Notes under the pieces: model-generated
Told to the model about the DNA's origin: nothing
Database searches by the model: none
The model's input: the letters and a program-made list of their open reading frames with translations, nothing else
Shown: piece after piece, positions 1 through 64,000 of the stretch
Layout of the letters: the number at the start of each line of letters is the position of its first letter
How positions within the stretch are numbered: the first letter of the stretch is position 1
Position numbers and translations under genes: made by a program
Origin: Kitasatospora sp. NBC_00458
GTDB lineage: Bacteria > Actinomycetota > Actinomycetes > Streptomycetales > Streptomycetaceae
Assembly: GCF_036013975.1 (NCBI RefSeq)
Contig: NZ_CP107904.1
Location: 868,001-932,000 of the forward strand
Direction: 5' to 3'
DNA length: 64,000 bases

Positions 1-3000
1 ACCCGCGACCCGGGCCGCGTACTCCTGGGTGGCGGCGTCCACGTGCATGCCGCCGTCGGCCCACACCGGCCAGGCCGCCGCCAGGGTGCGGCCCTGCCGC
101 CGCCCGGCGCGGCGCAGCGTCTCGCGCTGCTCGGCGAAGTGGTCGAGGAAGGCGTTGGCGAACGCGTAGTCGCTCTGGCCGGCGTTGCCGAGCGCGGCGG
201 CGGCGGAGGAGAAGGCCACGAAGTAGTCGAGCGGGTCGTGCCGGGTCTCCTCGTCCAGCAGCACCGTGCCGTGCACCTTCGCGGCCAGCACCGCCTCCGC
301 GTCGACCCGCCGCTTGCCGTGCAGCAGGCCGTCGCGCAGCACTCCGGCCGCGTGCAGCACGCCGCCGACCGTGCCGTGCGCGCGCCGTGCCTCGGCGAGC
401 AGCGCCCGTACGTCGGCCGGCTCGGCCACGTCGGCCCGGACCACGCGGGCGCCGACGGCCTCGATCCGGGCCAGGGCCGACGGCGTGGGGGCGGTCCGGG
501 CGGCCAGCACGATGCCGCCCGCGGTGACGCCCGCCGCGCGCCGTGCGGCGGCGAGGTGCTCGGCCACCAGCAGGCCCAGCGCGCCGGTGCCGCCGGTGAT
601 CACGTGCGCGCCGCCGCCCAGGAAGGCGCTGCCCGCGCCGGCACCCGGCAGGCCCACCGGCCGCCAGGCACGGCGGCTGCGGCCCGCCGCGCTCACCCTG
701 GTCTCGGCCTCGCCGGCCTCCCCGAGTTCGGCCGCCACCGCCTCGGGCAGCGCGCCGTCCGCGACCGCCAGCACGCCGATGTCGATCGCCGGGTGCTCCC
801 GGCGCACGGAGCGGGCCAGTGCGGCCAGTGCGGCCAGCGCGGGGTGGGCCGGCGCGGACACCGGGTCGCGGTGCGCGAACAGGTAGCGCAGCGCACCGCG
901 CCGCGCCCGCTGCCAGGCCTGCAGGAACGCCACCGCCGTGTGGAAGCCGTACTCCACGGCGCGGGCGGGATCACCGCCCTCGCCGCCCAGGTGGACGACG
1001 TGCACCGGCCCGGGGCCGGCGGCCCGGATCTCCGCCGCCGCGTCGAACCCGCTGTCCAGTGCGACGACCCGGGCGGTCAGGCCCGCCCCGATCAGGGCGG
1101 CGGCCACGGCCGGACCCTCACGGCCGGCGTCCAGGACCAGCACGGTGCCGGCCGGCCGGTGCCCGGCCGCCGGGGCGTCCTGCCAGACCGGCTCGAACGC
1201 GACCACCTCGTCCGCCCCGGCGCGCGGGCCCACCGCGCGCAGCGTGAAGGACTCGATCGCCGCGACCACGCCGCCGGACGGGTCGAGCAGCAGGACGTCG
1301 AAGCAGAGCGTCCCGGCCGCCGCCGGGCGGGCGCTGGGCGTGGCGTAGGCGTACGGCTCCCGCGGCAGGTCGCCGTACAGCCGCACCGATCCCAGGGAGT
1401 ACGGCAGGTAGTCCGGCGACGGCGCCGAGTCCCGCGCACCGGGTGCGAGTCGGCCCGCCGTCTGGAGCGCGGCGTCGAGCAGCGAGGGGTGGAACACGTA
1501 GGCGTCCCGGTCGGCGAGCCGCGGCTCGGGCAGCCGCAGCCGCGCGAGCGCCTCCCGCTCCCCCACGGCGATCTCCTCGACCGCCCGGAAGCTCGGACCG
1601 TAGTCGAAGCCCAGCCGGGAGAAGGCCCGGTAGCAGCTCTCGCCGTCGCCCACGGTGGTGCAGCGGGCGCGCACGGCCGCCAGGTCGACCGGCGCGGGCC
1701 GGGGCCCCGGCCCGCCGAACAGCAGGGTGCCCCGGGCGTGGGCGGTCCGGTCGTCGCCGGCCGTGACGACCTCGAACGAGGTGTCGGTGAGCCGGACGAG
1801 CAGTCGGCGCGAGGCCCCGGCGGGAAGCCGGACCGGTGAGGCCCACACCAGGTCGTCGACACCGCGCACCGACCCGCCCCCGGCCAGCTCCCCGGCCAGC
1901 CGGGCCATCTCCAGGTACGCCACCCCGGCCAGCAGCATCTCGCCGCCGGCCACGTGGTCGCGGAGGAAGAACTCCTCGCCGGTGAGCGTCTTGGCGTACA
2001 CCCGCCGGGAGGCCGTGGAGAGGTCGGCGTCCAGCAGGGTCGGGTGCAGCGGAGCCTCGGCCGGCCGAGGCCCGGTGACCGGTCGCGGCTCGGTGGCCGC
2101 GGAGGACGCCGGACCGGTCGGGAACCAGTACCGGGGGCCGCCGAAGCGGTAGGCGGGCAGGTGCACCCGGCGCCGCCGTGCTCCCCGGTGCAGTGCCGTC
2201 CAGTCCACCTCGGCGCCGGCCACCCACTCGTCGGCCGACCGGGCCAGGTCGCCGGTCCCGGTGGCCGCGGGCGGGGCCGTCGGCTCCGCCCGCCCGGTGC
2301 GCACCCGCGAGGGCCGTCCGTCGAGGTGGGCGGTCAGCTGGGCCCGCAGTCCGGCGGCCCCGTCCGCCACCACGGCGAGGCGGTGCGCCATCGGCTCGCG
2401 GCCCAGCTGCAGGGTGTACGCGAGGTCGCCGGCCGGGACCGGGTGGTCCGCCAGGTGGTCGGCGAGGCGCTCGGCGGCGCCCCGCAGCGCCTCGGGGGTG
2501 CGGGCGGACAGCACGAACAGCTGCTCGCCGCCGTCCTCGTCGGGTGCGTCGGGCATGTGCGACTCCTCCAACACGACGTGCGCGTTCGCCCCGCCGAAGC
2601 CGAAGGAGCTGACCCCGGCCCGGCGCGGCAGCTCGCCTCCCCCGGCGTCGCGGAGCCGCGCCCAGGGCCGGGCGGTGCCGGCCGGCTCGAACGGGCCGCC
2701 GTCCAGCTCCAGGTACGGGTTCGGTTCCTCGATGTGCAGGCTGGCCGGGATGACGCCGTGGCGCACCGCGAGGACGGCCTTCAACAGTCCGGCGATGCCC
2801 GCCGCGGCCTCCAGGTGGCCGATGTTGCTCTTCACCGAGCCGATCGCGCAGGCGGGCCCGGCCGGCGCCCCGCGCTCGGCGCGCAGCCGGCGGAAGGCGG
2901 TGCTCAGGCCGGCGGTCTCGATCGGGTCGCCCAGCGCGGTGCCGGTGCCGTGCGCCTCGACGTAGCCGACGGTCTCGGTGGGGACGCCGGCCGCCCGGTA

Positions 3001-6000
3001 GGCGTCGACCAGCAGGTCCGCCTGGGCGTCCGGGCTCGGGGCCGTCAGCGAGGTGGTCCGGCCGCCGTGCCCGGCGACCGCCGCCTTGATCACCGCGTGC
3101 ACGGCGTCGCCGTCCTGCCGTGCCCGCCCGCCCGGCTTGAGCAGCACCGCGCCGACGCCCTCGCCGCGGACGTAGCCGTCGGCCCGGCTGTCGAAGGCCC
3201 TGCACCGGCCCTCGGGGCTGAGCATCCCGCTCTCGGCGAGCACCTCGTACACGCTCGACGTCAGGATCAGGTTGACCCCGCCGGCGATGGCCAGGTCGCA
3301 GGTGCCGTCGCGCAGCGCGGCGCAGGCCTGCTGCACGGCGGTGAGCGAGCCCGAGCAGGCGGTGTCCACCGCGACGCTCGGGCCGCGCAGGTCCAGCAGG
3401 TAGGAGACCCGGTTGGGGATCATCGTCAGCGCCGCGCCCGTCGCCGTGTGCCCCTGGGGCGGGCGGCCCTCGGCCCGCTGCGCCTCCAGGTAGTCGGAGT
3501 TGGCCACGCCGATGAACACCCCGACGCGCCTGCCGGCGAGGTCGGAGGGCCGGTAGCCGGCGTCCTCGACGGCCGACCAGACCACCTCCAGCAGCAAGCG
3601 CTGCTGGGGGTCCATCAGTTCGGCCTCGCGCGGGGAGATCCCGAAGAAGGCGGCGTCGAAGCGGTCCACGTCGGTCAGGAAGCCGCCCCGGAGCGGGCCG
3701 GCGTCCGTCCGGTCCCGCAACCCGCGGCGGTCCGCGGGCGCCTCGCCGACCAGGTCGTGCCCGGCGAGCAGGTGGTCCCAGAACTCCGCGAGGTCGGCCG
3801 ATCCCGGCAGCCTCCCGGCCATCCCGATGATCGCGACGTCCTCGCCGTGCGGCGGGCCGGCCGGCGCCTGCGCCGCCGGGAGCAGCGGCGCGGCGCCGGA
3901 CTCCGGGGACCCGGCGCCGAAGTGTGCGGACAGGCCGGCGGCGTGGTTGTCCCACAGGTACGCGGCGAGCGCGGTCAGGGTGCCCTGGCTGTAGAACACC
4001 GTCGGACGGACCTCGATGCCGTAGGCGGCGCGCAGCTCCACGCTGAGCGCGGTGAAACCCACCGAGTTCATGCCCGCCTCGCCGAACGGGACGTGCGGGC
4101 CGAGCTCCTCGGGGGCGATCCCCGCCAGGCGGCCGATCAGGCCGGCCAGTTCGGCGGCGAGCGCCTCGGTACGACCCCCGGTCCGCGCCGGGGCCCCGGA
4201 CCGTACCGGGGCCGCCTCGGTCCCGGACCCGCCCGCGGCGCCGAACCGGGCCCGCAGTTCGGCGAGCGGCAGCGCGGCCAGCGCGGTGCGGTCCACCTTG
4301 CCGTTCAGGGTGTGCGGGAAGCCCGTCACCCGGACCAGCGCGTCCGGGAGCATGTGGGCCGGGAGCCACTGCGCGAGCAGTTCCCGGGTGGGTTCGGGTG
4401 CCCCGTCGGCCGACACGTAGCAGGCCAGCAGGGAGCGGTCGCCGCCGTCGCGGCCGTGCGCCACCACGACGGCCTCGCGCACGCCGTCCAGCCGCCGCAG
4501 GGCCGCCTCGATCTCCTCCGGCTCGATCCGGAAGCCGCGCACCTTCACCTGCTCGTCGACCCGCCCCAGGTACTCGTACCGCCCGTCGGCGAGCCGGCGG
4601 GCGAGGTCGCCGGTGCGGTACAGGCGTGCGTCGGCGCCCGCGAAGGGGTCGGGCAGGAAGCGCTCGGCGGTGAGCTCCGGGCGGTTCGGGTAGCCGTCGG
4701 CCACCCCGTGCCCGCCGATGTACAGCTCGCCGGGCACCCCGGTGGGCAGCGGGCGGCGCGCGCCGTCCAGGACGTGCAGGGTGGTGTTGGCGATCGGGGT
4801 GCCCAGGGTCACCCGCTCGCCCGGCGCGAGCCGGCTCGCCGCCGACCAGATCGTGGTCTCGGTCGGGCCGTACAGGTTCCAGACCTCGCGGTTGCCGGCG
4901 AGCAGCGCCTGCGCGAGGTCCTCGGGCAGCGCCTCGCCGCCGCACAGCACGGTGAGGCCGGCGCCGCCCCGCCAGCCGGCGGCCAGCAGCATCCGCCAGG
5001 TGGCGGGCGTCGCCTGCATCACCGTGACGCGGCCGGATTCGAGCAGCTCGCGCAGCCGCAGGCCGTCCCGGGCGGTCTCGCCCGGCGCGATCTCCACGGT
5101 CCCTCCGCTGATCAGCGGCAGGTAGAGCTCCAGCCCCGAGATGTCGAAGCAGACGGTGGTGACGGCCAGCAGGGTGTCCTGCGGTCCGAACCCGGGCTCG
5201 CGGGCCATCGACCAGAGCAGGTTCACCAGCGCCCGGTGCGGGATCCGGACGCCCTTGGGCAGGCCCGTCGAGCCGGAGGTGTAGATCACGTAGGCGGCGT
5301 CCGACGGTCCCGCGGGCCCCGGGGAGGGGGCGGCCGGCGCGGCGGCGTCGTCGTCCAGCAGCAGGCGCGGCACGGCCGCGTAGCCGCTGGGGAGGTCGGA
5401 GCGGGTGAGCATCAGGTGCAGCCCGGCGTCCTGCGCCATGTGGGCGAGCCGCTGCTCCGGGTAGGCGGGGTCGAAGGGCACGTAGGCGCCGCCCGCGACC
5501 TGCACGGCCAGCAGTGCCACCGGCAGCTCGACGTCGCGCGGCAGCAGGACGCCCACCGTCCGGCCCCGGCCCACGCCGGCGGCGGTCAGCCGGGCCGCCA
5601 GGTCCGTCACCCGCGACCAGAGCTGCCGGTAGGTCAGCTCGGCTCCGGCGCAGCGCACCGCCACCGCGTCCGGGCGCGCCTCGGCCTGTCCGCGGACCAG
5701 CTCCCAGACCAGCGTGTCGGCCGGGTAGTCGACGCGCACGGCGGACGCGGCCCGCTCCTCCTCGGCCTGCTCCTCCCCGGTCCGCAGCTCCAGTTCGCCG
5801 ACCGGCGTCCCCGGGGCGCCGACCGCGTGGGCCAGCAGGGCGGCGAAGTGCCGCCCGAGCCGTTCCACCGTCCCGGCGTCGAACAGGTCCGGGTTGTACT
5901 TGAGCGTGTACCGGCAGCCCTCGGGCGCGTCCACCAGGTCCAGGGTCAGATCGAACTCGCCCTCCTGGTGCACGCCCTCGACCCGGCCCCGGACCGCTCC

Positions 6001-9000
6001 GGCCCCGGTCAGGTCGCGGGCCCAGTTGTGGAAGTAGTAGGCCACGTTGAACGGCGCCGACGACGCCGGGTCCAGCCGGCGCAGTTCCCCGGCGAGCGTG
6101 AACAGCGGGTAGCCGCCGTGCTCCAGCGCACCCAGCACCGTCCGGTGGAGCCGGTGCGCCAGGGTGCGGAAGGCCTCCTGGGCATCGACCCGCTCGGCCA
6201 GCACCACCATGTTCATGAAGTAGCCGAGCACGTCGTCGAAGCCGCTCGGCGGGCGGCCGGCCGTCGGAGTGCCGACGGCGATGTCGTCCTGGCCGCCGTA
6301 GCGGTGCAGGAGGGCGAAGAAGGCGGCCAGCATGACGCTGGAGAGCGAGGTGCGCTCCGCGGCGGCCAGCGACCGGGCCCGCTCCGACACCTCCGCCGGG
6401 ATCCGCCCGCTCACGCTCTCGCCGCGGAAGGTGGGCAGCGCGGGGCGCGGGTGGTCCAGCGGCAGCGCGACCGTGGTCCGCCGCCCGCGCAGCCGCTCGA
6501 CCCAGTACGCGCGCAGCCGCTCCCCTTCCGGCCCGGCGAGCTGTTCGCGCTGCCAGGCGGTGAAGTCCCCGAAGGTCCGGGCGGGCCGGTCGGCCGGCAG
6601 CGGCCGGCCCTCGGCGACGGCGCGCAGGCCGCGCTCCACCTCCTGGAGCAGCAGCGGGATGGACAGGCCGTCGAGCACCAGGTGGTGCACCGTCAGCAGC
6701 AGTGCCTGTCGGCCGTCGCCGAGGACGTAGACGGTGGCGCGCAGCAGCGGGCCCCGGGACAGGTCGAACGGACGCCTCGCCTCGGCGTGGATCCGCTCGC
6801 GCAGGGCGTCGTCGTCGACCGCCGTCAGGAAGACCTGCTGGAAGGGCAGTTCGGGTTCGGCCGCGATCCGGACGTACGGTTCGCCGCCGTCGGTGCGGAT
6901 CGTGGCCCGCAGCTCCTGGTGCCGGTCCAGCACGTCCTGGAGGACCAGGCGAAGGGCGGGCGTGTCGACGCCGGGGGCGAGCCAGAAGGCGAGCGGGAGG
7001 TTGTAGGCGTGGTTGCCCGGGGCGATCTGCTCGATCACCCACAGCGCGTGCTGGCCCGGGGAGGCCGGATGGGTGCTCAGCGTGGTGTCGGACCGGGGGC
7101 GCAGCACCCGGGCCACGTCCGCGGGAACGAGCGGCGCGGCGGGGAGGGACGGCTCGGCGGGGAGGGCCGGCGCGGCGGGAACGGACGGCTCGGCGGGCGC
7201 GGGGGCCTGCGCGGTGGGCAGCCATCCCTCCGCCAGGTGCGCGGCCAGCTCGCGCAACGTCGGCTTCTCGAAGAACTCCTCCAGCGGCACCGAGACGCCG
7301 AACGCCTCGTCCACGGCGGACACGATCTTCATTCCGCTGAGCGAGTCGAAGCCGTAGTCGGCCAGCCGGCGGTCGGGGTCGATGCGCTCGTCCAGCTTCA
7401 GGACCAGCTCCAGCAGCTCCCGCAGCCGCTCGGTGGCCGCCCCGGCCGCGTCCGACCGAGCCGGGACGACGGCCGTCACGGTGGCGGCGGTGGCGGCGGC
7501 GGAGGCCGTGGTGGCGGGCACCGCCGTACGCCGGTCGCCCACCGGGCCGTCGCTCCGCGCGACCAGGACGTGCTGCCCCGACTCCGCCGTCCCGGCTCCG
7601 AGGATCCGGGTCCGGGCGAAGCCCTCCTCGGCCAGCAGCCGGCGCCAGGCCTCGGGGTCGACCAGCGGGGAGCCGGGGATGCGCAGCTCGGCGTCCTGGA
7701 AGGCCCACCAGCCCTCCATCACACCGCCGGTGACGGTCAGGTAGGGGCGGATCGCGGTGAGCTCGTTGAGCAGCAGCAGGCCGCCGGGCTTGAGCAGCGC
7801 CCGGGCCTTGCGCAGGGTGGCCCGCAGGTTCCTGGTGGCGTGCACCACGTTGGTGGCCACCACGATGTCGGCCGTGCCGTCGGCGAAGCCCTGGTCGGGC
7901 AGGCCGCGTTCCAGGTTGAGCAGGTCGAAGCGGACGAACGGGTAGCGGGCGGCGAACCGCTCGCGGCCGTGCTCCAGGAAGCGCGGCGAGACGTCCGTGA
8001 AGGTGTAGCCGACCCGGCCCGGGTGCCCGGCCAGCACGGGCAGCACCCGCTCGCTGGTGGCGCCCGTCCCGGCGCCCAGCTCCACCACGTGGACCGCCTC
8101 CCCGGCGGCGAGCTCCGGAAGGCGGGCGGCCAGCGCCCCGCGAACCTCGTCCGCGACCAGCAGGTTGAAGAGGTCGGTCAGCGCGTTGCCCTTGTAGAGG
8201 TTCTCCACCAGCTGCATCGACGTACCGGGGAACATCACCTCCGTCCCCACCAGTTCGCCGCGCAGGAGCTGCGGATAGACCCGCAGGAACTCCCGGTTGA
8301 GGGTGACGGTGGGCGCGATGTCCGGGTAGCGGTCCGCGAGCCGGTCGAGCCCGGCCTCCCAGCGCTCCGCCCCGGCGGCCGCGTCCGCCGGACCGGCCGC
8401 CTCCGCGGTGGTGACGAGCTCCTCGCCCTCCCGGACCAGGAACCCGGCCTGGAGCATCAGGTCGAGCAGCGCCTCGTGCAGCCGCCGGAACTTGTCCCTG
8501 ATCCCGAGCCTGGCCCGCAGTTCCTCACTGCGGTACCGCTCACCGGCGCCCAGGAAGACGCCCATCCGCCGGTAGGCGCCGAACACCCCGGACTTGGAGG
8601 CCTCGTCCAGCTCCGCGAAGCCGGCCAGCACGGCGGCGACGTCGGAGCCGGGGCCGGACGGGGCCTGCGCTCCGGCGGCCGCGGCCGCGGCCGCGACGGT
8701 GGCGGCGCGCGGGGGCTCGGGCCGGACCGGCGGGGCCGGGATCCAGTGGCGCTTGCGGGCGAACGGGTAACCGGGCAGCTCGATGCGGCGGGCGGTGGCG
8801 GGGGTGATCCGCGACCAGTCGACCTCCGCGCCCGTCACCCAGTGCTCGGCCACCGCCGTCAGGGCGCGGCCGGTCAGCGCCGCCTCCAGGGCCTGGGCCC
8901 CGGCGGCCGGCGGCTGCGCCGGGGTACGGGTCGCGGTGCCGGTGGTGATCCCGTCGACGGCCTCGCCGGCCGCGTACGAGGCCAGCAGCCGGGCCGCCTC

Positions 9001-12000
9001 GGCGACCGAGCCCGCGGGCAGCGCGAGGCGGAACTCGTGGGCGGTACGGCCGGACTGCAGCGTGTGGGCGACATCGGCGAGCCGCGGGTGGCGGCGGGGC
9101 GCCTCCCGCTCCTCGGCCCCGGTCCGGCGCCCGAGGCCGGCCACCGCCTCGGCGACCGCGCCGATGGTCTCCGCCGCGACCGCCGCCGTGGGCAGCCTGG
9201 TGCCCAACTCCTCGGACAGCAGCGCGAAGTAGCGGGCACGCTCGGCCAGGCCGAAACCGCAGTCGATCAGGTCCGTGGTGAGCTCGACGGAGTCCGGCGC
9301 CACCCCGGCCAGCTCGGCGGCCAGCCGCAGGCACCGGCTGCGGGCGTCGGCCAACGGGTCCGGGAGGGCCGCGTCCACGCCCACCGCGCCGGCGCCCGTA
9401 CCCGCGCCCACCGGAGCCGGTGTGCCCCGGCGCAGGTGTTCCGCCAGGTCACCGGCGTAGGCACGCAACCGGTCCTCGGTCCTCGCGGACAGCACCAGGA
9501 GCTGCTCCGCCCCGTCCTCCGCCTGCTCCGTCTGATCCGGCTCGTCGGCCATCGGGTACTCCTCCATGATCACGCACGCGTTGGCGCCGCCGGCACCGAA
9601 GGAACTCACCAGGGCCCGCAGCGGAGCGCCGCCCGGCACGCCGGGACGCTCCGGGCCGGTCCAGGGCCGTGCGGCCTGCGGCACCTCGAACGGCGTGGTG
9701 GTGAAGTCGATCTCCGGGTTGGTCCGGGCCGAGTTCAGCGACGGCACCAGCGTCCGGTGGCGGAACTGCAGCAGCACCTTGGTGAGGCCGGCGATCCCGG
9801 CGGCCGACTCCAGGTGGCCGATGTTGGTCTTCACCGAGCCGACCGCCACCAGGGGCCGCCGGGCGCGCTGCGCCGGGTCGATCCGGCCGCCGAACGCGTC
9901 GACCAGGCCGGCGATCTCGATCGGGTCGCCGAGCATGGTGCCGGTGCCGTGCGCCTCCACGTAGCCGACGGTGTCCGGCGCCACCCCGGCGCGCTCCAGC
10001 GCGCCACGGACCAGGGCGCTCTGCGCGTCGGGATTGGGCACGGTGTAACCACCGCTGTTCCCACCGGAGTTGACGGCTGTCGCGCGGATGACACCGAGCA
10101 CCCGGTCGCCGTCGGCGAGTGCCCTCGCCAGCGGCTTGAGCAGCACCGCGCCGACGCCCTCGCCGTCCACGAAGCCGTCCGCGTCCGCCCCGAAGGCCTT
10201 GAGCCGGTCGCCGGGCGAGAGCATCCCCGCCCGGGACAGCCCGTGCAGGTGCTCCGGGTGCAGGATCAGGTTGACGCCGCCCGCGATCGCGGCGGCGCAC
10301 TCTCCGTCGCGGATGCTCTGGCAGGCCAGGTGAACCGCCGTCAGCGAGGCCGAGCAGGCCGTGTCCACCGCCAGGCTCGGCCCGGTGAAGTCGAAGGAGT
10401 AGGAGACCCGGTTGGCGGCCGACCAGTGGCGGGAGTGCGCCCCGGTGCTCACCCCGAGCGCGTTCGCCTCACCGCCCAGCCACTCGTAGTCGCTGTTCAT
10501 CACCCCGACGAACACCCCGACCGGGCCCTGGGCGGCCAGTCGCGCCGCCGGGTAGCCGGCGTCCTCCAGAGTGGCCGCCGCCGTCTCCAGGAACAGCCGC
10601 TCCTGCGGGTCCATCGCCTCGGCCTCGGCGGGCGAGATGTGGAAGAACAGCGGGTCGAAGGCGTCGACGCCGTCGAGGAAGCCGCCCCACTTGCTGTGGG
10701 CGCCGCGCTTGCCCTCCGGGTCGTAGTGCGCGTCCGCGTCCCAGCGGTCGGCGGGCACCTCCCGGATGCAGTGGCGGCCCGCGACGAGGTTCTCCCACAG
10801 CTCGCCGACCGTCCCCGCCAGCGGGTAGCGGCCGGCGACGCCGACGATCGCGATCCGGTCGTCGGACCGCTCCCGCGCCGCGGCGACCGGCGCGGCCTCG
10901 TCCACGGGCCCGGAGCCGGGACCGTCGGCGGACAGGCGACCCGTCAGGTAGGCGGCCAGCGCTCGCGGGGTGCGGTGCTCGAAGACCATCGTCGCCGGCA
11001 GCCGCAGGCCGGTGCGGGTACTGAGCCGGTTGCGCAGCTCCAACGAGGCCAGCGAGTTGAAGCCGAGCCGGGGGAACTCCGTGCCGGGGTCGACCTCGGC
11101 CGCCGAGCCGTGCCCCAGGACCGAGGCGGTCTCGCGCAGGACCAGTTCGGCGACGACCTGCTCGCGCTCGGCCTCCGGCACGGCACCGAGGCCCGGAGCG
11201 GCGGACGCGGGCCTCGCGTGCGGCGCGTCCGACGGGCCGCGCCGGGCCGGGGCCGACCGGCGGAACGGCTGTGGCGGCGCCCCGGCGGTCCGGAGCGGGA
11301 GCAGATGGGCCCGGTCGGAGCCGAGGGCCTCGTCGAACAGCCGCAGGGCGTCCCCGGTCTCCAGCGGAAGCACCCCGGCGCCGGTGAGGCGGGCCAGGTC
11401 GGCGTCGTCGAGCCGGCCGGTCAGGGCGCTGCGCTCGGCCCACAGGCCCCAGCCCAGCGACAGCGCGGGCAGGCCGGTGCCGCGGCGCATCCGCGCCAGC
11501 CCGTCGAGGAACGCGTTGGCGGCGGCGTAGTTGCCCTGCCCGGCGGTGCCGAGCGTGGCGGCGACCGAGGAGAACAGCACGAAGGCGCCGAGGTCGAGGT
11601 CGCGGGTCAGCTCGTGCAGGTGCCAGGCACCGTCGGCCTTGGCCGCCAGCACCGACCGCAGGCGCTGCGGCGTCAGCGAGCCGACCACCCCGTCGTCCAG
11701 CGTCCCGGCCGCGTGGACGACCGCCCGCAGCGGCCGTTCCGCCGGGATCGCCGCGAGCAGTTCGGCGAGCGCCGCACGGTCACCGACGTCGCAGGCCGCC
11801 GAGGTGGCCCGGGCACCCGCCGCGGTCAGCTCGGCGGCGAGCCCGGGCGCGCCGCCGCGGCTCACCAGCAGGAGGTCGCGCACGCCGTGCGCCTCGACCA
11901 GATGGCGCGCCACCAGGGTGCCCAGGGTGCCCGACGCACCGGTGATCAGCACCGTGCCGTCGGCGGGGAAGCCGGCTGTTCCGGCCGCCTTCGACCGCAC

Positions 12001-15000
12001 CAGCCGGGGCACCCGGATCTCACCGTCGCGGACCAGGAACTGCGGCGCGTCGCCGGCCGGCAGCGAGGGGAGCAGCTCGGCCAGGCCCTGCGGGTCGTCG
12101 GTGTCCACGAGCACGATCCGGTCCGGGTGCTCCGTCTGCGCCGAGCGCACCAGCCCCCACACCGCGGCCTCGGCGGGATCCGCCTCGGCGCCCGTCGCCA
12201 CCGCCCGCCGGGTCACGACCACCAGGCGGCCGTCGCCGGCGTCCTCGTCGGCGAGCCAGGTCTGCAGGTCCGCGAGCACGGCGGAGGCCGCCGCCAGGGC
12301 CCGGGCGGGCGGCTCGCCGTCCACGGGCCGCCGGGGCAGCAGGGTCGCGTCCGCGCCCCCGGCCCGGGGGGTGCCCGGCCCCGCGGGGACCCAGTCCAGC
12401 TCGTGGAGGGCGCCGTCGCCCTGACCGGCGAGGAGCGCGGCGTCGAACGGACGCAGCGCCAGGGACTCGGCCGACAGCACGGCGCGGCCTGATTCGTCCG
12501 CGATCCGCACGGCCACCGAGCCGTCGTCCAGCGGGGTGAGCCGGGCGCGCACGGCCGACAACCCCGCGGCCGCGTCCGGGTCCAGCCACCGCACGCCCCG
12601 CCAGCAGAACGGCAGCCCCGGCTCGGACTTCAGGTCCAGGGCGTGCAGGGCCGCGTCCAGGAGCGCGGGGCGGACCGCCTCCGGCAGCGCGACCTCGGCG
12701 AAGAGTTCGCCGTCCTGCCGCCACAGCGCCCGCAGCCCCCGGAAGCCGGGCCCGTACTCCAGGCCCTGCGCGGCCAGGTCCCGGTACCAGCCCTCCAGGT
12801 CGACCCGCTCGGCTCCCGACGGCGGCCACGGACCCACCTCGATCGCGGTGTCCGGCTCACCGGCCTCGACGAGGGTTCCGGTGGCGTGCAGCTCCCAGTC
12901 GGCCTGCGGTGCGCGGGCGTACAGCCGCATCGGCCGGCCGGCCCCGTCGGCCGGGTCCACCACCAGCTGGATCTCGACCCCGCCCTGCTCCGGCACCACC
13001 ACCGGGGTCCGCAGGACGAGCTCGTCCACGGTGTGGCCGGTCTGGAGCGCCATCTCCAGCAGGGCGGTGCCCGGCACCACCATCCGGCCGAGCACGCGGT
13101 GGTCGGCGAGCCACGGGTGGGTGCGCCGGGACAGGTTGCCGGTGAGGACCGTCCGCTCGCCGTCGGCCAGTTCGAGGGGGGCTCCGAGCAGCGACTCGGG
13201 CGCGCGCAGCCAGTAGGACTTCTGCTGGAAGGCGTAGGTGGGGAGTTCGACGATCCGCGCGTCGGTGCCGTCGAACGCCCGCGTCCAGTCCACCTCGACG
13301 CCCTGGGCGTGCAGTGCGGCTGCGGAGAGGGCGAACCGCCGGGTGGCGTCCTCGTCGCGGCGGAGCGTGTCCGCCACCACGGCGTCGCGGTCGGCGGCGT
13401 CCACCGTGTCCTGGATCGCCATGGTGAGCAGCGGGTGCGGGCTGACCTCCAGGAACACCCCGTACCCGTCCTCGGCCAGGGCGCGGACCGTCTCCTCGAA
13501 CCGGACCTGCTGCCGGAGGTTGCGGTACCAGTAGGCGGTGTCCAGCTCCGGGCCGTCGAGGCGGCCGGCGGTCACGGTCGAGTGGAAGGCCACCCGGGCG
13601 GCCCGCGGCCGCACCCCGGCGAGCGACTCCAGGAGCTCCTCGCGCAGCTCCTCCACGTGGGCCGTGTGGGAGGCGTAGTCCACCGGTACGCGGCGGGCCC
13701 GCACGCCGTCCGCCTCGCAGGCCGCGAGCAGCTCGTCCAGCGCCTGCGGTTCGCCGGCGACGACCACGGCGGAGGGTCCGCTGACGGCCGCCACCGAGAT
13801 CCGCTCGCCGAACGGCGCGATCCGCTCCCGCACCCGGGCCTCGGGGGCGACGACCGACACCATCCCGCCCCGGCCCGCGAGCGCCGTCAGGGCCCGGCTG
13901 CGCAGTACGGACAGCAGTGCGCCGTCCTCCAGGGTGAGCGCGCCGGCCACGCAGGCGGCGGCGATCTCGCCCTGCGAGTGCCCCACCACCGCCGCCGGCT
14001 CGACGCCGTACGAGCGCCAGAGCGCCGCCAGCGACACCATCACCGCCCAGAGCGCGGGCTGCACCACGTCGACCCGCTCCAGCGCGGCCCCGTCGGTCAG
14101 CACCTCGCGCAACGACCAGTCGACCAGACCGTCCAGCAATCGCTCGCACTCGGCCATCCGGTCGGCGAACACCGGTGCGGAGTCGAGCAGTTCGACCGCC
14201 ATCCCGGCCCACTGCGCACCCTGCCCCGGGAACACGAACACCACCCGGCCATCCACCCGCCGGTCCGCACCCACCACCACCGACGAACCGTCCCCACCCC
14301 CCGCCAACGCCGCCAACCCCTCCAACAAACCCTCACGACCGTCCGCGACCACCACACCCCGGTGCTCCAGCACCGCCCGCGAACACACCGACGAGAAACC
14401 CACATCCACCACACGCACCGACGGATCCGACTCCACCCGCACCCGCAACCGCTCCGCCTGCGCCCGCAACGCCGCCCCACTCACCCCCGACACCACCACC
14501 GGCACCGGCCCCGGACCCGACACCACCGCCCCGGACTCCACCGACTCAGGCCCCACCGCCCCGGACTCCACCGGCGCGGACTCCACCGGCGCGGGCTCCA
14601 CCGGCGCCTCCTCCAGAATCACATGCGCGTTCGTCCCACTGATCCCGAACGCCGACACCCCCGCCCGACGCACCCGACCCACCCGCGGCCACACACGCCG
14701 CTCCCGCAACAACTCCACCCCACCCGAAGACCAGTCCACATGACGCGACGGCACCTCCGCATGCAACGTCCGCGGCAACACCCCCGCCCCCAACGCCATC
14801 ACCATCTTGATCACCCCACCCACACCCGCCGCCGCCTGCGAATGCCCGATGTTCGACTTCAACGACCCCAACCACAACGGCCGATCAGCCGAACGCCCCT
14901 GCCCGTACGTCGCCAACAACGCCTGCGCCTCGATCGGATCCCCCAACCGCGTCCCCGTACCATGCGCCTCCACCGCATCCACATCCACACCCGACAGACC

Positions 15001-15984
15001 CGCACCCGCCAACGCCGCCCGCACCACCCGCTGCTGCGCCAACCCGTTCGGCGCCGTCAACCCACTCGACGCACCGTCCTGATTCACCGCCGAACCCCGC
15101 ACCACCGCCAACACCCGACGCCCCGCCCGCCGCGCATCCGACAACCGCTCCAACACCAACACCCCCACACCCTCCGCCCACCCCGTACCGTCCGCCGCAT
15201 CCGAGAACGCCCGGCAACGCCCATCGGGCGACAGGGCGCGCTGGCGCGCGTACTCGACGAAGGTGCGCGGCGTGGCCATCACGGCGACGCCGCCGGCCAG
15301 GGCGAGCGTGCTCTCCCCCGAACGCAGCGACTGCACCGCCAGGTGCAACGACACCAACGACGACGAACACGCCGTGTCCACCGTCACCGCCGGCCCCTCG
15401 AACCCGAAGGTGTAGGAGATCCGCCCCGACGCCACACTCGGCAGGCTGCCGTTGAACAGGTGGCCCTCAAGGGCACCGGTCTCCGGGCCCAGGCGCGACG
15501 CGTAGTCGTCGTACATCACGCCCGCGAAGACGCCGGTCCGGCTGCCGCGCAGCGAGGCCGGGGCGATCCCCGCGCGCTCCAGCGCCTCCCAGGAGACCTG
15601 GAGCAGCAGCCGCTGCTGCGGGTCGGTCGTCAGCGCCTCGCGCGGGGACATGCCGAACAGGCCCGCGTCGAACTCCCCTGCGTCGTGGAGGAATCCGCCG
15701 TACCGGGTGTAGGTCGTGCCGAGGCGGTCCGGGTCGGGGTCGTACAGCCCCTCGACGTCCCAGCCCCGGTTCACCGGGAACTCGGTGAGCGCGTCCACGC
15801 CGTCGAGGGTCAGCTGGAACAGGTCCTCGGGCGAGGAGACCCCGCCCGGGTACCTGCACGCCATTCCCACGATCGCGATCGGCTCGCGCCCGGCCGTCTC
15901 CTCCAGCTCGGCCAGTTGGCGGCGGGTCTGGCGCAGCTCGGTGGTGACCCGCTTCAGGTAGTCGAGCAGCTTCGCCTCGGTCAT
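1..15984 (-). CDS. Hybrid cis-AT/trans-AT PKS-NRPS megasynthase (3' end beyond window)
   Basis: The frame starts at ATG 15984, 2 bp after the stop of the loading PKS, and reads open to base 1 (5328 codons seen). Domains by approximate residue: coiled-coil N-docking helix (1-30, [17 protein letters not shown]); KS (31-455, Cys in DTACSSS); AT (560-870, YASH, so methylmalonyl-type); DH (925-1150, [10 protein letters not shown]); KR (1340-1530); ACP (GFNSL, about 1640); AT-less KS (1709-2140); an ACP-like insert (about 2240, CGFGL, no Ser); C-methyltransferase (ELGAGTG, about 2637); ACP (GFDSLSG, about 2880); C (HHLVLDG, about 3100); A; PCP (GMNSVG, about 3976); AT-less KS (4047-4470); DH (about 4680, final Pro of its motif is Ala); KR (Tyr about 5275), where the window ends. 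The A-domain pocket reads DILQLGLIW, the known glycine code. It should extend the chain from 15987-24266 by two polyketide units, add Gly, then continue. Domain calls are direct; substrates are inferred. Confidence 0.93.
14145..15228 (-). repeat. Long near-identical repeat, copy 1 (KS end to AT start)
   Basis: This stretch, in the cis-AT module of the 1-15984 gene, is almost identical in DNA to 19571-20603 in module 1 of the upstream PKS. The main difference is 51 extra bases (17 residues, Pro/Val/Glu/Ser-rich) in the KS-AT linker. Two more identical-length blocks flank it: 13924-14050 with 19341-19467 (127 bp) and 15291-15442 with 20666-20817 (152 bp). Codons here end mainly in G (GTG, GCG, CGG, TTG), unlike the C-ending codons around them. 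The plus strand therefore looks C-rich and G-poor. Confidence 0.9.
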
Positions 15985-15986
15985 CG

Positions 15987-18900
15987 TCAGGGCCTTCCAA
16001 GCTCATCGTCGATCAAGGAAAAGAGCTCGTCCGCGCTTGCCGCGGTGATCTCCTCGTCGTGCACCGGGTCCGCCCCGAACGGCTGGGCGGTCAGTGCCGA
16101 CAGCAACTCCCACACCTGTGTGGTGACGTCCAGGCGCAGCCCGGCGTCGAGGGTGGCCGCACCGGCCACCAGTCGGGACAGTGCGGCGAGCGCGGGCTCG
16201 GCCGACGTTTCGGGGTCCGGGTCCGGGGTCGGCTCCGGGTCCGGGTCCGGGTCCGGGGTCGGTTCCGGGGCGAGCCGCTCCAGCAGGTGCCGGGCCAGGG
16301 CGATCACGCTCGGGTGCTCGAAGGTCACCGTCGTGGTCAGGGAGAGCCCGGTGAGGCCGGCCAGCCGGCTGCGCAGCTCCAGGGCGGTGAGCGAGTCGAA
16401 GCCCATGTCCATGAAGCCGCGGTCGGGTGCGACGTCGCTCGGTCCGGAGCGGCCCAGGACGGTCGCGATCTCCGTCTGGACGAGCCGGCGGAGCGTCAGT
16501 TCGCGCTCGTGCTCCGGCAGGAACCCCAGCTGTTCGGCCAGGGGCCGGGCACCGCCCGTCGTCCGCCCGGTCGGCGCGGCAGGGGCGCGGACCAGCGCGC
16601 GCAGCACCGCGGGCGGTGTGCCCTCCCGCAGCTCGTCCGGGTCGAACCAGGCGGGCACCAGATGCGGCCGGTCCGCGTCGAGGGCGAGGTCGAACAGCGC
16701 CAGCGCCTGGTCGGTGGGTAGCGGCCGCAGGCCGGCCCGGAGGATCCGCCGCCGGTCGGCGGCGTCGAGCGCTCCGGTCAGGCCGGTGCTCTGCTCCCAC
16801 AGGCCCCAGCCCATCGACACCGCGGGAAGTCCCCGTTGGTGCCGGTGGTGGGCGAGCGCGTCCAGGAAGGCGTTGCCGGCCGCGTAGTTGGCCTGCCCGG
16901 CCAGGCCGACGGTGGCCGAGACGGAGGAGAACAGCACGAACGCGGACAGCCCGACGCCTTCGGTCAGCTCGTGCAGGTTCCAGGCCGCGTCGGCCTTCGC
17001 CGCGAGGACGGCGTGCAGCCGTTCCGTCGTCAGCGAGGAGACCGCGCCGTCCCGCAGGACCCCGGCCGCGTGCACCACGGCCCGCAGCGGGGCCGACGCG
17101 GGGACGGCCGCGAGGACACCGGCCAGCGCGGACCGGTCGGCCGCGTCGCACGCCGCCACCGTGACGGCCGCGCCCGCGGCGGTCAGCTCCGCGACCAGGT
17201 CGGCCGCGCCGTCGGCGGCGGGGCCGCTGCGGCTGACCAGCAGCAGCCGGCGGACGCCGTGCCGCTCCACCAGGTGGCGTGCCACGGTGGCGCCGAGGCC
17301 GCCGGTGCCACCGGTGATCAGCACCGTCCCGTCGGTGCCGGCGAGCGACCGGTCCGCGGCCGGCGCGGGGACGGAGCCGCGGGCGAGCCGGGGGACGAGG
17401 ATCCCTCCGGCGCGCAGGGCGACCTGCGGTTCGTCGACGGCGAGGGCCGCACGCAGCCGATCGGCCGGGGGTTCCCCGCCGCCGTCGTGGTCCAGCAGGA
17501 CGATCCGGCCCGGGTACTCCGTCTGGGCCGAGCGCAGCAGGCCCCACACGGCGGCGGCGGAGAGGTCGAGCTCCTCGTCAGGTGCCACGGCCACGGCCCG
17601 GCGGGTGGTGACGACCAGCCGTCCGGAGCCCTCGCCGTGCTCGGCCAGCCACGCCTGGACCTCGCCCAGCACGTGCTCCGCCGTCACGTGCACGGCCGCG
17701 GACGGCTCGATCGCGCTCGACGGGACCGTCAGCAGGACGGTCGGGGCGTCCGGCGCACCGGTTCCGGCGGGGACGCCGACCCCGCGCCATTCGACCTGGA
17801 ACAGCTTGGGGTCGGAGCGGCGGGCGTCGAGCGGGCGCAGGGTGAGGCAGTCGACCGAGAGCACCGGGGCGCCGTTGCCGTCGGTGGCGGCCAGCGTCGC
17901 CCGCTGCCCGCCGAGCAGGCCGATCCGGACCCGGAGCCGGGTGGCACCGGTCCGGGCGAGCCGCACGCCCTCCCAGGAGAACGGGACCACCGGCCCGGTG
18001 TCCTCCTCCAGCACCAGCGGGTGGAGGACCGCGTCCAGCAGCGCGGGATGCGCGCGGAAAGGCCCCGCCTCCTCCGCCAGCGCCACCTCGGCGAGCAGGT
18101 CGGCACCGTGCCGCCACACCGCGCGCAGGTTGCGGAAGGCCGGCCCGTACTCCAGACCGCGCCGGGCGAGCTCGTCGTACCACCCGGCGGGGTCCAGCGG
18201 GGTCGCCCCGCTCGGCGGCCACTCGGTCGGCGCCGGGCCGTCGGCGGCGGCCTCGGCCGGGCCCACCCGCCCGGTGGCGTGCAGCCGCCAGTCCTCCTCG
18301 GTCTCGCCGTGCACGCGGCCGTGGATGCGCAGTTCCCGCCGGCCGGACGCATCCGGTGGCGCCGCCGTCAGCTGCACCTCGACCTCGCCCCGTTCCGGCA
18401 CCACCAGCGGTGTCCGGAGGGTCAGTTCGTCCACCGTGTGGCCGATCCGCAGCGCCATCTCCAGCAGGGCCGTGCCCGGCACCACGGCCTGACCGAGCAC
18501 CCGGTGGTCGGTCAGCCAGGGTCGGCTGCGCAGCGAGAGGCGTTCGGTGTGCACGGTGCCGCCGTCGGCGAGTTCCACGGGCGGCCCGAGCAGCGGCCGG
18601 TCCGCCAGCGGGTGCAGCCAGTGGCGGCGCCGTTGGAAGGCGTAGGTCGGCAGCTCGACGCGGCGCGCGCCGTTTCCGGTGTGAGGTCCGTTCCAGTCCA
18701 CCGCGACGCCCTGCGTCCACAGCCTCGCCGCCGAGGCCAGGAACCGGTGGAGTCCCCCCTCGTCGCGCCGGAGCGTGCCGGAGACCACGGCGGCGCCCGG
18801 CTCGGACCGGCCCTCCAGGACCTCCTCGATGTTCATGGTGAGCACCGGGTGGGGGCTGACCTCGACGAACGTGCGGTACCCCTGCTCGGCGAGTGCCGCC

Positions 18901-21900
18901 ACGGCGGAGTGGAAGTGCACCGGTCGCCGCAGGTTGCGGTACCAGTAGCCGGCGTCGACCGGCCGTTCGCCGAGCCAGTCCCGCTCGACGGTCGAGAAGA
19001 GCGGCACCCGCGCGGGCCCGGGGCGGACGTCCGCGAGCACCCGGGCGAGTTCGTCCTCGATCCGCTCCACGTGGGCCGTGTGGGAGGCGTAGTCCACCGG
19101 TACGCGGCGGGCCCGCACGCCGTCCGCCGCGCAGGCGGCGAGCAGCTCGTCCAGCGCGTCCGGATCGCCGGCGACGACCGTGGCGGACGGGCCGTTCAGG
19201 GCCGCCACCTCCAGCCGGCCCGGCCACGCGCGGAGGCGGGCCTCCACCTCGACGGACGGCAGAGCCACCGACATCATCCCGCCGTGGCCGGCCAGTCCCC
19301 GGGCGATCGCCTGCGAGCGCAGGGCGACGACCCGCGCCGCGTCCTCCAGGGTGAGCGCGCCGGCCACGCAGGCGGCGGCGATCTCGCCCTGCGAGTGCCC
19401 CACCACCGCCGCCGGCTCGACGCCGTACGAGCGCCAGAGCGCCGCCAGCGACACCATCACCGCCCAGGAGAGCGGTTGGACGACGTCGACCCGCTCCAGC
19501 GACGGGGCGCCCGGCACCTGCCGCAGCACGTCCTCCGGCGCCCAGTCCACGAACTCCGCCAGAGCCGCCGCGCACTCGGCCATCCGGTCGGCGAACACCG
19601 GTGCGGAGTCGAGCAGTTCGACCGCCATCCCGACCCACTGCGCACCCTGACCCGGGAACACGAACACCACCCGGCCATCCGCCCGCCGGTCCGCACCCAC
19701 CACCACCGACGAACCGTCCCCACCCCCCGCCAACGCCGCCAACCCCTCCAACAAACCCTCACGACCATCCGCGACCACCACACCCCGGTGCTCCAGCACC
19801 GCCCGCGAACACACCGACGAGAAACCCACATCCACCACACGCACCGACGGATCCGACTCCACCCGCACCCGCAACCGCTCCGCCTGCGCCCGCAACGCCG
19901 CCCCACCCACCCCCGACACCACCACCGGCACCGGACCCGACACCATCACCCCGGACTCCACCGCCCCGGGCTCCGCCGGCGCCTCCTCCAGAATCACATG
20001 CGCGTTCGTCCCACTGATCCCGAACGCCGACACCCCCGCCCGACGCACCCGACCCACCCGCGGCCACACACGCCGCTCCCGCAACAACTCCACCCCACCC
20101 GAAGACCAGTCCACATGACGCGACGGCACCTCCGCATGCAACGTCCGCGGCAACACCCCGGCCCCCAACGCCATCACCATCTTGATCACCCCACCCACAC
20201 CCGCCGCCGCCTGCGAATGCCCGATGTTCGACTTCAACGACCCCAACCACAACGGCCGATCAGCCGAACGCCCCTGCCCGTACGTCGCCAACAACGCCTG
20301 CGCCTCGATCGGATCCCCCAACCGCGTCCCCGTACCATGCGCCTCCACCACATCCACATCCACACCCGACAGACCCGCACCCTCCAACGCCGCCCGCACC
20401 ACCCGCTGCTGCGCCAACCCGTTCGGCGCCGTCAACCCACTCGACGCACCGTCCTGATTCACCGCCGAACCCCGCACCACCGCCAACACCCGACGCCCCG
20501 CCCGCCGCGCATCCGACAACCGCTCCAACACCACCACCCCCACACCCTCCGCCCACCCCGTACCGTCCGCCGCATCCGAAAACGCCCGGCAACGCCCATC
20601 GGGGGAGAGCCCGCCCTGCCGGGAGAACTCGACGAACATCCCGGCGGTCGACATCACCGTGGCCCCGCCGGCCAGGGCGAGCGTGCTCTCCCCCGAACGC
20701 AGCGACTGCACCGCCAGGTGCAACGACACCAACGACGACGAACACGCCGTGTCCACCGTCACCGCCGGCCCCTCGAACCCGAAGGTGTAGGAGATCCGCC
20801 CCGACGCCACACTCGGCGTGCCCCCGGTCAGGGCGTAGCCGCCGAAGCTCTCCGAGGTCTCGTCCAGCGGGGGGACGTAGTCCTGGTTCATGACGCCCAT
20901 GAAGACGGCCGTCCGGCTGCCGCGCAGCCCGGCGGGGTCGGCTCCGGCGCGCTCCAGCGCCTCCCACGACACTTCGAGCAGGAGCCGCTGCTGCGGGTCC
21001 ATCGCCCGCGCCTCGCGCGGGCTGATCCGGAAGAAGTCGGCGTCGAGGTCCAGGGCTCCGGTGAGGAACCCGCCGGTACGGACCTGTCCGGTGCGCTCCG
21101 GGTCGAGGCTCCAGCCGCGGTCCTCGGGGAACGCCGTGACGGCGTCGGCCTCCTCGTGGACCAGACGCCACAGGTCCTCGGGCGAGGCCACGCCGCCCGG
21201 GAAGCGGCAGCCCATGCCCACGATCGCGATCGGGTCCTCGTCCGGGGCGGGACCGGCGGCGGCCGGGCGCTCCTCCGGGGCCTCCCCGGAGAGCTCCTCG
21301 TGAAGGTGGCCGACCAGCGCGGTGATCGTCGGGTGGTCGTACAGCAGGGTGACGGGCAGTCGCAGCCCGGTCGCCCTCCCGAGCCGGACGCTCAGCTCCA
21401 CCGCGGTCACGGAGTCGAAGCCGAGCTCCGGGAACGCGTGGTCGGCCGCCATCGCCCCCGGGTCGGTGCGGCCGAGCACGGCCGCCGCCTGGGCCCGGAC
21501 CAGGGTCTGCAGGTCCTCCGGCCCCCGCGCCGTCCGCCGTGGCGGGGCGGCGGCTTCCGCCCCGGGTGCCGACGGCGGCGCCGACGGCGCGGGCAGCGAC
21601 GGCAGCGCGCCAACGGTGTCGGAGAGCCAGTAGGGCTGCCGCTGGAAGGCGTAGCCGGGCAGCTCGACGGTACGGGCGCCGGTGCCTTCGAACACCGGCC
21701 TCCAGTCCAGGTCGACGCCCTGGACGTGTAGTTCGGCCATGGACAGCAGCAGCCGCCGCAGCCCGCCCTCGCCGCGGCGCAGGGTGCCCTGGACCACCGC
21801 GTCCGGGGCGTCGCCCAGGGTCTCCCGGACGGCCGTGGTCAGCACCGGGTGCGGGCTGGCCTCCACGAACACCCCGTGTCCGTCCGCGGCCAGCGCCCGG

Positions 21901-24266
21901 ACGGCCGCCATCCAGCTCACCCGTTCGCGCAGGTTGCGGTACCAGTACCCGGCGTCCAGGCCGTCCGCCCCGAGGAGGCCGCCGGTGACGGTCGAGTAGA
22001 ACGCGACGTCGCCGGCCCGGGCGGTGACTCCGGCGGCGGCGCGCAGGACCTCCTCGCGGACGGGCTCGACGTACGGCGAGTGCGAGGCGTAGTCGATCGG
22101 GACCGTCCGGGCCCGGACGCCCCGGGCCTCGCACTCGGCCGTCACCGCCCGCACGACCTCGACGGGACCGGAGACGACGACCGAGTTCGGGCCGTTGACC
22201 GCGCCGACCGCCACCCGTTCCTGGTCCACCTCCTCGACCGGCATCGCCAGCAGGGCCATCGCGCCTCGGCCGGAAAGCCGGGCGGCGATGGCCCGGCTGC
22301 GGTCGACCATCAGCCGCAGCGCGTCCGGGAGCGGGACGATCCCCGCCGCGCAGGCCGCGGTGATCTCCCCCTGGGAGTGGCCGACCACGGCGGACGGCCG
22401 CAGTCCGACGGCCCGCCACACCTCGGCGAGCGACACCTGTACCGCGAAGAGCGCGGGCTGCATGACGTCCATCCGCCGCAGCGCCGCCTCGTCTCCCAGC
22501 ACCTCCCGCAGCGACCAGTCGACCTGGCCCGCCAGCAGCCGCGCGCACTCCGCCATCCGGGCGGCGAACACCGGCGACGAGTCCCACAGCTCCAGGGCCA
22601 TCCCGGCCCACTGCGGGCCCTGCCCGGGGAACATCCACACGACCCGGGACAGCGGGCCGCAGACGCCGGCCGCCACGTGCGGGGACGGCTCGCCCTCCGC
22701 CAACGCCGTGAGTCCGGCCAGGAGTTCGGCACGGTTCGCGGCGACGACGACCCCGCGGTGCTCCAGGGCCGTACGCGTGGTGGCGCTGGCGTAGCCGACG
22801 TCGCGCGGGCGCAGCGCCGGGTCGGCGCCGAGGTGTTCCAGCAGCCGGCGGGCCTGGGCCCGCAGTGCCGCCTCGCTCCGGCCGGAAACCAGCACCGGCA
22901 CGGCCGGCCCGGACTCGTCCCCGGTCCCGGTCCCGGTCCCGGACTCGGCGGGTTCGCCGCAGGCCGGCTCGGACGCACCCGGGGCGTCGCCCACCACGAC
23001 GTGGCAGTTGGTACCGCCGATGCCGAAGGAGCTGACGCCGGCCAGCCGGGCGCCCTCGGGCCAGGGGCCGGCGGTGTCGTTGACCCGGAGCCCGAGCCGC
23101 TCGAACGGGATCGAGGGGTTGGGCTCGGCGTAGTTGAGGCTGGCCGGGAGGACTCCGCGACCGATGGAGAGCGCGACCTTGATCAGCCCGACGACGCCCG
23201 AGGCCCCGTCGAGGTGCCCGATGTTGCTCTTCACCGATCCGACGAGCAGCGGCCGGGCGGCGGGCCGCTCCCGGCCGAGCACCTCGCCGAGCGCCTCGGC
23301 CTCGATCGGGTCCCCCGCCCTGGTCCCGGTGCCGTGCAGTTCGACGTACCCCACCCGCGCCGCCGGCTCCCCGGCCCGCTCGTAGGCCTCGCGCAGCAGT
23401 TCCCGCTGTGCCGCGCCGTCAGGGGTGGTGAAGGAGTCGCCCCCGCCGTCGTTGTTCACCGCGCTGCCGAGCAGGACGCAGTGGATCCGGTCGCCGTCGG
23501 CGACGGCGTCGGTCAGGCGCTTGAGCACGACCAGACCGCCGCCCTCGCCGCGGACGGTGCCGTTGGCGCGCGCGTCGAAGGTGTAGCAGCGGCCGTCCGG
23601 GGAGAGGGCCCCGGCCCGGGCGAAGGCGAGCGTGCTGTCCGGGGTCAGGTTGAGGTGGACGCCGCCGGCCAGCGCGAGGTCGGTGGCGCCGGACCGCAGG
23701 TTCTCGCAGGCCAGGTGCACGGCCACCAGTGAGGAGGACTGCGCGGCGTCGACGGTCAGGCTCGGACCGCGCAGGCCGAGGTGGTAGGAGATCCGGTTCG
23801 CTATCACGCCCCGGCTCAGTCCGGTCAGCGAGTAGGAGGAGACGGCCTCCTCGCCGTGCCGGTGGACGAGGGTGGCGTAGTCGTCGCCGGTGGCGCCGAG
23901 GAACACCGCGGTGGAGCCGCCGCGCAGGCTCCGGGGTGCGACGCCGGCGTGCTCCAGGGCCGTCCAGCCCAGTTCCAGGGCCAGCCGCTGGCGGGGGTCC
24001 ATCGCCGCGGCCTCGCGCGGCGTGATGCCGAAGAAGTCCGGGTCGAAGTCGGCGACCCGGTCGAGGAATCCACCGCGCGTCAACCCGGCCGGCCGGAGGT
24101 CCTCCGGCACGCCGCCGAGGTCCCAGCGCCCCTCGGGGAGGTCGCCGATCGCCTCGGTGCCGTCGCGCAGCAGCCGCCAGAATTCACCGAGGTCGTCGGC
24201 CCCCGGGATGCGACAGGCCATGCCGACGACGGCGATCGCGGACCGGCTCGGGTGGCGCGTGGGCAT
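15987..24266 (-). CDS. Type I PKS: KSQ loading module plus cis-AT extension module 1
   Basis: This 2759-aa protein starts at ATG 24266 behind an AAAGGAA ribosome site. The first KS (10-430) has Gln176 in place of the active-site Cys (VDAAQSSS). It is therefore a KSQ decarboxylase, expected to make the starter from a diacyl unit on the loading ACP (GFDSV, about 950). The loading AT (GHSQGE about 628; YASHS about 727) carries the methylmalonyl-type YASH motif, so the starter should be propionyl. Module 1 follows: KS (1009-1427, Cys about 1177), AT (1533-1805, YASHT, methylmalonyl), DH ([10 protein letters not shown], about 1922), KR (TGGTGGLG about 2319, catalytic Tyr about 2461) and ACP (MGFDSL, about 2622). 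A Pro/Asp/Glu linker leads to a C-terminal docking helix ([19 protein letters not shown]). That pairs logically with the coiled coil opening the next gene, 2 bp downstream. Expected product: a 2-methylpent-2-enoyl chain passed to the next protein. Confidence 0.95.
16211..16268 (-). repeat. Short tandem repeat encoding a Pro/Asp/Glu linker
   Basis: Repeats of a GGGTCC-type hexamer on the plus strand encode alternating Pro-Asp/Pro-Glu-Pro-Thr residues. They lie between the last ACP and the C-terminal docking helix of the loading PKS. It acts as a flexible acidic tether and is likely prone to length change by slippage. Confidence 0.8.
19571..20603 (-). repeat. Long near-identical repeat, copy 2 (KS end to AT start)
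   Basis: This is the partner of 14145-15228, in module 1 of the loading PKS. Identity starts abruptly at the AT N-terminal third and stops abruptly in the KS. Only a few substitutions, for example near 19623 and 20581, separate the copies. It shows the same G-ending codon preference, different from the rest of the gene. Recent duplication or gene conversion is the simplest reading. Confidence 0.9.
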
Positions 24267-24781
24267 CAGAGGGTGTTCCTTTCTGGTGGCTCTGCTTCGG
24301 ACGGCCGGGCCCGCGGGTCCGCCCCCGCGCCGAGTGGCCGGAGGCGTGCGGGATCCGCCTGCGGAACGTCCGGATCCGCTGCGACGGCCGCGATCCGACC
24401 GGCGCGACCGCGCGAGCGGGAAGGAAATGCGCGCACGACGAGAACGTGCACGGATCAGGAGGATCGGCCGCGCACCGGGCCGGGGGGCGCCGAACGCCGC
24501 ACCCGCGGAATATCTTCACCATCGACACGGAGCCGGCGAGCACGCCCGGCGAATGTCACAGTCGCAGAACCCCAGAAGAGACCCCCATCACTTCCGCTCC
24601 CCCCGTGATCATCCGTCACACTATAGGACGCGCATACCGGAGGCAATGCACAGAGCGTCATCGGCCGAGGAGTCCGGAGAGCACAGAGTGACATTCGGCC
24701 CGGCCTTTCCGGGATTTCGGCCGCCGGCCCGGCGGACTGGGTCGCCCCACCTCGCCGGACCCGGCCGAACCGGCCTCCGGC
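24267..24781. other. Intergenic region carrying the leader and promoter of the PKS operon
   Basis: There is no convincing gene in these 515 bases. They hold the conserved promoter element at 24561-24662 and then roughly 350 nt of leader running to the ATG at 24266. The gap also separates the HExxH-protein gene, which ends at 24782, from the PKS genes. I see no clear terminator hairpin between them. Confidence 0.7.
24561..24662 (-). promoter_or_regulatory. Conserved promoter element, copy 1 (PKS operon)
   Basis: On the minus strand a TTGCCT box (24646-24641) and a TATAGT box (24625-24620), 15 nt apart, are followed by GTG, a TGATCA palindrome and GGGGGTCTCTTCTG. The whole block of about 100 bp is closely similar to 51559-51662 upstream of the other megasynthase operon. 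The conservation is seen directly. The -35/-10 assignment and shared control are inferences. Confidence 0.7.
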
Positions 24782-25906
24782 TCAGACGCCGAGCCGCTCC
24801 TTGACCTCCGCGAAGAACGGAATGTGCCGATAGTCCTTGGCGTCCTCGTCGTAGTCCGTGTACTCGTTGGTGAATTCCAGCAGTCGCTGCTTGACCTCGT
24901 CGGCCGGGACTCCGTTCCGGATCTCCCGCTCGATCCGCTGTATCGCGCCGAGGAATACGGCCAGGACCTCGGGGAGTTCGTCGTGGAGCCGGATCCGGTC
25001 CCCGCGCAATTCGATTCCACCGTGCTTGGAGAGGAAGTTGAAGAGCAGCTGGGAGGCGACCGCGTCGTAGTTGGGGCGCGGAATCCCCTCCACCGCGTAG
25101 CGGAGCAGCCGCTCGGACAGGATGTACTCGTAGGCCAGCCGCGCCTCCCGGGCGGGCAGCTCCGGGTCGTTCAGGCAGACCAGCATCGCGGAGACGTCGA
25201 CCCGCAGCTCCTCCAGGCCCGCCAGCGGCTTCAGCTTCTTGACCGGCAGGTAGTCCGGGATGGGCATGTCGCCCTGCCGGTGGTGGTACTCGTGCAGCCG
25301 GACCCACCACGAGGAGGCCTGCTCGACCGTCCGGTCGTCGACGCCCCGGAGCAGCGGGAAGCTGTCCTCGGCCATCACCGCGTCGATCATCCTCCGGGTG
25401 ATGCGGTTGTGCCGCTCGACGAACTTGTCGATGAAGTAGAAGATCAGGTCGTCGCCGTGCTGGATGCCGTCGACGTGGTTCTCCGGGAACAGCGCCACGA
25501 CGACGCGCGACCCGAACCCCTTCGAACCGCCCGTGATGTTCACCGGCATGGTGTTGCTGGCGTACCGGGTGGCGAGGTGCGGATTGGTGGGCAGCGTCTC
25601 GTACGTCAGGTACTCCAGCGAAAGGGCCGGGAAGTACGAGGCGTCGAACAGCGAGAAGATGTGGTTGTCGCGCTTCCCGTTGATGTGCGCCTTGACGGCG
25701 TCCAGGCGGGCGCCGGGCGAGTGGTTCCGGAGGTCCTCGACCAGGGCCCGGGCGGCCGGCTGCCGGCCCAGGTTCGGGGCGTCGGCGATCCGCTGCGCCA
25801 ACTCGTCCAGGAATTCTCGGTCCCGAAATGCGTCGCGCGATCCATGAACCTTCTCGCGGATTGCGTCGACCTCGTCGAAGACCGCTGACGGAATGCTGTT
25901 CGACAT
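24782..25906 (-). CDS. Uncharacterised HExxH-motif protein (possible DUF6421-like)
   Basis: This 374-aa protein starts at ATG 25906 behind AAGAAGGTGG. I do not firmly recognise the family; from memory it resembles DUF6421-type proteins of actinomycetes. No signal peptide or membrane segment is visible, so it is probably cytoplasmic. His205-Glu-Tyr-His-His209 is an exact HExxH motif. About 23 residues later comes LEELRVD (231-237), a pattern like the zinc-ligand pair of gluzincin metallopeptidases such as the M49 family (HExxGH...EECRAD). Metal binding is therefore possible but unproven. It lies between the loading PKS operon and a divergently transcribed SDR, and shares a 259-bp control region with the latter. 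A role in the pathway, in tailoring, release or self-protection, is inferred from position only. Confidence 0.85.
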   Translation of the reverse strand: MSNSIPSAVFDEVDAIREKVHGSRDAFRDREFLDELAQRIADAPNLGRQPAARALVEDLRNHSPGARLDAVKAHINGKRDNHIFSLFDASYFPALSLEYLTYETLPTNPHLATRYASNTMPVNITGGSKGFGSRVVVALFPENHVDGIQHGDDLIFYFIDKFVERHNRITRRMIDAVMAEDSFPLLRGVDDRTVEQASSWWVRLHEYHHRQGDMPIPDYLPVKKLKPLAGLEELRVDVSAMLVCLNDPELPAREARLAYEYILSERLLRYAVEGIPRPNYDAVASQLLFNFLSKHGGIELRGDRIRLHDELPEVLAVFLGAIQRIEREIRNGVPADEVKQRLLEFTNEYTDYDEDAKDYRHIPFFAEVKERLGV

Positions 25907-26013
25907 TGCCCACCTTCTTTACAGGCGTAGGTTCGTTGCTTCACCGGGGCCGGGGCGGCAGTGGCCGCCCGAGCCCGCTCCGGAATGTCCTTCCCCGGGT
26001 CTCCTCCGATCCT

Positions 26014-26032
26014 TTCGGCCGGACCGGCCGAA
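26014..26032. promoter_or_regulatory. Perfect 9-1-9 palindrome, candidate operator
   Basis: TTCGGCCGG-A-CCGGCCGAA is a perfect inverted repeat. It lies in the divergent region between the HExxH-protein gene (minus) and the SDR gene (plus), just upstream of the putative SDR -35 box. A 17-of-19 match occurs at 52420-52438. A dimeric repressor site is a reasonable guess; no matching regulator is identified. Confidence 0.5.
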
Positions 26033-26049
26033 TCAGGCCGGTGCGGTGC

Positions 26050-26085
26050 TTGCGCCTTTGTGACCACGCTGGCTAGCGTGATCAC
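26050..26085 (+). promoter_or_regulatory. Putative SDR promoter of the cluster type
   Basis: TTGCGC (26050-26055), a 16-nt spacer and GCTAGC (26072-26077) followed by GTG match the TTGCG-N16-nnTAGCGTG core at 51646-51616 on the minus strand. The GTGATCAC palindrome at 26078-26085 recalls the TGATCA just downstream of the other two promoters. ACGCT-ggct-AGCGT (26066-26079) is a further inverted repeat over the -10 area. Confidence 0.5.
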
Positions 26086-26165
26086 AGGGACTTCTCCGGA
26101 ATATCCGCGAGCCCTTCGATCGCCCGGCTCCCCCGGGGAGCCGGCCGACAGAACTGGAGCAGCAG

Positions 26166-26927
26166 GTGCGAATAGAAGGAAGCGTTGCGCTGGTCACCGG
26201 CGGAACGTCCGGCCTCGGCCTGGCGACGGTACGGAAACTGCGTGAGCGGGGTGCTTCCGTGGTCATCCTCAACCGGCCTTCCGCGCGGAGTGAGAAGGTC
26301 GTGGCGGAGCTGGGCGGGGGAGTCGTCCTCTCCCCCGGCGACGTCACCGCCGAGGAGGACGTCACCGCCGCCGTCGACCGCGCCGAGGAGCTCGGCAGGC
26401 TGCGGATCGTGGTCAACTGCGCCGGCATCGGCAACGCCCACCGGACGGCCGGCCGGAGCGGCCCGTTCCCGCTCGAAGCCTTCAGCAAGGTCGTCCACAC
26501 CAATCTGATCGGTACGTTCAACGTGATCCGCCTCGCCGCGGCGCGGATGATCCGGCTGGAGGAGGACGGCGACGAACGCGGAGTCATCGTCAACACCGCC
26601 TCGATCGCCGCGTTCGACGGCCAGGTCGGACAGGCCGCCTACGCCGCCGCCAAGGGCGGCATCGTGGGAATGACCCTGCCGATCGCCCGTGACCTCGCCC
26701 AGTCGCGGATCCGCGTGGTCACGATCGCCCCGGGCCTGTTCCGCACCCCGATGTTCGACGGCTTCCCGGAGTCCGCGGTCGAGGCGCTCGGCAGGCAGGT
26801 GCCGCACCCGCAACGCCTCGGCGAGGCGGAGGAGTTCGCCTCGCTCGCGGCGCACATCGTGGAGAACCCGATGCTCAACGGCGAGACGATCCGGCTCGAC
26901 GGCGCCCTCCGGATGGGGCCGAGGTGA
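26166..26927 (+). CDS. Short-chain dehydrogenase/reductase
   Basis: This 253-aa protein starts at GTG 26166, with GGAG about 7 nt upstream. It is a classical SDR. It has the Rossmann nucleotide motif TGGTSGLG (about 10-17), NCAG in the fourth strand, and a Ser-Tyr-Lys site (NTASIAAF...YAAAK). Overall it resembles 3-hydroxyacyl-CoA dehydrogenase type 2 (HSD10-like) enzymes. NAD(P)-dependent oxidation or reduction of a hydroxyl/keto group on a small acyl substrate is expected; the substrate is unknown. It is the only plus-strand gene inside the cluster. It is divergent from the HExxH-protein gene and convergent with the halogenase gene. Its promoter core matches those of the megasynthase operons, which favours a pathway role such as precursor supply or tailoring. 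Confidence 0.92.
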   Translation: MRIEGSVALVTGGTSGLGLATVRKLRERGASVVILNRPSARSEKVVAELGGGVVLSPGDVTAEEDVTAAVDRAEELGRLRIVVNCAGIGNAHRTAGRSGPFPLEAFSKVVHTNLIGTFNVIRLAAARMIRLEEDGDERGVIVNTASIAAFDGQVGQAAYAAAKGGIVGMTLPIARDLAQSRIRVVTIAPGLFRTPMFDGFPESAVEALGRQVPHPQRLGEAEEFASLAAHIVENPMLNGETIRLDGALRMGPR

Positions 26928-26952
26928 CGATCCGCCCGTCCCGGTGAACCCG

Positions 26953-26987
26953 CGGCCCGCCCGCCCCGCCGGAGGCCGGGCGGGCCG
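26953..26987. terminator. Bidirectional hairpin between convergent genes
   Basis: An 11-bp perfect GC stem (26953-26963 with 26977-26987, CGGCCCGCCCG arm) and a 13-nt loop lie in the 111-bp gap between the convergent SDR and halogenase genes. There is no T-run, as is usual for actinomycete terminators. Confidence 0.65.
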
Positions 26988-27038
26988 GGCACGTGCCGCG
27001 GCGACCCGCCCGCCTCCGGTCGTGGCGGTCCGTCGGAC

Positions 27039-28523
27039 CTACTGCGGGACGGCCCAGGAGAGGCCGTCCGGCGAGGGGATCAGACCGCCCTCGAAGAGCG
27101 GCGTCTCCTCCTCGGCGTCCTCCCCCAGCACCGCGTGCATCTGCACCTTGGAGCTCTCGGTCATCGCCTCGCGGGCCACGGACGAGCCGAGCAGCGGGGC
27201 CCAGTTGTCGTTGCCGCCCGCGGAGACGGCCTCGACCGCGGAGGCGAACTCCTCGGTCTGCGCGTGCAGGCGCGCCGCGACCGACTCGGCATCGCTGAGC
27301 GCCGCCTCCCCGGAGGAGACGCCGCCCACCAGTTCCACGAACGACTCCAGTTCGGTGCTGCTGTTCCGGGTGAGCTTCTTGGCCTCCCAGAAGTAGGAGC
27401 CCTCGACGCGGTGCATGTCGTAGAAGGACATCAGGAACTCGTAGAACACGCCGTACTCGCGGCGGTAGCGCGCCTCGAACTCCTTCATGGCCGCCTCCTC
27501 CTCGACCTCGCCGGCCAGCGTGCTGTTGATCGACCTCGCGGCCAACAGCGCGCTGTAGGTGGCCAGGTGGACGCCGGAGGAGAAGACCGGGTCGACGAAG
27601 CAGGCGGCATCGCCGACGAGCATCATGCCCGGCCGCCAGAAGGCGGTGTGGTGGTACGAGTAGTCCTTGCGGACCCGGATCTGGCCGTACTGGCCCGTGG
27701 TGACCCGGGTGGCGGGGGCGAGGAAGTCCGAGATCATCGGGCACTCGTCGATCAGGGCCTGGAGCGCCTTCTCCGGATCGCCCTGGACCTTCTCGGCCAA
27801 CTCCCGCCGGACCACGGCTCCGACGCTGGTCAGGGTGTCGCTCAGCGGGATGTACCAGAACCAGCCGCTCTCGAAGGCGACGCACAGGATGTTGTAGCGG
27901 GTCGGCTCCGGCAGCCGCTTGCCGCCCTCGAAGTAGCCGAACAGCGCCAGGTTGCGGAAGAAGTCCGAGTACTCCCGGCGGCCGCCTATCCGCTGGTTGA
28001 GCCGGCTCTGGTTGCCGGAGGCGTCCACCACGAACCGCGCCGACACCTCCCGCTGCACGCCCTGGTCGTCGGTGTAGCGCACACCCGAGACCCGGTCGCC
28101 GTCCTCCACGATCTCCGACACGGCGCTGCCCTCGCGGACCACGGCGCCGACCCGGCGGGCGTTGTCCAGCAGGATCTTGTCGAACTTGGAGCGCTCCACC
28201 TGGTAGGCGGTGGAGGTCGGGCCGGCCATCTGGGGGGAGACCGAGAAGGAGAAGGTCCACGGCTCCGGGTTGGCGCCCCAGCGGAAGGTACCGCCGCGCT
28301 TGAGCGGGAAGCCCGCCTTGGCCAGCTCGTCCGCCGCGCCGGTCAGCCGGCAGACGCCGTGGATGGTGGACGGCAGCAGCGACTCCCCGATCTGGTAGCG
28401 CGGGAAGAACTCCTTCTCCAGAACGAGCACCGAGTGCCCCTTCTTGGCGACGAGTGCGGCCAGGGTCGAGCCGCCGGGACCGCCGCCGACGACCACGACA
28501 TCGAATGCTTCGGTGTTGCTCAC
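27039..28523 (-). CDS. FADH2-dependent halogenase (carrier-protein-substrate type)
   Basis: This 494-aa protein starts at GTG 28523, overlapping the antiporter stop by 4 bp (GTGA). The N-terminal FAD motif VVGGGPGGS is at about 11-19. A Lys at about 75 lies where the family has its chloramine/hypohalite-relay lysine. The halogenase signature WxWxIP is present as WFWYIP (221-226), and a second flavin motif reads GDAACFVDPVFSSGVHLA. It looks closer to the CndH/SgcC3-like group, which halogenates aromatic or electron-rich groups on carrier-bound substrates, than to free-tryptophan halogenases; this is from memory of the families. It needs reduced flavin from a separate reductase, and none is seen in the window. 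As the last gene of the NRPS-antiporter-halogenase operon it probably chlorinates a residue or the chain of the hybrid product. Confidence 0.93.
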   Translation of the reverse strand: MSNTEAFDVVVVGGGPGGSTLAALVAKKGHSVLVLEKEFFPRYQIGESLLPSTIHGVCRLTGAADELAKAGFPLKRGGTFRWGANPEPWTFSFSVSPQMAGPTSTAYQVERSKFDKILLDNARRVGAVVREGSAVSEIVEDGDRVSGVRYTDDQGVQREVSARFVVDASGNQSRLNQRIGGRREYSDFFRNLALFGYFEGGKRLPEPTRYNILCVAFESGWFWYIPLSDTLTSVGAVVRRELAEKVQGDPEKALQALIDECPMISDFLAPATRVTTGQYGQIRVRKDYSYHHTAFWRPGMMLVGDAACFVDPVFSSGVHLATYSALLAARSINSTLAGEVEEEAAMKEFEARYRREYGVFYEFLMSFYDMHRVEGSYFWEAKKLTRNSSTELESFVELVGGVSSGEAALSDAESVAARLHAQTEEFASAVEAVSAGGNDNWAPLLGSSVAREAMTESSKVQMHAVLGEDAEEETPLFEGGLIPSPDGLSWAVPQ

Positions 28524-29854
28524 GCTGATGTGTCTCCCGTTTCCTCGCCGCCGACGCCGACGGTCTGTCCAGAATGTGCAGTGGGTGGAGTACTGGTCTC
28601 GATGCGGCCGGGCCGCCCCGGCCGGGTCGGCCGCCGCCCGTCCTTGCGCTCGTCGCCGATCAGCTGGAGCAGCGGACCCGTCATCACGGTGGTGATCAGC
28701 GCCAGCATGACCAGGACGGCGTAGAGCTTCTGGCCGATGAGTCCCGCGGACTTGCCGACCTCCAGCACGATGAGCTCGGTCAGACCGCGGGTGTTCACCA
28801 TGACGGCGACCAGGGCGGACTGCCGGGGGTCCAGGCGGTGCAGACGGGCCACGCCGTAGGTGGGGACGATCTTGCCGGCGATCGCCACCAGCAGGAGCAG
28901 GCCGAGCAGGCCCAGGCCGTCCGCCCCCACCGCGCCGAGGTTGACGGACAGTCCGGTGACGACGAAGAACAGCGGCAGCAGCAGGTTGGCGACCTGCTCC
29001 ATGGGCCCCAGGACGTCGGCGTCCGGGGCGCCGTCACGCCGCGGCATGGCCATCCCGGCGAGGAACCCGCCGAAGACCGCGTGCAGCCCGAGCGACTCGG
29101 TGACCCAGGCACTGCCCAGGGCGACGACCAGCGCCACCGGCACCGGGTTGCTCAGCAGGCTCGCCGGCCGGGCCAACCACCAGCGCAGCACGGGCCGGAG
29201 GCAGCCGAACAGGAACGCCGCGAACCCCACCAGCAGCGCCAGGGCCACCGGCCAGGACCAGCGGGTGGCATGGCCCGAGTCGCTGAGCACCGCGGCCAGC
29301 ACCAACCAGGCGGCCACGTCCATGAGTCCGGCCGCCGCGATGGACACCGCCCCGGCGGTGGTGCCCGGCGCGCGCTCGCGCACGATGGCCGCCAGGACCG
29401 GCAGCGCCGTGATCGAGATCGCCACCGCCATGAACATCGCGAACGAGGTCCGGCCCGCGTGCGCCGGGTCCACCGCGGAGAAGAGCCCGCCGCACAGGGA
29501 GACGGCCGCCAGGGTCAGCCCCATCGGGGCCAGCAGCGCCGCCAGCGCGACGTTCACCGCGGTGCGTCCCGCCCGGAAGGTGCGGAAGTCGATCTCGTAG
29601 CCCGCCACGAAGAGGAACAGGACGATCGCGATCTGGGCGAGCACCGAGAGGAACGGCCGCGCCTCGGCGGGGAAGAGGAAGGTGGTCGGATCGCCCGGCA
29701 GCCGGCCCAGCAGGGTCGGCCCCAGGGCGATGCCGCCCAGGATCTGGCCGATCACCGTGGGCTGGTTGAGCCTCCGGGCGACTCCGCCGGACAGCCAGGA
29801 CACCAGGACGACCAGGGCCACGTCCCCGAGGACGACGGCGGTCGGGGCACTCAT
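28520..29854 (-). CDS. CPA2-family cation/proton antiporter
   Basis: This 444-aa membrane protein starts at ATG 29854, overlapping the NRPS stop by 4 bp (ATGA), and itself overlaps the halogenase start. It has about 12 hydrophobic segments and typical Na+/H+ exchanger features: GGIALGPTLLGRLPG near the N-terminus, LFLFVAGYEIDF in the fourth segment, GLHAVFGGFLAGMAMP, and NTRGLTELIVLEVG late. The C-terminal 40 residues are hydrophilic, Arg/Gly/Thr-rich. Such antiporters occur in several actinomycete PKS/NRPS clusters, where they are thought to help export or resistance to ionophoric or charged products. Here that is inference from the operon position between NRPS and halogenase genes. Confidence 0.92.
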   Translation of the reverse strand: MSAPTAVVLGDVALVVLVSWLSGGVARRLNQPTVIGQILGGIALGPTLLGRLPGDPTTFLFPAEARPFLSVLAQIAIVLFLFVAGYEIDFRTFRAGRTAVNVALAALLAPMGLTLAAVSLCGGLFSAVDPAHAGRTSFAMFMAVAISITALPVLAAIVRERAPGTTAGAVSIAAAGLMDVAAWLVLAAVLSDSGHATRWSWPVALALLVGFAAFLFGCLRPVLRWWLARPASLLSNPVPVALVVALGSAWVTESLGLHAVFGGFLAGMAMPRRDGAPDADVLGPMEQVANLLLPLFFVVTGLSVNLGAVGADGLGLLGLLLLVAIAGKIVPTYGVARLHRLDPRQSALVAVMVNTRGLTELIVLEVGKSAGLIGQKLYAVLVMLALITTVMTGPLLQLIGDERKDGRRPTRPGRPGRIETSTPPTAHSGQTVGVGGEETGDTSA

Positions 29855-32800
29855 GAGGACTCCTCCTCGCTCGGCTCGCCGGTCTCGGCGCGCAGTCCTG
29901 CCAGGTCCGCCTCCGGGCGCCGGACGATCTGCTCCAGCAGGCGCAGGTAGTCCCCGGACAGCCTCTCGGCGCTCCCCCGGGCGAACAGGTCGGTGCTGTA
30001 CTCCAGGTAGCCCTCCAGGCCCTTCTCCGTCTCGCGCAGCGACAGGTTCAGGTCGAAGGTCGCCGTCCCGGGGAGGGTGGGGAGCGTTTCCCCGGCCAGA
30101 CCGTCGACGCGGTCGATGTCCCGCCGGCCCCCGCCGTCCGTCGACGGGGCCGGCGCCAGGTTGAACATCACCTGGAACAGCGGGGAGCGGGCCGGATCGG
30201 GGTGCGGGACCAGCGTGCGGACGAGGTCCGCGAAGGGCAGGTCCTTGTGCGCCTGCGCCTCGGCCACCACCTCCCTGGCCTGGGCCAGCAGCCCGGTGAA
30301 GGCCTGCTGCGGCGCCACGTCCAGGCGCATCACCAGCGCGTTCACGAAGTACCCCACCACGTCGTCGAGTTCGGCGGCCGGCCGGTTGGTCACCGGCGAG
30401 CCGATCGCCAGTTCGCGGTCGTCGGTGCGTCCGCCCAGGAGCACCGCGTAGGCCGCCAGCATGGTCATGTAGAGCGTGGCGCCGTGCTGCGCGCCGAGCC
30501 CGCGCAGCCGCTCCACCAGCTCGGCCGGGACGGCGAGCTCCACCGCCGCGCCCTGGTGGGACTTCACCGGGCAGCGCGGGTAGTCGGTGCGCAGCGCGAG
30601 GCACTCGGGCAGTCCGTCGAGCCGCTTGCGCCAGAAGTCGCGTTGCCGGTCGAGCTCGGCGGCGTCCACGGTGCGGCGCTGCCAGCGGGCGAAGTCGGCG
30701 TACTGCAGCGGCAGCGGCGCCGGGCCCGGTCGGCCGTCGCCCGACCCCTGGTAGAAGGCGACCAGTTCCCGCATCAGGATGCCGGTGGACCAGCCGTCCA
30801 CGACGCCCCACGGGCGGGTGAGGACGAGGACGTGCTCGTCCTCGTCGACGACCAGCAGGTGGGCGCGGAGCATGTGCCGGTCCTGCGGCGCGAAGGGGCG
30901 CAGCCGCTCGGCCCGCAGCCATTCGGTGAGCGCGGCCTCGCCGCCGGTGGACCGCGGGAGCGCCAGGACGGGCGTCTCGAAGCCGTCGGCGCCGTTCACG
31001 CGCTGGACGACGGTCCCGTCGCGCTCCGGGTAGCCGGTGCGCAGGATCGCGTGCCGCGCCACCAGGGCGTGCACGGCCCGCGCCAGGGCGTCCCGGTCCA
31101 GCCGGCCGCGCAGCCGTACGGCCAGCTGGGCGTTGTCGTGCGCGGTGCCCAGGTGCGCGGGGGTCCGCAGGAACCACAGGTCCTGCTGGGCGAAGGACAG
31201 CGGCGCCTCGTCACCCTCCGTCGCGGGCGCGGCGGGCACCAGGTCGGCGGGCACCAGGTCGGCGGACGGCTGCGGCTGCGGCTGCGGCTGCCCGGCGGCC
31301 CCGCCGTCGCTCGCCGCCCCGGTCGCCGGGGGCGTGCCGGCGCCGGGGTCGCCGGTGACCGCGACGGGCCCCTCCGTGCTCCGGTCGGCGGCCGCCTCCA
31401 GCGCCGCCGCCAGGTCCTCGACGGTTGCGGCCGTGAGGATGAGCTGGAGCGGCAGGTCCGTGCCGGTCTCCTTCTTGACCCGCAGGTTGAGGCGGGTGGC
31501 GAGCAGGGAGTGACCGCCCAGGTTGAAGAAGTTGTCCTGGAGGCCGACCCGGTCGAGCCCCAGGACCCCGCCGATGAGCCGGCACAGGGTGTGCTGGGCC
31601 TCGGTGCGGGGCGCGACGTAGACCTCCTTGGCGAGGTCCTCCTCGTCCGGTGCCGGCAGCGCCCGCTTGTCGACCTTGCCCTGGGGCGTGACCGGCAGTT
31701 CCTCCAGGACGACGAAGGCACCGGGGACCATGTAGTCCGGCAGCCGGTCGGACAGGTGGTCGCGCAGCTCCCGCACCAGGCCGGGGCCGACCCGGTCGAT
31801 CTGCGGTTCGTTGGCCAGGCGCCGGGCCCGGTACGGGTGGCGTGCCAGCACCCGGGGCCGCTCGCCCCAGCCCAGCACCAGGTCGAGGCCGTCCGGCCGG
31901 TCCTGCGACCAGGTGGCCGCGATGTGGTAGCCGAGCTCCTCGGCGTGCCGCAGCGCCGCCTCCAGTTCCGCGGATTCCTCCCGGGCCCGCGCCGAGAGCC
32001 GCTCGCCACCGGGCAGCGGGTCCACCTGGCGGGACGGGGCCAGCCGGGCCAGCGAGGCGAGGACGCGCGCGTCCTCCGCGATCCGCGGGTTGGTCAGTCC
32101 GGTGACGCCGAACCGTTCGGGGACGTCGCCGACCAGCAGGGCGCGCAGCTCCGCCGGGGTGGCGGCCTCCAGCCAGGGGAGGTCGGGCGCCGCGGCGGCC
32201 GGGCCCTTGGTCAGCACCACGTCGTAGCGGTAGGCGAGCATCTCGTTGCCGCCGGTCCCCCGCTTGAGCATGATGTCGACGGCGCCCAGTTCCTCGAACC
32301 GCTCCGGGAGCCGGGTGAAGAAGCCGGGGCTGACCAGGAGTTCGCTCTCCTGGCGGCGGCGGCGCTGCACCTGCGCGGCCAGCGCGCCGACCGTGCTCGG
32401 GACGCCGGAGCGGCTGCGCTCGATGGCGCAGACGTGTTCGGAGAACAGGTCCAGGTTCCGGATGTCGCCCAGCAGGATCCGGCCGCCCTCTTCGAGCAGG
32501 GGCAGGATCCGGGCGATCACCTCCTGGAGGTAGTGGCGTGTGGGGAAGTACTGCGCCACGGAGTTGAGCACGACCACGTCGAAGGTCTCGCCGGCGAGCT
32601 CCGCCACCGACAGCGCGTCTCCCTGTCGCAGGGTGAGGTGGGACCAGCCCCGGCGCTCGGCGCTCCGGCGCACGTCCGCCAGGGCCGCGGCGGAGATGTC
32701 GATGCCGTGCACCCGCTCGCACTCCTGTGCGTAGCGGAGGAGCAGCAGCCCGGTGCCGCAGCCGACCTCCAGCAGCCGCTTGGGCCGCAGTCCGCGGATC

Positions 32801-35800
32801 CGGTCGACGGTGCCGTCGATCCACTCCCGCATCTCGGCCTCGGGGATCGGTTCGCCGCTGTAGCTGCTCTCCCACCCGGCCAGGTTGAGGTTGTCGGGGA
32901 CGGCCTCCTCGGCTTCGCGGGAGTACTGGTCCTCGAAGAGCTTGCGCCACTGGACCAGGTGCTCGGCGGTCTGCTCCGCGGCGGCCGCCTCCAGCCACTC
33001 CTCGGCCGGGCGCACGTAGGCGCTCAGGGTGCCGGCCTCGCCGTCGGCGTGGGGCACGACCACGGCGCTGTGCACGGAGGGGTGCGCGTTCAGCGCCGCC
33101 TCGACCTCGCCGGGCTCGACGCGGAAGCCGCGGACCTTGACCTGCTCGTCCACCCGGCCGCGGAACTCCAGGGTGCCGTCGGGCAGCCTGCGCACCAGGT
33201 CGCCGCTGCGGTACAGCCGGCCGCCCGGGGTGTCGCCGAAGGGGTCGTCGACGAACCGCCGGGCCGTCAGCTCCGGGTCGCCGAGGTAGCCGCGGGCGAC
33301 GCCGGCGCCGCCCAGGCAGAGCTCGCCGATCACCCCGTCCGGCACCAGCCGGAGCCGCGCGTCGGTGACGTGGGCGGTGGTGTGGGGGACGGGCACGCCG
33401 ATCGGCACCCGGCTGTCCTCGGCGAGCCCGCGCGGGATCACGTGGTAGGTGGAGGCGATGCTGTTCTCGGTCGGGCCGTAGCCGTTGGTCACGGTCAGCC
33501 CCGGGTGGGCCTCGTGGAGGCGCCGGACGTCCCGGGCCGAGAAGGTGTCGCCCACGACCGCGAGCTCGCGCAGCGGCAGCGCGCGGCGGCTCGCGGCCTC
33601 GGCGAAGGCCGGCAGGAAGGCGGCCGACAGCAGCATCGTGGTGACGCCGGACCGCTCGACGCAGTCCAGCAGCTGGACCGGGTCCTTGGAGTCGCCGTCG
33701 TGCAGCACCAGGAGGCCGCCGGAGAGGAGCGGGGTGAGCACTTCCTGGGAGCCGGCGTCGAAGGCGATCGAGGAGTGGTGGAGCACCACGGTGGACTCCC
33801 CGGCCGCGAAGTAGTCCGGGTTGCGCACCAGTCGGACCACGCCGCGCTGCTCCACCAGCACGCCCTTGGGGCGTCCGGTGGACCCGGAGGTGAAGACGGC
33901 GTAGGCGAGGTGGGACGGCGTCAGGCCCAGCCCGGCGCGGTCGGGGTCGTGCACGGGCATGGTGTCGAGCACCTGGGCCCGGTCGCCGGCCCGCTCGCCG
34001 GTGTCGAGGTGGAGCACTTCGTCGACCTGCTCGAAGAGCGCGCCCGGCAGCCCGGACTGCCCCAGCACGATGCGCACCCCGGAGCCGTCGAGCAGGGCCT
34101 GGATGCGCTGTTCGGGGTAGTCGGGGTCGATCGGGACGTAGGCGCCGCCCGCCTTGAGGACGCCCAGCAGTCCGACCACCAGCTCCGGCGAGCGGCCGGC
34201 GCACACTCCGACGAGGACGTCGGGGCCGACCCCGGCGCCGCGCAGGTGGTGGGCGACCTGGTTCGCCCGCGCGTTGAGCTGTGCGTAGGTCAGCCACCGC
34301 TCGCCCTGGCGCACCGCGATCCTCTCGGGGTGCGCGGCCGCCTGCTCCTCGAACAGCTCGGCGAGGCAGGAGTCCTGCGGGTACGGGGGGCGCGCGCCGC
34401 GGGCGACGCTGAGCAGCCGTTCCCGCTCCGCCGGGGGCAGCACGTCGATGTCGAGTGCCCGGGTGCCGTGTCCGTCGTCGGTGGCGAGCGCGTCGACGAT
34501 GCCCGCGAGCGCGGTCTCCACGTAGGACAGCAGGGTCTCGGGTTCGACCGTGTCCTCGATCTGGACGGTGAGGGAGAGCTCGTCCCCGAGGTCGTCGAGC
34601 GACATGCCCATGGGGTAGTTGGTCCGGTCCATGACGGCCAGCCACCGGATGCCCTGCTCCTCCAGGAGCGGCGCCTGGGCGTCGTCCCGCGCGGGCTCGA
34701 AGTGCCGGAAGTTGATCGCCGCGGTGAACAGCGGGGTGTCGCCGTCCAGTCCGCTGCACCGCTGGGCCAGGCTCAGCGAGGACTGCTCGCGGACGATCAG
34801 CCGGCGCAGGTCGGCGGCGACCTCGTCGACCAGCTCCCGCACGGTACGGCCGGCCAGCCGCACCCGCAGCGGGAGGGTGTTGATGAAGTTGCCCAGCATC
34901 CGCTCCACCCCCGGCACGCCCTGGAGGCGTCCCGACATGACGGTGCCGAAGACCACGTCGTCGCGCCCGCTGCCGGCGGCCACCACGCGGGCACAGGCCG
35001 CGTGGAAGAGCCACGCCGGACTGAGGCCGAGCCGACCGGCCTCGGCCCGCAGCCGCCGGGCGAGGTCGGCGGGCAGCGAGCGGCGCGGCTTGCGGGTGCG
35101 GCGGCCGTCGCCGTGCACGTCGCCCAGACCGAACGGCACCGTCGGTTCGGTGACGTCTCCGAACGTGGTGCGGAAGTACTGCTCCGCGTCGCCGGTGCGC
35201 AGCTGGTGCAGGGTGTGGGCGACGAAGTCGCGGTAGGGCGCGGGCGGGGCGAGCAGGTCGGCGCGCCCGGCCATGTGGGCGGCCAGCTCGTCGGCGATCA
35301 GGCGCATCGAGGTGGCGTCCTCGATGAGGTGGTGGAAGTTCATCAGGAGGAAGCGCCGGGACGATCCGGGGTCCTCCGCGATCCGGACCCTGAGCATCGG
35401 CGCCCGGTCCGGCGGCAGCTGGGCCGTGAGGCCGGCCATGGCACGGGCCCGCTCCTCGGCGTCGGCGCCGGTCGCGCCGTCCCCGGGCAGGCCGATGTGC
35501 TCCACCGGGAGCACGGCCGAGCGGTACACCACCTGCACCGGCTCGGGCAGGCCCTCGGTGAGGACGGCGGTGCGCATCACGTCGTGGCGGTCGATCAGGG
35601 CCTGGAGCGCGTCGAGGAACGCCGTGCACGTGGCTTCGTCGTCCGCGGTGAACACCGCGGACATCACGTACGGGTCGTTCTCCGGGTCGATCAGGTGGTG
35701 GAAGAGGATGCCCTCCTGGGAGGGGACCAGGGGGTAGACGTCCTGGATGTTGGGGGCTCCGCCGGGGACCCGCTCGGCGATCGCGTCCAGGTGCTCCTGG

Positions 35801-38800
35801 CCCAGCCTGACCAGGGGCAGCAGCTCGGGGGTCAGCCGCTCGCAGCCCTCGGGGACGGCGTTCGGCGGCACGGAGTAGCCGGGCTCGGCCGCCGGGTCCC
35901 CGCCCGTGCCGGGCCCGCCCGCCTCCGCGGTTCCCGCGTCGATGCGCGCCGCCAGGCCGCTCAGGGTGGCGTCGTCGAACAGGTCGCGCACCGTGAGCTG
36001 CAACCCGGCCGCCCGCAGCCGTGCCACCAGGACGGTGATGAGCAGTGAATGGCCGCCCAGAGTGAAGAAGTTGTCGTTCGCGCTGATCCGGTCGGCCTCG
36101 AAGCCGAGGAGGTCGGCCCAGACCTCCGCCAGCACCCGCTCGGTACTTTCGGCCGGGGCCGCGTAGGCGTGGCCCTCGCGCTGGGCGTAGGCGTCGATGC
36201 CGGGAGCCGGGAGCGCGGCGCGGTCGAGCTTCCCGTTGGTGGTCAGCGGCAGGTCCGGCAGGAGCACGTAGGCGCCGGGGAGCATGTACTCGGGCAGGAC
36301 GCGGCGGGCGAGCCGGTCCAGCTCGGCGGGCAGCCCCGCCTCGTCCCGGTCGGCCGCCGGCACCACGTAGGCGACGAGCTGCCGGTTGCCGGGCCGGTCC
36401 TCGCGCACCACGACGGCGCACGAGCGCACCCCGGGGTGCTCGTTGAGGCGGGCGGAGACCTCACCCGGCTCGATGCGGTAGCCGCGGATCTTGACCTGGT
36501 CGTCGTTGCGCCCGTGGTACTCCAGCGAGCCGTCCGCCAGCCGCCGGGCGAGGTCCCCGGTGCGGTACATCCGGGCGCCGGGCACCCTCCGGAACGGGTC
36601 GTCGAGGAAGCGTTCGGCGGTCAGCTCCGGTCGGTTCAGGTAGCCGCGGGCGACCCCCGCGCCGCCCACGTACATCTCGCCGACCGCCCCGGTCGGCACC
36701 GGGTTGAGGTGCCGGTCGAGCACGTAGACGTTCAGGTCCGGCAGCGGCCCGCCGATCGGGCTGGCGGCGGAGGCGGTGTCCTCCTCGGTCACCGGCCGGT
36801 GGGTCACGTGCACCGTCGTCTCGGTGATGCCGTACATGTTCACCAGTTCGGTGGCCGCGTTGAGCGGCCGGGCGAACCAGGGGCGCAGCGCCGTGGGGTC
36901 CAGTGCCTCGCCGCCGAACACCACGGTACGGAGCCGGTGCCCGGCGCCGTCCTCGCCCTGGGCCGCGATCAGCTGTCCGAACGCGCTGGGCGTCTGGTTG
37001 AGGACGGTCACGCCCTCCGCGCACAGCAGCGCGTAGAACTCCCGGGGGCTGCGGGCCACCTCCTGCGGGACGACGACGAGGCGGCCGCCGTGCAGCAGGG
37101 CACCCCACATCTCCCACACCGTGAAGTCGAAGGCGAAGGAGTGGAACAGCGTCCACACGTCGTCGGGGCCGAAGCCGAACGACTCCCGGGTCGTGGTGAA
37201 CAGCCGGGTCGCGTTGCGGTGTTCGACCAGGACGCCCTTGGGCAGGCCGGTCGAACCCGAGGTGTGGATGACGTAGGCGAGGTCCCTCGGCGAGGCGCCG
37301 GCCACCGGCTCCAGGTCGTCGGCGGGCAGCCACTCCCAGTCGCCGCGCACGTCCACCACCTGGGCGCCGCCGGCGCTGAGCCCCTCGGGCAGCGCGCCGT
37401 CCACCAGCACCACCTTCGGGGCGCTGTCCGACAGCACGTGGGCGAGCCGCCCGGCCGGCGCCGTCAGGTCCAGCGGCACGTACGCGCCGCCCGCCTTCAG
37501 CACCGCCAGCGCGCCGACGACGAGCCACTCGCCGCGCGGCAGGCAGAGCGCCGCCGGCGTGTCCCGGACCACGCCCGACGCGCGCAGGTACCGGGCCAGG
37601 CGGTTCGCCCGCGCGTTCAGCTCGGCATAGGTCAGGGAGCGGTCCTCGCAGGTCACCGCCACCGCGTCCGGGTTGCGGCGGACCACCTCCTCGAACCACT
37701 CGTCGATCCTGCGCACCGGCTCGGGCGCCGGGCCGGGCGGGGTCCGCCACGGCCTGGTCACGGCGTCGAGTTCGGCCTCGTCCAGCAGGGCCAGCCGGGA
37801 GACCGGCTGCTGCGGCGCGTCGGCGACGGCGGCGAGCAGGGTGGTGAAGTGGCGCACGAAGCGCTGGACGGTCTCGCGGTCGAACAGGGCGGTGCTGTAC
37901 TCGACGGCGCCGGCCAGGCCCTGCGGGGTCTCCCGCAGGTCGAGGGTGAGGTCGAACTTGGCGATGGTGAAGTCGACGTCGACCGGCGTCACCTCCAGCC
38001 CGCCCAGGGTGAGCCGGGGCTCCGCCTGCTCCTCCTGGAGCACCAGCACGGTCTGGAAGACCGGTGAGTGGCTGAGTGCGCGCTCGACCTGGAGGGCGTC
38101 GACCACGGCCTCGAACGGCACGTCCTGGTGGTCGTAGGCCTCCAGCGCGGTCCGCTTCACCCGGGCGAGCAGCTCGGTGAAGGCCGGGTCGCCGTCCAGG
38201 CTGTTGCGCATCACCAGGGTGTTGGCGAACAGGCCGATGAGCCCCTCCGTCTCGACCCGGTTGCGGTTGGCGATGACGGTGCCGACGGCGATGTCGGTCT
38301 GCTGCGTGTAGCGGTGCAGCAGCACGGAGTAGGCGGCCAGCAACGTCATGTACAGCGTGGTGCCGTGCCGCTCGCCGAGCTCGCGGAGCCGGTTCAGCAG
38401 CTCCGGCGGGCAGTGGAAGAACTCCCGGGTGCCCTGGTAGCCGCGCACCGGCGGGCGCGGGCGGTCCGCGGGCAGCGTCAGAGCCGTGTCGACGCCGGCG
38501 AGCCGGCCCTTCCAGTAGTCGACCTGACGGGTCTGCACGTCGCCCGCCAGCCACTGGCGCTGCCAGTTCGCGAAGTCGGCGTACTGCACCGGCAGCGGCT
38601 CCAGGGCGTCGTCCCGGCCCTGGCGGGCCGCCTCGTACAGCTCGGTCACCTCGCGGAAGAACACCCCGACCGACCAGCCGTCCGAGACGGTGTGGTGCAT
38701 CGTCACCATCAGGACGTGCTCGGTCTCCGACACCCGCAGCAGCAGCGCCCTGATCAGCGTGTCCTGCGCCAGGTCGAAGGGCGTGAGCATCTCCTGCTGG

Positions 38801-39237
38801 CAGATCGCGGACACCCCCGCCGGGTCGGCGACGTCCTGCTCGCGCACCGTGAAGCCGGTGCCGTCGTCGATGCACTGGTACGGGACGCCGTCGCGTTCCT
38901 CGAACCGGGTGCGCAGGACCTCGTGCCGCAGCACCAGCCCGGTCAGCGCCCGGCGCATCGCCGCGCGGTCCAGCGGACCGTGCAGCCGCATCGCCATCGG
39001 GACGTTGTAGTAGGCGCTGGTGCCCTCCAGCTGGGCCAGGAACCAGAGCCGCTGCTGGGCGTGGGAGAGCGGGAGCGGCCGGTCCTGGGAGCGGGGCAGG
39101 CGCGGGATGATGTCCAGCGCGGAGAGGTCGACGCCCCGCTTGGTCAGCAGCGCGATCACGGCGCGCTGCCGCTTGGCGGGCATCGCCTGGATCTTGCGGA
39201 TCAGTTCCGGTCCGCTGTCCGGGTACGGCGTGCTCAT
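29851..39237 (-). CDS. NRPS: C-A(Thr)-PCP / C-A-NMT-PCP / degenerate terminal C
   Basis: I place the start at ATG 39237 (MSTPYPDSGPEL), 11 bp after the preceding gene's stop and behind GAGAGG; the open frame upstream only shadows that gene. Length is 3128 aa. Domains: N-terminal docking/linker (1-50); C1 (MHHTVSDGWS, about 180); A1 (505-1010) with pocket DFWNVGMVH, the established Thr code; PCP1 (LGGHSLL, about 1062); C2 (HHLIEDAT, about 1303); A2 split by an inserted N-methyltransferase (EVGCGTG, about 2158) between A8 and A10 (PQGKVDK, about 2518), pocket about DAQLAVGIA, not assignable; PCP2 (about 2573); C3 (about 2680-3090), where the HHxxxDG motif reads PWGVVDG. There is no TE or reductase. 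It should add Thr and an N-methyl amino acid to the chain from 39249-51224. Release by C3, by a trans thioesterase or by a protein off-window is open. Confidence 0.94.
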   Translation of the reverse strand: MSTPYPDSGPELIRKIQAMPAKRQRAVIALLTKRGVDLSALDIIPRLPRSQDRPLPLSHAQQRLWFLAQLEGTSAYYNVPMAMRLHGPLDRAAMRRALTGLVLRHEVLRTRFEERDGVPYQCIDDGTGFTVREQDVADPAGVSAICQQEMLTPFDLAQDTLIRALLLRVSETEHVLMVTMHHTVSDGWSVGVFFREVTELYEAARQGRDDALEPLPVQYADFANWQRQWLAGDVQTRQVDYWKGRLAGVDTALTLPADRPRPPVRGYQGTREFFHCPPELLNRLRELGERHGTTLYMTLLAAYSVLLHRYTQQTDIAVGTVIANRNRVETEGLIGLFANTLVMRNSLDGDPAFTELLARVKRTALEAYDHQDVPFEAVVDALQVERALSHSPVFQTVLVLQEEQAEPRLTLGGLEVTPVDVDFTIAKFDLTLDLRETPQGLAGAVEYSTALFDRETVQRFVRHFTTLLAAVADAPQQPVSRLALLDEAELDAVTRPWRTPPGPAPEPVRRIDEWFEEVVRRNPDAVAVTCEDRSLTYAELNARANRLARYLRASGVVRDTPAALCLPRGEWLVVGALAVLKAGGAYVPLDLTAPAGRLAHVLSDSAPKVVLVDGALPEGLSAGGAQVVDVRGDWEWLPADDLEPVAGASPRDLAYVIHTSGSTGLPKGVLVEHRNATRLFTTTRESFGFGPDDVWTLFHSFAFDFTVWEMWGALLHGGRLVVVPQEVARSPREFYALLCAEGVTVLNQTPSAFGQLIAAQGEDGAGHRLRTVVFGGEALDPTALRPWFARPLNAATELVNMYGITETTVHVTHRPVTEEDTASAASPIGGPLPDLNVYVLDRHLNPVPTGAVGEMYVGGAGVARGYLNRPELTAERFLDDPFRRVPGARMYRTGDLARRLADGSLEYHGRNDDQVKIRGYRIEPGEVSARLNEHPGVRSCAVVVREDRPGNRQLVAYVVPAADRDEAGLPAELDRLARRVLPEYMLPGAYVLLPDLPLTTNGKLDRAALPAPGIDAYAQREGHAYAAPAESTERVLAEVWADLLGFEADRISANDNFFTLGGHSLLITVLVARLRAAGLQLTVRDLFDDATLSGLAARIDAGTAEAGGPGTGGDPAAEPGYSVPPNAVPEGCERLTPELLPLVRLGQEHLDAIAERVPGGAPNIQDVYPLVPSQEGILFHHLIDPENDPYVMSAVFTADDEATCTAFLDALQALIDRHDVMRTAVLTEGLPEPVQVVYRSAVLPVEHIGLPGDGATGADAEERARAMAGLTAQLPPDRAPMLRVRIAEDPGSSRRFLLMNFHHLIEDATSMRLIADELAAHMAGRADLLAPPAPYRDFVAHTLHQLRTGDAEQYFRTTFGDVTEPTVPFGLGDVHGDGRRTRKPRRSLPADLARRLRAEAGRLGLSPAWLFHAACARVVAAGSGRDDVVFGTVMSGRLQGVPGVERMLGNFINTLPLRVRLAGRTVRELVDEVAADLRRLIVREQSSLSLAQRCSGLDGDTPLFTAAINFRHFEPARDDAQAPLLEEQGIRWLAVMDRTNYPMGMSLDDLGDELSLTVQIEDTVEPETLLSYVETALAGIVDALATDDGHGTRALDIDVLPPAERERLLSVARGARPPYPQDSCLAELFEEQAAAHPERIAVRQGERWLTYAQLNARANQVAHHLRGAGVGPDVLVGVCAGRSPELVVGLLGVLKAGGAYVPIDPDYPEQRIQALLDGSGVRIVLGQSGLPGALFEQVDEVLHLDTGERAGDRAQVLDTMPVHDPDRAGLGLTPSHLAYAVFTSGSTGRPKGVLVEQRGVVRLVRNPDYFAAGESTVVLHHSSIAFDAGSQEVLTPLLSGGLLVLHDGDSKDPVQLLDCVERSGVTTMLLSAAFLPAFAEAASRRALPLRELAVVGDTFSARDVRRLHEAHPGLTVTNGYGPTENSIASTYHVIPRGLAEDSRVPIGVPVPHTTAHVTDARLRLVPDGVIGELCLGGAGVARGYLGDPELTARRFVDDPFGDTPGGRLYRSGDLVRRLPDGTLEFRGRVDEQVKVRGFRVEPGEVEAALNAHPSVHSAVVVPHADGEAGTLSAYVRPAEEWLEAAAAEQTAEHLVQWRKLFEDQYSREAEEAVPDNLNLAGWESSYSGEPIPEAEMREWIDGTVDRIRGLRPKRLLEVGCGTGLLLLRYAQECERVHGIDISAAALADVRRSAERRGWSHLTLRQGDALSVAELAGETFDVVVLNSVAQYFPTRHYLQEVIARILPLLEEGGRILLGDIRNLDLFSEHVCAIERSRSGVPSTVGALAAQVQRRRRQESELLVSPGFFTRLPERFEELGAVDIMLKRGTGGNEMLAYRYDVVLTKGPAAAAPDLPWLEAATPAELRALLVGDVPERFGVTGLTNPRIAEDARVLASLARLAPSRQVDPLPGGERLSARAREESAELEAALRHAEELGYHIAATWSQDRPDGLDLVLGWGERPRVLARHPYRARRLANEPQIDRVGPGLVRELRDHLSDRLPDYMVPGAFVVLEELPVTPQGKVDKRALPAPDEEDLAKEVYVAPRTEAQHTLCRLIGGVLGLDRVGLQDNFFNLGGHSLLATRLNLRVKKETGTDLPLQLILTAATVEDLAAALEAAADRSTEGPVAVTGDPGAGTPPATGAASDGGAAGQPQPQPQPSADLVPADLVPAAPATEGDEAPLSFAQQDLWFLRTPAHLGTAHDNAQLAVRLRGRLDRDALARAVHALVARHAILRTGYPERDGTVVQRVNGADGFETPVLALPRSTGGEAALTEWLRAERLRPFAPQDRHMLRAHLLVVDEDEHVLVLTRPWGVVDGWSTGILMRELVAFYQGSGDGRPGPAPLPLQYADFARWQRRTVDAAELDRQRDFWRKRLDGLPECLALRTDYPRCPVKSHQGAAVELAVPAELVERLRGLGAQHGATLYMTMLAAYAVLLGGRTDDRELAIGSPVTNRPAAELDDVVGYFVNALVMRLDVAPQQAFTGLLAQAREVVAEAQAHKDLPFADLVRTLVPHPDPARSPLFQVMFNLAPAPSTDGGGRRDIDRVDGLAGETLPTLPGTATFDLNLSLRETEKGLEGYLEYSTDLFARGSAERLSGDYLRLLEQIVRRPEADLAGLRAETGEPSEEESS

Positions 39238-39248
39238 CGTCGGCCTCT

Positions 39249-42200
39249 CTAGCTCTCGATGCCGGGTACGGCGTTGTCGATGTCCAGGGCGTCCAGCTCG
39301 GCGTCGGAGAGGCTCTCGATGAGGCCGATGCTCTCGCTGATCGCGTCGAGGTCGAGTGCGGCGCCGGCGCCGGGGTCCGGCAGGCCGCGCTCCAGCACGG
39401 CCGCCAGTTCGCCCAACCGGTTCGCGTCGAAGACCGCCTGGACCGTCAGTTCGGCGCCCGTCCGCTGCTTGATCAGGTTGATCAGCCGGGTCACCAGCAG
39501 CGAGTTGCCGCCGAACTCGAAGAATCCGCTCTCCGCGTCGAGCAGTCCCGCGTCGGTGTGCAGCAGCTCGGCCCACACCTCGGAGACGATCCGCTCGGTG
39601 TCGGTGAGCGGGGCCGCCGGCCCGCTCCGCGCGGACCGCGCCGGGGCCTCCGGCTCGGGCAGCGCGGCGGTGTCGAGCTTGCCGTTGCCGGTCAGCGGCA
39701 GCGCGTCCAGCAGGACGTAGGCGGACGGCACCATGTACGGCGGGAGCGCCGCCCGCAGCGCGCTGTCCAGCCGCTCCCGCAGCTCCTGCTCCTGCGGCCC
39801 GCCGGGCTCGCCCAGGCTGCCCTGCGCCGGTACGACGTATCCGACCAGGCGCCGCTCGTCGCCCTGGCCGCGTACCACCACCCGGGCCTCCGCGACGGCG
39901 GGGTGCTCGTTGAGCCGGGTGGAGATCTCGCCCAGTTCGATGCGGTAGCCGCGGATCTTCACCTGGCCGTCGTTGCGCCCGAGGAACTCCAGCGAGCCGT
40001 CCGCCAGTCGGCGTCCCAGGTCGCCGGTCCGGTACATCCGGGCGCCCGGCGTCCCGGCGAACGGGTCCGCCACGAAGCGCTCGGCGGTCAGCTCCGACCG
40101 GTTCAGGTAGCCCCGTGACACCGCCTCACCGCCGATCACCAGCTCGCCGACCGCGCCGGTCGGCATCGGGTCGCCGTGCCGGTCCAGCACGTACACGCTC
40201 ATGCCCGGCATCGCCCCGCCGATCGGCCTGGTGGTCAGGCGGGTGTCCGGCTCGGTGACCACCCGGTAGGTGGTGACCACCGTCGTCTCGGTGGTCCCCC
40301 ACATGTTCACCAGCTCGGTCCCGTCGTTGATCGGCCGGGTGAACCACGGCGCCAGCGGCGCGGCGTCCAGCTCCTCACCGCCGAGCAGCACCGTGCGCAC
40401 CCGGTGCGGGGCGCCGTCGTCCCCCTGCGCCGCGATCAGCTGCCCGAACCCGGTGGGCGTCTGGCCGAGCACGGTGACGCCCTCGTCGCACAGCAGGCGG
40501 TAGAAGTCGCGCGGGCTGCGCGCCACGTCCTGCGTCACCACGACCAGCCGGCCCCGGTGCAGCAGCGCGCCCCACATCTCCCACACCGTGAAGTCGAAGG
40601 CGAAGGAGTGGAACAGCGTCCACACGTCGCCTTCCCGGTAGCCGAACCACTCCTGGGCCGCGACGAAGAACCGTGCGACGTTGCGGTGCTCGACCATCAC
40701 CCCCTTGGGCAGGCCGGTCGAACCCGAGGTGTAGATGACGTACGCCAGGTCCTTCGGCGAGGCGCCGGCCTCCGGCTCCGGGTCGCCGGCCGGCAGCGCC
40801 TCCCAGCGGGGGGCGTGCCCGGGGACGTCCACCACCCGGGCGCCGCCGGCGTCGAGGCCCTCGGGCAGCGCGCCGTCCACCAGCACCGCCTTCGGGGCGC
40901 TGTCCGACAGCACGTGGGCGAGCCGCTCGACCGGCGCCGACGGGTCCAGCGGCACGTACGCGCCGCCCGCCTTCAGCACCGCCAGCGCGCTCACCACCAG
41001 CCACTCCCCGCGCGGCAGGCAGAGCCCGACCAGCGACTCGCGCCCCACGCCCAGCGCCCTCAGGTACCGGGCGAGCCGGTTCGCCCGCGCGTTCAGCTCG
41101 GCGTAGGTCAGGGAGCGGTCCTCGCAGGTCACCGCCACCGCGTCCGGGACGGCACGCGCCTCCTGCTCGAACCACTCGTGCAGCCGGCGCTCCGACCTGG
41201 CGTCGGCCGCCTCGGTCGTCACCGGCTCCCAGGCGAACCCGACGAGTTCGCGGTCCCGCATCGCGGCCGGCAGCACGGACAGGCCGAGGGCCGGGGAGAG
41301 TGCGCGCTCCTCGTCGCCGAGCGCCTCGACCAGGGAGGCCATGGCGGCCTCCAGGCAGTCGATCACGACGTCGGCGTCCTGGGCCCGGTGGATCTGCGCG
41401 TCGATCCGGAACGCGTGGCCGAGGTCGTCGACCGAGACGGTCACCGGGAAGTTGCTGCGCTCGAAGACGTCCGACAGCGGCGTGACGCCCACCCGCTGCA
41501 GCCGGGCGGCGATGCCGTCGTCGCTCGGCAGGTGACGGTAGTTGAAGATCGCGTTGAACAGCGGCAGTTCACGACCCGGCAGGCCGCTGTGCGCCCTGGC
41601 CTCGGTGAGCGGGACCTGCTCGTGGCGGACCAGCTCGTGCAGCAGCTCCCCGGTCCGCCGGACCGCGTCGCGCACGCTCCGGCCGGCCAGGTCGAGGCGC
41701 ACCGGCAGGGTGTTGATGAAGCTCCCGAGCATCCGGTCCGTGCCCGCGGGCCCCTGGAGGCGTCCCGACAGAACCGTGCCGAACACCACGTCGTCGCGGT
41801 CGGCGCAGGACGCCACGGTCAGCGCCCAGCCGACGTGGAACAGCGTCGCGGGGCTGATCCGCAGCTCGGCCGCCAGGTCGCGGACGCGTCGGCCCAGGCC
41901 GTCGTCCAGGGACCGGCGCGCCTCGACGACCTGCCGCCCGTCGCCGTGCACGTCGTGCAGGCCGAACACCACGGTCGGCTCCGTGACGTCACCGAGCAGC
42001 CCGGTGAAGAAGGACGCGGCATCGGGCCCGGCGGGCCGCCGCCGGGTGTGGGCGACGAAGTCGCGGTACTGCACCGGCTCCGGCAGGTCGTCCGCCCGGC
42101 CGTCCATGTGCGCGGCGATCTCGGCGAACAGCAGGCCGAGCGACGACGCGTCATGCAGCACGTGGTGCAGGCTCAGCGCCGCGTGCCAGACCCCGGTGCC

Positions 42201-45200
42201 CGGTTCCAGACCGGCCCGCAGCCGGATCAGCGGGGCCCGGTCGAGCGGCATCCTCGGGGCGTTGCGGACCGACTCGGCCAGCTGGTGCACGGCCGGCGTT
42301 CCCGCCCGGATCTCCGTCTCCTCCAGCACGAGCTCCACGTGGCGCAGCACCGCCTGGACCGGTGTGCCGAGCCGGTCGGAGAGGATCACGGTGCGCAGCG
42401 CGTCGTGCCGGGCGATCACCGCCGTCAGCGCCGCGGCGAACCGGTCCAGGTGGTCGCGGTCCGCGAAGGCGAGAAGTCCCGAGGAGACGTACGGGTCGTG
42501 CGCGTCGTCCCGGACGTGGTGGAAGAGCATGCCCTCCTGCATCCCGGCGAGGGGGTAGACGTCCTGGAGGTTCGCGGCCCCGCCGGGCACGGCGGCGACG
42601 ACCGCCGCGAGCTCCTGCTCCGTGAGGGAGACCAGGGGCAGCATCTCGGGGGTGATGCGGGTGGTGCCGGCCGGGATCCCGGCCGGCACGGGCGGGGTGC
42701 CGGAGTGGGCGGGGGTCACCGGGGCGGGCTCGACGGGGGCGGGCCCCGGCACCGGCTGCGCCGTCCGGGCGATCTCCGCGAGGTCGCGGGCGCGCAGGAT
42801 GCTCGGCGGGTCGCTCAGCACGCCTCGTGCCCGCAGCCGGTCGGCGAAGTGGTGGGCGAGCAGCGAGTGGCCGCCCAGCGCGAGGAAGCTGTCCTCGGGG
42901 CCGAGTTCGTCCGCCGGGAAGCCGAGCAGCTCGGCGCAGACCTCGACGACCACGCGTTCCGGGCCGGCCGGAGCGCGGACGGGTTCCGGGGCGGCGGGGC
43001 CGGGCTCGGAGGCCGGGGTCCGGGTGGACGGGGCGAGTCGGGTGTCCGGGGACACGGGCTCCGGGTCCGCCGGTGCGGGCGCCACGGGCTCGGGCCGGCC
43101 GGCCGGGGCCGTACCCGCCGGCACGGGCCGGGCCGGCGTCCCGGCGAGCCAGTGGCTCGACCGCTCGAAGGCGGTGGCCGGCAGCGCCACCGGACGCCTG
43201 CGCCGCGCGTACAGCCCGCCCCACGGAATCCGGGCGCCGCACACCCACAGCTCGGCGAGCCGCTCCAGATCACGGTCGGCGACCAGCGCGGAGACGAACG
43301 CCTCGCCCCGGACCCCTTCGAGCACCGCCATGAGGGGGAGCGACCCGTCGTCGGTGTTGCCCGTGTGCGGCAGCGGTCCCGACGGGGCCTCGGCCGCCGC
43401 GGCACCGTCCGCCCCGGCCAGGAAGGCGGCGAGCGACGCCCGCAGCTCCTGAACGCTTCCGGCCACCACGGCGAACCGCGCCGGCATCGCCTCACGGCCC
43501 AGCTGCAGGGTGTACGCGACGTCCGCGAGGCTCACCGCGTCGCGCCGGTCGAGGAACGCCAGCAGTCGGCCCACGGCCGTGCGCAGCCGCGCCGGGTCGG
43601 CGGCCGACACGACCAGCAGGTGCCGCCCGGCGTCGTCGGGTTCGGCCCGCCTGACCGCCGCCCGCGGCGGCGCCTCGACCACCAGGCTGACGTGGCTGCC
43701 GCCCGCCGCGACGGAGTTGATCAGCGAACGCCGGGCCAGCGGACGGCCGTCCGCGTCCTCGCGCTCCTCCCAGAGGGTCAGCCGCTCGCAGAGCGTCAGC
43801 GGCCCGCCGGCCAGCGCGAGGTTGGGGTTGGCCTCCCCCGCGCCGACGAGCGGGGCCAGCTCCCGGTGCCGGAGCTGGAGGGCGACCTTGGTGAGCTGCG
43901 CGATGCCCGAGGCCGCCTCCGGGTGCCCGAGGTTGGACTTCACCGAGCCGACCACCACGGGCTCGGCCACCCCGTCGAACACCTCCCGCAGGGCGCTCAC
44001 CTCGATCTCGTCGGACAGCGCCGTGCCGTTCGCCGACGCCTCGACGTAGCCGATCGACGCCGGCTCGGCACCGGACCGCTCCAGCGCCCGGCGCATGACG
44101 GTCACCTGGGCGCGGCGGCTGGGCGTGAGAAAGCCGTTGGCGCGACCGCTGTGCAGCGAGGCCGTTCCCTTGATGACGGCGTGCACCTCGTCCCCGTCGC
44201 GCAGTGCGGCGTCCAGCGGCTTGAGCAGGACCGCGCCCACGGCCTCGGCCGGGAGGTAGCCGTCGCCGTCGCGGAAGCTCCGGCTGTCCGGACCGCTGCC
44301 CAGCATCCGCATCCCGGCCAGCCCGAGGAACTTGTCCGGCCGGGGAGCCAGGTTCACCCCGCCGACGACGGCGGCCTCGCACTCCCCGCGCTGGAGGTCG
44401 GCGCAGGCGAGGTGGAGGGCCATCGCCGAGGACGTGCACATGCTGTCGACGGCCAGGCTCGGCCCCTCCAGCCCGAAGAAGTGCGAGACCCGGTTCGCGA
44501 TCATGTTGTACGACGCCGTCGAGGTGAGCGCCGCGAGCGCGGGGTCGGAGGCGTCCGCCCGGTACTGCAGGTAGGAGGCGCCGACGTAGACGCCGACGCT
44601 CCGCCGGTACCGGCGCTCGATCACCTCCTGGGTGACGCCGCAGCCCTCCAGCAGCTCCCACACCGTCTCCAGGAACAGTCGCTGCTGCGGGTCCATCGCC
44701 GCCGCCTCGCGGGGCGACACGCCGAACAGCGCCGCGTCGAACATGTCGATGCCGTCGAGGAACCCGCCCCAGAGCCCCGACCGCTCCGCCTCGCCCCAGC
44801 GGTCGGCGGGCGGCTCGGTGACGCAGTCCTTCCCGTCCCGCAGGTGCGTCCACAGCGTGTCCAGGTCCGCCGACTGCGGATAGCGGCCGGCGATGCCGAT
44901 GACGGCGACGTCCATGAAGTTCCCTCTGTGTTCCGTGGACCGGAGCGCCGCGCGTTCCGGTACGGGCGTGGTCTTCGCGCCCCCGGCGGGGCCGGTCGGC
45001 GGCTCCGCGGGGGCGGCTGCCGGTTCGGGCCGGGGTTCTGGTTCGTGGCGGTGCTCGGGTTCGTGGCGGTGCTCGGGTTCGGGTCGGCGCTCGGGTTCGG
45101 GTCGGCGCTCGGGTTCGGGTCGGGGTTCGCCCAGCAGGGCGCGCAGGGCCTCCGGATGCTCGGCCGCGAAGTACCGCGCCAGCTCCCGCAGGGTCGGCAG

Positions 45201-48200
45201 TTCCAGCAGCAGGGTCCTGGCCAGCGGGCCGAAGGCCCCCTCCAGCCGGGTGACGGCGTCGACCGCCAGGACGGAGTCCATGCCGTACCGCTCCAGCTCG
45301 ACGTCCGGGTTCAGCCGCTCCGGACCGAGCTTGAGGACGTCGGCGAGCACCCTCCGCAGGTGGCCGACCGCCCGGTCCTCCAGCAGCCGGTCCCCGGCCC
45401 CCGCGGCCTCGGACGTCGGGACCCGGTCCCCGGCCGCGGCCGCGCCCGCCGCCGGGTGCGTCGCCCCCGGCCGGATCGCCCTGCCGGTGATCCGGGCCAG
45501 CGCCTCGCGCCGGCCCGCGAGCACGGTCAGCCGACCGTCCCCGGCGGCGTCCGGGTCGGTCAGCGCCCACCGCAGCACGGCGAGCCCCCGGGCGGATTCG
45601 AGCGGGGCCAGGTCCATGCCGCGCAGCCGCTCCGTGACGGCCCGGTCCGCTCCCATGCCGCCGTCGGCCCAGAGCGGCCAGCCGACGGACACCGTCCTGC
45701 CGGTGCGCCGCCCCGCCGCGACGAGGCGGTTGCGGTACACCGCGTAGGCGTCCAGGAACGCGTTGGCGGCGGCGTAGTCGGCCTGGCCGACGTTGCCGAA
45801 GGCGCCGCTGGCCGAGGAGAGGCAGACCAGGAACTCCAACGGCTGATCACGGGTCAGCTCGTCGAGGTGCACCAGCCCCGCGACCTTGGGCGCCAGGACC
45901 CGGTCCAGCTCCTGCGGGAGCTTGCCGACGACGAGCCGGTCCGCGAGGACGCCCGCACCGTGCACGATGCCGGTCAGCGGCCCGTGCTCCCGGACCACGT
46001 CGGCCATCAGCCGGGCCGCGGTCGCCCGGTCGGCGATGTCCGCGCGCCGGTACTCCACGGTCAGCCCCGCGGCGCGCAGCGCGTCCACCTCGTCCTGCCG
46101 CTCCCCGGAGAGGGCGGAGCGGCCGACCAGGACCACCGTGGCCCGGCGGACCGCGGCCGCGATGTCCCCCGCCACGATCCGGCCCAGCGCGCCGGCGCCC
46201 CCGGTGACGAGGTAGACGCCGTCCTCCCGCCAGGGCGCGGTCGCGGCGCCGACGGGGCCGGTCTCCTCCAGCACCGCCGTGTACCGGCGGCCGTCGCGGT
46301 AACGCACCTCGGGCTCGGGGCCGGGGCCGCCGGCCTCGGCCGTCAGCCGGGCGCCGACGGCGGCGGGGGACGCTCCGTCGAGGCAGTCCACGAGCTGCCC
46401 GTGCAGCCGGGGGTTCTCCAGACCGGCCGTCCGCAGCAGCCCGGACAGGCCGCGCAGGCAGGCGAGCCGGTCTCGCTCAGGGCCGGCGGCGGCCGGCCCC
46501 GCCAGGGCGACCTGGAACAGTACCGGGCCGGGCAGGCCGGGCCGCAGGACCTCCTGGAGCCGCGCGAGCACCTCCTGTGCGGCCTCGGTGTACTGCCGGT
46601 CCAACGCACCGTCCGCCGGCGCGACGAACCGGCAGTCGGCGCTCGGCGGCAGTCCGGCCCGCAGGTCGTCGCGCTCCTCCGCGGAGAGGCCGCCGACGAC
46701 CGTCACGTGGTGCGCGGCGAACCCGTTCGCTGCGCCTGCCCCGTCGAGCTCCGCACCGGGCACCCAGCCCGGAAGCAGCAGCACCACTTCGCCGTCCGGC
46801 CCGTTCCCGTCCCGGCCGCTCGCCTCCGTCGGAGCCCGGTCCGGCAGGACCCCGCCGGGTGCCGCCCCGTCGAGCTCGATCCAGCAGCGCTCGCGGGCGA
46901 ACGGGTAACCGGGCAGCGGCACGCGGCGCGGCCTCGGTCCCGGACCGCTCGTGCGGCCGGAGCCGTCCGTACCGGAACCCGTCGGCACCGCCTCCCACGG
47001 CACCGGGGTGCCCGCGGCCCACAGCCTCAGCAGCCGGTCGCCCGAGCCCTCCCGGGTCCAGTCCTCCAGGGCGCCCGCCAGCTCCGCCTCGTCCGGTGCG
47101 ACCTCCGTGAGCACCGTGCCGCGCACCCAGCCGTCCGGCCGGTCCGGCTCGGCCGCGAACCGCGCGAGCACGGCCCTGGCTTGTGCCCGCGAGTCCGCCG
47201 CGAAGGCCAGACGCTCCTCCAGGACCACCCGGCCGGTCTGCAGCGTCCAGGCGACGCCGGCCAGCTCGGCCTCCGTCAGCTCGGCCAGTCGCGCCTCCAA
47301 CCGCCGTGCCTGCTCGACCAGTTGGGCTTCACTGCGGGCCGAGAGCACGATCAGCGCGGGCCGACCGGCCGGGCCCGGCTGCGGCTGCGGCATCTCGTAC
47401 TCGGTGAGGACGACGTGCGCGTTCGAGCCGCCCGCGCCGAAGCTGGACACCCCCGCCGTCCGGGGAAGGCCTCGGCTCCGCCCGCCGTCCGTGACCGTGG
47501 GCCGCCGCCAGGGCTCCAGGCTCCGCTGCACGCGCAGCGGGGTCCGCGGGAAGTCGATGTGCGGGTTGAGCGTGGTCGCGTGCAGGCTGGGCACGAGCTG
47601 GCGGTGCCTCATCTGGAGCAGCACCTTGGTGACCCCGGCGATGCCGGCCGCGCTCTCGGCGTGCCCGATGTTGGACTTGACCGAGCCGATCGCGCACTGC
47701 TCCGGCCCTGTGCCGGCCTCCTCGAACGCCTTGACCAGCCCGGCGACCTCGATCGGGTCCCCCAGCGAGGTACCCGTACCGTGCGCCTCGATGTAGCCGA
47801 CCGACCGGGGGTCGACGCCGGACGCGGCCAGCGCCCGGCCCACGACCCTGCCCTGGGCCGCCGGGCTGGGCACGGTGTAGCCGTTGGTCCGCCCCCCGTG
47901 GTTCAGCGCGGTGCCCTTGATGACCGCGTGGATGTGGTCGCCGTCCGCCACCGCCCGGTCCAGGGGCTTGAGCAGGACCGCGCCGACCCCCTCGCCGGGC
48001 ACGTAGCCGTCACCGCCGGCCCCGAAGCTGCGGCAGCGACCGTCGCTGGAGAGGTAGTTGCGCTGCCCCAGCATCAGGTACTTGTTGGGGTGCGCGGTGA
48101 CGTTGACGCCGCCCGCGAGCGCCGCCCCGCACTGGCCGCTGCGGATCGCCTCACAGGCCAGGTGGATGGCGGTCAGCGAGGACGAGCACATGGTGTCCAC

Positions 48201-51200
48201 GCTCATGCTCGGCCCGGTGAACCCGTAGACGAAGGACACCCGGTTCGCGACCGACGACGCACTCCCGGACAACGCCACCGCCTGGCCGCGGTCCTGGGCC
48301 TGCGCGCCGTAGAGCTGGTAGTCCTGGTACATCACGCCGGTGAAGACGCCGACGCCGCCGCTCGTGCGGTCCAGCACGTCCCCGGTGTACCCGGCGTCCT
48401 CCAGGACGTGGTGCGCGCACTCCAGGAACAGCCGCTCGTGGGGGTCGAGGTGCTCGGCCTCCCGCTGCGAGATCCGGAAGAACAGCGGGTCGAACAGGTC
48501 GATGCCGTCGAGGAAGCCACCCCAGAGGTCGGTCTCTCCCGCCCACTGCGGACGCGTCCACCGCTCGGCCGGGACCCGGCGCACCGAGTCGCGGCCGGAC
48601 CTGAGGTTCTCCCAGAACTCGTCCAGGTCCGCCGCCTCCGGGTAGCGGCCGGCGACGCCGATGACGGCGACGTCGATCCCGGCGCCCGCGTCGGACGCCG
48701 CCTGCGGGGCCGCGCCCGCGGCCGCTTCCGGGGTCCGGGGCGCCCGCGCCTCCCGGGTCCGGGGCGCAGCCGCCTCCGGCGCAACCGCCGCGGCCTCCCC
48801 CGGTCCCCCGGGCAGGGCACGCGTGCGCAGCCCGGACAGGTCGGCGCACACCCGGCCCCGCTCGTCGAAGACCGTGACGTCCACCGGGGTCCGCGCCCCC
48901 GCCGGACCGCCGCCCGGCCGGTACCGGACCCAGGCGAAGGCCCGAGCGGGGATCGCACGGTGGGCGTCCACCCGCTCGACGGCGAACGGCAGGGCGGGCT
49001 CGGCCGATCGGTCCGCCGCGCCGTCCTCCCCGAGCCACAGGCCCGCGGTGGCCTGCAGCGCCCCGTCCAGGAGGGCCGGGTGCAGCAGGCACCCGGCGAG
49101 CGGGTCGGCGGCGACCGGGAGCCGCAGCTCGGCCAGCGCCTGCGGGCGCCCCGCTGCGTCGGTGCCGGTACGCAGACCGGCCAGCGAGCGCTGGGCGGGG
49201 CCGTACTCCTGGCCGAACCGGGCGAAGAGGTCGTAGATCCGCGCCGCCGACACCTCCGCGCCGGTACAGCCGGCCCGCGCCGTCTCCAGACCGTCCGACT
49301 CGTCCTCGCCGCCCTCGGCGCGGTCGTCGACCAGGTACGCCCGGCCCTGACAGCACCGTGCGTCACCGTCGTTCGGAGCCGTGATCTCGAAGTCCGCGCC
49401 GCCGACCGCCTGCCGCACGGTGACCCGCAGCTCCAGCCCGTCGGGCCCGCAGAATGCGGGGCGCAGCCAGACGACCTCCTCCAGCCGCACCCGCTGTGCG
49501 GTCGGTGCGTCGAACCAGGCGGACACGGCCGCCCGCGCCAGCTCCAGGTGGGCGACCCCGGGCAGCACGCGGGCGCCGCGCACCAGGTGGTCCCTCAGGT
49601 ACGGCTCGCCCCCGTCGAATCGGGTCTCGTACGCGACGGCGGAATCGAGGGGGACGGCGCGGTGCAGCATCGGGTGCAGGTCCGTCTTCGCCGTCACCGG
49701 CGTCGGCGAGGGCGAGGGCGTCGGCGTCGAGGCCGCCGGCCGGGCGCCCGGCACCACGGGCGCGGGCACGACCCGGTCACCCCGGCAGGCGTGGACGTGC
49801 TCGGCCAGCTCCCGCACGGTCGGCTGCGCGACCAGCACGGTGGTGGTGAGCGCCAGGTCGTAGCGGCCGTTCAGGCGCTCCGCGAGAGCGGCCAGGGCGA
49901 CTGGATCGAACCCGAGCTCCGTCAACCCGGCCTCCGGATCGATCTGCCGGACCGGCACTCCGAGCAGCGCCGCGATCTCCTCCACCAGCTCGCCGCACAC
50001 CACGCCCGCCGCGCCGGTCGGCCCGCCGCCGACCGGCAGGGGCGCGCCGGTGGGGGGTGGGGCCGCCGGGCCGCCGGCCTCCGTGAGGCGTTCGTCCAGC
50101 CAGGCCGCCAGCTCCGCGATCGTGGTGCGCTCGAAGACGACGGTCGGGGAGAGCTCGATCGCGAACCGCTCCTCCAGCTCCCCCACCAGACCGACCAGGG
50201 TGACGGAGGACAGTCCGAGCTGGTAGAAGCCCGTGTGCGAGCCGACCTCGGCCGGCGGCGCCCCGAGCCGCGCGGCGACCAGTTCGCGCAGCACGGCGAC
50301 GACGTCCCGCCCCGCCGCGGTGTTCCTGGCCTGTGGGGCGGTGGCCTGTGGGGCGGTGGCCTGCGGGGCGGGCTCGCCCCGGACGTCGAGGGCCGCCACG
50401 GACCGGACCCGCTTGGCCGCGAGTCGGCCGACCTGGGCGATCTTCGCCCCACTCGCGTCGTAGAACTCGGCCGCCAGCCGGATCAGTTCCTCGTCCCTGC
50501 TGGTCGAGTCGGCCGAGACCCTGACGAAGCAGCGCCTGCCCAGCGGGGCGATCGCCCGGAACGACTCGAACACGAGCGGCAGGTAGAGGGCCTCGCCCGG
50601 GTCACCCCCGCTTCCCTCGTGCAGCATGTGGCTGTTCACGCTGCCACCGAGCAGCCCCGCCTCGAACAGCGCCGGGTGGAAGAGGAAGCCGTCCGCACCG
50701 CCCGGCCGCGCCGAGGGGAGTTCCAGCTCCACGACCAGGTCCTCACGGCGGTGATGCACCACGCCGTCGACCTTCATCAGCCCCGAGTGAACCAGTTCGT
50801 GCTCGCGCAGCCATTCGTAGATATCGGCGAGCGACGTTTGCCGTTCCACTCCGGCGAGCGGCACCGGCAGCCGGTCCGGGAAGGCGCTCGACGATGGACG
50901 CACCGTCATTGACGCGTGCAGTACATCCGCTTCCCGCCCGCGCCGACTGCGAACCTCGATCCGCCACCCTTCCGTGGGCGCGGGACGTCCCTCGACGGTG
51001 GTCAGGACCTCCTCGCCCGGCTCCGCGACGAGCGGCGCCAGGATGGTCAGGTTCCGGAACTCGACGTCCGCCATGGCATGGCCGTGCCTCGCGAGCACCT
51101 GCAGCACCAGATCCACATAGCCGACACCCGGCAGAAGGTTCCGGCCGTAGACGACGTGACCTCGCAGCAACGGGTTTTCGGACGTAATGGTGAATGTCTC

Positions 51201-51224
51201 GGCGAACGTCACGGATTCAGCCAT
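39249..51224 (-). CDS. Trans-AT PKS-NRPS opening with an orphan dehydratase
   Basis: This 3991-aa protein starts at ATG 51224, behind GGGATGGA. Approximate domains: DH1 (1-290, HVVYGRNLLP; second motif HPALFEA has Glu for Asp); ACP1 (LGLSS, 336); ACP-like domain with GFDP, Ser replaced by Pro (440); DH2 (515-800, HLVRGARVLP, LLDGALQ); KS1 (850-1275, MCSSS about 1012, no AT after it); KR (1669-1915, Ser/Tyr/Asn intact); ACP (GMDSVL, 1981); an Arg/Pro/Glu/His repeat linker; KS2 (2104-2515) with active Cys but HGTGT changed to SANGT; PCP (LGGHSLL, 2785); C (HHVLHDA, about 3022); A (3345-3858, pocket DFWGLGMVV, unassigned); PCP (FGGNSLL, 3905). Starting with DH means the KS of the first module sits at the end of another protein, probably off-window. 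No AT domain is present, so a discrete acyltransferase elsewhere must load it. Confidence 0.94.
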   Translation of the reverse strand: MAESVTFAETFTITSENPLLRGHVVYGRNLLPGVGYVDLVLQVLARHGHAMADVEFRNLTILAPLVAEPGEEVLTTVEGRPAPTEGWRIEVRSRRGREADVLHASMTVRPSSSAFPDRLPVPLAGVERQTSLADIYEWLREHELVHSGLMKVDGVVHHRREDLVVELELPSARPGGADGFLFHPALFEAGLLGGSVNSHMLHEGSGGDPGEALYLPLVFESFRAIAPLGRRCFVRVSADSTSRDEELIRLAAEFYDASGAKIAQVGRLAAKRVRSVAALDVRGEPAPQATAPQATAPQARNTAAGRDVVAVLRELVAARLGAPPAEVGSHTGFYQLGLSSVTLVGLVGELEERFAIELSPTVVFERTTIAELAAWLDERLTEAGGPAAPPPTGAPLPVGGGPTGAAGVVCGELVEEIAALLGVPVRQIDPEAGLTELGFDPVALAALAERLNGRYDLALTTTVLVAQPTVRELAEHVHACRGDRVVPAPVVPGARPAASTPTPSPSPTPVTAKTDLHPMLHRAVPLDSAVAYETRFDGGEPYLRDHLVRGARVLPGVAHLELARAAVSAWFDAPTAQRVRLEEVVWLRPAFCGPDGLELRVTVRQAVGGADFEITAPNDGDARCCQGRAYLVDDRAEGGEDESDGLETARAGCTGAEVSAARIYDLFARFGQEYGPAQRSLAGLRTGTDAAGRPQALAELRLPVAADPLAGCLLHPALLDGALQATAGLWLGEDGAADRSAEPALPFAVERVDAHRAIPARAFAWVRYRPGGGPAGARTPVDVTVFDERGRVCADLSGLRTRALPGGPGEAAAVAPEAAAPRTREARAPRTPEAAAGAAPQAASDAGAGIDVAVIGVAGRYPEAADLDEFWENLRSGRDSVRRVPAERWTRPQWAGETDLWGGFLDGIDLFDPLFFRISQREAEHLDPHERLFLECAHHVLEDAGYTGDVLDRTSGGVGVFTGVMYQDYQLYGAQAQDRGQAVALSGSASSVANRVSFVYGFTGPSMSVDTMCSSSLTAIHLACEAIRSGQCGAALAGGVNVTAHPNKYLMLGQRNYLSSDGRCRSFGAGGDGYVPGEGVGAVLLKPLDRAVADGDHIHAVIKGTALNHGGRTNGYTVPSPAAQGRVVGRALAASGVDPRSVGYIEAHGTGTSLGDPIEVAGLVKAFEEAGTGPEQCAIGSVKSNIGHAESAAGIAGVTKVLLQMRHRQLVPSLHATTLNPHIDFPRTPLRVQRSLEPWRRPTVTDGGRSRGLPRTAGVSSFGAGGSNAHVVLTEYEMPQPQPGPAGRPALIVLSARSEAQLVEQARRLEARLAELTEAELAGVAWTLQTGRVVLEERLAFAADSRAQARAVLARFAAEPDRPDGWVRGTVLTEVAPDEAELAGALEDWTREGSGDRLLRLWAAGTPVPWEAVPTGSGTDGSGRTSGPGPRPRRVPLPGYPFARERCWIELDGAAPGGVLPDRAPTEASGRDGNGPDGEVVLLLPGWVPGAELDGAGAANGFAAHHVTVVGGLSAEERDDLRAGLPPSADCRFVAPADGALDRQYTEAAQEVLARLQEVLRPGLPGPVLFQVALAGPAAAGPERDRLACLRGLSGLLRTAGLENPRLHGQLVDCLDGASPAAVGARLTAEAGGPGPEPEVRYRDGRRYTAVLEETGPVGAATAPWREDGVYLVTGGAGALGRIVAGDIAAAVRRATVVLVGRSALSGERQDEVDALRAAGLTVEYRRADIADRATAARLMADVVREHGPLTGIVHGAGVLADRLVVGKLPQELDRVLAPKVAGLVHLDELTRDQPLEFLVCLSSASGAFGNVGQADYAAANAFLDAYAVYRNRLVAAGRRTGRTVSVGWPLWADGGMGADRAVTERLRGMDLAPLESARGLAVLRWALTDPDAAGDGRLTVLAGRREALARITGRAIRPGATHPAAGAAAAGDRVPTSEAAGAGDRLLEDRAVGHLRRVLADVLKLGPERLNPDVELERYGMDSVLAVDAVTRLEGAFGPLARTLLLELPTLRELARYFAAEHPEALRALLGEPRPEPERRPEPERRPEPEHRHEPEHRHEPEPRPEPAAAPAEPPTGPAGGAKTTPVPERAALRSTEHRGNFMDVAVIGIAGRYPQSADLDTLWTHLRDGKDCVTEPPADRWGEAERSGLWGGFLDGIDMFDAALFGVSPREAAAMDPQQRLFLETVWELLEGCGVTQEVIERRYRRSVGVYVGASYLQYRADASDPALAALTSTASYNMIANRVSHFFGLEGPSLAVDSMCTSSAMALHLACADLQRGECEAAVVGGVNLAPRPDKFLGLAGMRMLGSGPDSRSFRDGDGYLPAEAVGAVLLKPLDAALRDGDEVHAVIKGTASLHSGRANGFLTPSRRAQVTVMRRALERSGAEPASIGYVEASANGTALSDEIEVSALREVFDGVAEPVVVGSVKSNLGHPEAASGIAQLTKVALQLRHRELAPLVGAGEANPNLALAGGPLTLCERLTLWEEREDADGRPLARRSLINSVAAGGSHVSLVVEAPPRAAVRRAEPDDAGRHLLVVSAADPARLRTAVGRLLAFLDRRDAVSLADVAYTLQLGREAMPARFAVVAGSVQELRASLAAFLAGADGAAAAEAPSGPLPHTGNTDDGSLPLMAVLEGVRGEAFVSALVADRDLERLAELWVCGARIPWGGLYARRRRPVALPATAFERSSHWLAGTPARPVPAGTAPAGRPEPVAPAPADPEPVSPDTRLAPSTRTPASEPGPAAPEPVRAPAGPERVVVEVCAELLGFPADELGPEDSFLALGGHSLLAHHFADRLRARGVLSDPPSILRARDLAEIARTAQPVPGPAPVEPAPVTPAHSGTPPVPAGIPAGTTRITPEMLPLVSLTEQELAAVVAAVPGGAANLQDVYPLAGMQEGMLFHHVRDDAHDPYVSSGLLAFADRDHLDRFAAALTAVIARHDALRTVILSDRLGTPVQAVLRHVELVLEETEIRAGTPAVHQLAESVRNAPRMPLDRAPLIRLRAGLEPGTGVWHAALSLHHVLHDASSLGLLFAEIAAHMDGRADDLPEPVQYRDFVAHTRRRPAGPDAASFFTGLLGDVTEPTVVFGLHDVHGDGRQVVEARRSLDDGLGRRVRDLAAELRISPATLFHVGWALTVASCADRDDVVFGTVLSGRLQGPAGTDRMLGSFINTLPVRLDLAGRSVRDAVRRTGELLHELVRHEQVPLTEARAHSGLPGRELPLFNAIFNYRHLPSDDGIAARLQRVGVTPLSDVFERSNFPVTVSVDDLGHAFRIDAQIHRAQDADVVIDCLEAAMASLVEALGDEERALSPALGLSVLPAAMRDRELVGFAWEPVTTEAADARSERRLHEWFEQEARAVPDAVAVTCEDRSLTYAELNARANRLARYLRALGVGRESLVGLCLPRGEWLVVSALAVLKAGGAYVPLDPSAPVERLAHVLSDSAPKAVLVDGALPEGLDAGGARVVDVPGHAPRWEALPAGDPEPEAGASPKDLAYVIYTSGSTGLPKGVMVEHRNVARFFVAAQEWFGYREGDVWTLFHSFAFDFTVWEMWGALLHRGRLVVVTQDVARSPRDFYRLLCDEGVTVLGQTPTGFGQLIAAQGDDGAPHRVRTVLLGGEELDAAPLAPWFTRPINDGTELVNMWGTTETTVVTTYRVVTEPDTRLTTRPIGGAMPGMSVYVLDRHGDPMPTGAVGELVIGGEAVSRGYLNRSELTAERFVADPFAGTPGARMYRTGDLGRRLADGSLEFLGRNDGQVKIRGYRIELGEISTRLNEHPAVAEARVVVRGQGDERRLVGYVVPAQGSLGEPGGPQEQELRERLDSALRAALPPYMVPSAYVLLDALPLTGNGKLDTAALPEPEAPARSARSGPAAPLTDTERIVSEVWAELLHTDAGLLDAESGFFEFGGNSLLVTRLINLIKQRTGAELTVQAVFDANRLGELAAVLERGLPDPGAGAALDLDAISESIGLIESLSDAELDALDIDNAVPGIES
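45033..45128 (-). repeat. Tandem 18-nt-type repeat encoding an Arg/Pro/Glu/His linker
   Basis: About five units of a GGTTCG(G/T)G-rich repeat encode RPEPER and HEPEHR hexapeptides. They lie between the ACP and KS2 of the 39249-51224 protein. It is probably a disordered tether between modules, and a likely site of slippage. Confidence 0.8.
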
Positions 51225-51401
51225 CGGTATCCATCCCAGGGCAGCGTCGAACCGGCGTTGGTGCCCGACCCGGGACCAATCACGGAGGCTTCCAGGCCCT
51301 TACGAAAAAGCCCGGATCAACACGTAGCAATTCACAGCGGACGAAAATAAAAGGGCGACAAGACCTACCCGGCCACATGAAAGTACAGACACTCCTCGCC
51401 T

Positions 51402-51431
51402 GAGCAAAGAGCGCCAAAAGAGCACCAAAAG
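51402..51431 (-). repeat. 2.7 tandem copies of an 11-bp unit in the leader of the trans-AT PKS gene
   Basis: On the plus strand AGCACCAAAAG (51421-51431) and AGCGCCAAAAG (51410-51420) are adjacent 11-mers, preceded by a partial unit GAGCAAAG (51402-51409). The 11-bp period equals one helical turn, as in SARP-type activator sites. Activator binding is inferred from spacing alone. It lies about 180 bp upstream of the ATG and about 190 bp downstream of the putative promoter. Confidence 0.6.
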
Positions 51432-51558
51432 GCCGCACCGGAAATGTGTGAAGGCGGTGGCCCCACACCGTCGGAAAGTCGGGAGGCACCAAGGCCACGC
51501 CCGTCAAAGACCAGCAAACCACTTACGCTGTCGGCAACTTCGGCCGCCCGGCCCAGTA

Positions 51559-51662
51559 GTCGCATTCACCTCAGAAGAGACCCCCGTCACTCCTTCCCCC
51601 TTCGTGATCAGCCGCCACGCTATACGACCACACACAACGATCGCAATGAACACAGCGTCATC
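51559..51662 (-). promoter_or_regulatory. Conserved promoter element, copy 2 (trans-AT PKS operon)
   Basis: On the minus strand TTGCGA (51646-51641), a 16-nt spacer and TATAGC (51624-51619) are followed by GTGGCGG, TGATCA and GGGGGTCTCTTCTG. About 100 bp match the element at 24561-24662, including flanks GATGACGCT upstream and TGCGACT downstream. It lies about 390 nt ahead of ATG 51224. The A/T-rich leader between (51300-51440) is unusual in this GC-rich window. Confidence 0.7.
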
Positions 51663-52249
51663 TTCCGACCGCCCCGGGGGACGGAGCGTAACGGTCACCC
51701 GGTGCAGGCGGGCCGTAAAGGATCGGCCGACCGCAGAAGATCTGATCCGGTGGTGAAATCGTGAATCCACGACCTCCCTTTCGGCACCCTTTCGACCCCC
51801 GGGGACGTTTCAAAGTCGCAGCGATCAGGTAGGCGGCCTGCCCAGGGAATCTCCGGCAGGGCCGGCGGAGGTTTGCGGGGGGTGCAGGAGACGTGGCCGG
51901 AGGCCCGCGGCGCACCGGCGGCGCCGCGGCCGCCGGGGAGGCCGGGTCCGCGAGCCGGGCGGGCGGCCCGTGGTCCAAGGAGGCGGTGCGCGTCCCCGGC
52001 TTCCGGCCGGCCTCGATCCGCCGCACGCGTCCACCCGGGGATCCGCGCCGGAGCCCGACGAGGCCCCACCCGACCCGGCGGCGTCCCGGCAGCCCCGGGG
52101 ACCGGCCCCGAGGACCGGCCCCGAGGACCGGCCCCGGTGCGACGGTGCCACCGCGCCGCGGCCGGTCCCCTCTCCACCTGCCGAGGGCAGGGGCACCTGC
52201 CCAATCGGGCAGTGTCGGCGTGCACCGCGCGATCCCCGAAAGCATCCCG
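51663..52249. other. Non-coding stretch at the right border of the megasynthase cluster
   Basis: None of the six frames here gives a protein I recognise, and the open frames have the composition of GC-driven chance reading. It contains the 13-bp tandem repeat at 52097-52135 and otherwise no structure I can name. It separates the divergent megasynthase operon from the DUF6271-like operon. Confidence 0.6.
52097..52135. repeat. Three tandem 13-bp units
   Basis: GAGGACCGGCCCC occurs twice exactly (52110-52122, 52123-52135) and once with one change (52097-52109). The function is unknown. Confidence 0.75.
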
Positions 52250-52278
52250 TTGACACCAAAGTTGGTCTAGTCCACCGT
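52250..52278 (+). promoter_or_regulatory. TTGACA box with DasR-like site (dre-like)
   Basis: A consensus TTGACA (52250-52255) is followed by GTTGGTCTAGTCCACC (52261-52276). I count 11 to 12 of 16 positions agreeing with the DasR-responsive element AGTGGTCTAGACCACT, including the GGTCTAG core. The TTGACA plus GGTCTAG arrangement is typical of Streptomyces chitinase and chitin-binding-protein promoters. No chitinase gene follows; see the decayed frame at 52475-52879. The site is seen directly; DasR control is an inference. Confidence 0.5.
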
Positions 52279-52419
52279 GGGTGTCGCGAGGCCATCCACA
52301 TGAGTTCGGCGGAGCCCCCGCGACCCGGGCACCGACACCGACCGGTGCTCACCGATGCCCTCGACTCGACTACTTCACAGCGGCTTCGAGTGATCCGTGC
52401 GGCGTGGCCGTGCCTGGCC

Positions 52420-52438
52420 CCCGGCCGGTCCGGCCGAA
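52420..52438. promoter_or_regulatory. Second copy of the CGGCCGGTCCGGCCG palindrome
   Basis: The bases from 52422 to 52438 match the opposite strand of the perfect palindrome at 26014-26032, with 17 of 19 positions equal. It lies between the DasR-like promoter and the DUF6271-like gene. In DNA this GC-rich some matching by chance is expected. Confidence 0.35.
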
Positions 52439-52474
52439 GGCCAGGGGGCCGACGATCGATTGGAGGGACGCCGC

Positions 52475-52879
52475 ATGCGCAGGAGCCGCCCGGCCCTGCC
52501 GGTCGTCCGGGCCCGTCCCGCCACCACCACGGCCCTTGGCAGGGGAACCGCGGCCGCGGCGGGGAGCACCGGCGCGGAGGCGCGTCCCCCGGTCCGGCCC
52601 GCCTCGCACGGCAGTGCCTCCGCCGACCGCCCCGGGACCGTCGGCCGGATCCTCCCCGCAGCGAACGTCCCCCTGCCGCCGCCCGCACTCCACGGCCGCT
52701 CCGGCCCCGGCGGCACCGAGGAGTCCTCGGCCGGCCGGGCGGCGGGGGCCCGCACCACCCCCGCCGGCCCCCACCGTGGATCTCCGACACCACGAGCGCT
52801 CCGGTCCGCGGCGGCGCGACGGACCGGTCGGAGCCGCCCGCCAGGACACCCTCCTGCACTCGACCGGCCACTGCTGTAA
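52475..52879 (+). pseudogene. Possible decayed secreted-protein gene
   Basis: ATG 52475 follows a good ribosome site (GGAGGG, 7 nt). It opens with a short basic start (MRRSRPALPVV) that recalls a signal peptide without a proper hydrophobic core. The remaining 134-codon frame is Pro/Arg/Gly/Ala-rich and matches nothing I know. A DasR-like promoter stands 200 bp upstream. It may be the remnant of a chitin-related secreted enzyme, or simply chance. Confidence 0.25.
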
Positions 52880-52912
52880 CGAATCTGACGATCAGACGGA
52901 GAACCCCACACC

Positions 52913-54247
52913 ATGCAACGAGTCTGCCTCGCCCTGCCCACCATGCGTTCCTGCCCCGGCACCATCGTGGACCTCGCCGAGGAGGCGGCCTACGCCGTCG
53001 AGAACTTCGGGGTCGAGGTGCACATCCTCATCCTCGACAGCACCGACCGGACCGACGCCCCCGGATTCGCGAAGAACGCGGACGCCGTGGCCTCGCTGGC
53101 CCCCGCTCCGGGCGTGTTCGTGCACCACCTCGGCGAGGCGCAGCAGCGGGTGTTCCTGCGCCGGGCGGCCGAGCGGTCCGGCGCCCCCGACCCCGAGCTG
53201 CTGCTCGACCTGATGCTCCCGCAGGACGTCGCGTACGGTTCCTGCGTCAACCGGGTCTTCCTGGGCGCGGCCGCCCTGCACTGCACCTCGGCGCACCTGC
53301 GCAACGACGACGCCGACTTCCAGGTCCTCGGCGGGCAGAAGGTCTTCCCGATCCACCACGAGCTGCTCTCGATCGGCAAGCCGGCCGGCGAGGCGGTGGC
53401 CGGTGTGACCCGCTCGGAGCTCGACCCGGCCGACGCGGACAAGCCGGTGATGCTGGTCAGCGGCTCCTTCACCGGTGAACTCAACGTGGACATCGGCGAG
53501 ATCCGCGAGCTGGACCCGGACGTCTACCGCGACGTGGTGCGCCTGTGGACCCCGCCGGTGTGGCCGGACGAGGACCGGGACGCGATGGTGGACGTCTCCT
53601 TCAAGGGCACCGGCACCGAGCCGTTCACCGCCGACGACTCCGTCCTCGGCGTGCCCGACATCTGGGACGTCTTCATGTGCAACGTCGCCCTGGACCACCG
53701 GGCCTACGAGGTGCTGCCGCTGCTGCCCTCGCTCAGGACCCTCGGCTGCGACTACGTCCTGCTGCACGCCCTGGTGCACTCCCGGATGCCCGGCGTCGTC
53801 CACAACCGCCACATCGTCAACTACTACACGCCCGAGCGCCGCACCGGCGACGGCTTCGTCTCCTACCAGATGGGGTTCGTCAAGCTCCTGCTCTCGATGC
53901 TGTACCTCTACCCGGTCTACGGCGGGATGATCGACCTCGGCCGCGGGCTGCTGGACGAACGGCACGGGCTGAAGATCGAGCCGATCATCGAGCTGGCGCG
54001 GGCGAGCGTCGACTGGGACCGGGCCGGGAACGAGCACTGCCTGGACGTCCTGGACCGCTCCTACCGCAAGCTGGGCGGCAAGTACGCCGACCTCGCGGAC
54101 GCGGTGGCCGGGCGGCGGGAGCAGCTCCTGGACGAGGCCCGGGAGGACGCCGAGCGCTGGGTGGTGCTGATGGAGGCCTGGGCGGGCATGGCGGCCGCGG
54201 CCCGCGCCGAGGGCCTGCACCCCGTCGTGGACGGGGCGGCCGGGTGA
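52913..54247 (+). CDS. DUF6271-like protein of unknown function
   Basis: This 444-aa protein starts at ATG 52913, with GGAG 10 nt upstream. It reads as a member of a family I recall as DUF6271 in Streptomyces. The start is MQRVCLALPTMRSCPGTI, with an alternating strand/helix pattern (VEVHILILDST). The middle has conserved-looking LLDLMLPQDVAYGSC and VHNRHIVNYYTPERRTGDGF. The N-terminal part resembles a nucleotide-sugar-binding Rossmann-like fold, so a glycosyltransferase-like role is possible but unproven. No signal peptide or membrane helix is apparent. It forms an operon with the GNAT gene (4-bp GTGA overlap), so the two proteins probably act together. Whether they belong to the megasynthase pathway is unclear. 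Confidence 0.85.
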   Translation: MQRVCLALPTMRSCPGTIVDLAEEAAYAVENFGVEVHILILDSTDRTDAPGFAKNADAVASLAPAPGVFVHHLGEAQQRVFLRRAAERSGAPDPELLLDLMLPQDVAYGSCVNRVFLGAAALHCTSAHLRNDDADFQVLGGQKVFPIHHELLSIGKPAGEAVAGVTRSELDPADADKPVMLVSGSFTGELNVDIGEIRELDPDVYRDVVRLWTPPVWPDEDRDAMVDVSFKGTGTEPFTADDSVLGVPDIWDVFMCNVALDHRAYEVLPLLPSLRTLGCDYVLLHALVHSRMPGVVHNRHIVNYYTPERRTGDGFVSYQMGFVKLLLSMLYLYPVYGGMIDLGRGLLDERHGLKIEPIIELARASVDWDRAGNEHCLDVLDRSYRKLGGKYADLADAVAGRREQLLDEAREDAERWVVLMEAWAGMAAAARAEGLHPVVDGAAG

Positions 54248-54741
54248 GCGACGAGTTCCTCATCCGGCAGCTGACCGACGGCGACTGGGACGCCGTGGTC
54301 GCGCTGGAGCACGACGCCTACGCGGCCGACGGCCTGTCGGAGGGCCGGGAGGCCCTGCAGTCCCGCGCCCTCGGCTCGCCGGAGACCTGCTTCGTGCTGG
54401 AGCAGGACGGCACGGTCCGCGGCTACCTGCTGAGCCTGCCGTACCCGCCGCTGCGCTGCCCGGACCTCGCCCGGGCCGAGGACGCCGCGTTCGAGTCGGA
54501 CAACCTGCACGTGCACGACCTGGTGATCGCCGAGGACCTGCGCGGCCGGAAGGTCGCGCTGGAGTTCATGCGGTACTTCCGGGCGCGGGCCGAGGAGATG
54601 GGCTTCGAGCGGATCTCGATGGTCGCGGTGCGCGGGGCGGACATCCTGCTGCGGATCATCGGCTACCGCTCGCACCGGGAGGTGGCCGTCCCCGCGTCCT
54701 ACGGGCGGCGCGCGGTCTACATGTCGATGCCGGTGCACTGA
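54244..54741 (+). CDS. GNAT-family N-acetyltransferase
   Basis: This 165-aa protein starts at GTG 54244, inside the preceding stop (GTGA overlap). It shows the GNAT core: an N-terminal strand-helix with acidic stretch, then HVHDLVIAEDLRGRKVALEFM with the acetyl-CoA pyrophosphate loop (EDLRGRKVA), then ARAEEMGFERISMVAV and a C-terminal IIGYRSHREV. It transfers an acyl group from acyl-CoA, usually to an amine; the acceptor is unknown. Translational coupling to the DUF6271-like gene suggests a shared substrate. A strong hairpin terminator ends the operon 54 bp downstream. Confidence 0.88.
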   Translation: MSDEFLIRQLTDGDWDAVVALEHDAYAADGLSEGREALQSRALGSPETCFVLEQDGTVRGYLLSLPYPPLRCPDLARAEDAAFESDNLHVHDLVIAEDLRGRKVALEFMRYFRARAEEMGFERISMVAVRGADILLRIIGYRSHREVAVPASYGRRAVYMSMPVH

Positions 54742-54794
54742 CCTGCGGGTGCACCACCACTCCTCCGGCCCTCCGGGCTCCGGTGACCGGCAGT

Positions 54795-54854
54795 CCCCGA
54801 AGGGGGGCTCCCTGCGATGAGCAGTGCCTCATCGCAGGGAGCCCCCCTTCGGGG
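54795..54854. terminator. Perfect 27-bp stem, 6-nt loop: bidirectional terminator
   Basis: Arms 54795-54821 and 54828-54854 are exact reverse complements around the loop CAGTGC. The hairpin lies between the convergent GNAT gene and the truncated ACP-TE gene. It is far longer than needed for a terminator. Confidence 0.85.
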
Positions 54855-54905
54855 TACCGGCGTCAGGCGCGGGGAGCCCCCCTTCGGGGAACCGGCGTCA
54901 GGCGC
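54837..54905. repeat. Two 34-bp direct repeats overlapping the hairpin and a stop codon
   Basis: 54837-54870 and 54872-54905 differ at one base (T/A). The second copy contains the stop codon and last codons of the minus-strand TE gene (TGA at 54900-54898). The first copy contains the right arm of the hairpin. A small tandem duplication of the gene end is implied. Confidence 0.85.
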
Positions 54906-56004
54906 CGAGCTCGGTGGTCAGCCAGTCGTGCACGGCGACGGCGCACTCCTCCGAGAACTCCTCCAGCATGCTGAAGTGGTGGCCCGGGACGGTCGACGCC
55001 TCGTGCTCCAGCGGCCAGGACGAGCGCCACTCCTCGGTCTCACCGGCCTCGGACGACGGGTGCCGCAGCGGGTCCTGCGCCCTCACCAGCAGCGTCGGAA
55101 CCGGCACGGCCTCCGGGTGCCACTCGGCGAACACGTCGAAGTACCCGCCCATCGCGCTGAACCGGGTGTCGTCGATGCTTCCGAAGACGTCGCCGCGGTC
55201 GAGCATGGTGTCGATGAACCCGTACTGGATCGAGGCCGGCGGCGGGCTGTCCGGGGCGTAGGTGTCGAGCAGCACCAGGGCCGCCGGCCGCACACCGCCC
55301 CGTTCCAGCCGCCGCGCCACCGCGGCGGCCGTCCAGCCGCCGGACGAGTGCCCGAGCAGCACGAACGGCCGGTCGCCGAACCGCCGCTCGATCACCTGGG
55401 CCTGCTGCTCCACGATCGTCTCCAGATCGGCGGGCAGGAGCTCACCCTTCACGAAGCCCGGCAGCGGGAGCGACAGCACCTCGCGCCGGCCGCCCAGCGG
55501 CGCGGAGAAACGCGCGTACTGGTACGGGCTGGACAGCGCACCCAGGGTGGGGAAGCAGACGATCGCCGCCCCGGCCGCCCCGGCCGGTGCCGATGCCAGC
55601 GTCACCAGGTCCGACGCCAGCGCGACCGGCGCCGGGTCCTCGAACTTCTCCCTGATCCTGGCGGCCGCGATCAGCAGGTCGAGACCGTGCTCCAGCTTCG
55701 CGCGCTCGTAGGCCTGGGTGAACATCGAGGCGAGAAAGCCGTCGGAGACCGGCGCCGAGGCCGGGACCGGCCCCCGGGGAACGGTGCGGGCGCCCGCCGG
55801 ACCGGTCTGCCGCTCCACGGCCGCCCCCTCCCCCGGCCCGGCCGGGCCCTGGGCGGCGAGTTCTCCGCACAGGCTCCGGACCAGCGCCTCCGGGGTCGCG
55901 TAGTCGAGCACGAGGGTCGACGGCAGGCGCAGCCCCGTCACGTCGTTCAGCCGGTTCCGGAGCTCCACCGCCGTGAGCGAGTCGAACCCCTGCTCGATGA
56001 ACCG
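54898..56004 (-). pseudogene. 5'-truncated PKS end: half ACP plus type I thioesterase
   Basis: Homology to a modular PKS begins abruptly at [19 protein letters not shown] (about 56004) and runs through the ACP C-terminal half, a Pro/Ala linker and a thioesterase. The TE is complete: GHSSGG nucleophile, LLDTYAPD, and VPGHHFSML for the catalytic His. Upstream codons are unrelated, and an in-frame TGA stands at 56067-56065. The first usable start is GTG 55968, which lies after the ACP serine codon (55980). A 356-aa protein (half ACP without Ser, plus TE) could still be made. All upstream modules are missing, so this is the end of a lost PKS gene. Whether the TE now serves the neighbouring cluster in trans is open. 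Confidence 0.82.
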
Positions 56005-56305
56005 GGAACGACGGGCCCGCCTCGGGCACCGGTCGGCGCAGTGGCAGGGGGGCTTACCCGGAATTCATATCCGGATGAATGCAGCCGGAATCAATTCCTC
56101 GGACCATTTTCGAACATGCTGGGACGGCCTGGGGAATCATCGACGCAGCGCATTTTTCAGGGGAACGGGAACGCGCCGGACACAGCCATGAAGCTTTCCG
56201 TGGAAGGCCGTCGGGAGTCGTCTCGAAAGTGCCCCGGGAGGGGGACTGTGGAGTAGGGGGTGCCGCACGGCCGGAAGAATTCCGGCCCGATGTCGGCGGA
56301 TAAGG

Positions 56306-56770
56306 TCAGGCCGCCGCGCTCGACCCGTTCAGATGGTCCGCGAGGAAATTCATCACGTCGGCGTCCCGGTCGGTCAGATGGAAGCGCCCGCCGGGGAACA
56401 CTTCCAGCCGGAAGTCCCCGGAGGTGAGTTCTCTCCAGGCCCGGGCGCCGTCGATCGAGGTCCGGGGATCGGCGTCGCCGGTCAGGGCGGTGATCGGGGA
56501 GGCCAGGGCGGCACCGGGCTCGGTGCGGTACGTCTCGGCGGCGCGGCAATCCGATCGCAGGGCCGGAAGGACCATGCGCAGGATCTCCTCGCTCGCGAAC
56601 ACCGACGGATCGGTGCCGCTCGGTTCCCTCATCTCCGCCACGATGCCGCCGTCGTCGCGGAGGTGGACCCGCTCGTCGGGGCCGGGGCGCGACGGCGCCC
56701 GTCTGCCGGAGACGAAGACCCTGCTCAGGCCCTGGCCGTCCTGCTCCAGGCGTCTTGCGACCTCGAAGGT
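56306..56770 (-). pseudogene. Truncated type II thioesterase remnant
   Basis: From [31 protein letters not shown] sequence onward this matches the C-terminal two thirds of type II editing thioesterases (RifR/GrsT type). It includes ILRMVLPALRSDCRAAETY and TALTGDADPRTSIDGARAW with the catalytic Asp. The part carrying GHSMG, the nucleophile Ser, is absent; homology starts just after where it should be. The usual GGHF catalytic His is Arg (GGRFHL). The frame continues to 56932 with unrelated sequence. It is almost certainly non-functional. Confidence 0.82.
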
Positions 56771-57241
56771 GGGAGCGGAAACGCTCCCGGCAGGATCCGG
56801 CACACCGACCCCACGACACCGCGCTCTCCGGAATTCCACCGGGCCGGCCGCATGTGGGCAGCCGGAACCGACATCACCGGACAGAAGGGTGTGACACTCG
56901 TGAGCATCGGCGCCGAAACGCCGCTCGGGCACAACTGCGTGTCCGATGAAATCCTAGAACATCCCCCGTGATCGTTTCTAGCTTTTCGATCGAAATCGTA
57001 CCCCAGGGCAGTTGATCAAGCAACCCTCGCCCAACCGGGCGAATCACGGCCGTAAACACCACGCCGACCTGGGAAAACGGCCCCTGGGCCGATTTGCCCG
57101 CCCGGTTCAGCCGCAGACGATCATTTCCGGCCGATCCGGTCGCTTCGGACAGCCGTCGCGACGCCGCGGCGGACCCCCGCGGGAAGGACAGTTCGGCAGC
57201 GGTCCACCATTCCGGAATCACCGTCGGGGCAGCCGGGGAAT
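56771..57241. other. Region upstream of the TetR gene, with candidate operator
   Basis: No gene is recognised. It contains a perfect palindrome TTTCGATCGAAA (56984-56995), and an inverted pair CTAGAA (56954-56959) with TTCTAG (56976-56981), in a locally A/T-richer patch. These are plausible autoregulatory sites for the TetR-family protein starting at 57242, but they lie about 250 bp upstream of it. Confidence 0.45.
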
Positions 57242-57943
57242 ATGCCACCCTCCGTAGTCGGACACATCGCGCACAACAGGTCCGCGTCAAGGAATGCCGG
57301 TCGGCGCCGCGCCCGCTCGACTCCGCAGAGTCACCACCTGGCGGACGCCGGCGGCCTGGAGACGCTCTCCATGCGCAGGCTCGGCGAGGCCGTCGGGGTC
57401 GAGGCGATGTCCCTCTACAACCACGTGGCCGACAAGGAGGACCTGCTCGACGGCATGGTCGACCTCGTCTTCGGCGAGGTCGAGCCGCCCGCCGTCGGCG
57501 ACCACTGGCACGGGGCGATGCGGAAGCGGGCCCGCTCGATGCGCCTCGCCCTGTCCCGCCACCGGTGGGCGATCGGGCTGATGGAGTCGCGGTCGAACCC
57601 CGGCCCTGCCACCCTGCGCCACTACGACGCGGTCCTCGGCTGCCTCCGCCGGGGCGGACTCTCGCTGACGCTGACCGCCCACGCCGTCTCGGTGCTAGAC
57701 GGCTACGTCTACGGGTTCGCGCTCCAGGAGAAGGCCCTGCCCCTCGACTCCCCGGAGGAGACCGCCGCCCTGGCGGAGTCGATCATGAGCCGCTTCCAGG
57801 AGGGCGAGTACCCGTACCTGGCCGAGATCGCGACCGCCCACGTCCTGCGTCCGGGCTACTCCTACGGCGACGAGTTCTACTTCGGACTCGACCTGATCCT
57901 CGACGGGCTCGAACGGGCGGCCGGGGCACCGGAACGCGACTGA
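57242..57943 (+). CDS. TetR/AcrR-family transcriptional regulator
   Basis: This 233-aa protein starts at ATG 57242 with a weak ribosome site. The helix-turn-helix is clear: [43 protein letters not shown] (about 36-78). The ligand domain is of the TetR C-terminal type seen in TetR(D)-like regulators ([35 protein letters not shown]). The first helix before ADAGG is abnormal ([10 protein letters not shown]). The usual ILDAAL-like sequence is partly present one frame away (LDSAES), so a frameshift near 57340 may have altered the N-terminus. It stands alone between the truncated thioesterases and the exopolysaccharide operon. Its target is unknown; the palindrome near 56990 is one candidate. Confidence 0.85.
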
Positions 57944-58895
57944 CCCGGGCGGCGGGCCGGCACGCCCGCCCCGGACCGGCACGCACACCGCGGACCGGCG
58001 CGCGCACCCCGCCCCCACAACTCCCCCGGCCCCGCAGCCCACTTGGCCGCACACGGCCCGGCACCGCACACCGCCGGCCGGCTCACCGGACCACCGGCCC
58101 CACCGACCCGCCGGGGCCCGGACCGGCGGCGCCTCCCGCGAGGACGGCCCGCGGCCGGATCCACTCCGCCCGAGCCGGCTGCGCCCCCGCCCGCCCCGCG
58201 CGCGCCGGGCACCCTCGCCGGGCGCCGGTCCGACCCCGCGCCCGTCACCGCGGCGTTCGGTTCCAGCGGCAACCAGCCGACGGGAAGGCCCAGTTGAGCG
58301 GATCCGACCGGCCGCCGCGGCCTGCGGCGACCCCGGGGCGGCACGGCTCCGCCGGACCGGCCCGGCGGAGCCGGCCGCACCCCTCCGACCCGGACCACTT
58401 CCGCACCACCCGTCACAATGCACGCCTTCCTCCCCAGGAATCCCGTGCATTCACACTTCAACCGATCAAGCTTCAAATATCGACCACACGTTTCAGACAA
58501 CACCCCCTTCGAGTGGCCCCGATGCTCTAGATTGACTTTCGCCTCGCTCAGTCGGAAGCGGAGCGGCAAATAACGATCTACGGGTCCGGTGCTGCGTACT
58601 GCCAGCAGCCGCACCCTCAGCGGAAGACGTGGAGGTGATCGGTTCTCGGCGCCCGGGAGGGAGTCTTGAACGTGGACAGCAACCGCTGACGGTCACCCAC
58701 ACACACCCAGTACTCCGGCGGGATATTCGCATCCGCCGGCACCGGGGTGGGACATTCGCGCAGAGCCGCAATCAGCGGTTCGCCATTCGGGGGGAGGCGG
58801 GGCCTCCCGAAGCTGGGAACAGCGCGGCACGGGAGGCGGGGCCTCCCGAGGGGAGGAACAGGGCGGGAGGTGAGAGCCTCCCGGGGGGAGGAACC
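57944..58895. other. Long leader/intergenic region before the exopolysaccharide operon
   Basis: No protein-coding gene is recognised in these 952 bases. The first 450 are extremely C-rich on the plus strand. 58440-58530 is A/T-richer and may hold the operon promoter, with no confident boxes. A CCGGCGG/CCGCCGG hairpin (58715-58739, 11-nt loop) and three tandem hairpins (58792-58882) precede the first gene. Confidence 0.55.
58792..58895 (+). repeat. Three tandem hairpin-plus-GGAGGAAC units ahead of the first EPS gene
   Basis: GGGAGGC-GGG-GCCTCCC occurs at 58792-58808 and 58831-58847, and a variant at 58865-58882 (GGGAGG-6 nt-CCTCCC). Each is followed by a GGGAAC or GGAGGAAC motif. The last of these, 58888-58894, is the ribosome site of the gene at 58896. 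A related CCCGAGGGGAGGAAC precedes the next gene at 60479-60493. Confidence 0.7.
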
Positions 58896-60425
58896 GTGTG
58901 GAGCGAACACGTCGAACCCACTGCTGACCTGGACGGGGCCGTGAAGCAGGGGGAAGGCGAATTACTCGGCCCGTTCATACCGGCACGGGGGCGTCGGACG
59001 AACGGGAGAATCAGCCGGCCCGAGATCGAGTGGGAGCAGCAGTACCGTCGCGCCGTGATCATCTGCGATACCGCGGCCACCGCCTTCGTGGTGGCGGCGA
59101 TCGGCCGTTTCTTCGGAGTTAGGGACGCGGCCAACTGGCACGAGAAATGGGGAATTCTCGCCTTCTTCACCGAGCTGTTGGTGATGGCTTCACTTGCGAT
59201 GACCCGGTCATGGGCTCCGGCCGTACTGGGCCAGGGCGCGGAGGAATTCCGCCGGCTCGGACGGTCGCTTTTCACGGCCGCCGTCGTGCTGGCACTCGGC
59301 GGGATCGCGCTCACATCGCGCAACATCAAGCTCTGGATCTTCGTCGCGATCCCCGCGATCACGCTCGTCACCATGACCGAGCGGTACCTGCTGCGCCTGT
59401 GGCTGCACAAACAGCGGAAGGAAGGGCGGTGCCTGCGCCCGGTGCTCGCCGCCGGGAGCCCGGCCACCGTGAGCGACCTGATCGCCCGGACCCGCAAGTT
59501 CCCGCACCTCGGCTGGCGGGTGGTGGCGGTGTGCACGCCGTACGGTCTGGGGCACAACCGGGACCGGCTGGACGAGGTACCGGTGGTCGGCCGGCTGACG
59601 GACGTCGCCAACCACGTGCGGCGCGACGGCTACCGGGTCGTGGCGGTCACACCGGACCCGCACTGGTCACCGGACCGGCTCCAGCGGCTGGCCTGGAACC
59701 TGGAGGGCGGCGACGCCGAGATGGTGGTGGCCCCCGTGCTGATGGAGGTGGCCGGCCCGCGGCTGCACGTCGACGCGGTGCTCGGGATCCCGATGCTGCG
59801 GGTCAGCATGCCGGCCTTCACCGGGGGCCGCCGGGCGGTCAAGGAGGTCGTCGACCGGCTGGGCGCCACGGCCCTGCTGGTGCTGTTCGCCCCGCTGATG
59901 CTGCTCGTCGGGCTGCTCGTGGTGATGGACAGTCCGGGCGGGGCGTTCTACCGGCAGCACCGGGTCGGCAAGGACGGGCGGCAGTTCACGCTGTACAAGT
60001 TCCGCACCATGGTCGCCGGCGCCGACCGGGCACGTGCCGAGCTGGCCGACCGCAACGAGGGCGCGGGCCTGCTGTTCAAGCTCCGCCGGGATCCGCGGGT
60101 GACCCGGCTGGGAGGGGTGCTGCGCCGGTACTCGATCGACGAGCTCCCGCAGCTCCTCAACGTGGTCACCGGCTCGATGTCGCTGGTCGGCCCGCGGCCC
60201 CCGCTGCCGGAGGAGTCCGCCGCGTACGGGCCGGACATCCGGCGGCGGCTGCTCGTCAAGCCCGGGCTCACGGGCCTGTGGCAGATCAGCGGGCGCAGCG
60301 ACCTGCCGTGGGAGGAGGCGGTGCGGCTGGACCTGCGGTACGTGGAGGACTGGTCGCTCGCCCTGGACGCGGTGATTCTCTGGAAGACGCTGCGCGCGGT
60401 GCTTCACGGCCAGGGGGCCTACTGA
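58896..60425 (+). CDS. Exopolysaccharide polyprenyl glycosylphosphotransferase
   Basis: I choose GTG 58896 because GGGGGGAGG stands 7-8 nt upstream; the frame is open back to 58629 but runs through repeats. The 509-aa protein has four N-terminal membrane segments (for example IICDTAATAFVVAAIGRFF), a Rossmann-like central part, a fifth hydrophobic segment (LLVLFAPLMLLVGLLVV), and the bacterial sugar-transferase domain: YKFRTMV, NVVTGSMSLVGPRPP, KPGLTGLWQISGRS. It initiates polysaccharide assembly by moving a sugar-1-phosphate to undecaprenyl phosphate at the membrane. Codon 23 is TTA (58962-58964), a rare leucine codon read by the developmentally controlled bldA tRNA in Streptomyces. It is first in an operon with a dehydrogenase, a glycosyltransferase and a Wzz-like protein. 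Confidence 0.94.
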   Translation: MWSEHVEPTADLDGAVKQGEGELLGPFIPARGRRTNGRISRPEIEWEQQYRRAVIICDTAATAFVVAAIGRFFGVRDAANWHEKWGILAFFTELLVMASLAMTRSWAPAVLGQGAEEFRRLGRSLFTAAVVLALGGIALTSRNIKLWIFVAIPAITLVTMTERYLLRLWLHKQRKEGRCLRPVLAAGSPATVSDLIARTRKFPHLGWRVVAVCTPYGLGHNRDRLDEVPVVGRLTDVANHVRRDGYRVVAVTPDPHWSPDRLQRLAWNLEGGDAEMVVAPVLMEVAGPRLHVDAVLGIPMLRVSMPAFTGGRRAVKEVVDRLGATALLVLFAPLMLLVGLLVVMDSPGGAFYRQHRVGKDGRQFTLYKFRTMVAGADRARAELADRNEGAGLLFKLRRDPRVTRLGGVLRRYSIDELPQLLNVVTGSMSLVGPRPPLPEESAAYGPDIRRRLLVKPGLTGLWQISGRSDLPWEEAVRLDLRYVEDWSLALDAVILWKTLRAVLHGQGAY

Positions 60426-60498
60426 TGTGTGGGGGGCGTCGACCGATCGACGCGCGGACGGCGGGCCGAGAGGGCCTGCCCGAGGGGAGGAACGGGTC

Positions 60499-61815
60499 AT
60501 GAGGGTCAGTGTCCTGGGGCTCGGCTACGTGGGCTGCGTGTCGGCCGCGTGCCTGGCCAGCCTGGGCCACGAGGTCATCGGGGTGGACGTCAACCGGGTG
60601 AAGGTCGACCTGGTCAACGACGGCAAGGCCCCGGTGGTCGAGGAGCGGATCGGCGAGATGATCGCGGAGGTCGTGCGGGCCGGCAGGCTGCGGGCCACCG
60701 ACGACGTCCGCGAGGCGATCCTGGGCAGCGACGTGTCACTGGTGTGCGTGGGCACGCCGTCGGAGCCCAACGGGAGCCTGTGCACGACGTACCTGGAGCG
60801 GGTGACCGAGCAGATCGGTGCCGCGGTGGCCGAGCGGGGCGGGCGGCAGACCGTGGTGTTCCGCAGCACCATGCTGCCGGGCACCTGTCTGAACCTGCTG
60901 GTGCCGATCCTGGAGAAGTACGCCGGCGGCACGGCCGGGGTGGACTTCGGGGTGGCGGTCAACCCGGAGTTCCTGCGCGAGGGCACGAGTGTGCGGGACT
61001 TCTTCGACCCGCCGAAGACGGTCATCGGGGAGCTCGACCCGGCGAGCGGCGACGTCGTCGCGGCGCTGTACGACGGGCTGCCCGGCGAGGTGTTCCGGGT
61101 GCCGGTGCCGACGGCCGAGGCGATCAAGTACGCGGACAACGCGTTCCACGGCCTCAAGATCGGCTTCGCCAACGAGCTGGGCGCGGTGTGCCGGGCGCTC
61201 GGGGTGGACTCGCACCAGGTGGTCGACGTGTTCCTGGCCGACCGGAAGCTGAACATCAGCCCGGCCTACCTGCGGCCCGGGTTCGCCTTCGGCGGCTCCT
61301 GCCTGCCCAAGGACCTGCGCAGCCTGGTCCACGCGGCGCGGCAGGCCGACGTCGCGGTGCCGATCCTCTCCCACGTGCTGGCCTCCAACGCCGAACACCT
61401 GCAGCGCGCGGTGGAGTTGGTCGAGCGCACCGGCAAGCGCCGGGTGGGGCTGTTCGGCCTGTCCTTCAAGCCCGGGACGGACGACCTCCGCGAGAGCCCG
61501 CTCGTCGAGCTGGCGGAGAGGCTCTTCGGCAAGGGCTACGACCTGCGGATCTACGACCCCAACGTGAACCTCTCGCGGCTGCTCGGCGCGAACCGCGAGT
61601 ACATCGAGACCAGGCTGCCGCACCTCGCGCAGCTGCTCACGGACTCCGTCGACGAGGTGCTCGACCACGCCGAGGTGTGCGTGGTCGGGACCAGGGACCC
61701 GGCCGTGCTGGCGGCGCTGCCGCACGGCGACAGCCCGGTGGTCGTCGACCTCATCCACCTTCCCGACGCCGAGGCGCGCCGGGCCGAACAGGGGTACGTG
61801 GGCCTTGCCTGGTGA
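60499..61815 (+). CDS. UDP-glucose/GDP-mannose 6-dehydrogenase
   Basis: I choose ATG 60499, behind GAGGGGAGGAAC. The 438-aa protein has the NAD motif GLGYVG (8-12 region), the central helix (EAIKYADNAFHGLKIGFANE) and the catalytic site FGGSCLPKD with Cys268, the same number as in Pseudomonas AlgD. Spacing and the sequence RPGFAFGGSCLPKDLRSLVH favour the AlgD (GDP-mannose) branch. The UDP-glucose branch cannot be excluded. It makes a nucleotide-activated uronic acid, giving an acidic exopolysaccharide. It overlaps the glycosyltransferase gene by 11 bp if the TTG start there is right. Confidence 0.92.
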   Translation: MRVSVLGLGYVGCVSAACLASLGHEVIGVDVNRVKVDLVNDGKAPVVEERIGEMIAEVVRAGRLRATDDVREAILGSDVSLVCVGTPSEPNGSLCTTYLERVTEQIGAAVAERGGRQTVVFRSTMLPGTCLNLLVPILEKYAGGTAGVDFGVAVNPEFLREGTSVRDFFDPPKTVIGELDPASGDVVAALYDGLPGEVFRVPVPTAEAIKYADNAFHGLKIGFANELGAVCRALGVDSHQVVDVFLADRKLNISPAYLRPGFAFGGSCLPKDLRSLVHAARQADVAVPILSHVLASNAEHLQRAVELVERTGKRRVGLFGLSFKPGTDDLRESPLVELAERLFGKGYDLRIYDPNVNLSRLLGANREYIETRLPHLAQLLTDSVDEVLDHAEVCVVGTRDPAVLAALPHGDSPVVVDLIHLPDAEARRAEQGYVGLAW

Positions 61816-63070
61816 CGCGACGGGCGGCGACGGGCGGGGACGCCGCGCGCTGGTCCTGGTGGAGAACCTCTCGGTGCCGTTCGACCGGCGGGTGTGGCAG
61901 GAGTGCACGACGCTCCGTGACGCGGGCTGGACGGTGGACGTCATCTGCCCGCAGGGGAGCAAGCGGGACACGGAGCCGGAGGCGGTGATCGACGGGGTGC
62001 GGATCCACCGCTACCCGCTGCGCGCGGCCACCGGGGGCCCGGCCGGCTACCTGCGGGAGTACGGATCCGCGTTGTGGCACACGGCGCGGCTGGCCCGCCG
62101 GGTCGGCCCGGTCGACGTGGTCCACGCCTGCAATCCGCCCGACCTGCTGTTCCTGCCGGCGCTGTGGCTGAAGCGGCGCGGCGCCCGGTTCGTCTTCGAC
62201 CAGCACGACCTGGTGCCCGAGCTGTACCTCTCCCGGTTCGACCGCGGCGAGGACCTGCTCTACCGCGGTGTGTGCGCGCTGGAACGGATGACCTACCGGG
62301 CCGCGGACGTCGTGCTCGCCACGAACGAGAGCTACCGGGACGTCGCGCTGCGCCGCGGCGGCCGGCGGCCGGACGACGTCTTCGTGGTGCGCAGCGCGCC
62401 CGACACCGAGCGGTTCCGGCCGGTGCCGCCGGAGCCGGAACTGAAGCGCGGCAAGCCCCATCTGCTGTGCTACCTGGGCGTGATGGGGCCGCAGGACGGC
62501 GTCGACTACGCGCTGCGGGCCCTCGCGAAGCTGCGCGACGAGTGCGGGCGGACCGACTGGCACGCGGTGTTCGTCGGCGGCGGCGACACCTTCGACGCGA
62601 TGGTGGAGCTGTCCCGGCGGCTGGGGCTCTCGGAGCAGGTGGAGTTCACCGGGCGCGTGCCGGACGCCGACCTGGTGCGGTACCTGTCCACCGCGGACGT
62701 GTGCCTCTCCCCCGACCCGCGCAATCCGCTCAACGACGTGTCGACCATGAACAAGGTCCTGGAGTACATGGTGATGGGCCGGCCGATCGTCTCGTTCGAC
62801 CTCCGGGAGGCGCGGGTCTCCGCCGGTGACGCCGCCGTCTACGCGCCGGCGAACGACGAGGCCCGGTTCGCCGAGCTCGTCGCGGAGCTGCTGGACGATC
62901 CGGAGAAGCGGGCCCTGATGGGCAAGGTCGGCCAGGAGCGGATCAACGGGCCGCTCGCCTGGCGGAACTCCCAGCGGTCGCTGCTCGCCGCCTACGCCGC
63001 CGCCTGCCGTGACCGCGCCCCGGTGTCGGCGGGCGGCCCGGGCCGCGCCGGGAAGAGGCCGCGCCGTTGA
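61805..63070 (+). CDS. GT4-family glycosyltransferase
   Basis: This 421-aa protein has its start set at TTG 61805, overlapping the dehydrogenase end by 11 bp; a start a few codons later is possible. It has a GT-B fold. The N-terminal domain has VENLSVPFDRRVWQE and DVVHACNPPDLLFLPALWL. The C-terminal domain begins with LLCYLGVMGPQDGVDYAL and holds the nucleotide-sugar EX7E region as NKVLEYMVMGRPIVSFD. It is a soluble, membrane-associated retaining transferase that adds one sugar to the lipid-linked repeat. It sits in the exopolysaccharide operon and ends in a TTGA overlap with the next gene. Confidence 0.92.
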   Translation: MPGDATGGDGRGRRALVLVENLSVPFDRRVWQECTTLRDAGWTVDVICPQGSKRDTEPEAVIDGVRIHRYPLRAATGGPAGYLREYGSALWHTARLARRVGPVDVVHACNPPDLLFLPALWLKRRGARFVFDQHDLVPELYLSRFDRGEDLLYRGVCALERMTYRAADVVLATNESYRDVALRRGGRRPDDVFVVRSAPDTERFRPVPPEPELKRGKPHLLCYLGVMGPQDGVDYALRALAKLRDECGRTDWHAVFVGGGDTFDAMVELSRRLGLSEQVEFTGRVPDADLVRYLSTADVCLSPDPRNPLNDVSTMNKVLEYMVMGRPIVSFDLREARVSAGDAAVYAPANDEARFAELVAELLDDPEKRALMGKVGQERINGPLAWRNSQRSLLAAYAAACRDRAPVSAGGPGRAGKRPRR

Positions 63071-64000
63071 GCGACGAAGCGATACGCCTGGTCGCGATCG
63101 GTCGGATCCTCCGACGGCGCTGGCGGCTCCTCGCCGTCCTCGCCGTGGTGGGTGCGCTGGTCGGCTACGGCGGTTCCCTGCTGTTCCCGCCGCGGTACAC
63201 GACGTCGGCGTCGGTGCTGCTGCCGGGGGCGTGGCAGGAGCGCGAGCTGATGACCCAGGCGCAGATCGCGACCAGTTCGGTGGTGCTCGACCGCGTGGCC
63301 GCCGAGCTGGCGCGGTCCGGGGGCGGCGGGGCGCTCGGGGTCGGCGAGCTGCGGGAGCGGGTGGCCGCCGCGGCCGCGGACGGCAACATCATCAAGATCT
63401 CGGGGACGGGCGACACCCCGGAGCAGGCGCAGCGGCTCGCCGACCTGGCGGCCCAGCAGTTCGTGGCGTTCGCCGCGCGGCTCTCGGGCGACGGCAGCGA
63501 GCCGGAGGCGACGCAGCCGCAGGCGCTGCGGGAGCTGGTGGCGCAGGCCAGCCGCCGCATCACCGACCTGGCCGACGCGGCCGATCCGGGGCAGACCGTG
63601 GAGAGCGTGCAGACCCGTACCGAGCTCGCGAAGCTGCGGACCGCGCTGCAGGAGGCCGTCAACAAGCTGGAGCAGGTCGACCCGGCGGCCGGCAAGGCCA
63701 ACATGGTCGTCATGGGGGCCGCCACCCGGCCGGCCTCCGAGGCGCCGCCGACGGCGGTGCAGCTCACCGTCGGCGGGGCGCTGCTGTTCCTGCTGGCCGG
63801 GGTCATCGGCCACCTCGCCGCGGCCCGGGTGAGCCGCCGGCTGCGCACCGGGCCGGAGATCGCCGCGGTGCTGGGTTCGGCGTTCCTCGGCACCGTCGAC
63901 GTGTCCGGTGACCGGTCGGCGCGGCGGACGGGGGGCGGTGGCCCGCGGGCCGCGCTCCGCCGGCTGCTGGGGACGGACGTCCGGTGGGACCTGCCGAGCC
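63067..64000 (+). CDS. Wzz-like polysaccharide chain-length/tyrosine-kinase-adaptor protein (partial)
   Basis: It starts at TTG 63067, inside the stop of the glycosyltransferase (TTGA). 311 codons are seen before the window ends. A first membrane helix (LLAVLAVVGALVGYGGSLLF, about 17-36) is followed by FPPRYTTSASVLL, typical of Wzz/CapA adaptors. Then come a helical extracytoplasmic part and a second helix (LTVGGALLFLLAGVIGHLAA, about 238-257) leading into a cytoplasmic tail. It likely sets chain length with the polymerase. A fused or separate kinase domain may follow off-window. Confidence 0.85.
   Translation, partial: MSDEAIRLVAIGRILRRRWRLLAVLAVVGALVGYGGSLLFPPRYTTSASVLLPGAWQERELMTQAQIATSSVVLDRVAAELARSGGGGALGVGELRERVAAAAADGNIIKISGTGDTPEQAQRLADLAAQQFVAFAARLSGDGSEPEATQPQALRELVAQASRRITDLADAADPGQTVESVQTRTELAKLRTALQEAVNKLEQVDPAAGKANMVVMGAATRPASEAPPTAVQLTVGGALLFLLAGVIGHLAAARVSRRLRTGPEIAAVLGSAFLGTVDVSGDRSARRTGGGGPRAALRRLLGTDVRWDLPS

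Follow-up and report, generated by a model that had tools for sequence, protein, structure and literature searches.

A complete cis-AT polyketide synthase module fused to AT-less, trans-AT-type modules in one Kitasatospora protein

Introduction

A single polypeptide of Kitasatospora sp. NBC_00458, here called protein A, carries a complete cis-AT extension module followed by AT-less modules of the trans-AT type; the AT-less part is likely charged by a neighbouring AT-AT-ER protein and the joint likely originated by a graft, a combined reading in which we have high confidence. The analysis shows the order of the domains, the reading frame, the tandem AT gene, the affiliation of the KS domains, the existence of homologues, the position of the splice and the neighbours of gene A; the order of docking, the substrates, the charging in trans, the direction of the evolutionary change and the reason why KS2 was retained are inferred.

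Protein A and its reading frame

Gene A lies on the minus strand of the window (the 64,000-nucleotide stretch analysed here, positions 868,001 to 932,000 of contig NZ_CP107904.1), where it runs from position 15984 to position 1 as one uninterrupted frame. It continues past the window edge to genome base 862361, its sole stop codon being terminal, and encodes 7,207 amino acids in the order KS-AT-DH-KR-ACP / KS-cMT-ACP / C-A-PCP / KS-DH-KR-ACP / KS-KR-ACP / KS0. An earlier note, made from the window alone, had proposed that a cis module and AT-less modules share one polypeptide here, and the frame and the domain search bear this out. All features below are on the minus strand.

Within residues 1–1680 Pfam detects a docking domain and then KS, AT, DH, KR and ACP, the module that the earlier note had read here. 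The docking domain (residues 1–29, 15898..15984; PF08990, 40.4 bits) is of the DEBS type, as expected of a cis-AT PKS, and KS1 with part of its C-terminal extension (14605..15885; Pfam, Cys-His-His motifs) has DEBS and other cis-AT synthases as its best solved relatives. The integrated AT (13294..14241) displays the motifs GHSQG and YASH, which mark the methylmalonyl type according to an excerpt of PMC6164871 and which agree with the specificity proposed earlier. It is followed by the DH (12436..13191; HxxxGxxxxP present), the KR (11434..11958; Pfam and a motif check) and, as the last domain of the module, ACP1 (10945..11142; serine present). A linker of 28 residues (10861..10944) then constitutes the cis/trans splice point, as judged by comparison with all-trans relatives, in which this site corresponds to the N-terminal stretch.

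Beyond residue 1680 Pfam finds KS2 (from nt 10860), a C-MT, ACP2, C-A-PCP, KS3 (from nt 3843), DH and KR; the starts given in the earlier note for KS2 (10860) and KS3 (3846) fall within three bases of these, and the ends vary with the flanking region counted. KS2 with part of its C-terminal extension (9610..10860; Pfam, Cys-His-His motifs) is the first trans-AT-type KS, and its flanking region (8995..9609) is a RhiE-like linker that holds no AT by Pfam and AT profile search. A degenerate carrier-like insert is also seen within this region at 9327–9142. The C-methyltransferase (7732..8244) was located by Pfam and by a profile built for this analysis, which places it at about nt 8244–7732, and it precedes ACP2 (7234..7431; Pfam). 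The NRPS module C-A-PCP (3955..7071; Pfam) has the A-domain code DILQLGLIW, which we take to denote glycine. KS3 with part of its C-terminal extension (2575..3843; Pfam) is likewise of trans-AT type with no AT behind it, and the DH and KR of its module (Pfam) occupy 1..2037. To the left of the window protein A continues with an ACP, KS4-KR-ACP and KS5 before it ends and the AT-AT-ER gene begins.

Very long, GC-rich and repetitive PKS genes are prone to misassembly, and some draft relatives (L036, L042, L047) do contain frame breaks, both of which would favour the view that a cis-AT gene and a trans-AT gene were merged here by a sequencing or assembly error. Gene A, however, contains no internal stop, and its third-codon-position GC stays at 0.91–0.99 in all 18 full 400-codon windows and thus gives no sign of a change of frame. 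Moreover, the same ACP–KS2 junction recurs in 13 other proteins, seven of which (7,158–7,259 amino acids) carry the whole layout. The chance of an artefactual merger is therefore negligible, and the frameshift that the earlier note had named as fatal to its reading was looked for and is absent.

Supply of the AT-less modules

A hidden AT between KS2 and the C-MT, the other finding that could have overturned the earlier note, is ruled out as well: neither Pfam (E<=0.01) nor a genome-wide PF00698 search nor NCBIfam places one there, and a filter-free search of the KS2-to-C-MT region with an AT profile built for this analysis yields -1.5 bits. The modules of protein A from KS2 onward thus lack an integrated AT, as is characteristic of trans-AT PKSs.

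The earlier note had deduced that a discrete AT must exist outside the window and had advised a search for it near the left end of the cluster. Such a gene lies directly behind gene A, 5.6 kb left of the window edge, and its start codon overlaps the gene A stop in an ATGA arrangement, so that the cluster possesses the discrete AT expected of a trans-AT system. The encoded AT-AT-ER protein has fabD matches in two stretches and a PfaD match below that family's cut-off; its solved relatives are PksD for the first AT, DisD and PksC for the second and DfnA for the ER. The malonyl-binding Arg is kept in the second AT and absent from the first, and acyl hydrolases likewise lack this residue (PMC11775670, in part). 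A tandem AT is found on the same contig as the fused gene in six of eight fused loci. On this sequence evidence the AT-less part of protein A is likely charged by the AT-AT-ER protein.

Ketosynthase phylogeny

The KS tree holds 120 rows, drawn from 15 of the 120 listed homologues and 10 reference loci (among them the pTML1 plasmid record and the genome's own cis-AT clusters), and includes KS4 of protein A twice. A single change of cis/trans label suffices to place KS1 on the cis side and KS2–KS5 on the trans side, with a support of 59 for the dividing branch; a KS phylogeny was one of the two checks called for by the earlier note, and on this cis/trans division, as in the search for a discrete AT, the outcome is in that note's favour. 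KS1 sits within a cis clade of 29 rows (support 100), and the group of KS3 falls within a set (support 100) that also contains every cis row and 27 trans rows. Trans-type proteins rank first among the solved relatives of KS2, and Pfam recognises RhiE-like linkers after both KS2 and KS3, so that trans-AT-like ketosynthases and a trans-AT-type flanking region coincide. Protein B (see below) and module 1 of protein A have an AT in every module and KS domains in the cis-AT clade.

The support of 59 also leaves some room for the view that ordinary cis-AT modules lost their AT, became the AT-less modules and are now served by a neighbouring cis AT; the one in protein A could in principle load an adjacent ACP. 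Against this stand the grouping of KS2–KS5 with trans-AT ketosynthases, the solved relatives of KS2, the two linkers, the match of protein A to all-trans proteins from KS2 to KS5 and the tandem AT gene that overlaps the end of gene A, and we consider such a loss very improbable.

Fused homologues and all-trans relatives

The fused layout occurs in 13 further actinomycete proteins among the 120 homologues listed. The earlier note had called a cis-to-trans switch inside one actinomycete protein rare; its interpretation of the layout stands, and the notion of an isolated rarity does not. The fused proteins identified here, protein A included, number 14, from Streptomyces, Amycolatopsis and Saccharothrix by record name. 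The fused proteins form one clade (100/100) together with protein A and P0119; the latter starts inside KS2, is apparently cut and was placed in no group. P0091 was left out of the second core tree owing to its long branch, and the cis-AT match at locus L048 (Polyangium) is unrelated.

From KS2 to KS5 protein A shares 45–85% identity per segment with nine PtxB-like all-trans proteins, which have no counterpart of its docking domain and AT. KS2 is the first domain in the all-trans relatives; it starts at residue 22–27 in the nine PtxB-like proteins, and the six PtxB-like N-termini compared have in common a short MxxKR-LL start before it. The name OzmH-like, as used here, was assigned from domain architecture. 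With the core KS-(KR)-MT-ACP-C-A(Gly)-PCP-KS-DH-KR-ACP-KS and its high identity protein A resembles the PtxB/OzmH-like line, a likeness drawn from domain layout and from the PtxB-like and OzmH-like database proteins. Members of that line have AT-less modules throughout and a first KS behind a short N-terminal stretch; protein A has a cis module in front of KS2 and is therefore a fused derivative and not a plain member. It also departs from them in lacking a KR in the KS2 module: this KR is present in 36 of 38 non-fused proteins and missing from all 14 fused ones, so the product of the KS2 module did change.

The cis AT of the family shows YASH in nine of the 14 fused proteins and F[AS]AH in five, and the malonyl motif HAFH is found in none of the 14 within the AT stretch searched. 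Module skipping has been proposed for the small trans-AT system of alpiniamide (PMC6113372, in part), and by analogy the cis module could be a skipped relic with chain building beginning elsewhere. Its AT, DH, KR and ACP active-site motifs are, however, intact in all 14 fused proteins, as is the KS1 triad in all ten that hold KS1, and a KSQ motif lies upstream in both fused relatives' loci that reach far enough. We think it most unlikely that the module is idle.

Gene neighbourhoods

Protein B (15987..24266, minus strand) consists of a KSQ-AT-ACP loading module, with the KSQ motif VDAAQSSS, and a KS-AT-DH-KR-ACP module; both of its ATs are methylmalonyl type by motif. Among eight fused loci AT-bearing frames precede the fused gene in five, the other three being cut too close. 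Upstream of the all-trans gene all three of the all-trans loci retrieved carry a PKS ending KS-DH-KR-MT-ACP, with other genes between this feeder and the KS2 protein in two of them.

By domain search protein D (39249..51224, minus strand) lacks an AT and reads DH-ACP-ACP-DH-KS-KR-ACP-KS0-ACP-C-A-PCP; protein E (29851..39237, minus strand; first methionine taken as start) reads C-A-PCP-C-A-MT-PCP-C. A relative of protein D is found in 8/8 fused genomes; it shares a contig with the fusion in only three of them, most of these genomes being drafts. Protein A ends KS-KR-ACP-KS, with NGSGS replacing HGTGT in the last KS (KS0), and protein D starts DH-ACP. The two ends together have the arrangement KS-KR-ACP-KS0 // DH-ACP and look like a split dehydrating bimodule.

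Proposed assembly line

Propionate would be the starter unit, loaded by protein B, which would dock onto protein A; the first module of protein A would add methylmalonate and reduce and dehydrate it, so that ACP1 would bear a 2-methyl-2-enoyl chain. This chain would cross the 28-residue splice to KS2, whose module would extend it with malonate, presumably loaded in trans by the second AT of AT-AT-ER; methylation without ketoreduction would follow, after which the glycine module and the remaining AT-less modules would receive the chain. The front part of the product is predicted to be a propionate-started dimethyl-diene ketone that carries an alpha-methyl or gem-dimethyl group beside a glycine amide. 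KS0 of protein A and the DH of protein D may finally act together as the split dehydrating bimodule.

Origin of the joint

We propose that an all-trans PtxB/OzmH-like protein lost its N-terminal stretch and that a cis-AT module was put in its place; the sequence comparisons suggest that a cis-AT front end (a KSQ loader and two modules) likely replaced a trans-AT front end exactly before KS2. The old feeder ends DH-KR-MT and the new one has AT-DH-KR with, in protein A, a methylmalonyl-type AT, and KS2 is consequently predicted to receive the same 2-methyl-2-enoyl chain from either, a prediction based on domain content and not on chemistry. This may explain why KS2 was kept: the same alpha-methyl enoyl group is expected both from the trans feeder (KS-DH-KR-MT) and from the cis feeder (KS-AT(methylmalonyl)-DH-KR).

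The direction from all-trans to fused is favoured, although the fused clade is only tentatively nested among the PtxB-like proteins. A clade of all-trans PtxB-like proteins is not rejected by the AU test (p 0.06), which accords with the converse view of an ancestral fused state whose cis module was later lost from the all-trans PtxB/OzmH-like proteins. Yet a cis module is absent from all 14 OzmH-like outgroup proteins of the core tree, so that an ancestral fusion needs at least two losses as against one gain, and the MxxKR-LL start common to the six PtxB-like N-termini also speaks against it; we judge an ancestral fusion improbable. As to the graft in its fullest form, a one-time covalent event that set a cis-AT front end onto an all-trans phthoxazolin/oxazolomycin-type line at the exact ACP/KS border before the gatekeeper KS, and that worked because the same 2-methyl-2-enoyl group was offered, our judgement is evenly balanced.

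Implications

It is still an open question in PKS engineering whether modules of the cis-AT and trans-AT classes can be combined, and at which position. The 14 natural fusions, set beside their unfused sister proteins, show directly where the splice lies, which linker is used and which KS was retained; these features can be copied, and would serve as a natural guide for building hybrid enzymes if the graft reading is true. The family would also provide a test case for KS gatekeeping, the same KS being served by two unrelated feeder chemistries that are expected to end in a common acyl group. Trans-AT recombination sites have been placed behind the KS; the graft, if true, would represent a natural substrate-matched rule for joining both PKS classes with the site before the KS. 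A search of the open-licence literature turned up neither a description of this layout nor a named product for it.

Comparison with known systems

One close likeness is with the phthoxazolin synthase (PtxA, PtxB, PtxH) of Streptomyces avermitilis. It comprises the tandem AT protein PtxA, which also bears an oxidoreductase domain, and PtxB, a 5,939-amino-acid hybrid NRPS/PKS with OzmH as its best named homologue; the synthase also includes KS0 domains, a split dehydrating bimodule and a module in which one ACP lacks its serine (PMC5764310). Protein A from KS2 onward and protein D fit the Ptx system by size, layout and homology class. In phthoxazolin, by contrast, all PKS modules described lack an AT and the front end is the oxazole-triene part (PtxE, C, F), whereas here it is cis-AT and fused; module 2 here has no KR, and the Ser-less ACP of the pair is the first there and the second here.

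In oxazolomycin (OzmH, OzmN, OzmM) OzmH-like proteins carry KS-(KR)-MT-ACP-C-A-PCP-KS-DH-KR, as protein A does, and OzmM has tandem trans AT domains (PMC5764310, in part), but this type has no cis-AT module and its later modules differ (KS-DH-ACP-MT-KR...). Kirromycin (KirAI-KirAVI, KirCI), from Streptomyces, is similarly made by a PKS/NRPS that mixes cis- and trans-AT parts and uses discrete ATs; there the sole cis-AT PKS is KirAVI, a protein of its own that follows KirAI-KirAV (PMC5818483), whereas the cis part here comes first and is covalently joined.

The claim of rarity is further weakened by alpiniamide gene 12750 of Streptomyces sp. IB2014/011-12, which encodes KS-AT-ACP;KS-DH-KR-ACP and so unites a cis loading module and a trans module in one actinomycete protein, as protein A unites both types (PMC6113372, in part). 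Its cis part is a loading module only, whereas that of protein A is a complete extension module, preceded by a separate protein with the KSQ loader. The joining of cis and trans modules in one chain has a precedent in alpiniamide, and the layout described here is a further variant.

A single reading frame with one cis-acting acyltransferase

Gene A encodes a fused polyketide synthase/non-ribosomal peptide synthetase (protein A) in one open frame that runs leftwards from window base 15984. The window (bases 868001-932000) is carried on a single 8.01-Mb contig; read on into the adjoining stretch, the gene ends at genome base 862361 after 7,207 residues, with its sole stop at the terminus. Third-codon-position GC is 0.91-0.99 in 18/18 full 400-codon windows and therefore gives no pointer to a hidden frame change. 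The earlier note had proposed that a cis-acyltransferase (AT) module and AT-less modules share one protein, rather than reflecting merged genes, and both the observation and its interpretation were right. Pfam assigns the part within the window the order docking (PF08990)-KS-AT-DH-KR-ACP, KS-C-MT-ACP, C-A-PCP, KS-DH-KR, and our own profiles add an ACP, KS-KR-ACP and a final KS beyond it. The second KS, thought to lack an AT, indeed does: none was detected between KS2 and the C-MT by Pfam (E≤0.01) or in a genome-wide AT search, and a filter-free profile search of this stretch gave -1.5 bits. The last KS has NGSGS where HGTGT is expected. The A-domain carries the code DILQLGLIW, which would denote glycine. 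At window 9142-9327 (minus strand) a degenerate carrier-protein-like insert (Pfam PP-binding, 21.7 bits) splits the KS2 flanking region and has leucine at the serine position (CGFGLA); a similar stretch can be aligned in all 16 proteins compared, fused and all-trans alike, and by eye none of them has serine at this position.

In an unrooted tree of 120 KS domains, 85 without and 35 with an AT behind them, the cis and trans labels require one change. KS1 belongs to a 29-row cis clade (support 100), in which its neighbour is the second KS of protein B, and KS2 to KS5 all fall on the trans side, in line with the check by KS phylogeny proposed in the earlier note; the dividing branch has a support of only 59, and the KS3 group sits in a support-100 set that also contains all cis rows and 27 trans rows. 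Rankings of solved structures agree with the tree: KS1 is nearest to DEBS, and KS2 to synthase KS domains of which several are recorded as AT-less. The unnamed top entries for KS2 are presumably trans-AT.

The discrete AT gene

A discrete AT had been predicted outside the window, and one is encoded directly behind gene A by a gene whose start codon overlaps the gene A stop codon (ATGA). Its 1,127-residue product (AT-AT-ER) combines a tandem pair of AT domains with an enoyl-reductase-type domain, the latter matching PfaD at 380.7 bits, under the family cut-off of 449. The most similar solved proteins are PksD for the first AT, DisD and PksC for the second AT and DfnA for the ER. The second AT reads LVRRRGELM where the first reads LVRQAGALR; the aligned position that is Arg in the second is Ala, preceded by Gln, in the first, and this column is certain to about one residue, as the cis ATs are aligned one column off there. 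A study of acyl hydrolases (PMC11775670) treats absence of this Arg as diagnostic of a hydrolase. Because it is kept in the second AT and missing from the first, the second is likely a malonyl loader and the first likely an acyl hydrolase. The AT-AT-ER gene is overlapped at its end by a cytochrome P450-matching frame (locus L032, 9761-10984, minus strand).

A probable conserved graft

The homolog search placed 906 of 1,002 scored candidates over the cut. Among the 120 homologs listed, 13 show the fused layout, four of them starting at the AT rather than KS1 and one (P0014) without the last KS. Two protein searches listed 237 database proteins; apart from the fused ones, none has an AT. Genome contigs yielded 14 loci: eight carrying the fusion, some of them lying at contig ends or split over broken frames of draft assemblies, five all-trans (without the cis module) and one unrelated. 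A tandem AT match occurs in all 13 genomes searched, on the fusion's contig in six of the eight fused loci and on separate short contigs in the other two. The first 840 residues of protein D (39249..51224, minus strand) have a relative in every fused genome (8/8; 53-79% identity, two pieces in one) and in two of the five all-trans genomes, sharing a contig with the fusion in only three of the eight. Protein D's closest relative among the matches listed is 88% identical and belongs to a Kitasatospora record.

The part of protein A from KS2 to KS5 has counterparts, segment by segment, in all-trans proteins about 6,000 residues long, with 45 to 85% identity per segment to nine that we label PtxB-like. 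KS2 heads the domain order of these nine, starting at residue 22-27, and the stretch before it opens MxxKR-LL in the six N-termini inspected. The cis module and a 24-73-residue linker occupy this position in the fused proteins (28 residues in A; 24-30 in all except P0010). A KR between KS2 and the C-MT is present in none of 14 fused versus 36 of 38 other proteins, the exceptions being P0017 and P0119, of which P0119 appears to be truncated within KS2. Fused proteins and P0119 form one clade (support 100/100) that branches among the PtxB-like proteins, but the AU test does not reject a tree in which the PtxB-like proteins form a clade (p 0.06). Grafting of a cis module onto an all-trans protein is favoured, because one gain would suffice against at least two losses. 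The fusion is probably a conserved natural graft with unfused sister proteins at hand, a stronger case than first thought.

Predicted upstream feeders and the proposed retention of KS2

All three all-trans loci whose upstream region was examined have an upstream PKS ending KS-DH-KR-MT-ACP, which adjoins the KS2 protein in one; in the other two, a short A-PCP gene intervenes together with a KS-ACP gene. This PKS should make a 2-methyl-2-enoyl chain and, by analogy with the published oxazolomycin/phthoxazolin order, would feed KS2. The fused family has KS-AT-DH-KR-ACP as its feeder, in which the AT motif GHSQG (14/14), the DH and KR motifs and the ACP serine (14/14) and, where KS1 is held, its triad (10/10) are kept. 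Nine of the 14 ATs have YASH, read as methylmalonyl from specificity residues in PMC6164871, and in protein A GHSQG with YASH agrees with the methylmalonyl-type AT assigned earlier to the first module. With methylmalonate, predicted domain function would again give a 2-methyl-2-enoyl chain. KS2 identity is 76-81% among fused proteins (two closest excluded) and 70-78% to the nine PtxB-like proteins; we infer that KS2 stayed owing to its unchanged substrate. The other five of the 14 fused proteins (P0006, P0007, P0010, P0014 and P0015) carry F[AS]AH instead of YASH in this AT, so that they may load another extender unit.

The rest of the assembly line

Protein B (15987..24266, minus strand) consists of a KSQ loading module (VDAAQSSS) and one cis module. 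In S. globisporus and, over broken frames of a draft assembly, in S. himastatinicus, the fusion is preceded by the same layout and motif. Its second KS is 81% identical to KS1 of protein A (window 15987-24266 versus 13294-15885) and the stretches behind them 86%, the ATs only 65% and the DHs 49%, as if the KS domains had been homogenised by gene conversion. Protein D begins DH-ACP-ACP, the second ACP without serine, and its second KS has ASANGT. NRPS modules stand at the ends of D and E (29851..39237, minus strand), a C domain being the final domain of E. The interval between E and B (window 27039-29854) holds genes for a tryptophan-halogenase-family protein and a sodium/hydrogen exchanger. 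Adjoining the cluster on the opposite strand is a group of KS and AT matches (genome 838011-857550, plus strand); the two of these KS that were included in the KS tree form their own long-branched clade. Another part of the genome (987008-990712, plus strand; L035) has a KS with two contiguous AT matches behind it, with a shared open-frame length of 2,044 codons.

Comparison with known systems

No paper on the fused family was found among open-licence papers. Upstream of an OzmH-like synthase in Streptomyces coffeae, a PKS frame (L085, 3248-19532) begins AT-ACP and has no AT thereafter (KS-DH-KR-ACP...); this may be a further case of a cis loader joined to trans modules. The phthoxazolin synthase contains KS0 domains and a split bimodule, and its one Ser-less ACP is the first of its pair (PMC5764310), whereas in protein D it is the second. 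Enacyloxin was named as a precedent in the earlier note, and its docking domains are treated in PMC9113145. Kirromycin also mixes cis and trans, but its sole cis-AT PKS, KirAVI, is a separate protein after KirAI-KirAV (PMC5818483). For alpiniamide, the product of gene 12750 unites a cis loading module with a trans module in a single polypeptide (PMC6113372). The recombination sites described for trans-AT lines lie behind KS domains (PMC7930024); the joint in protein A, in contrast, lies in front of one.
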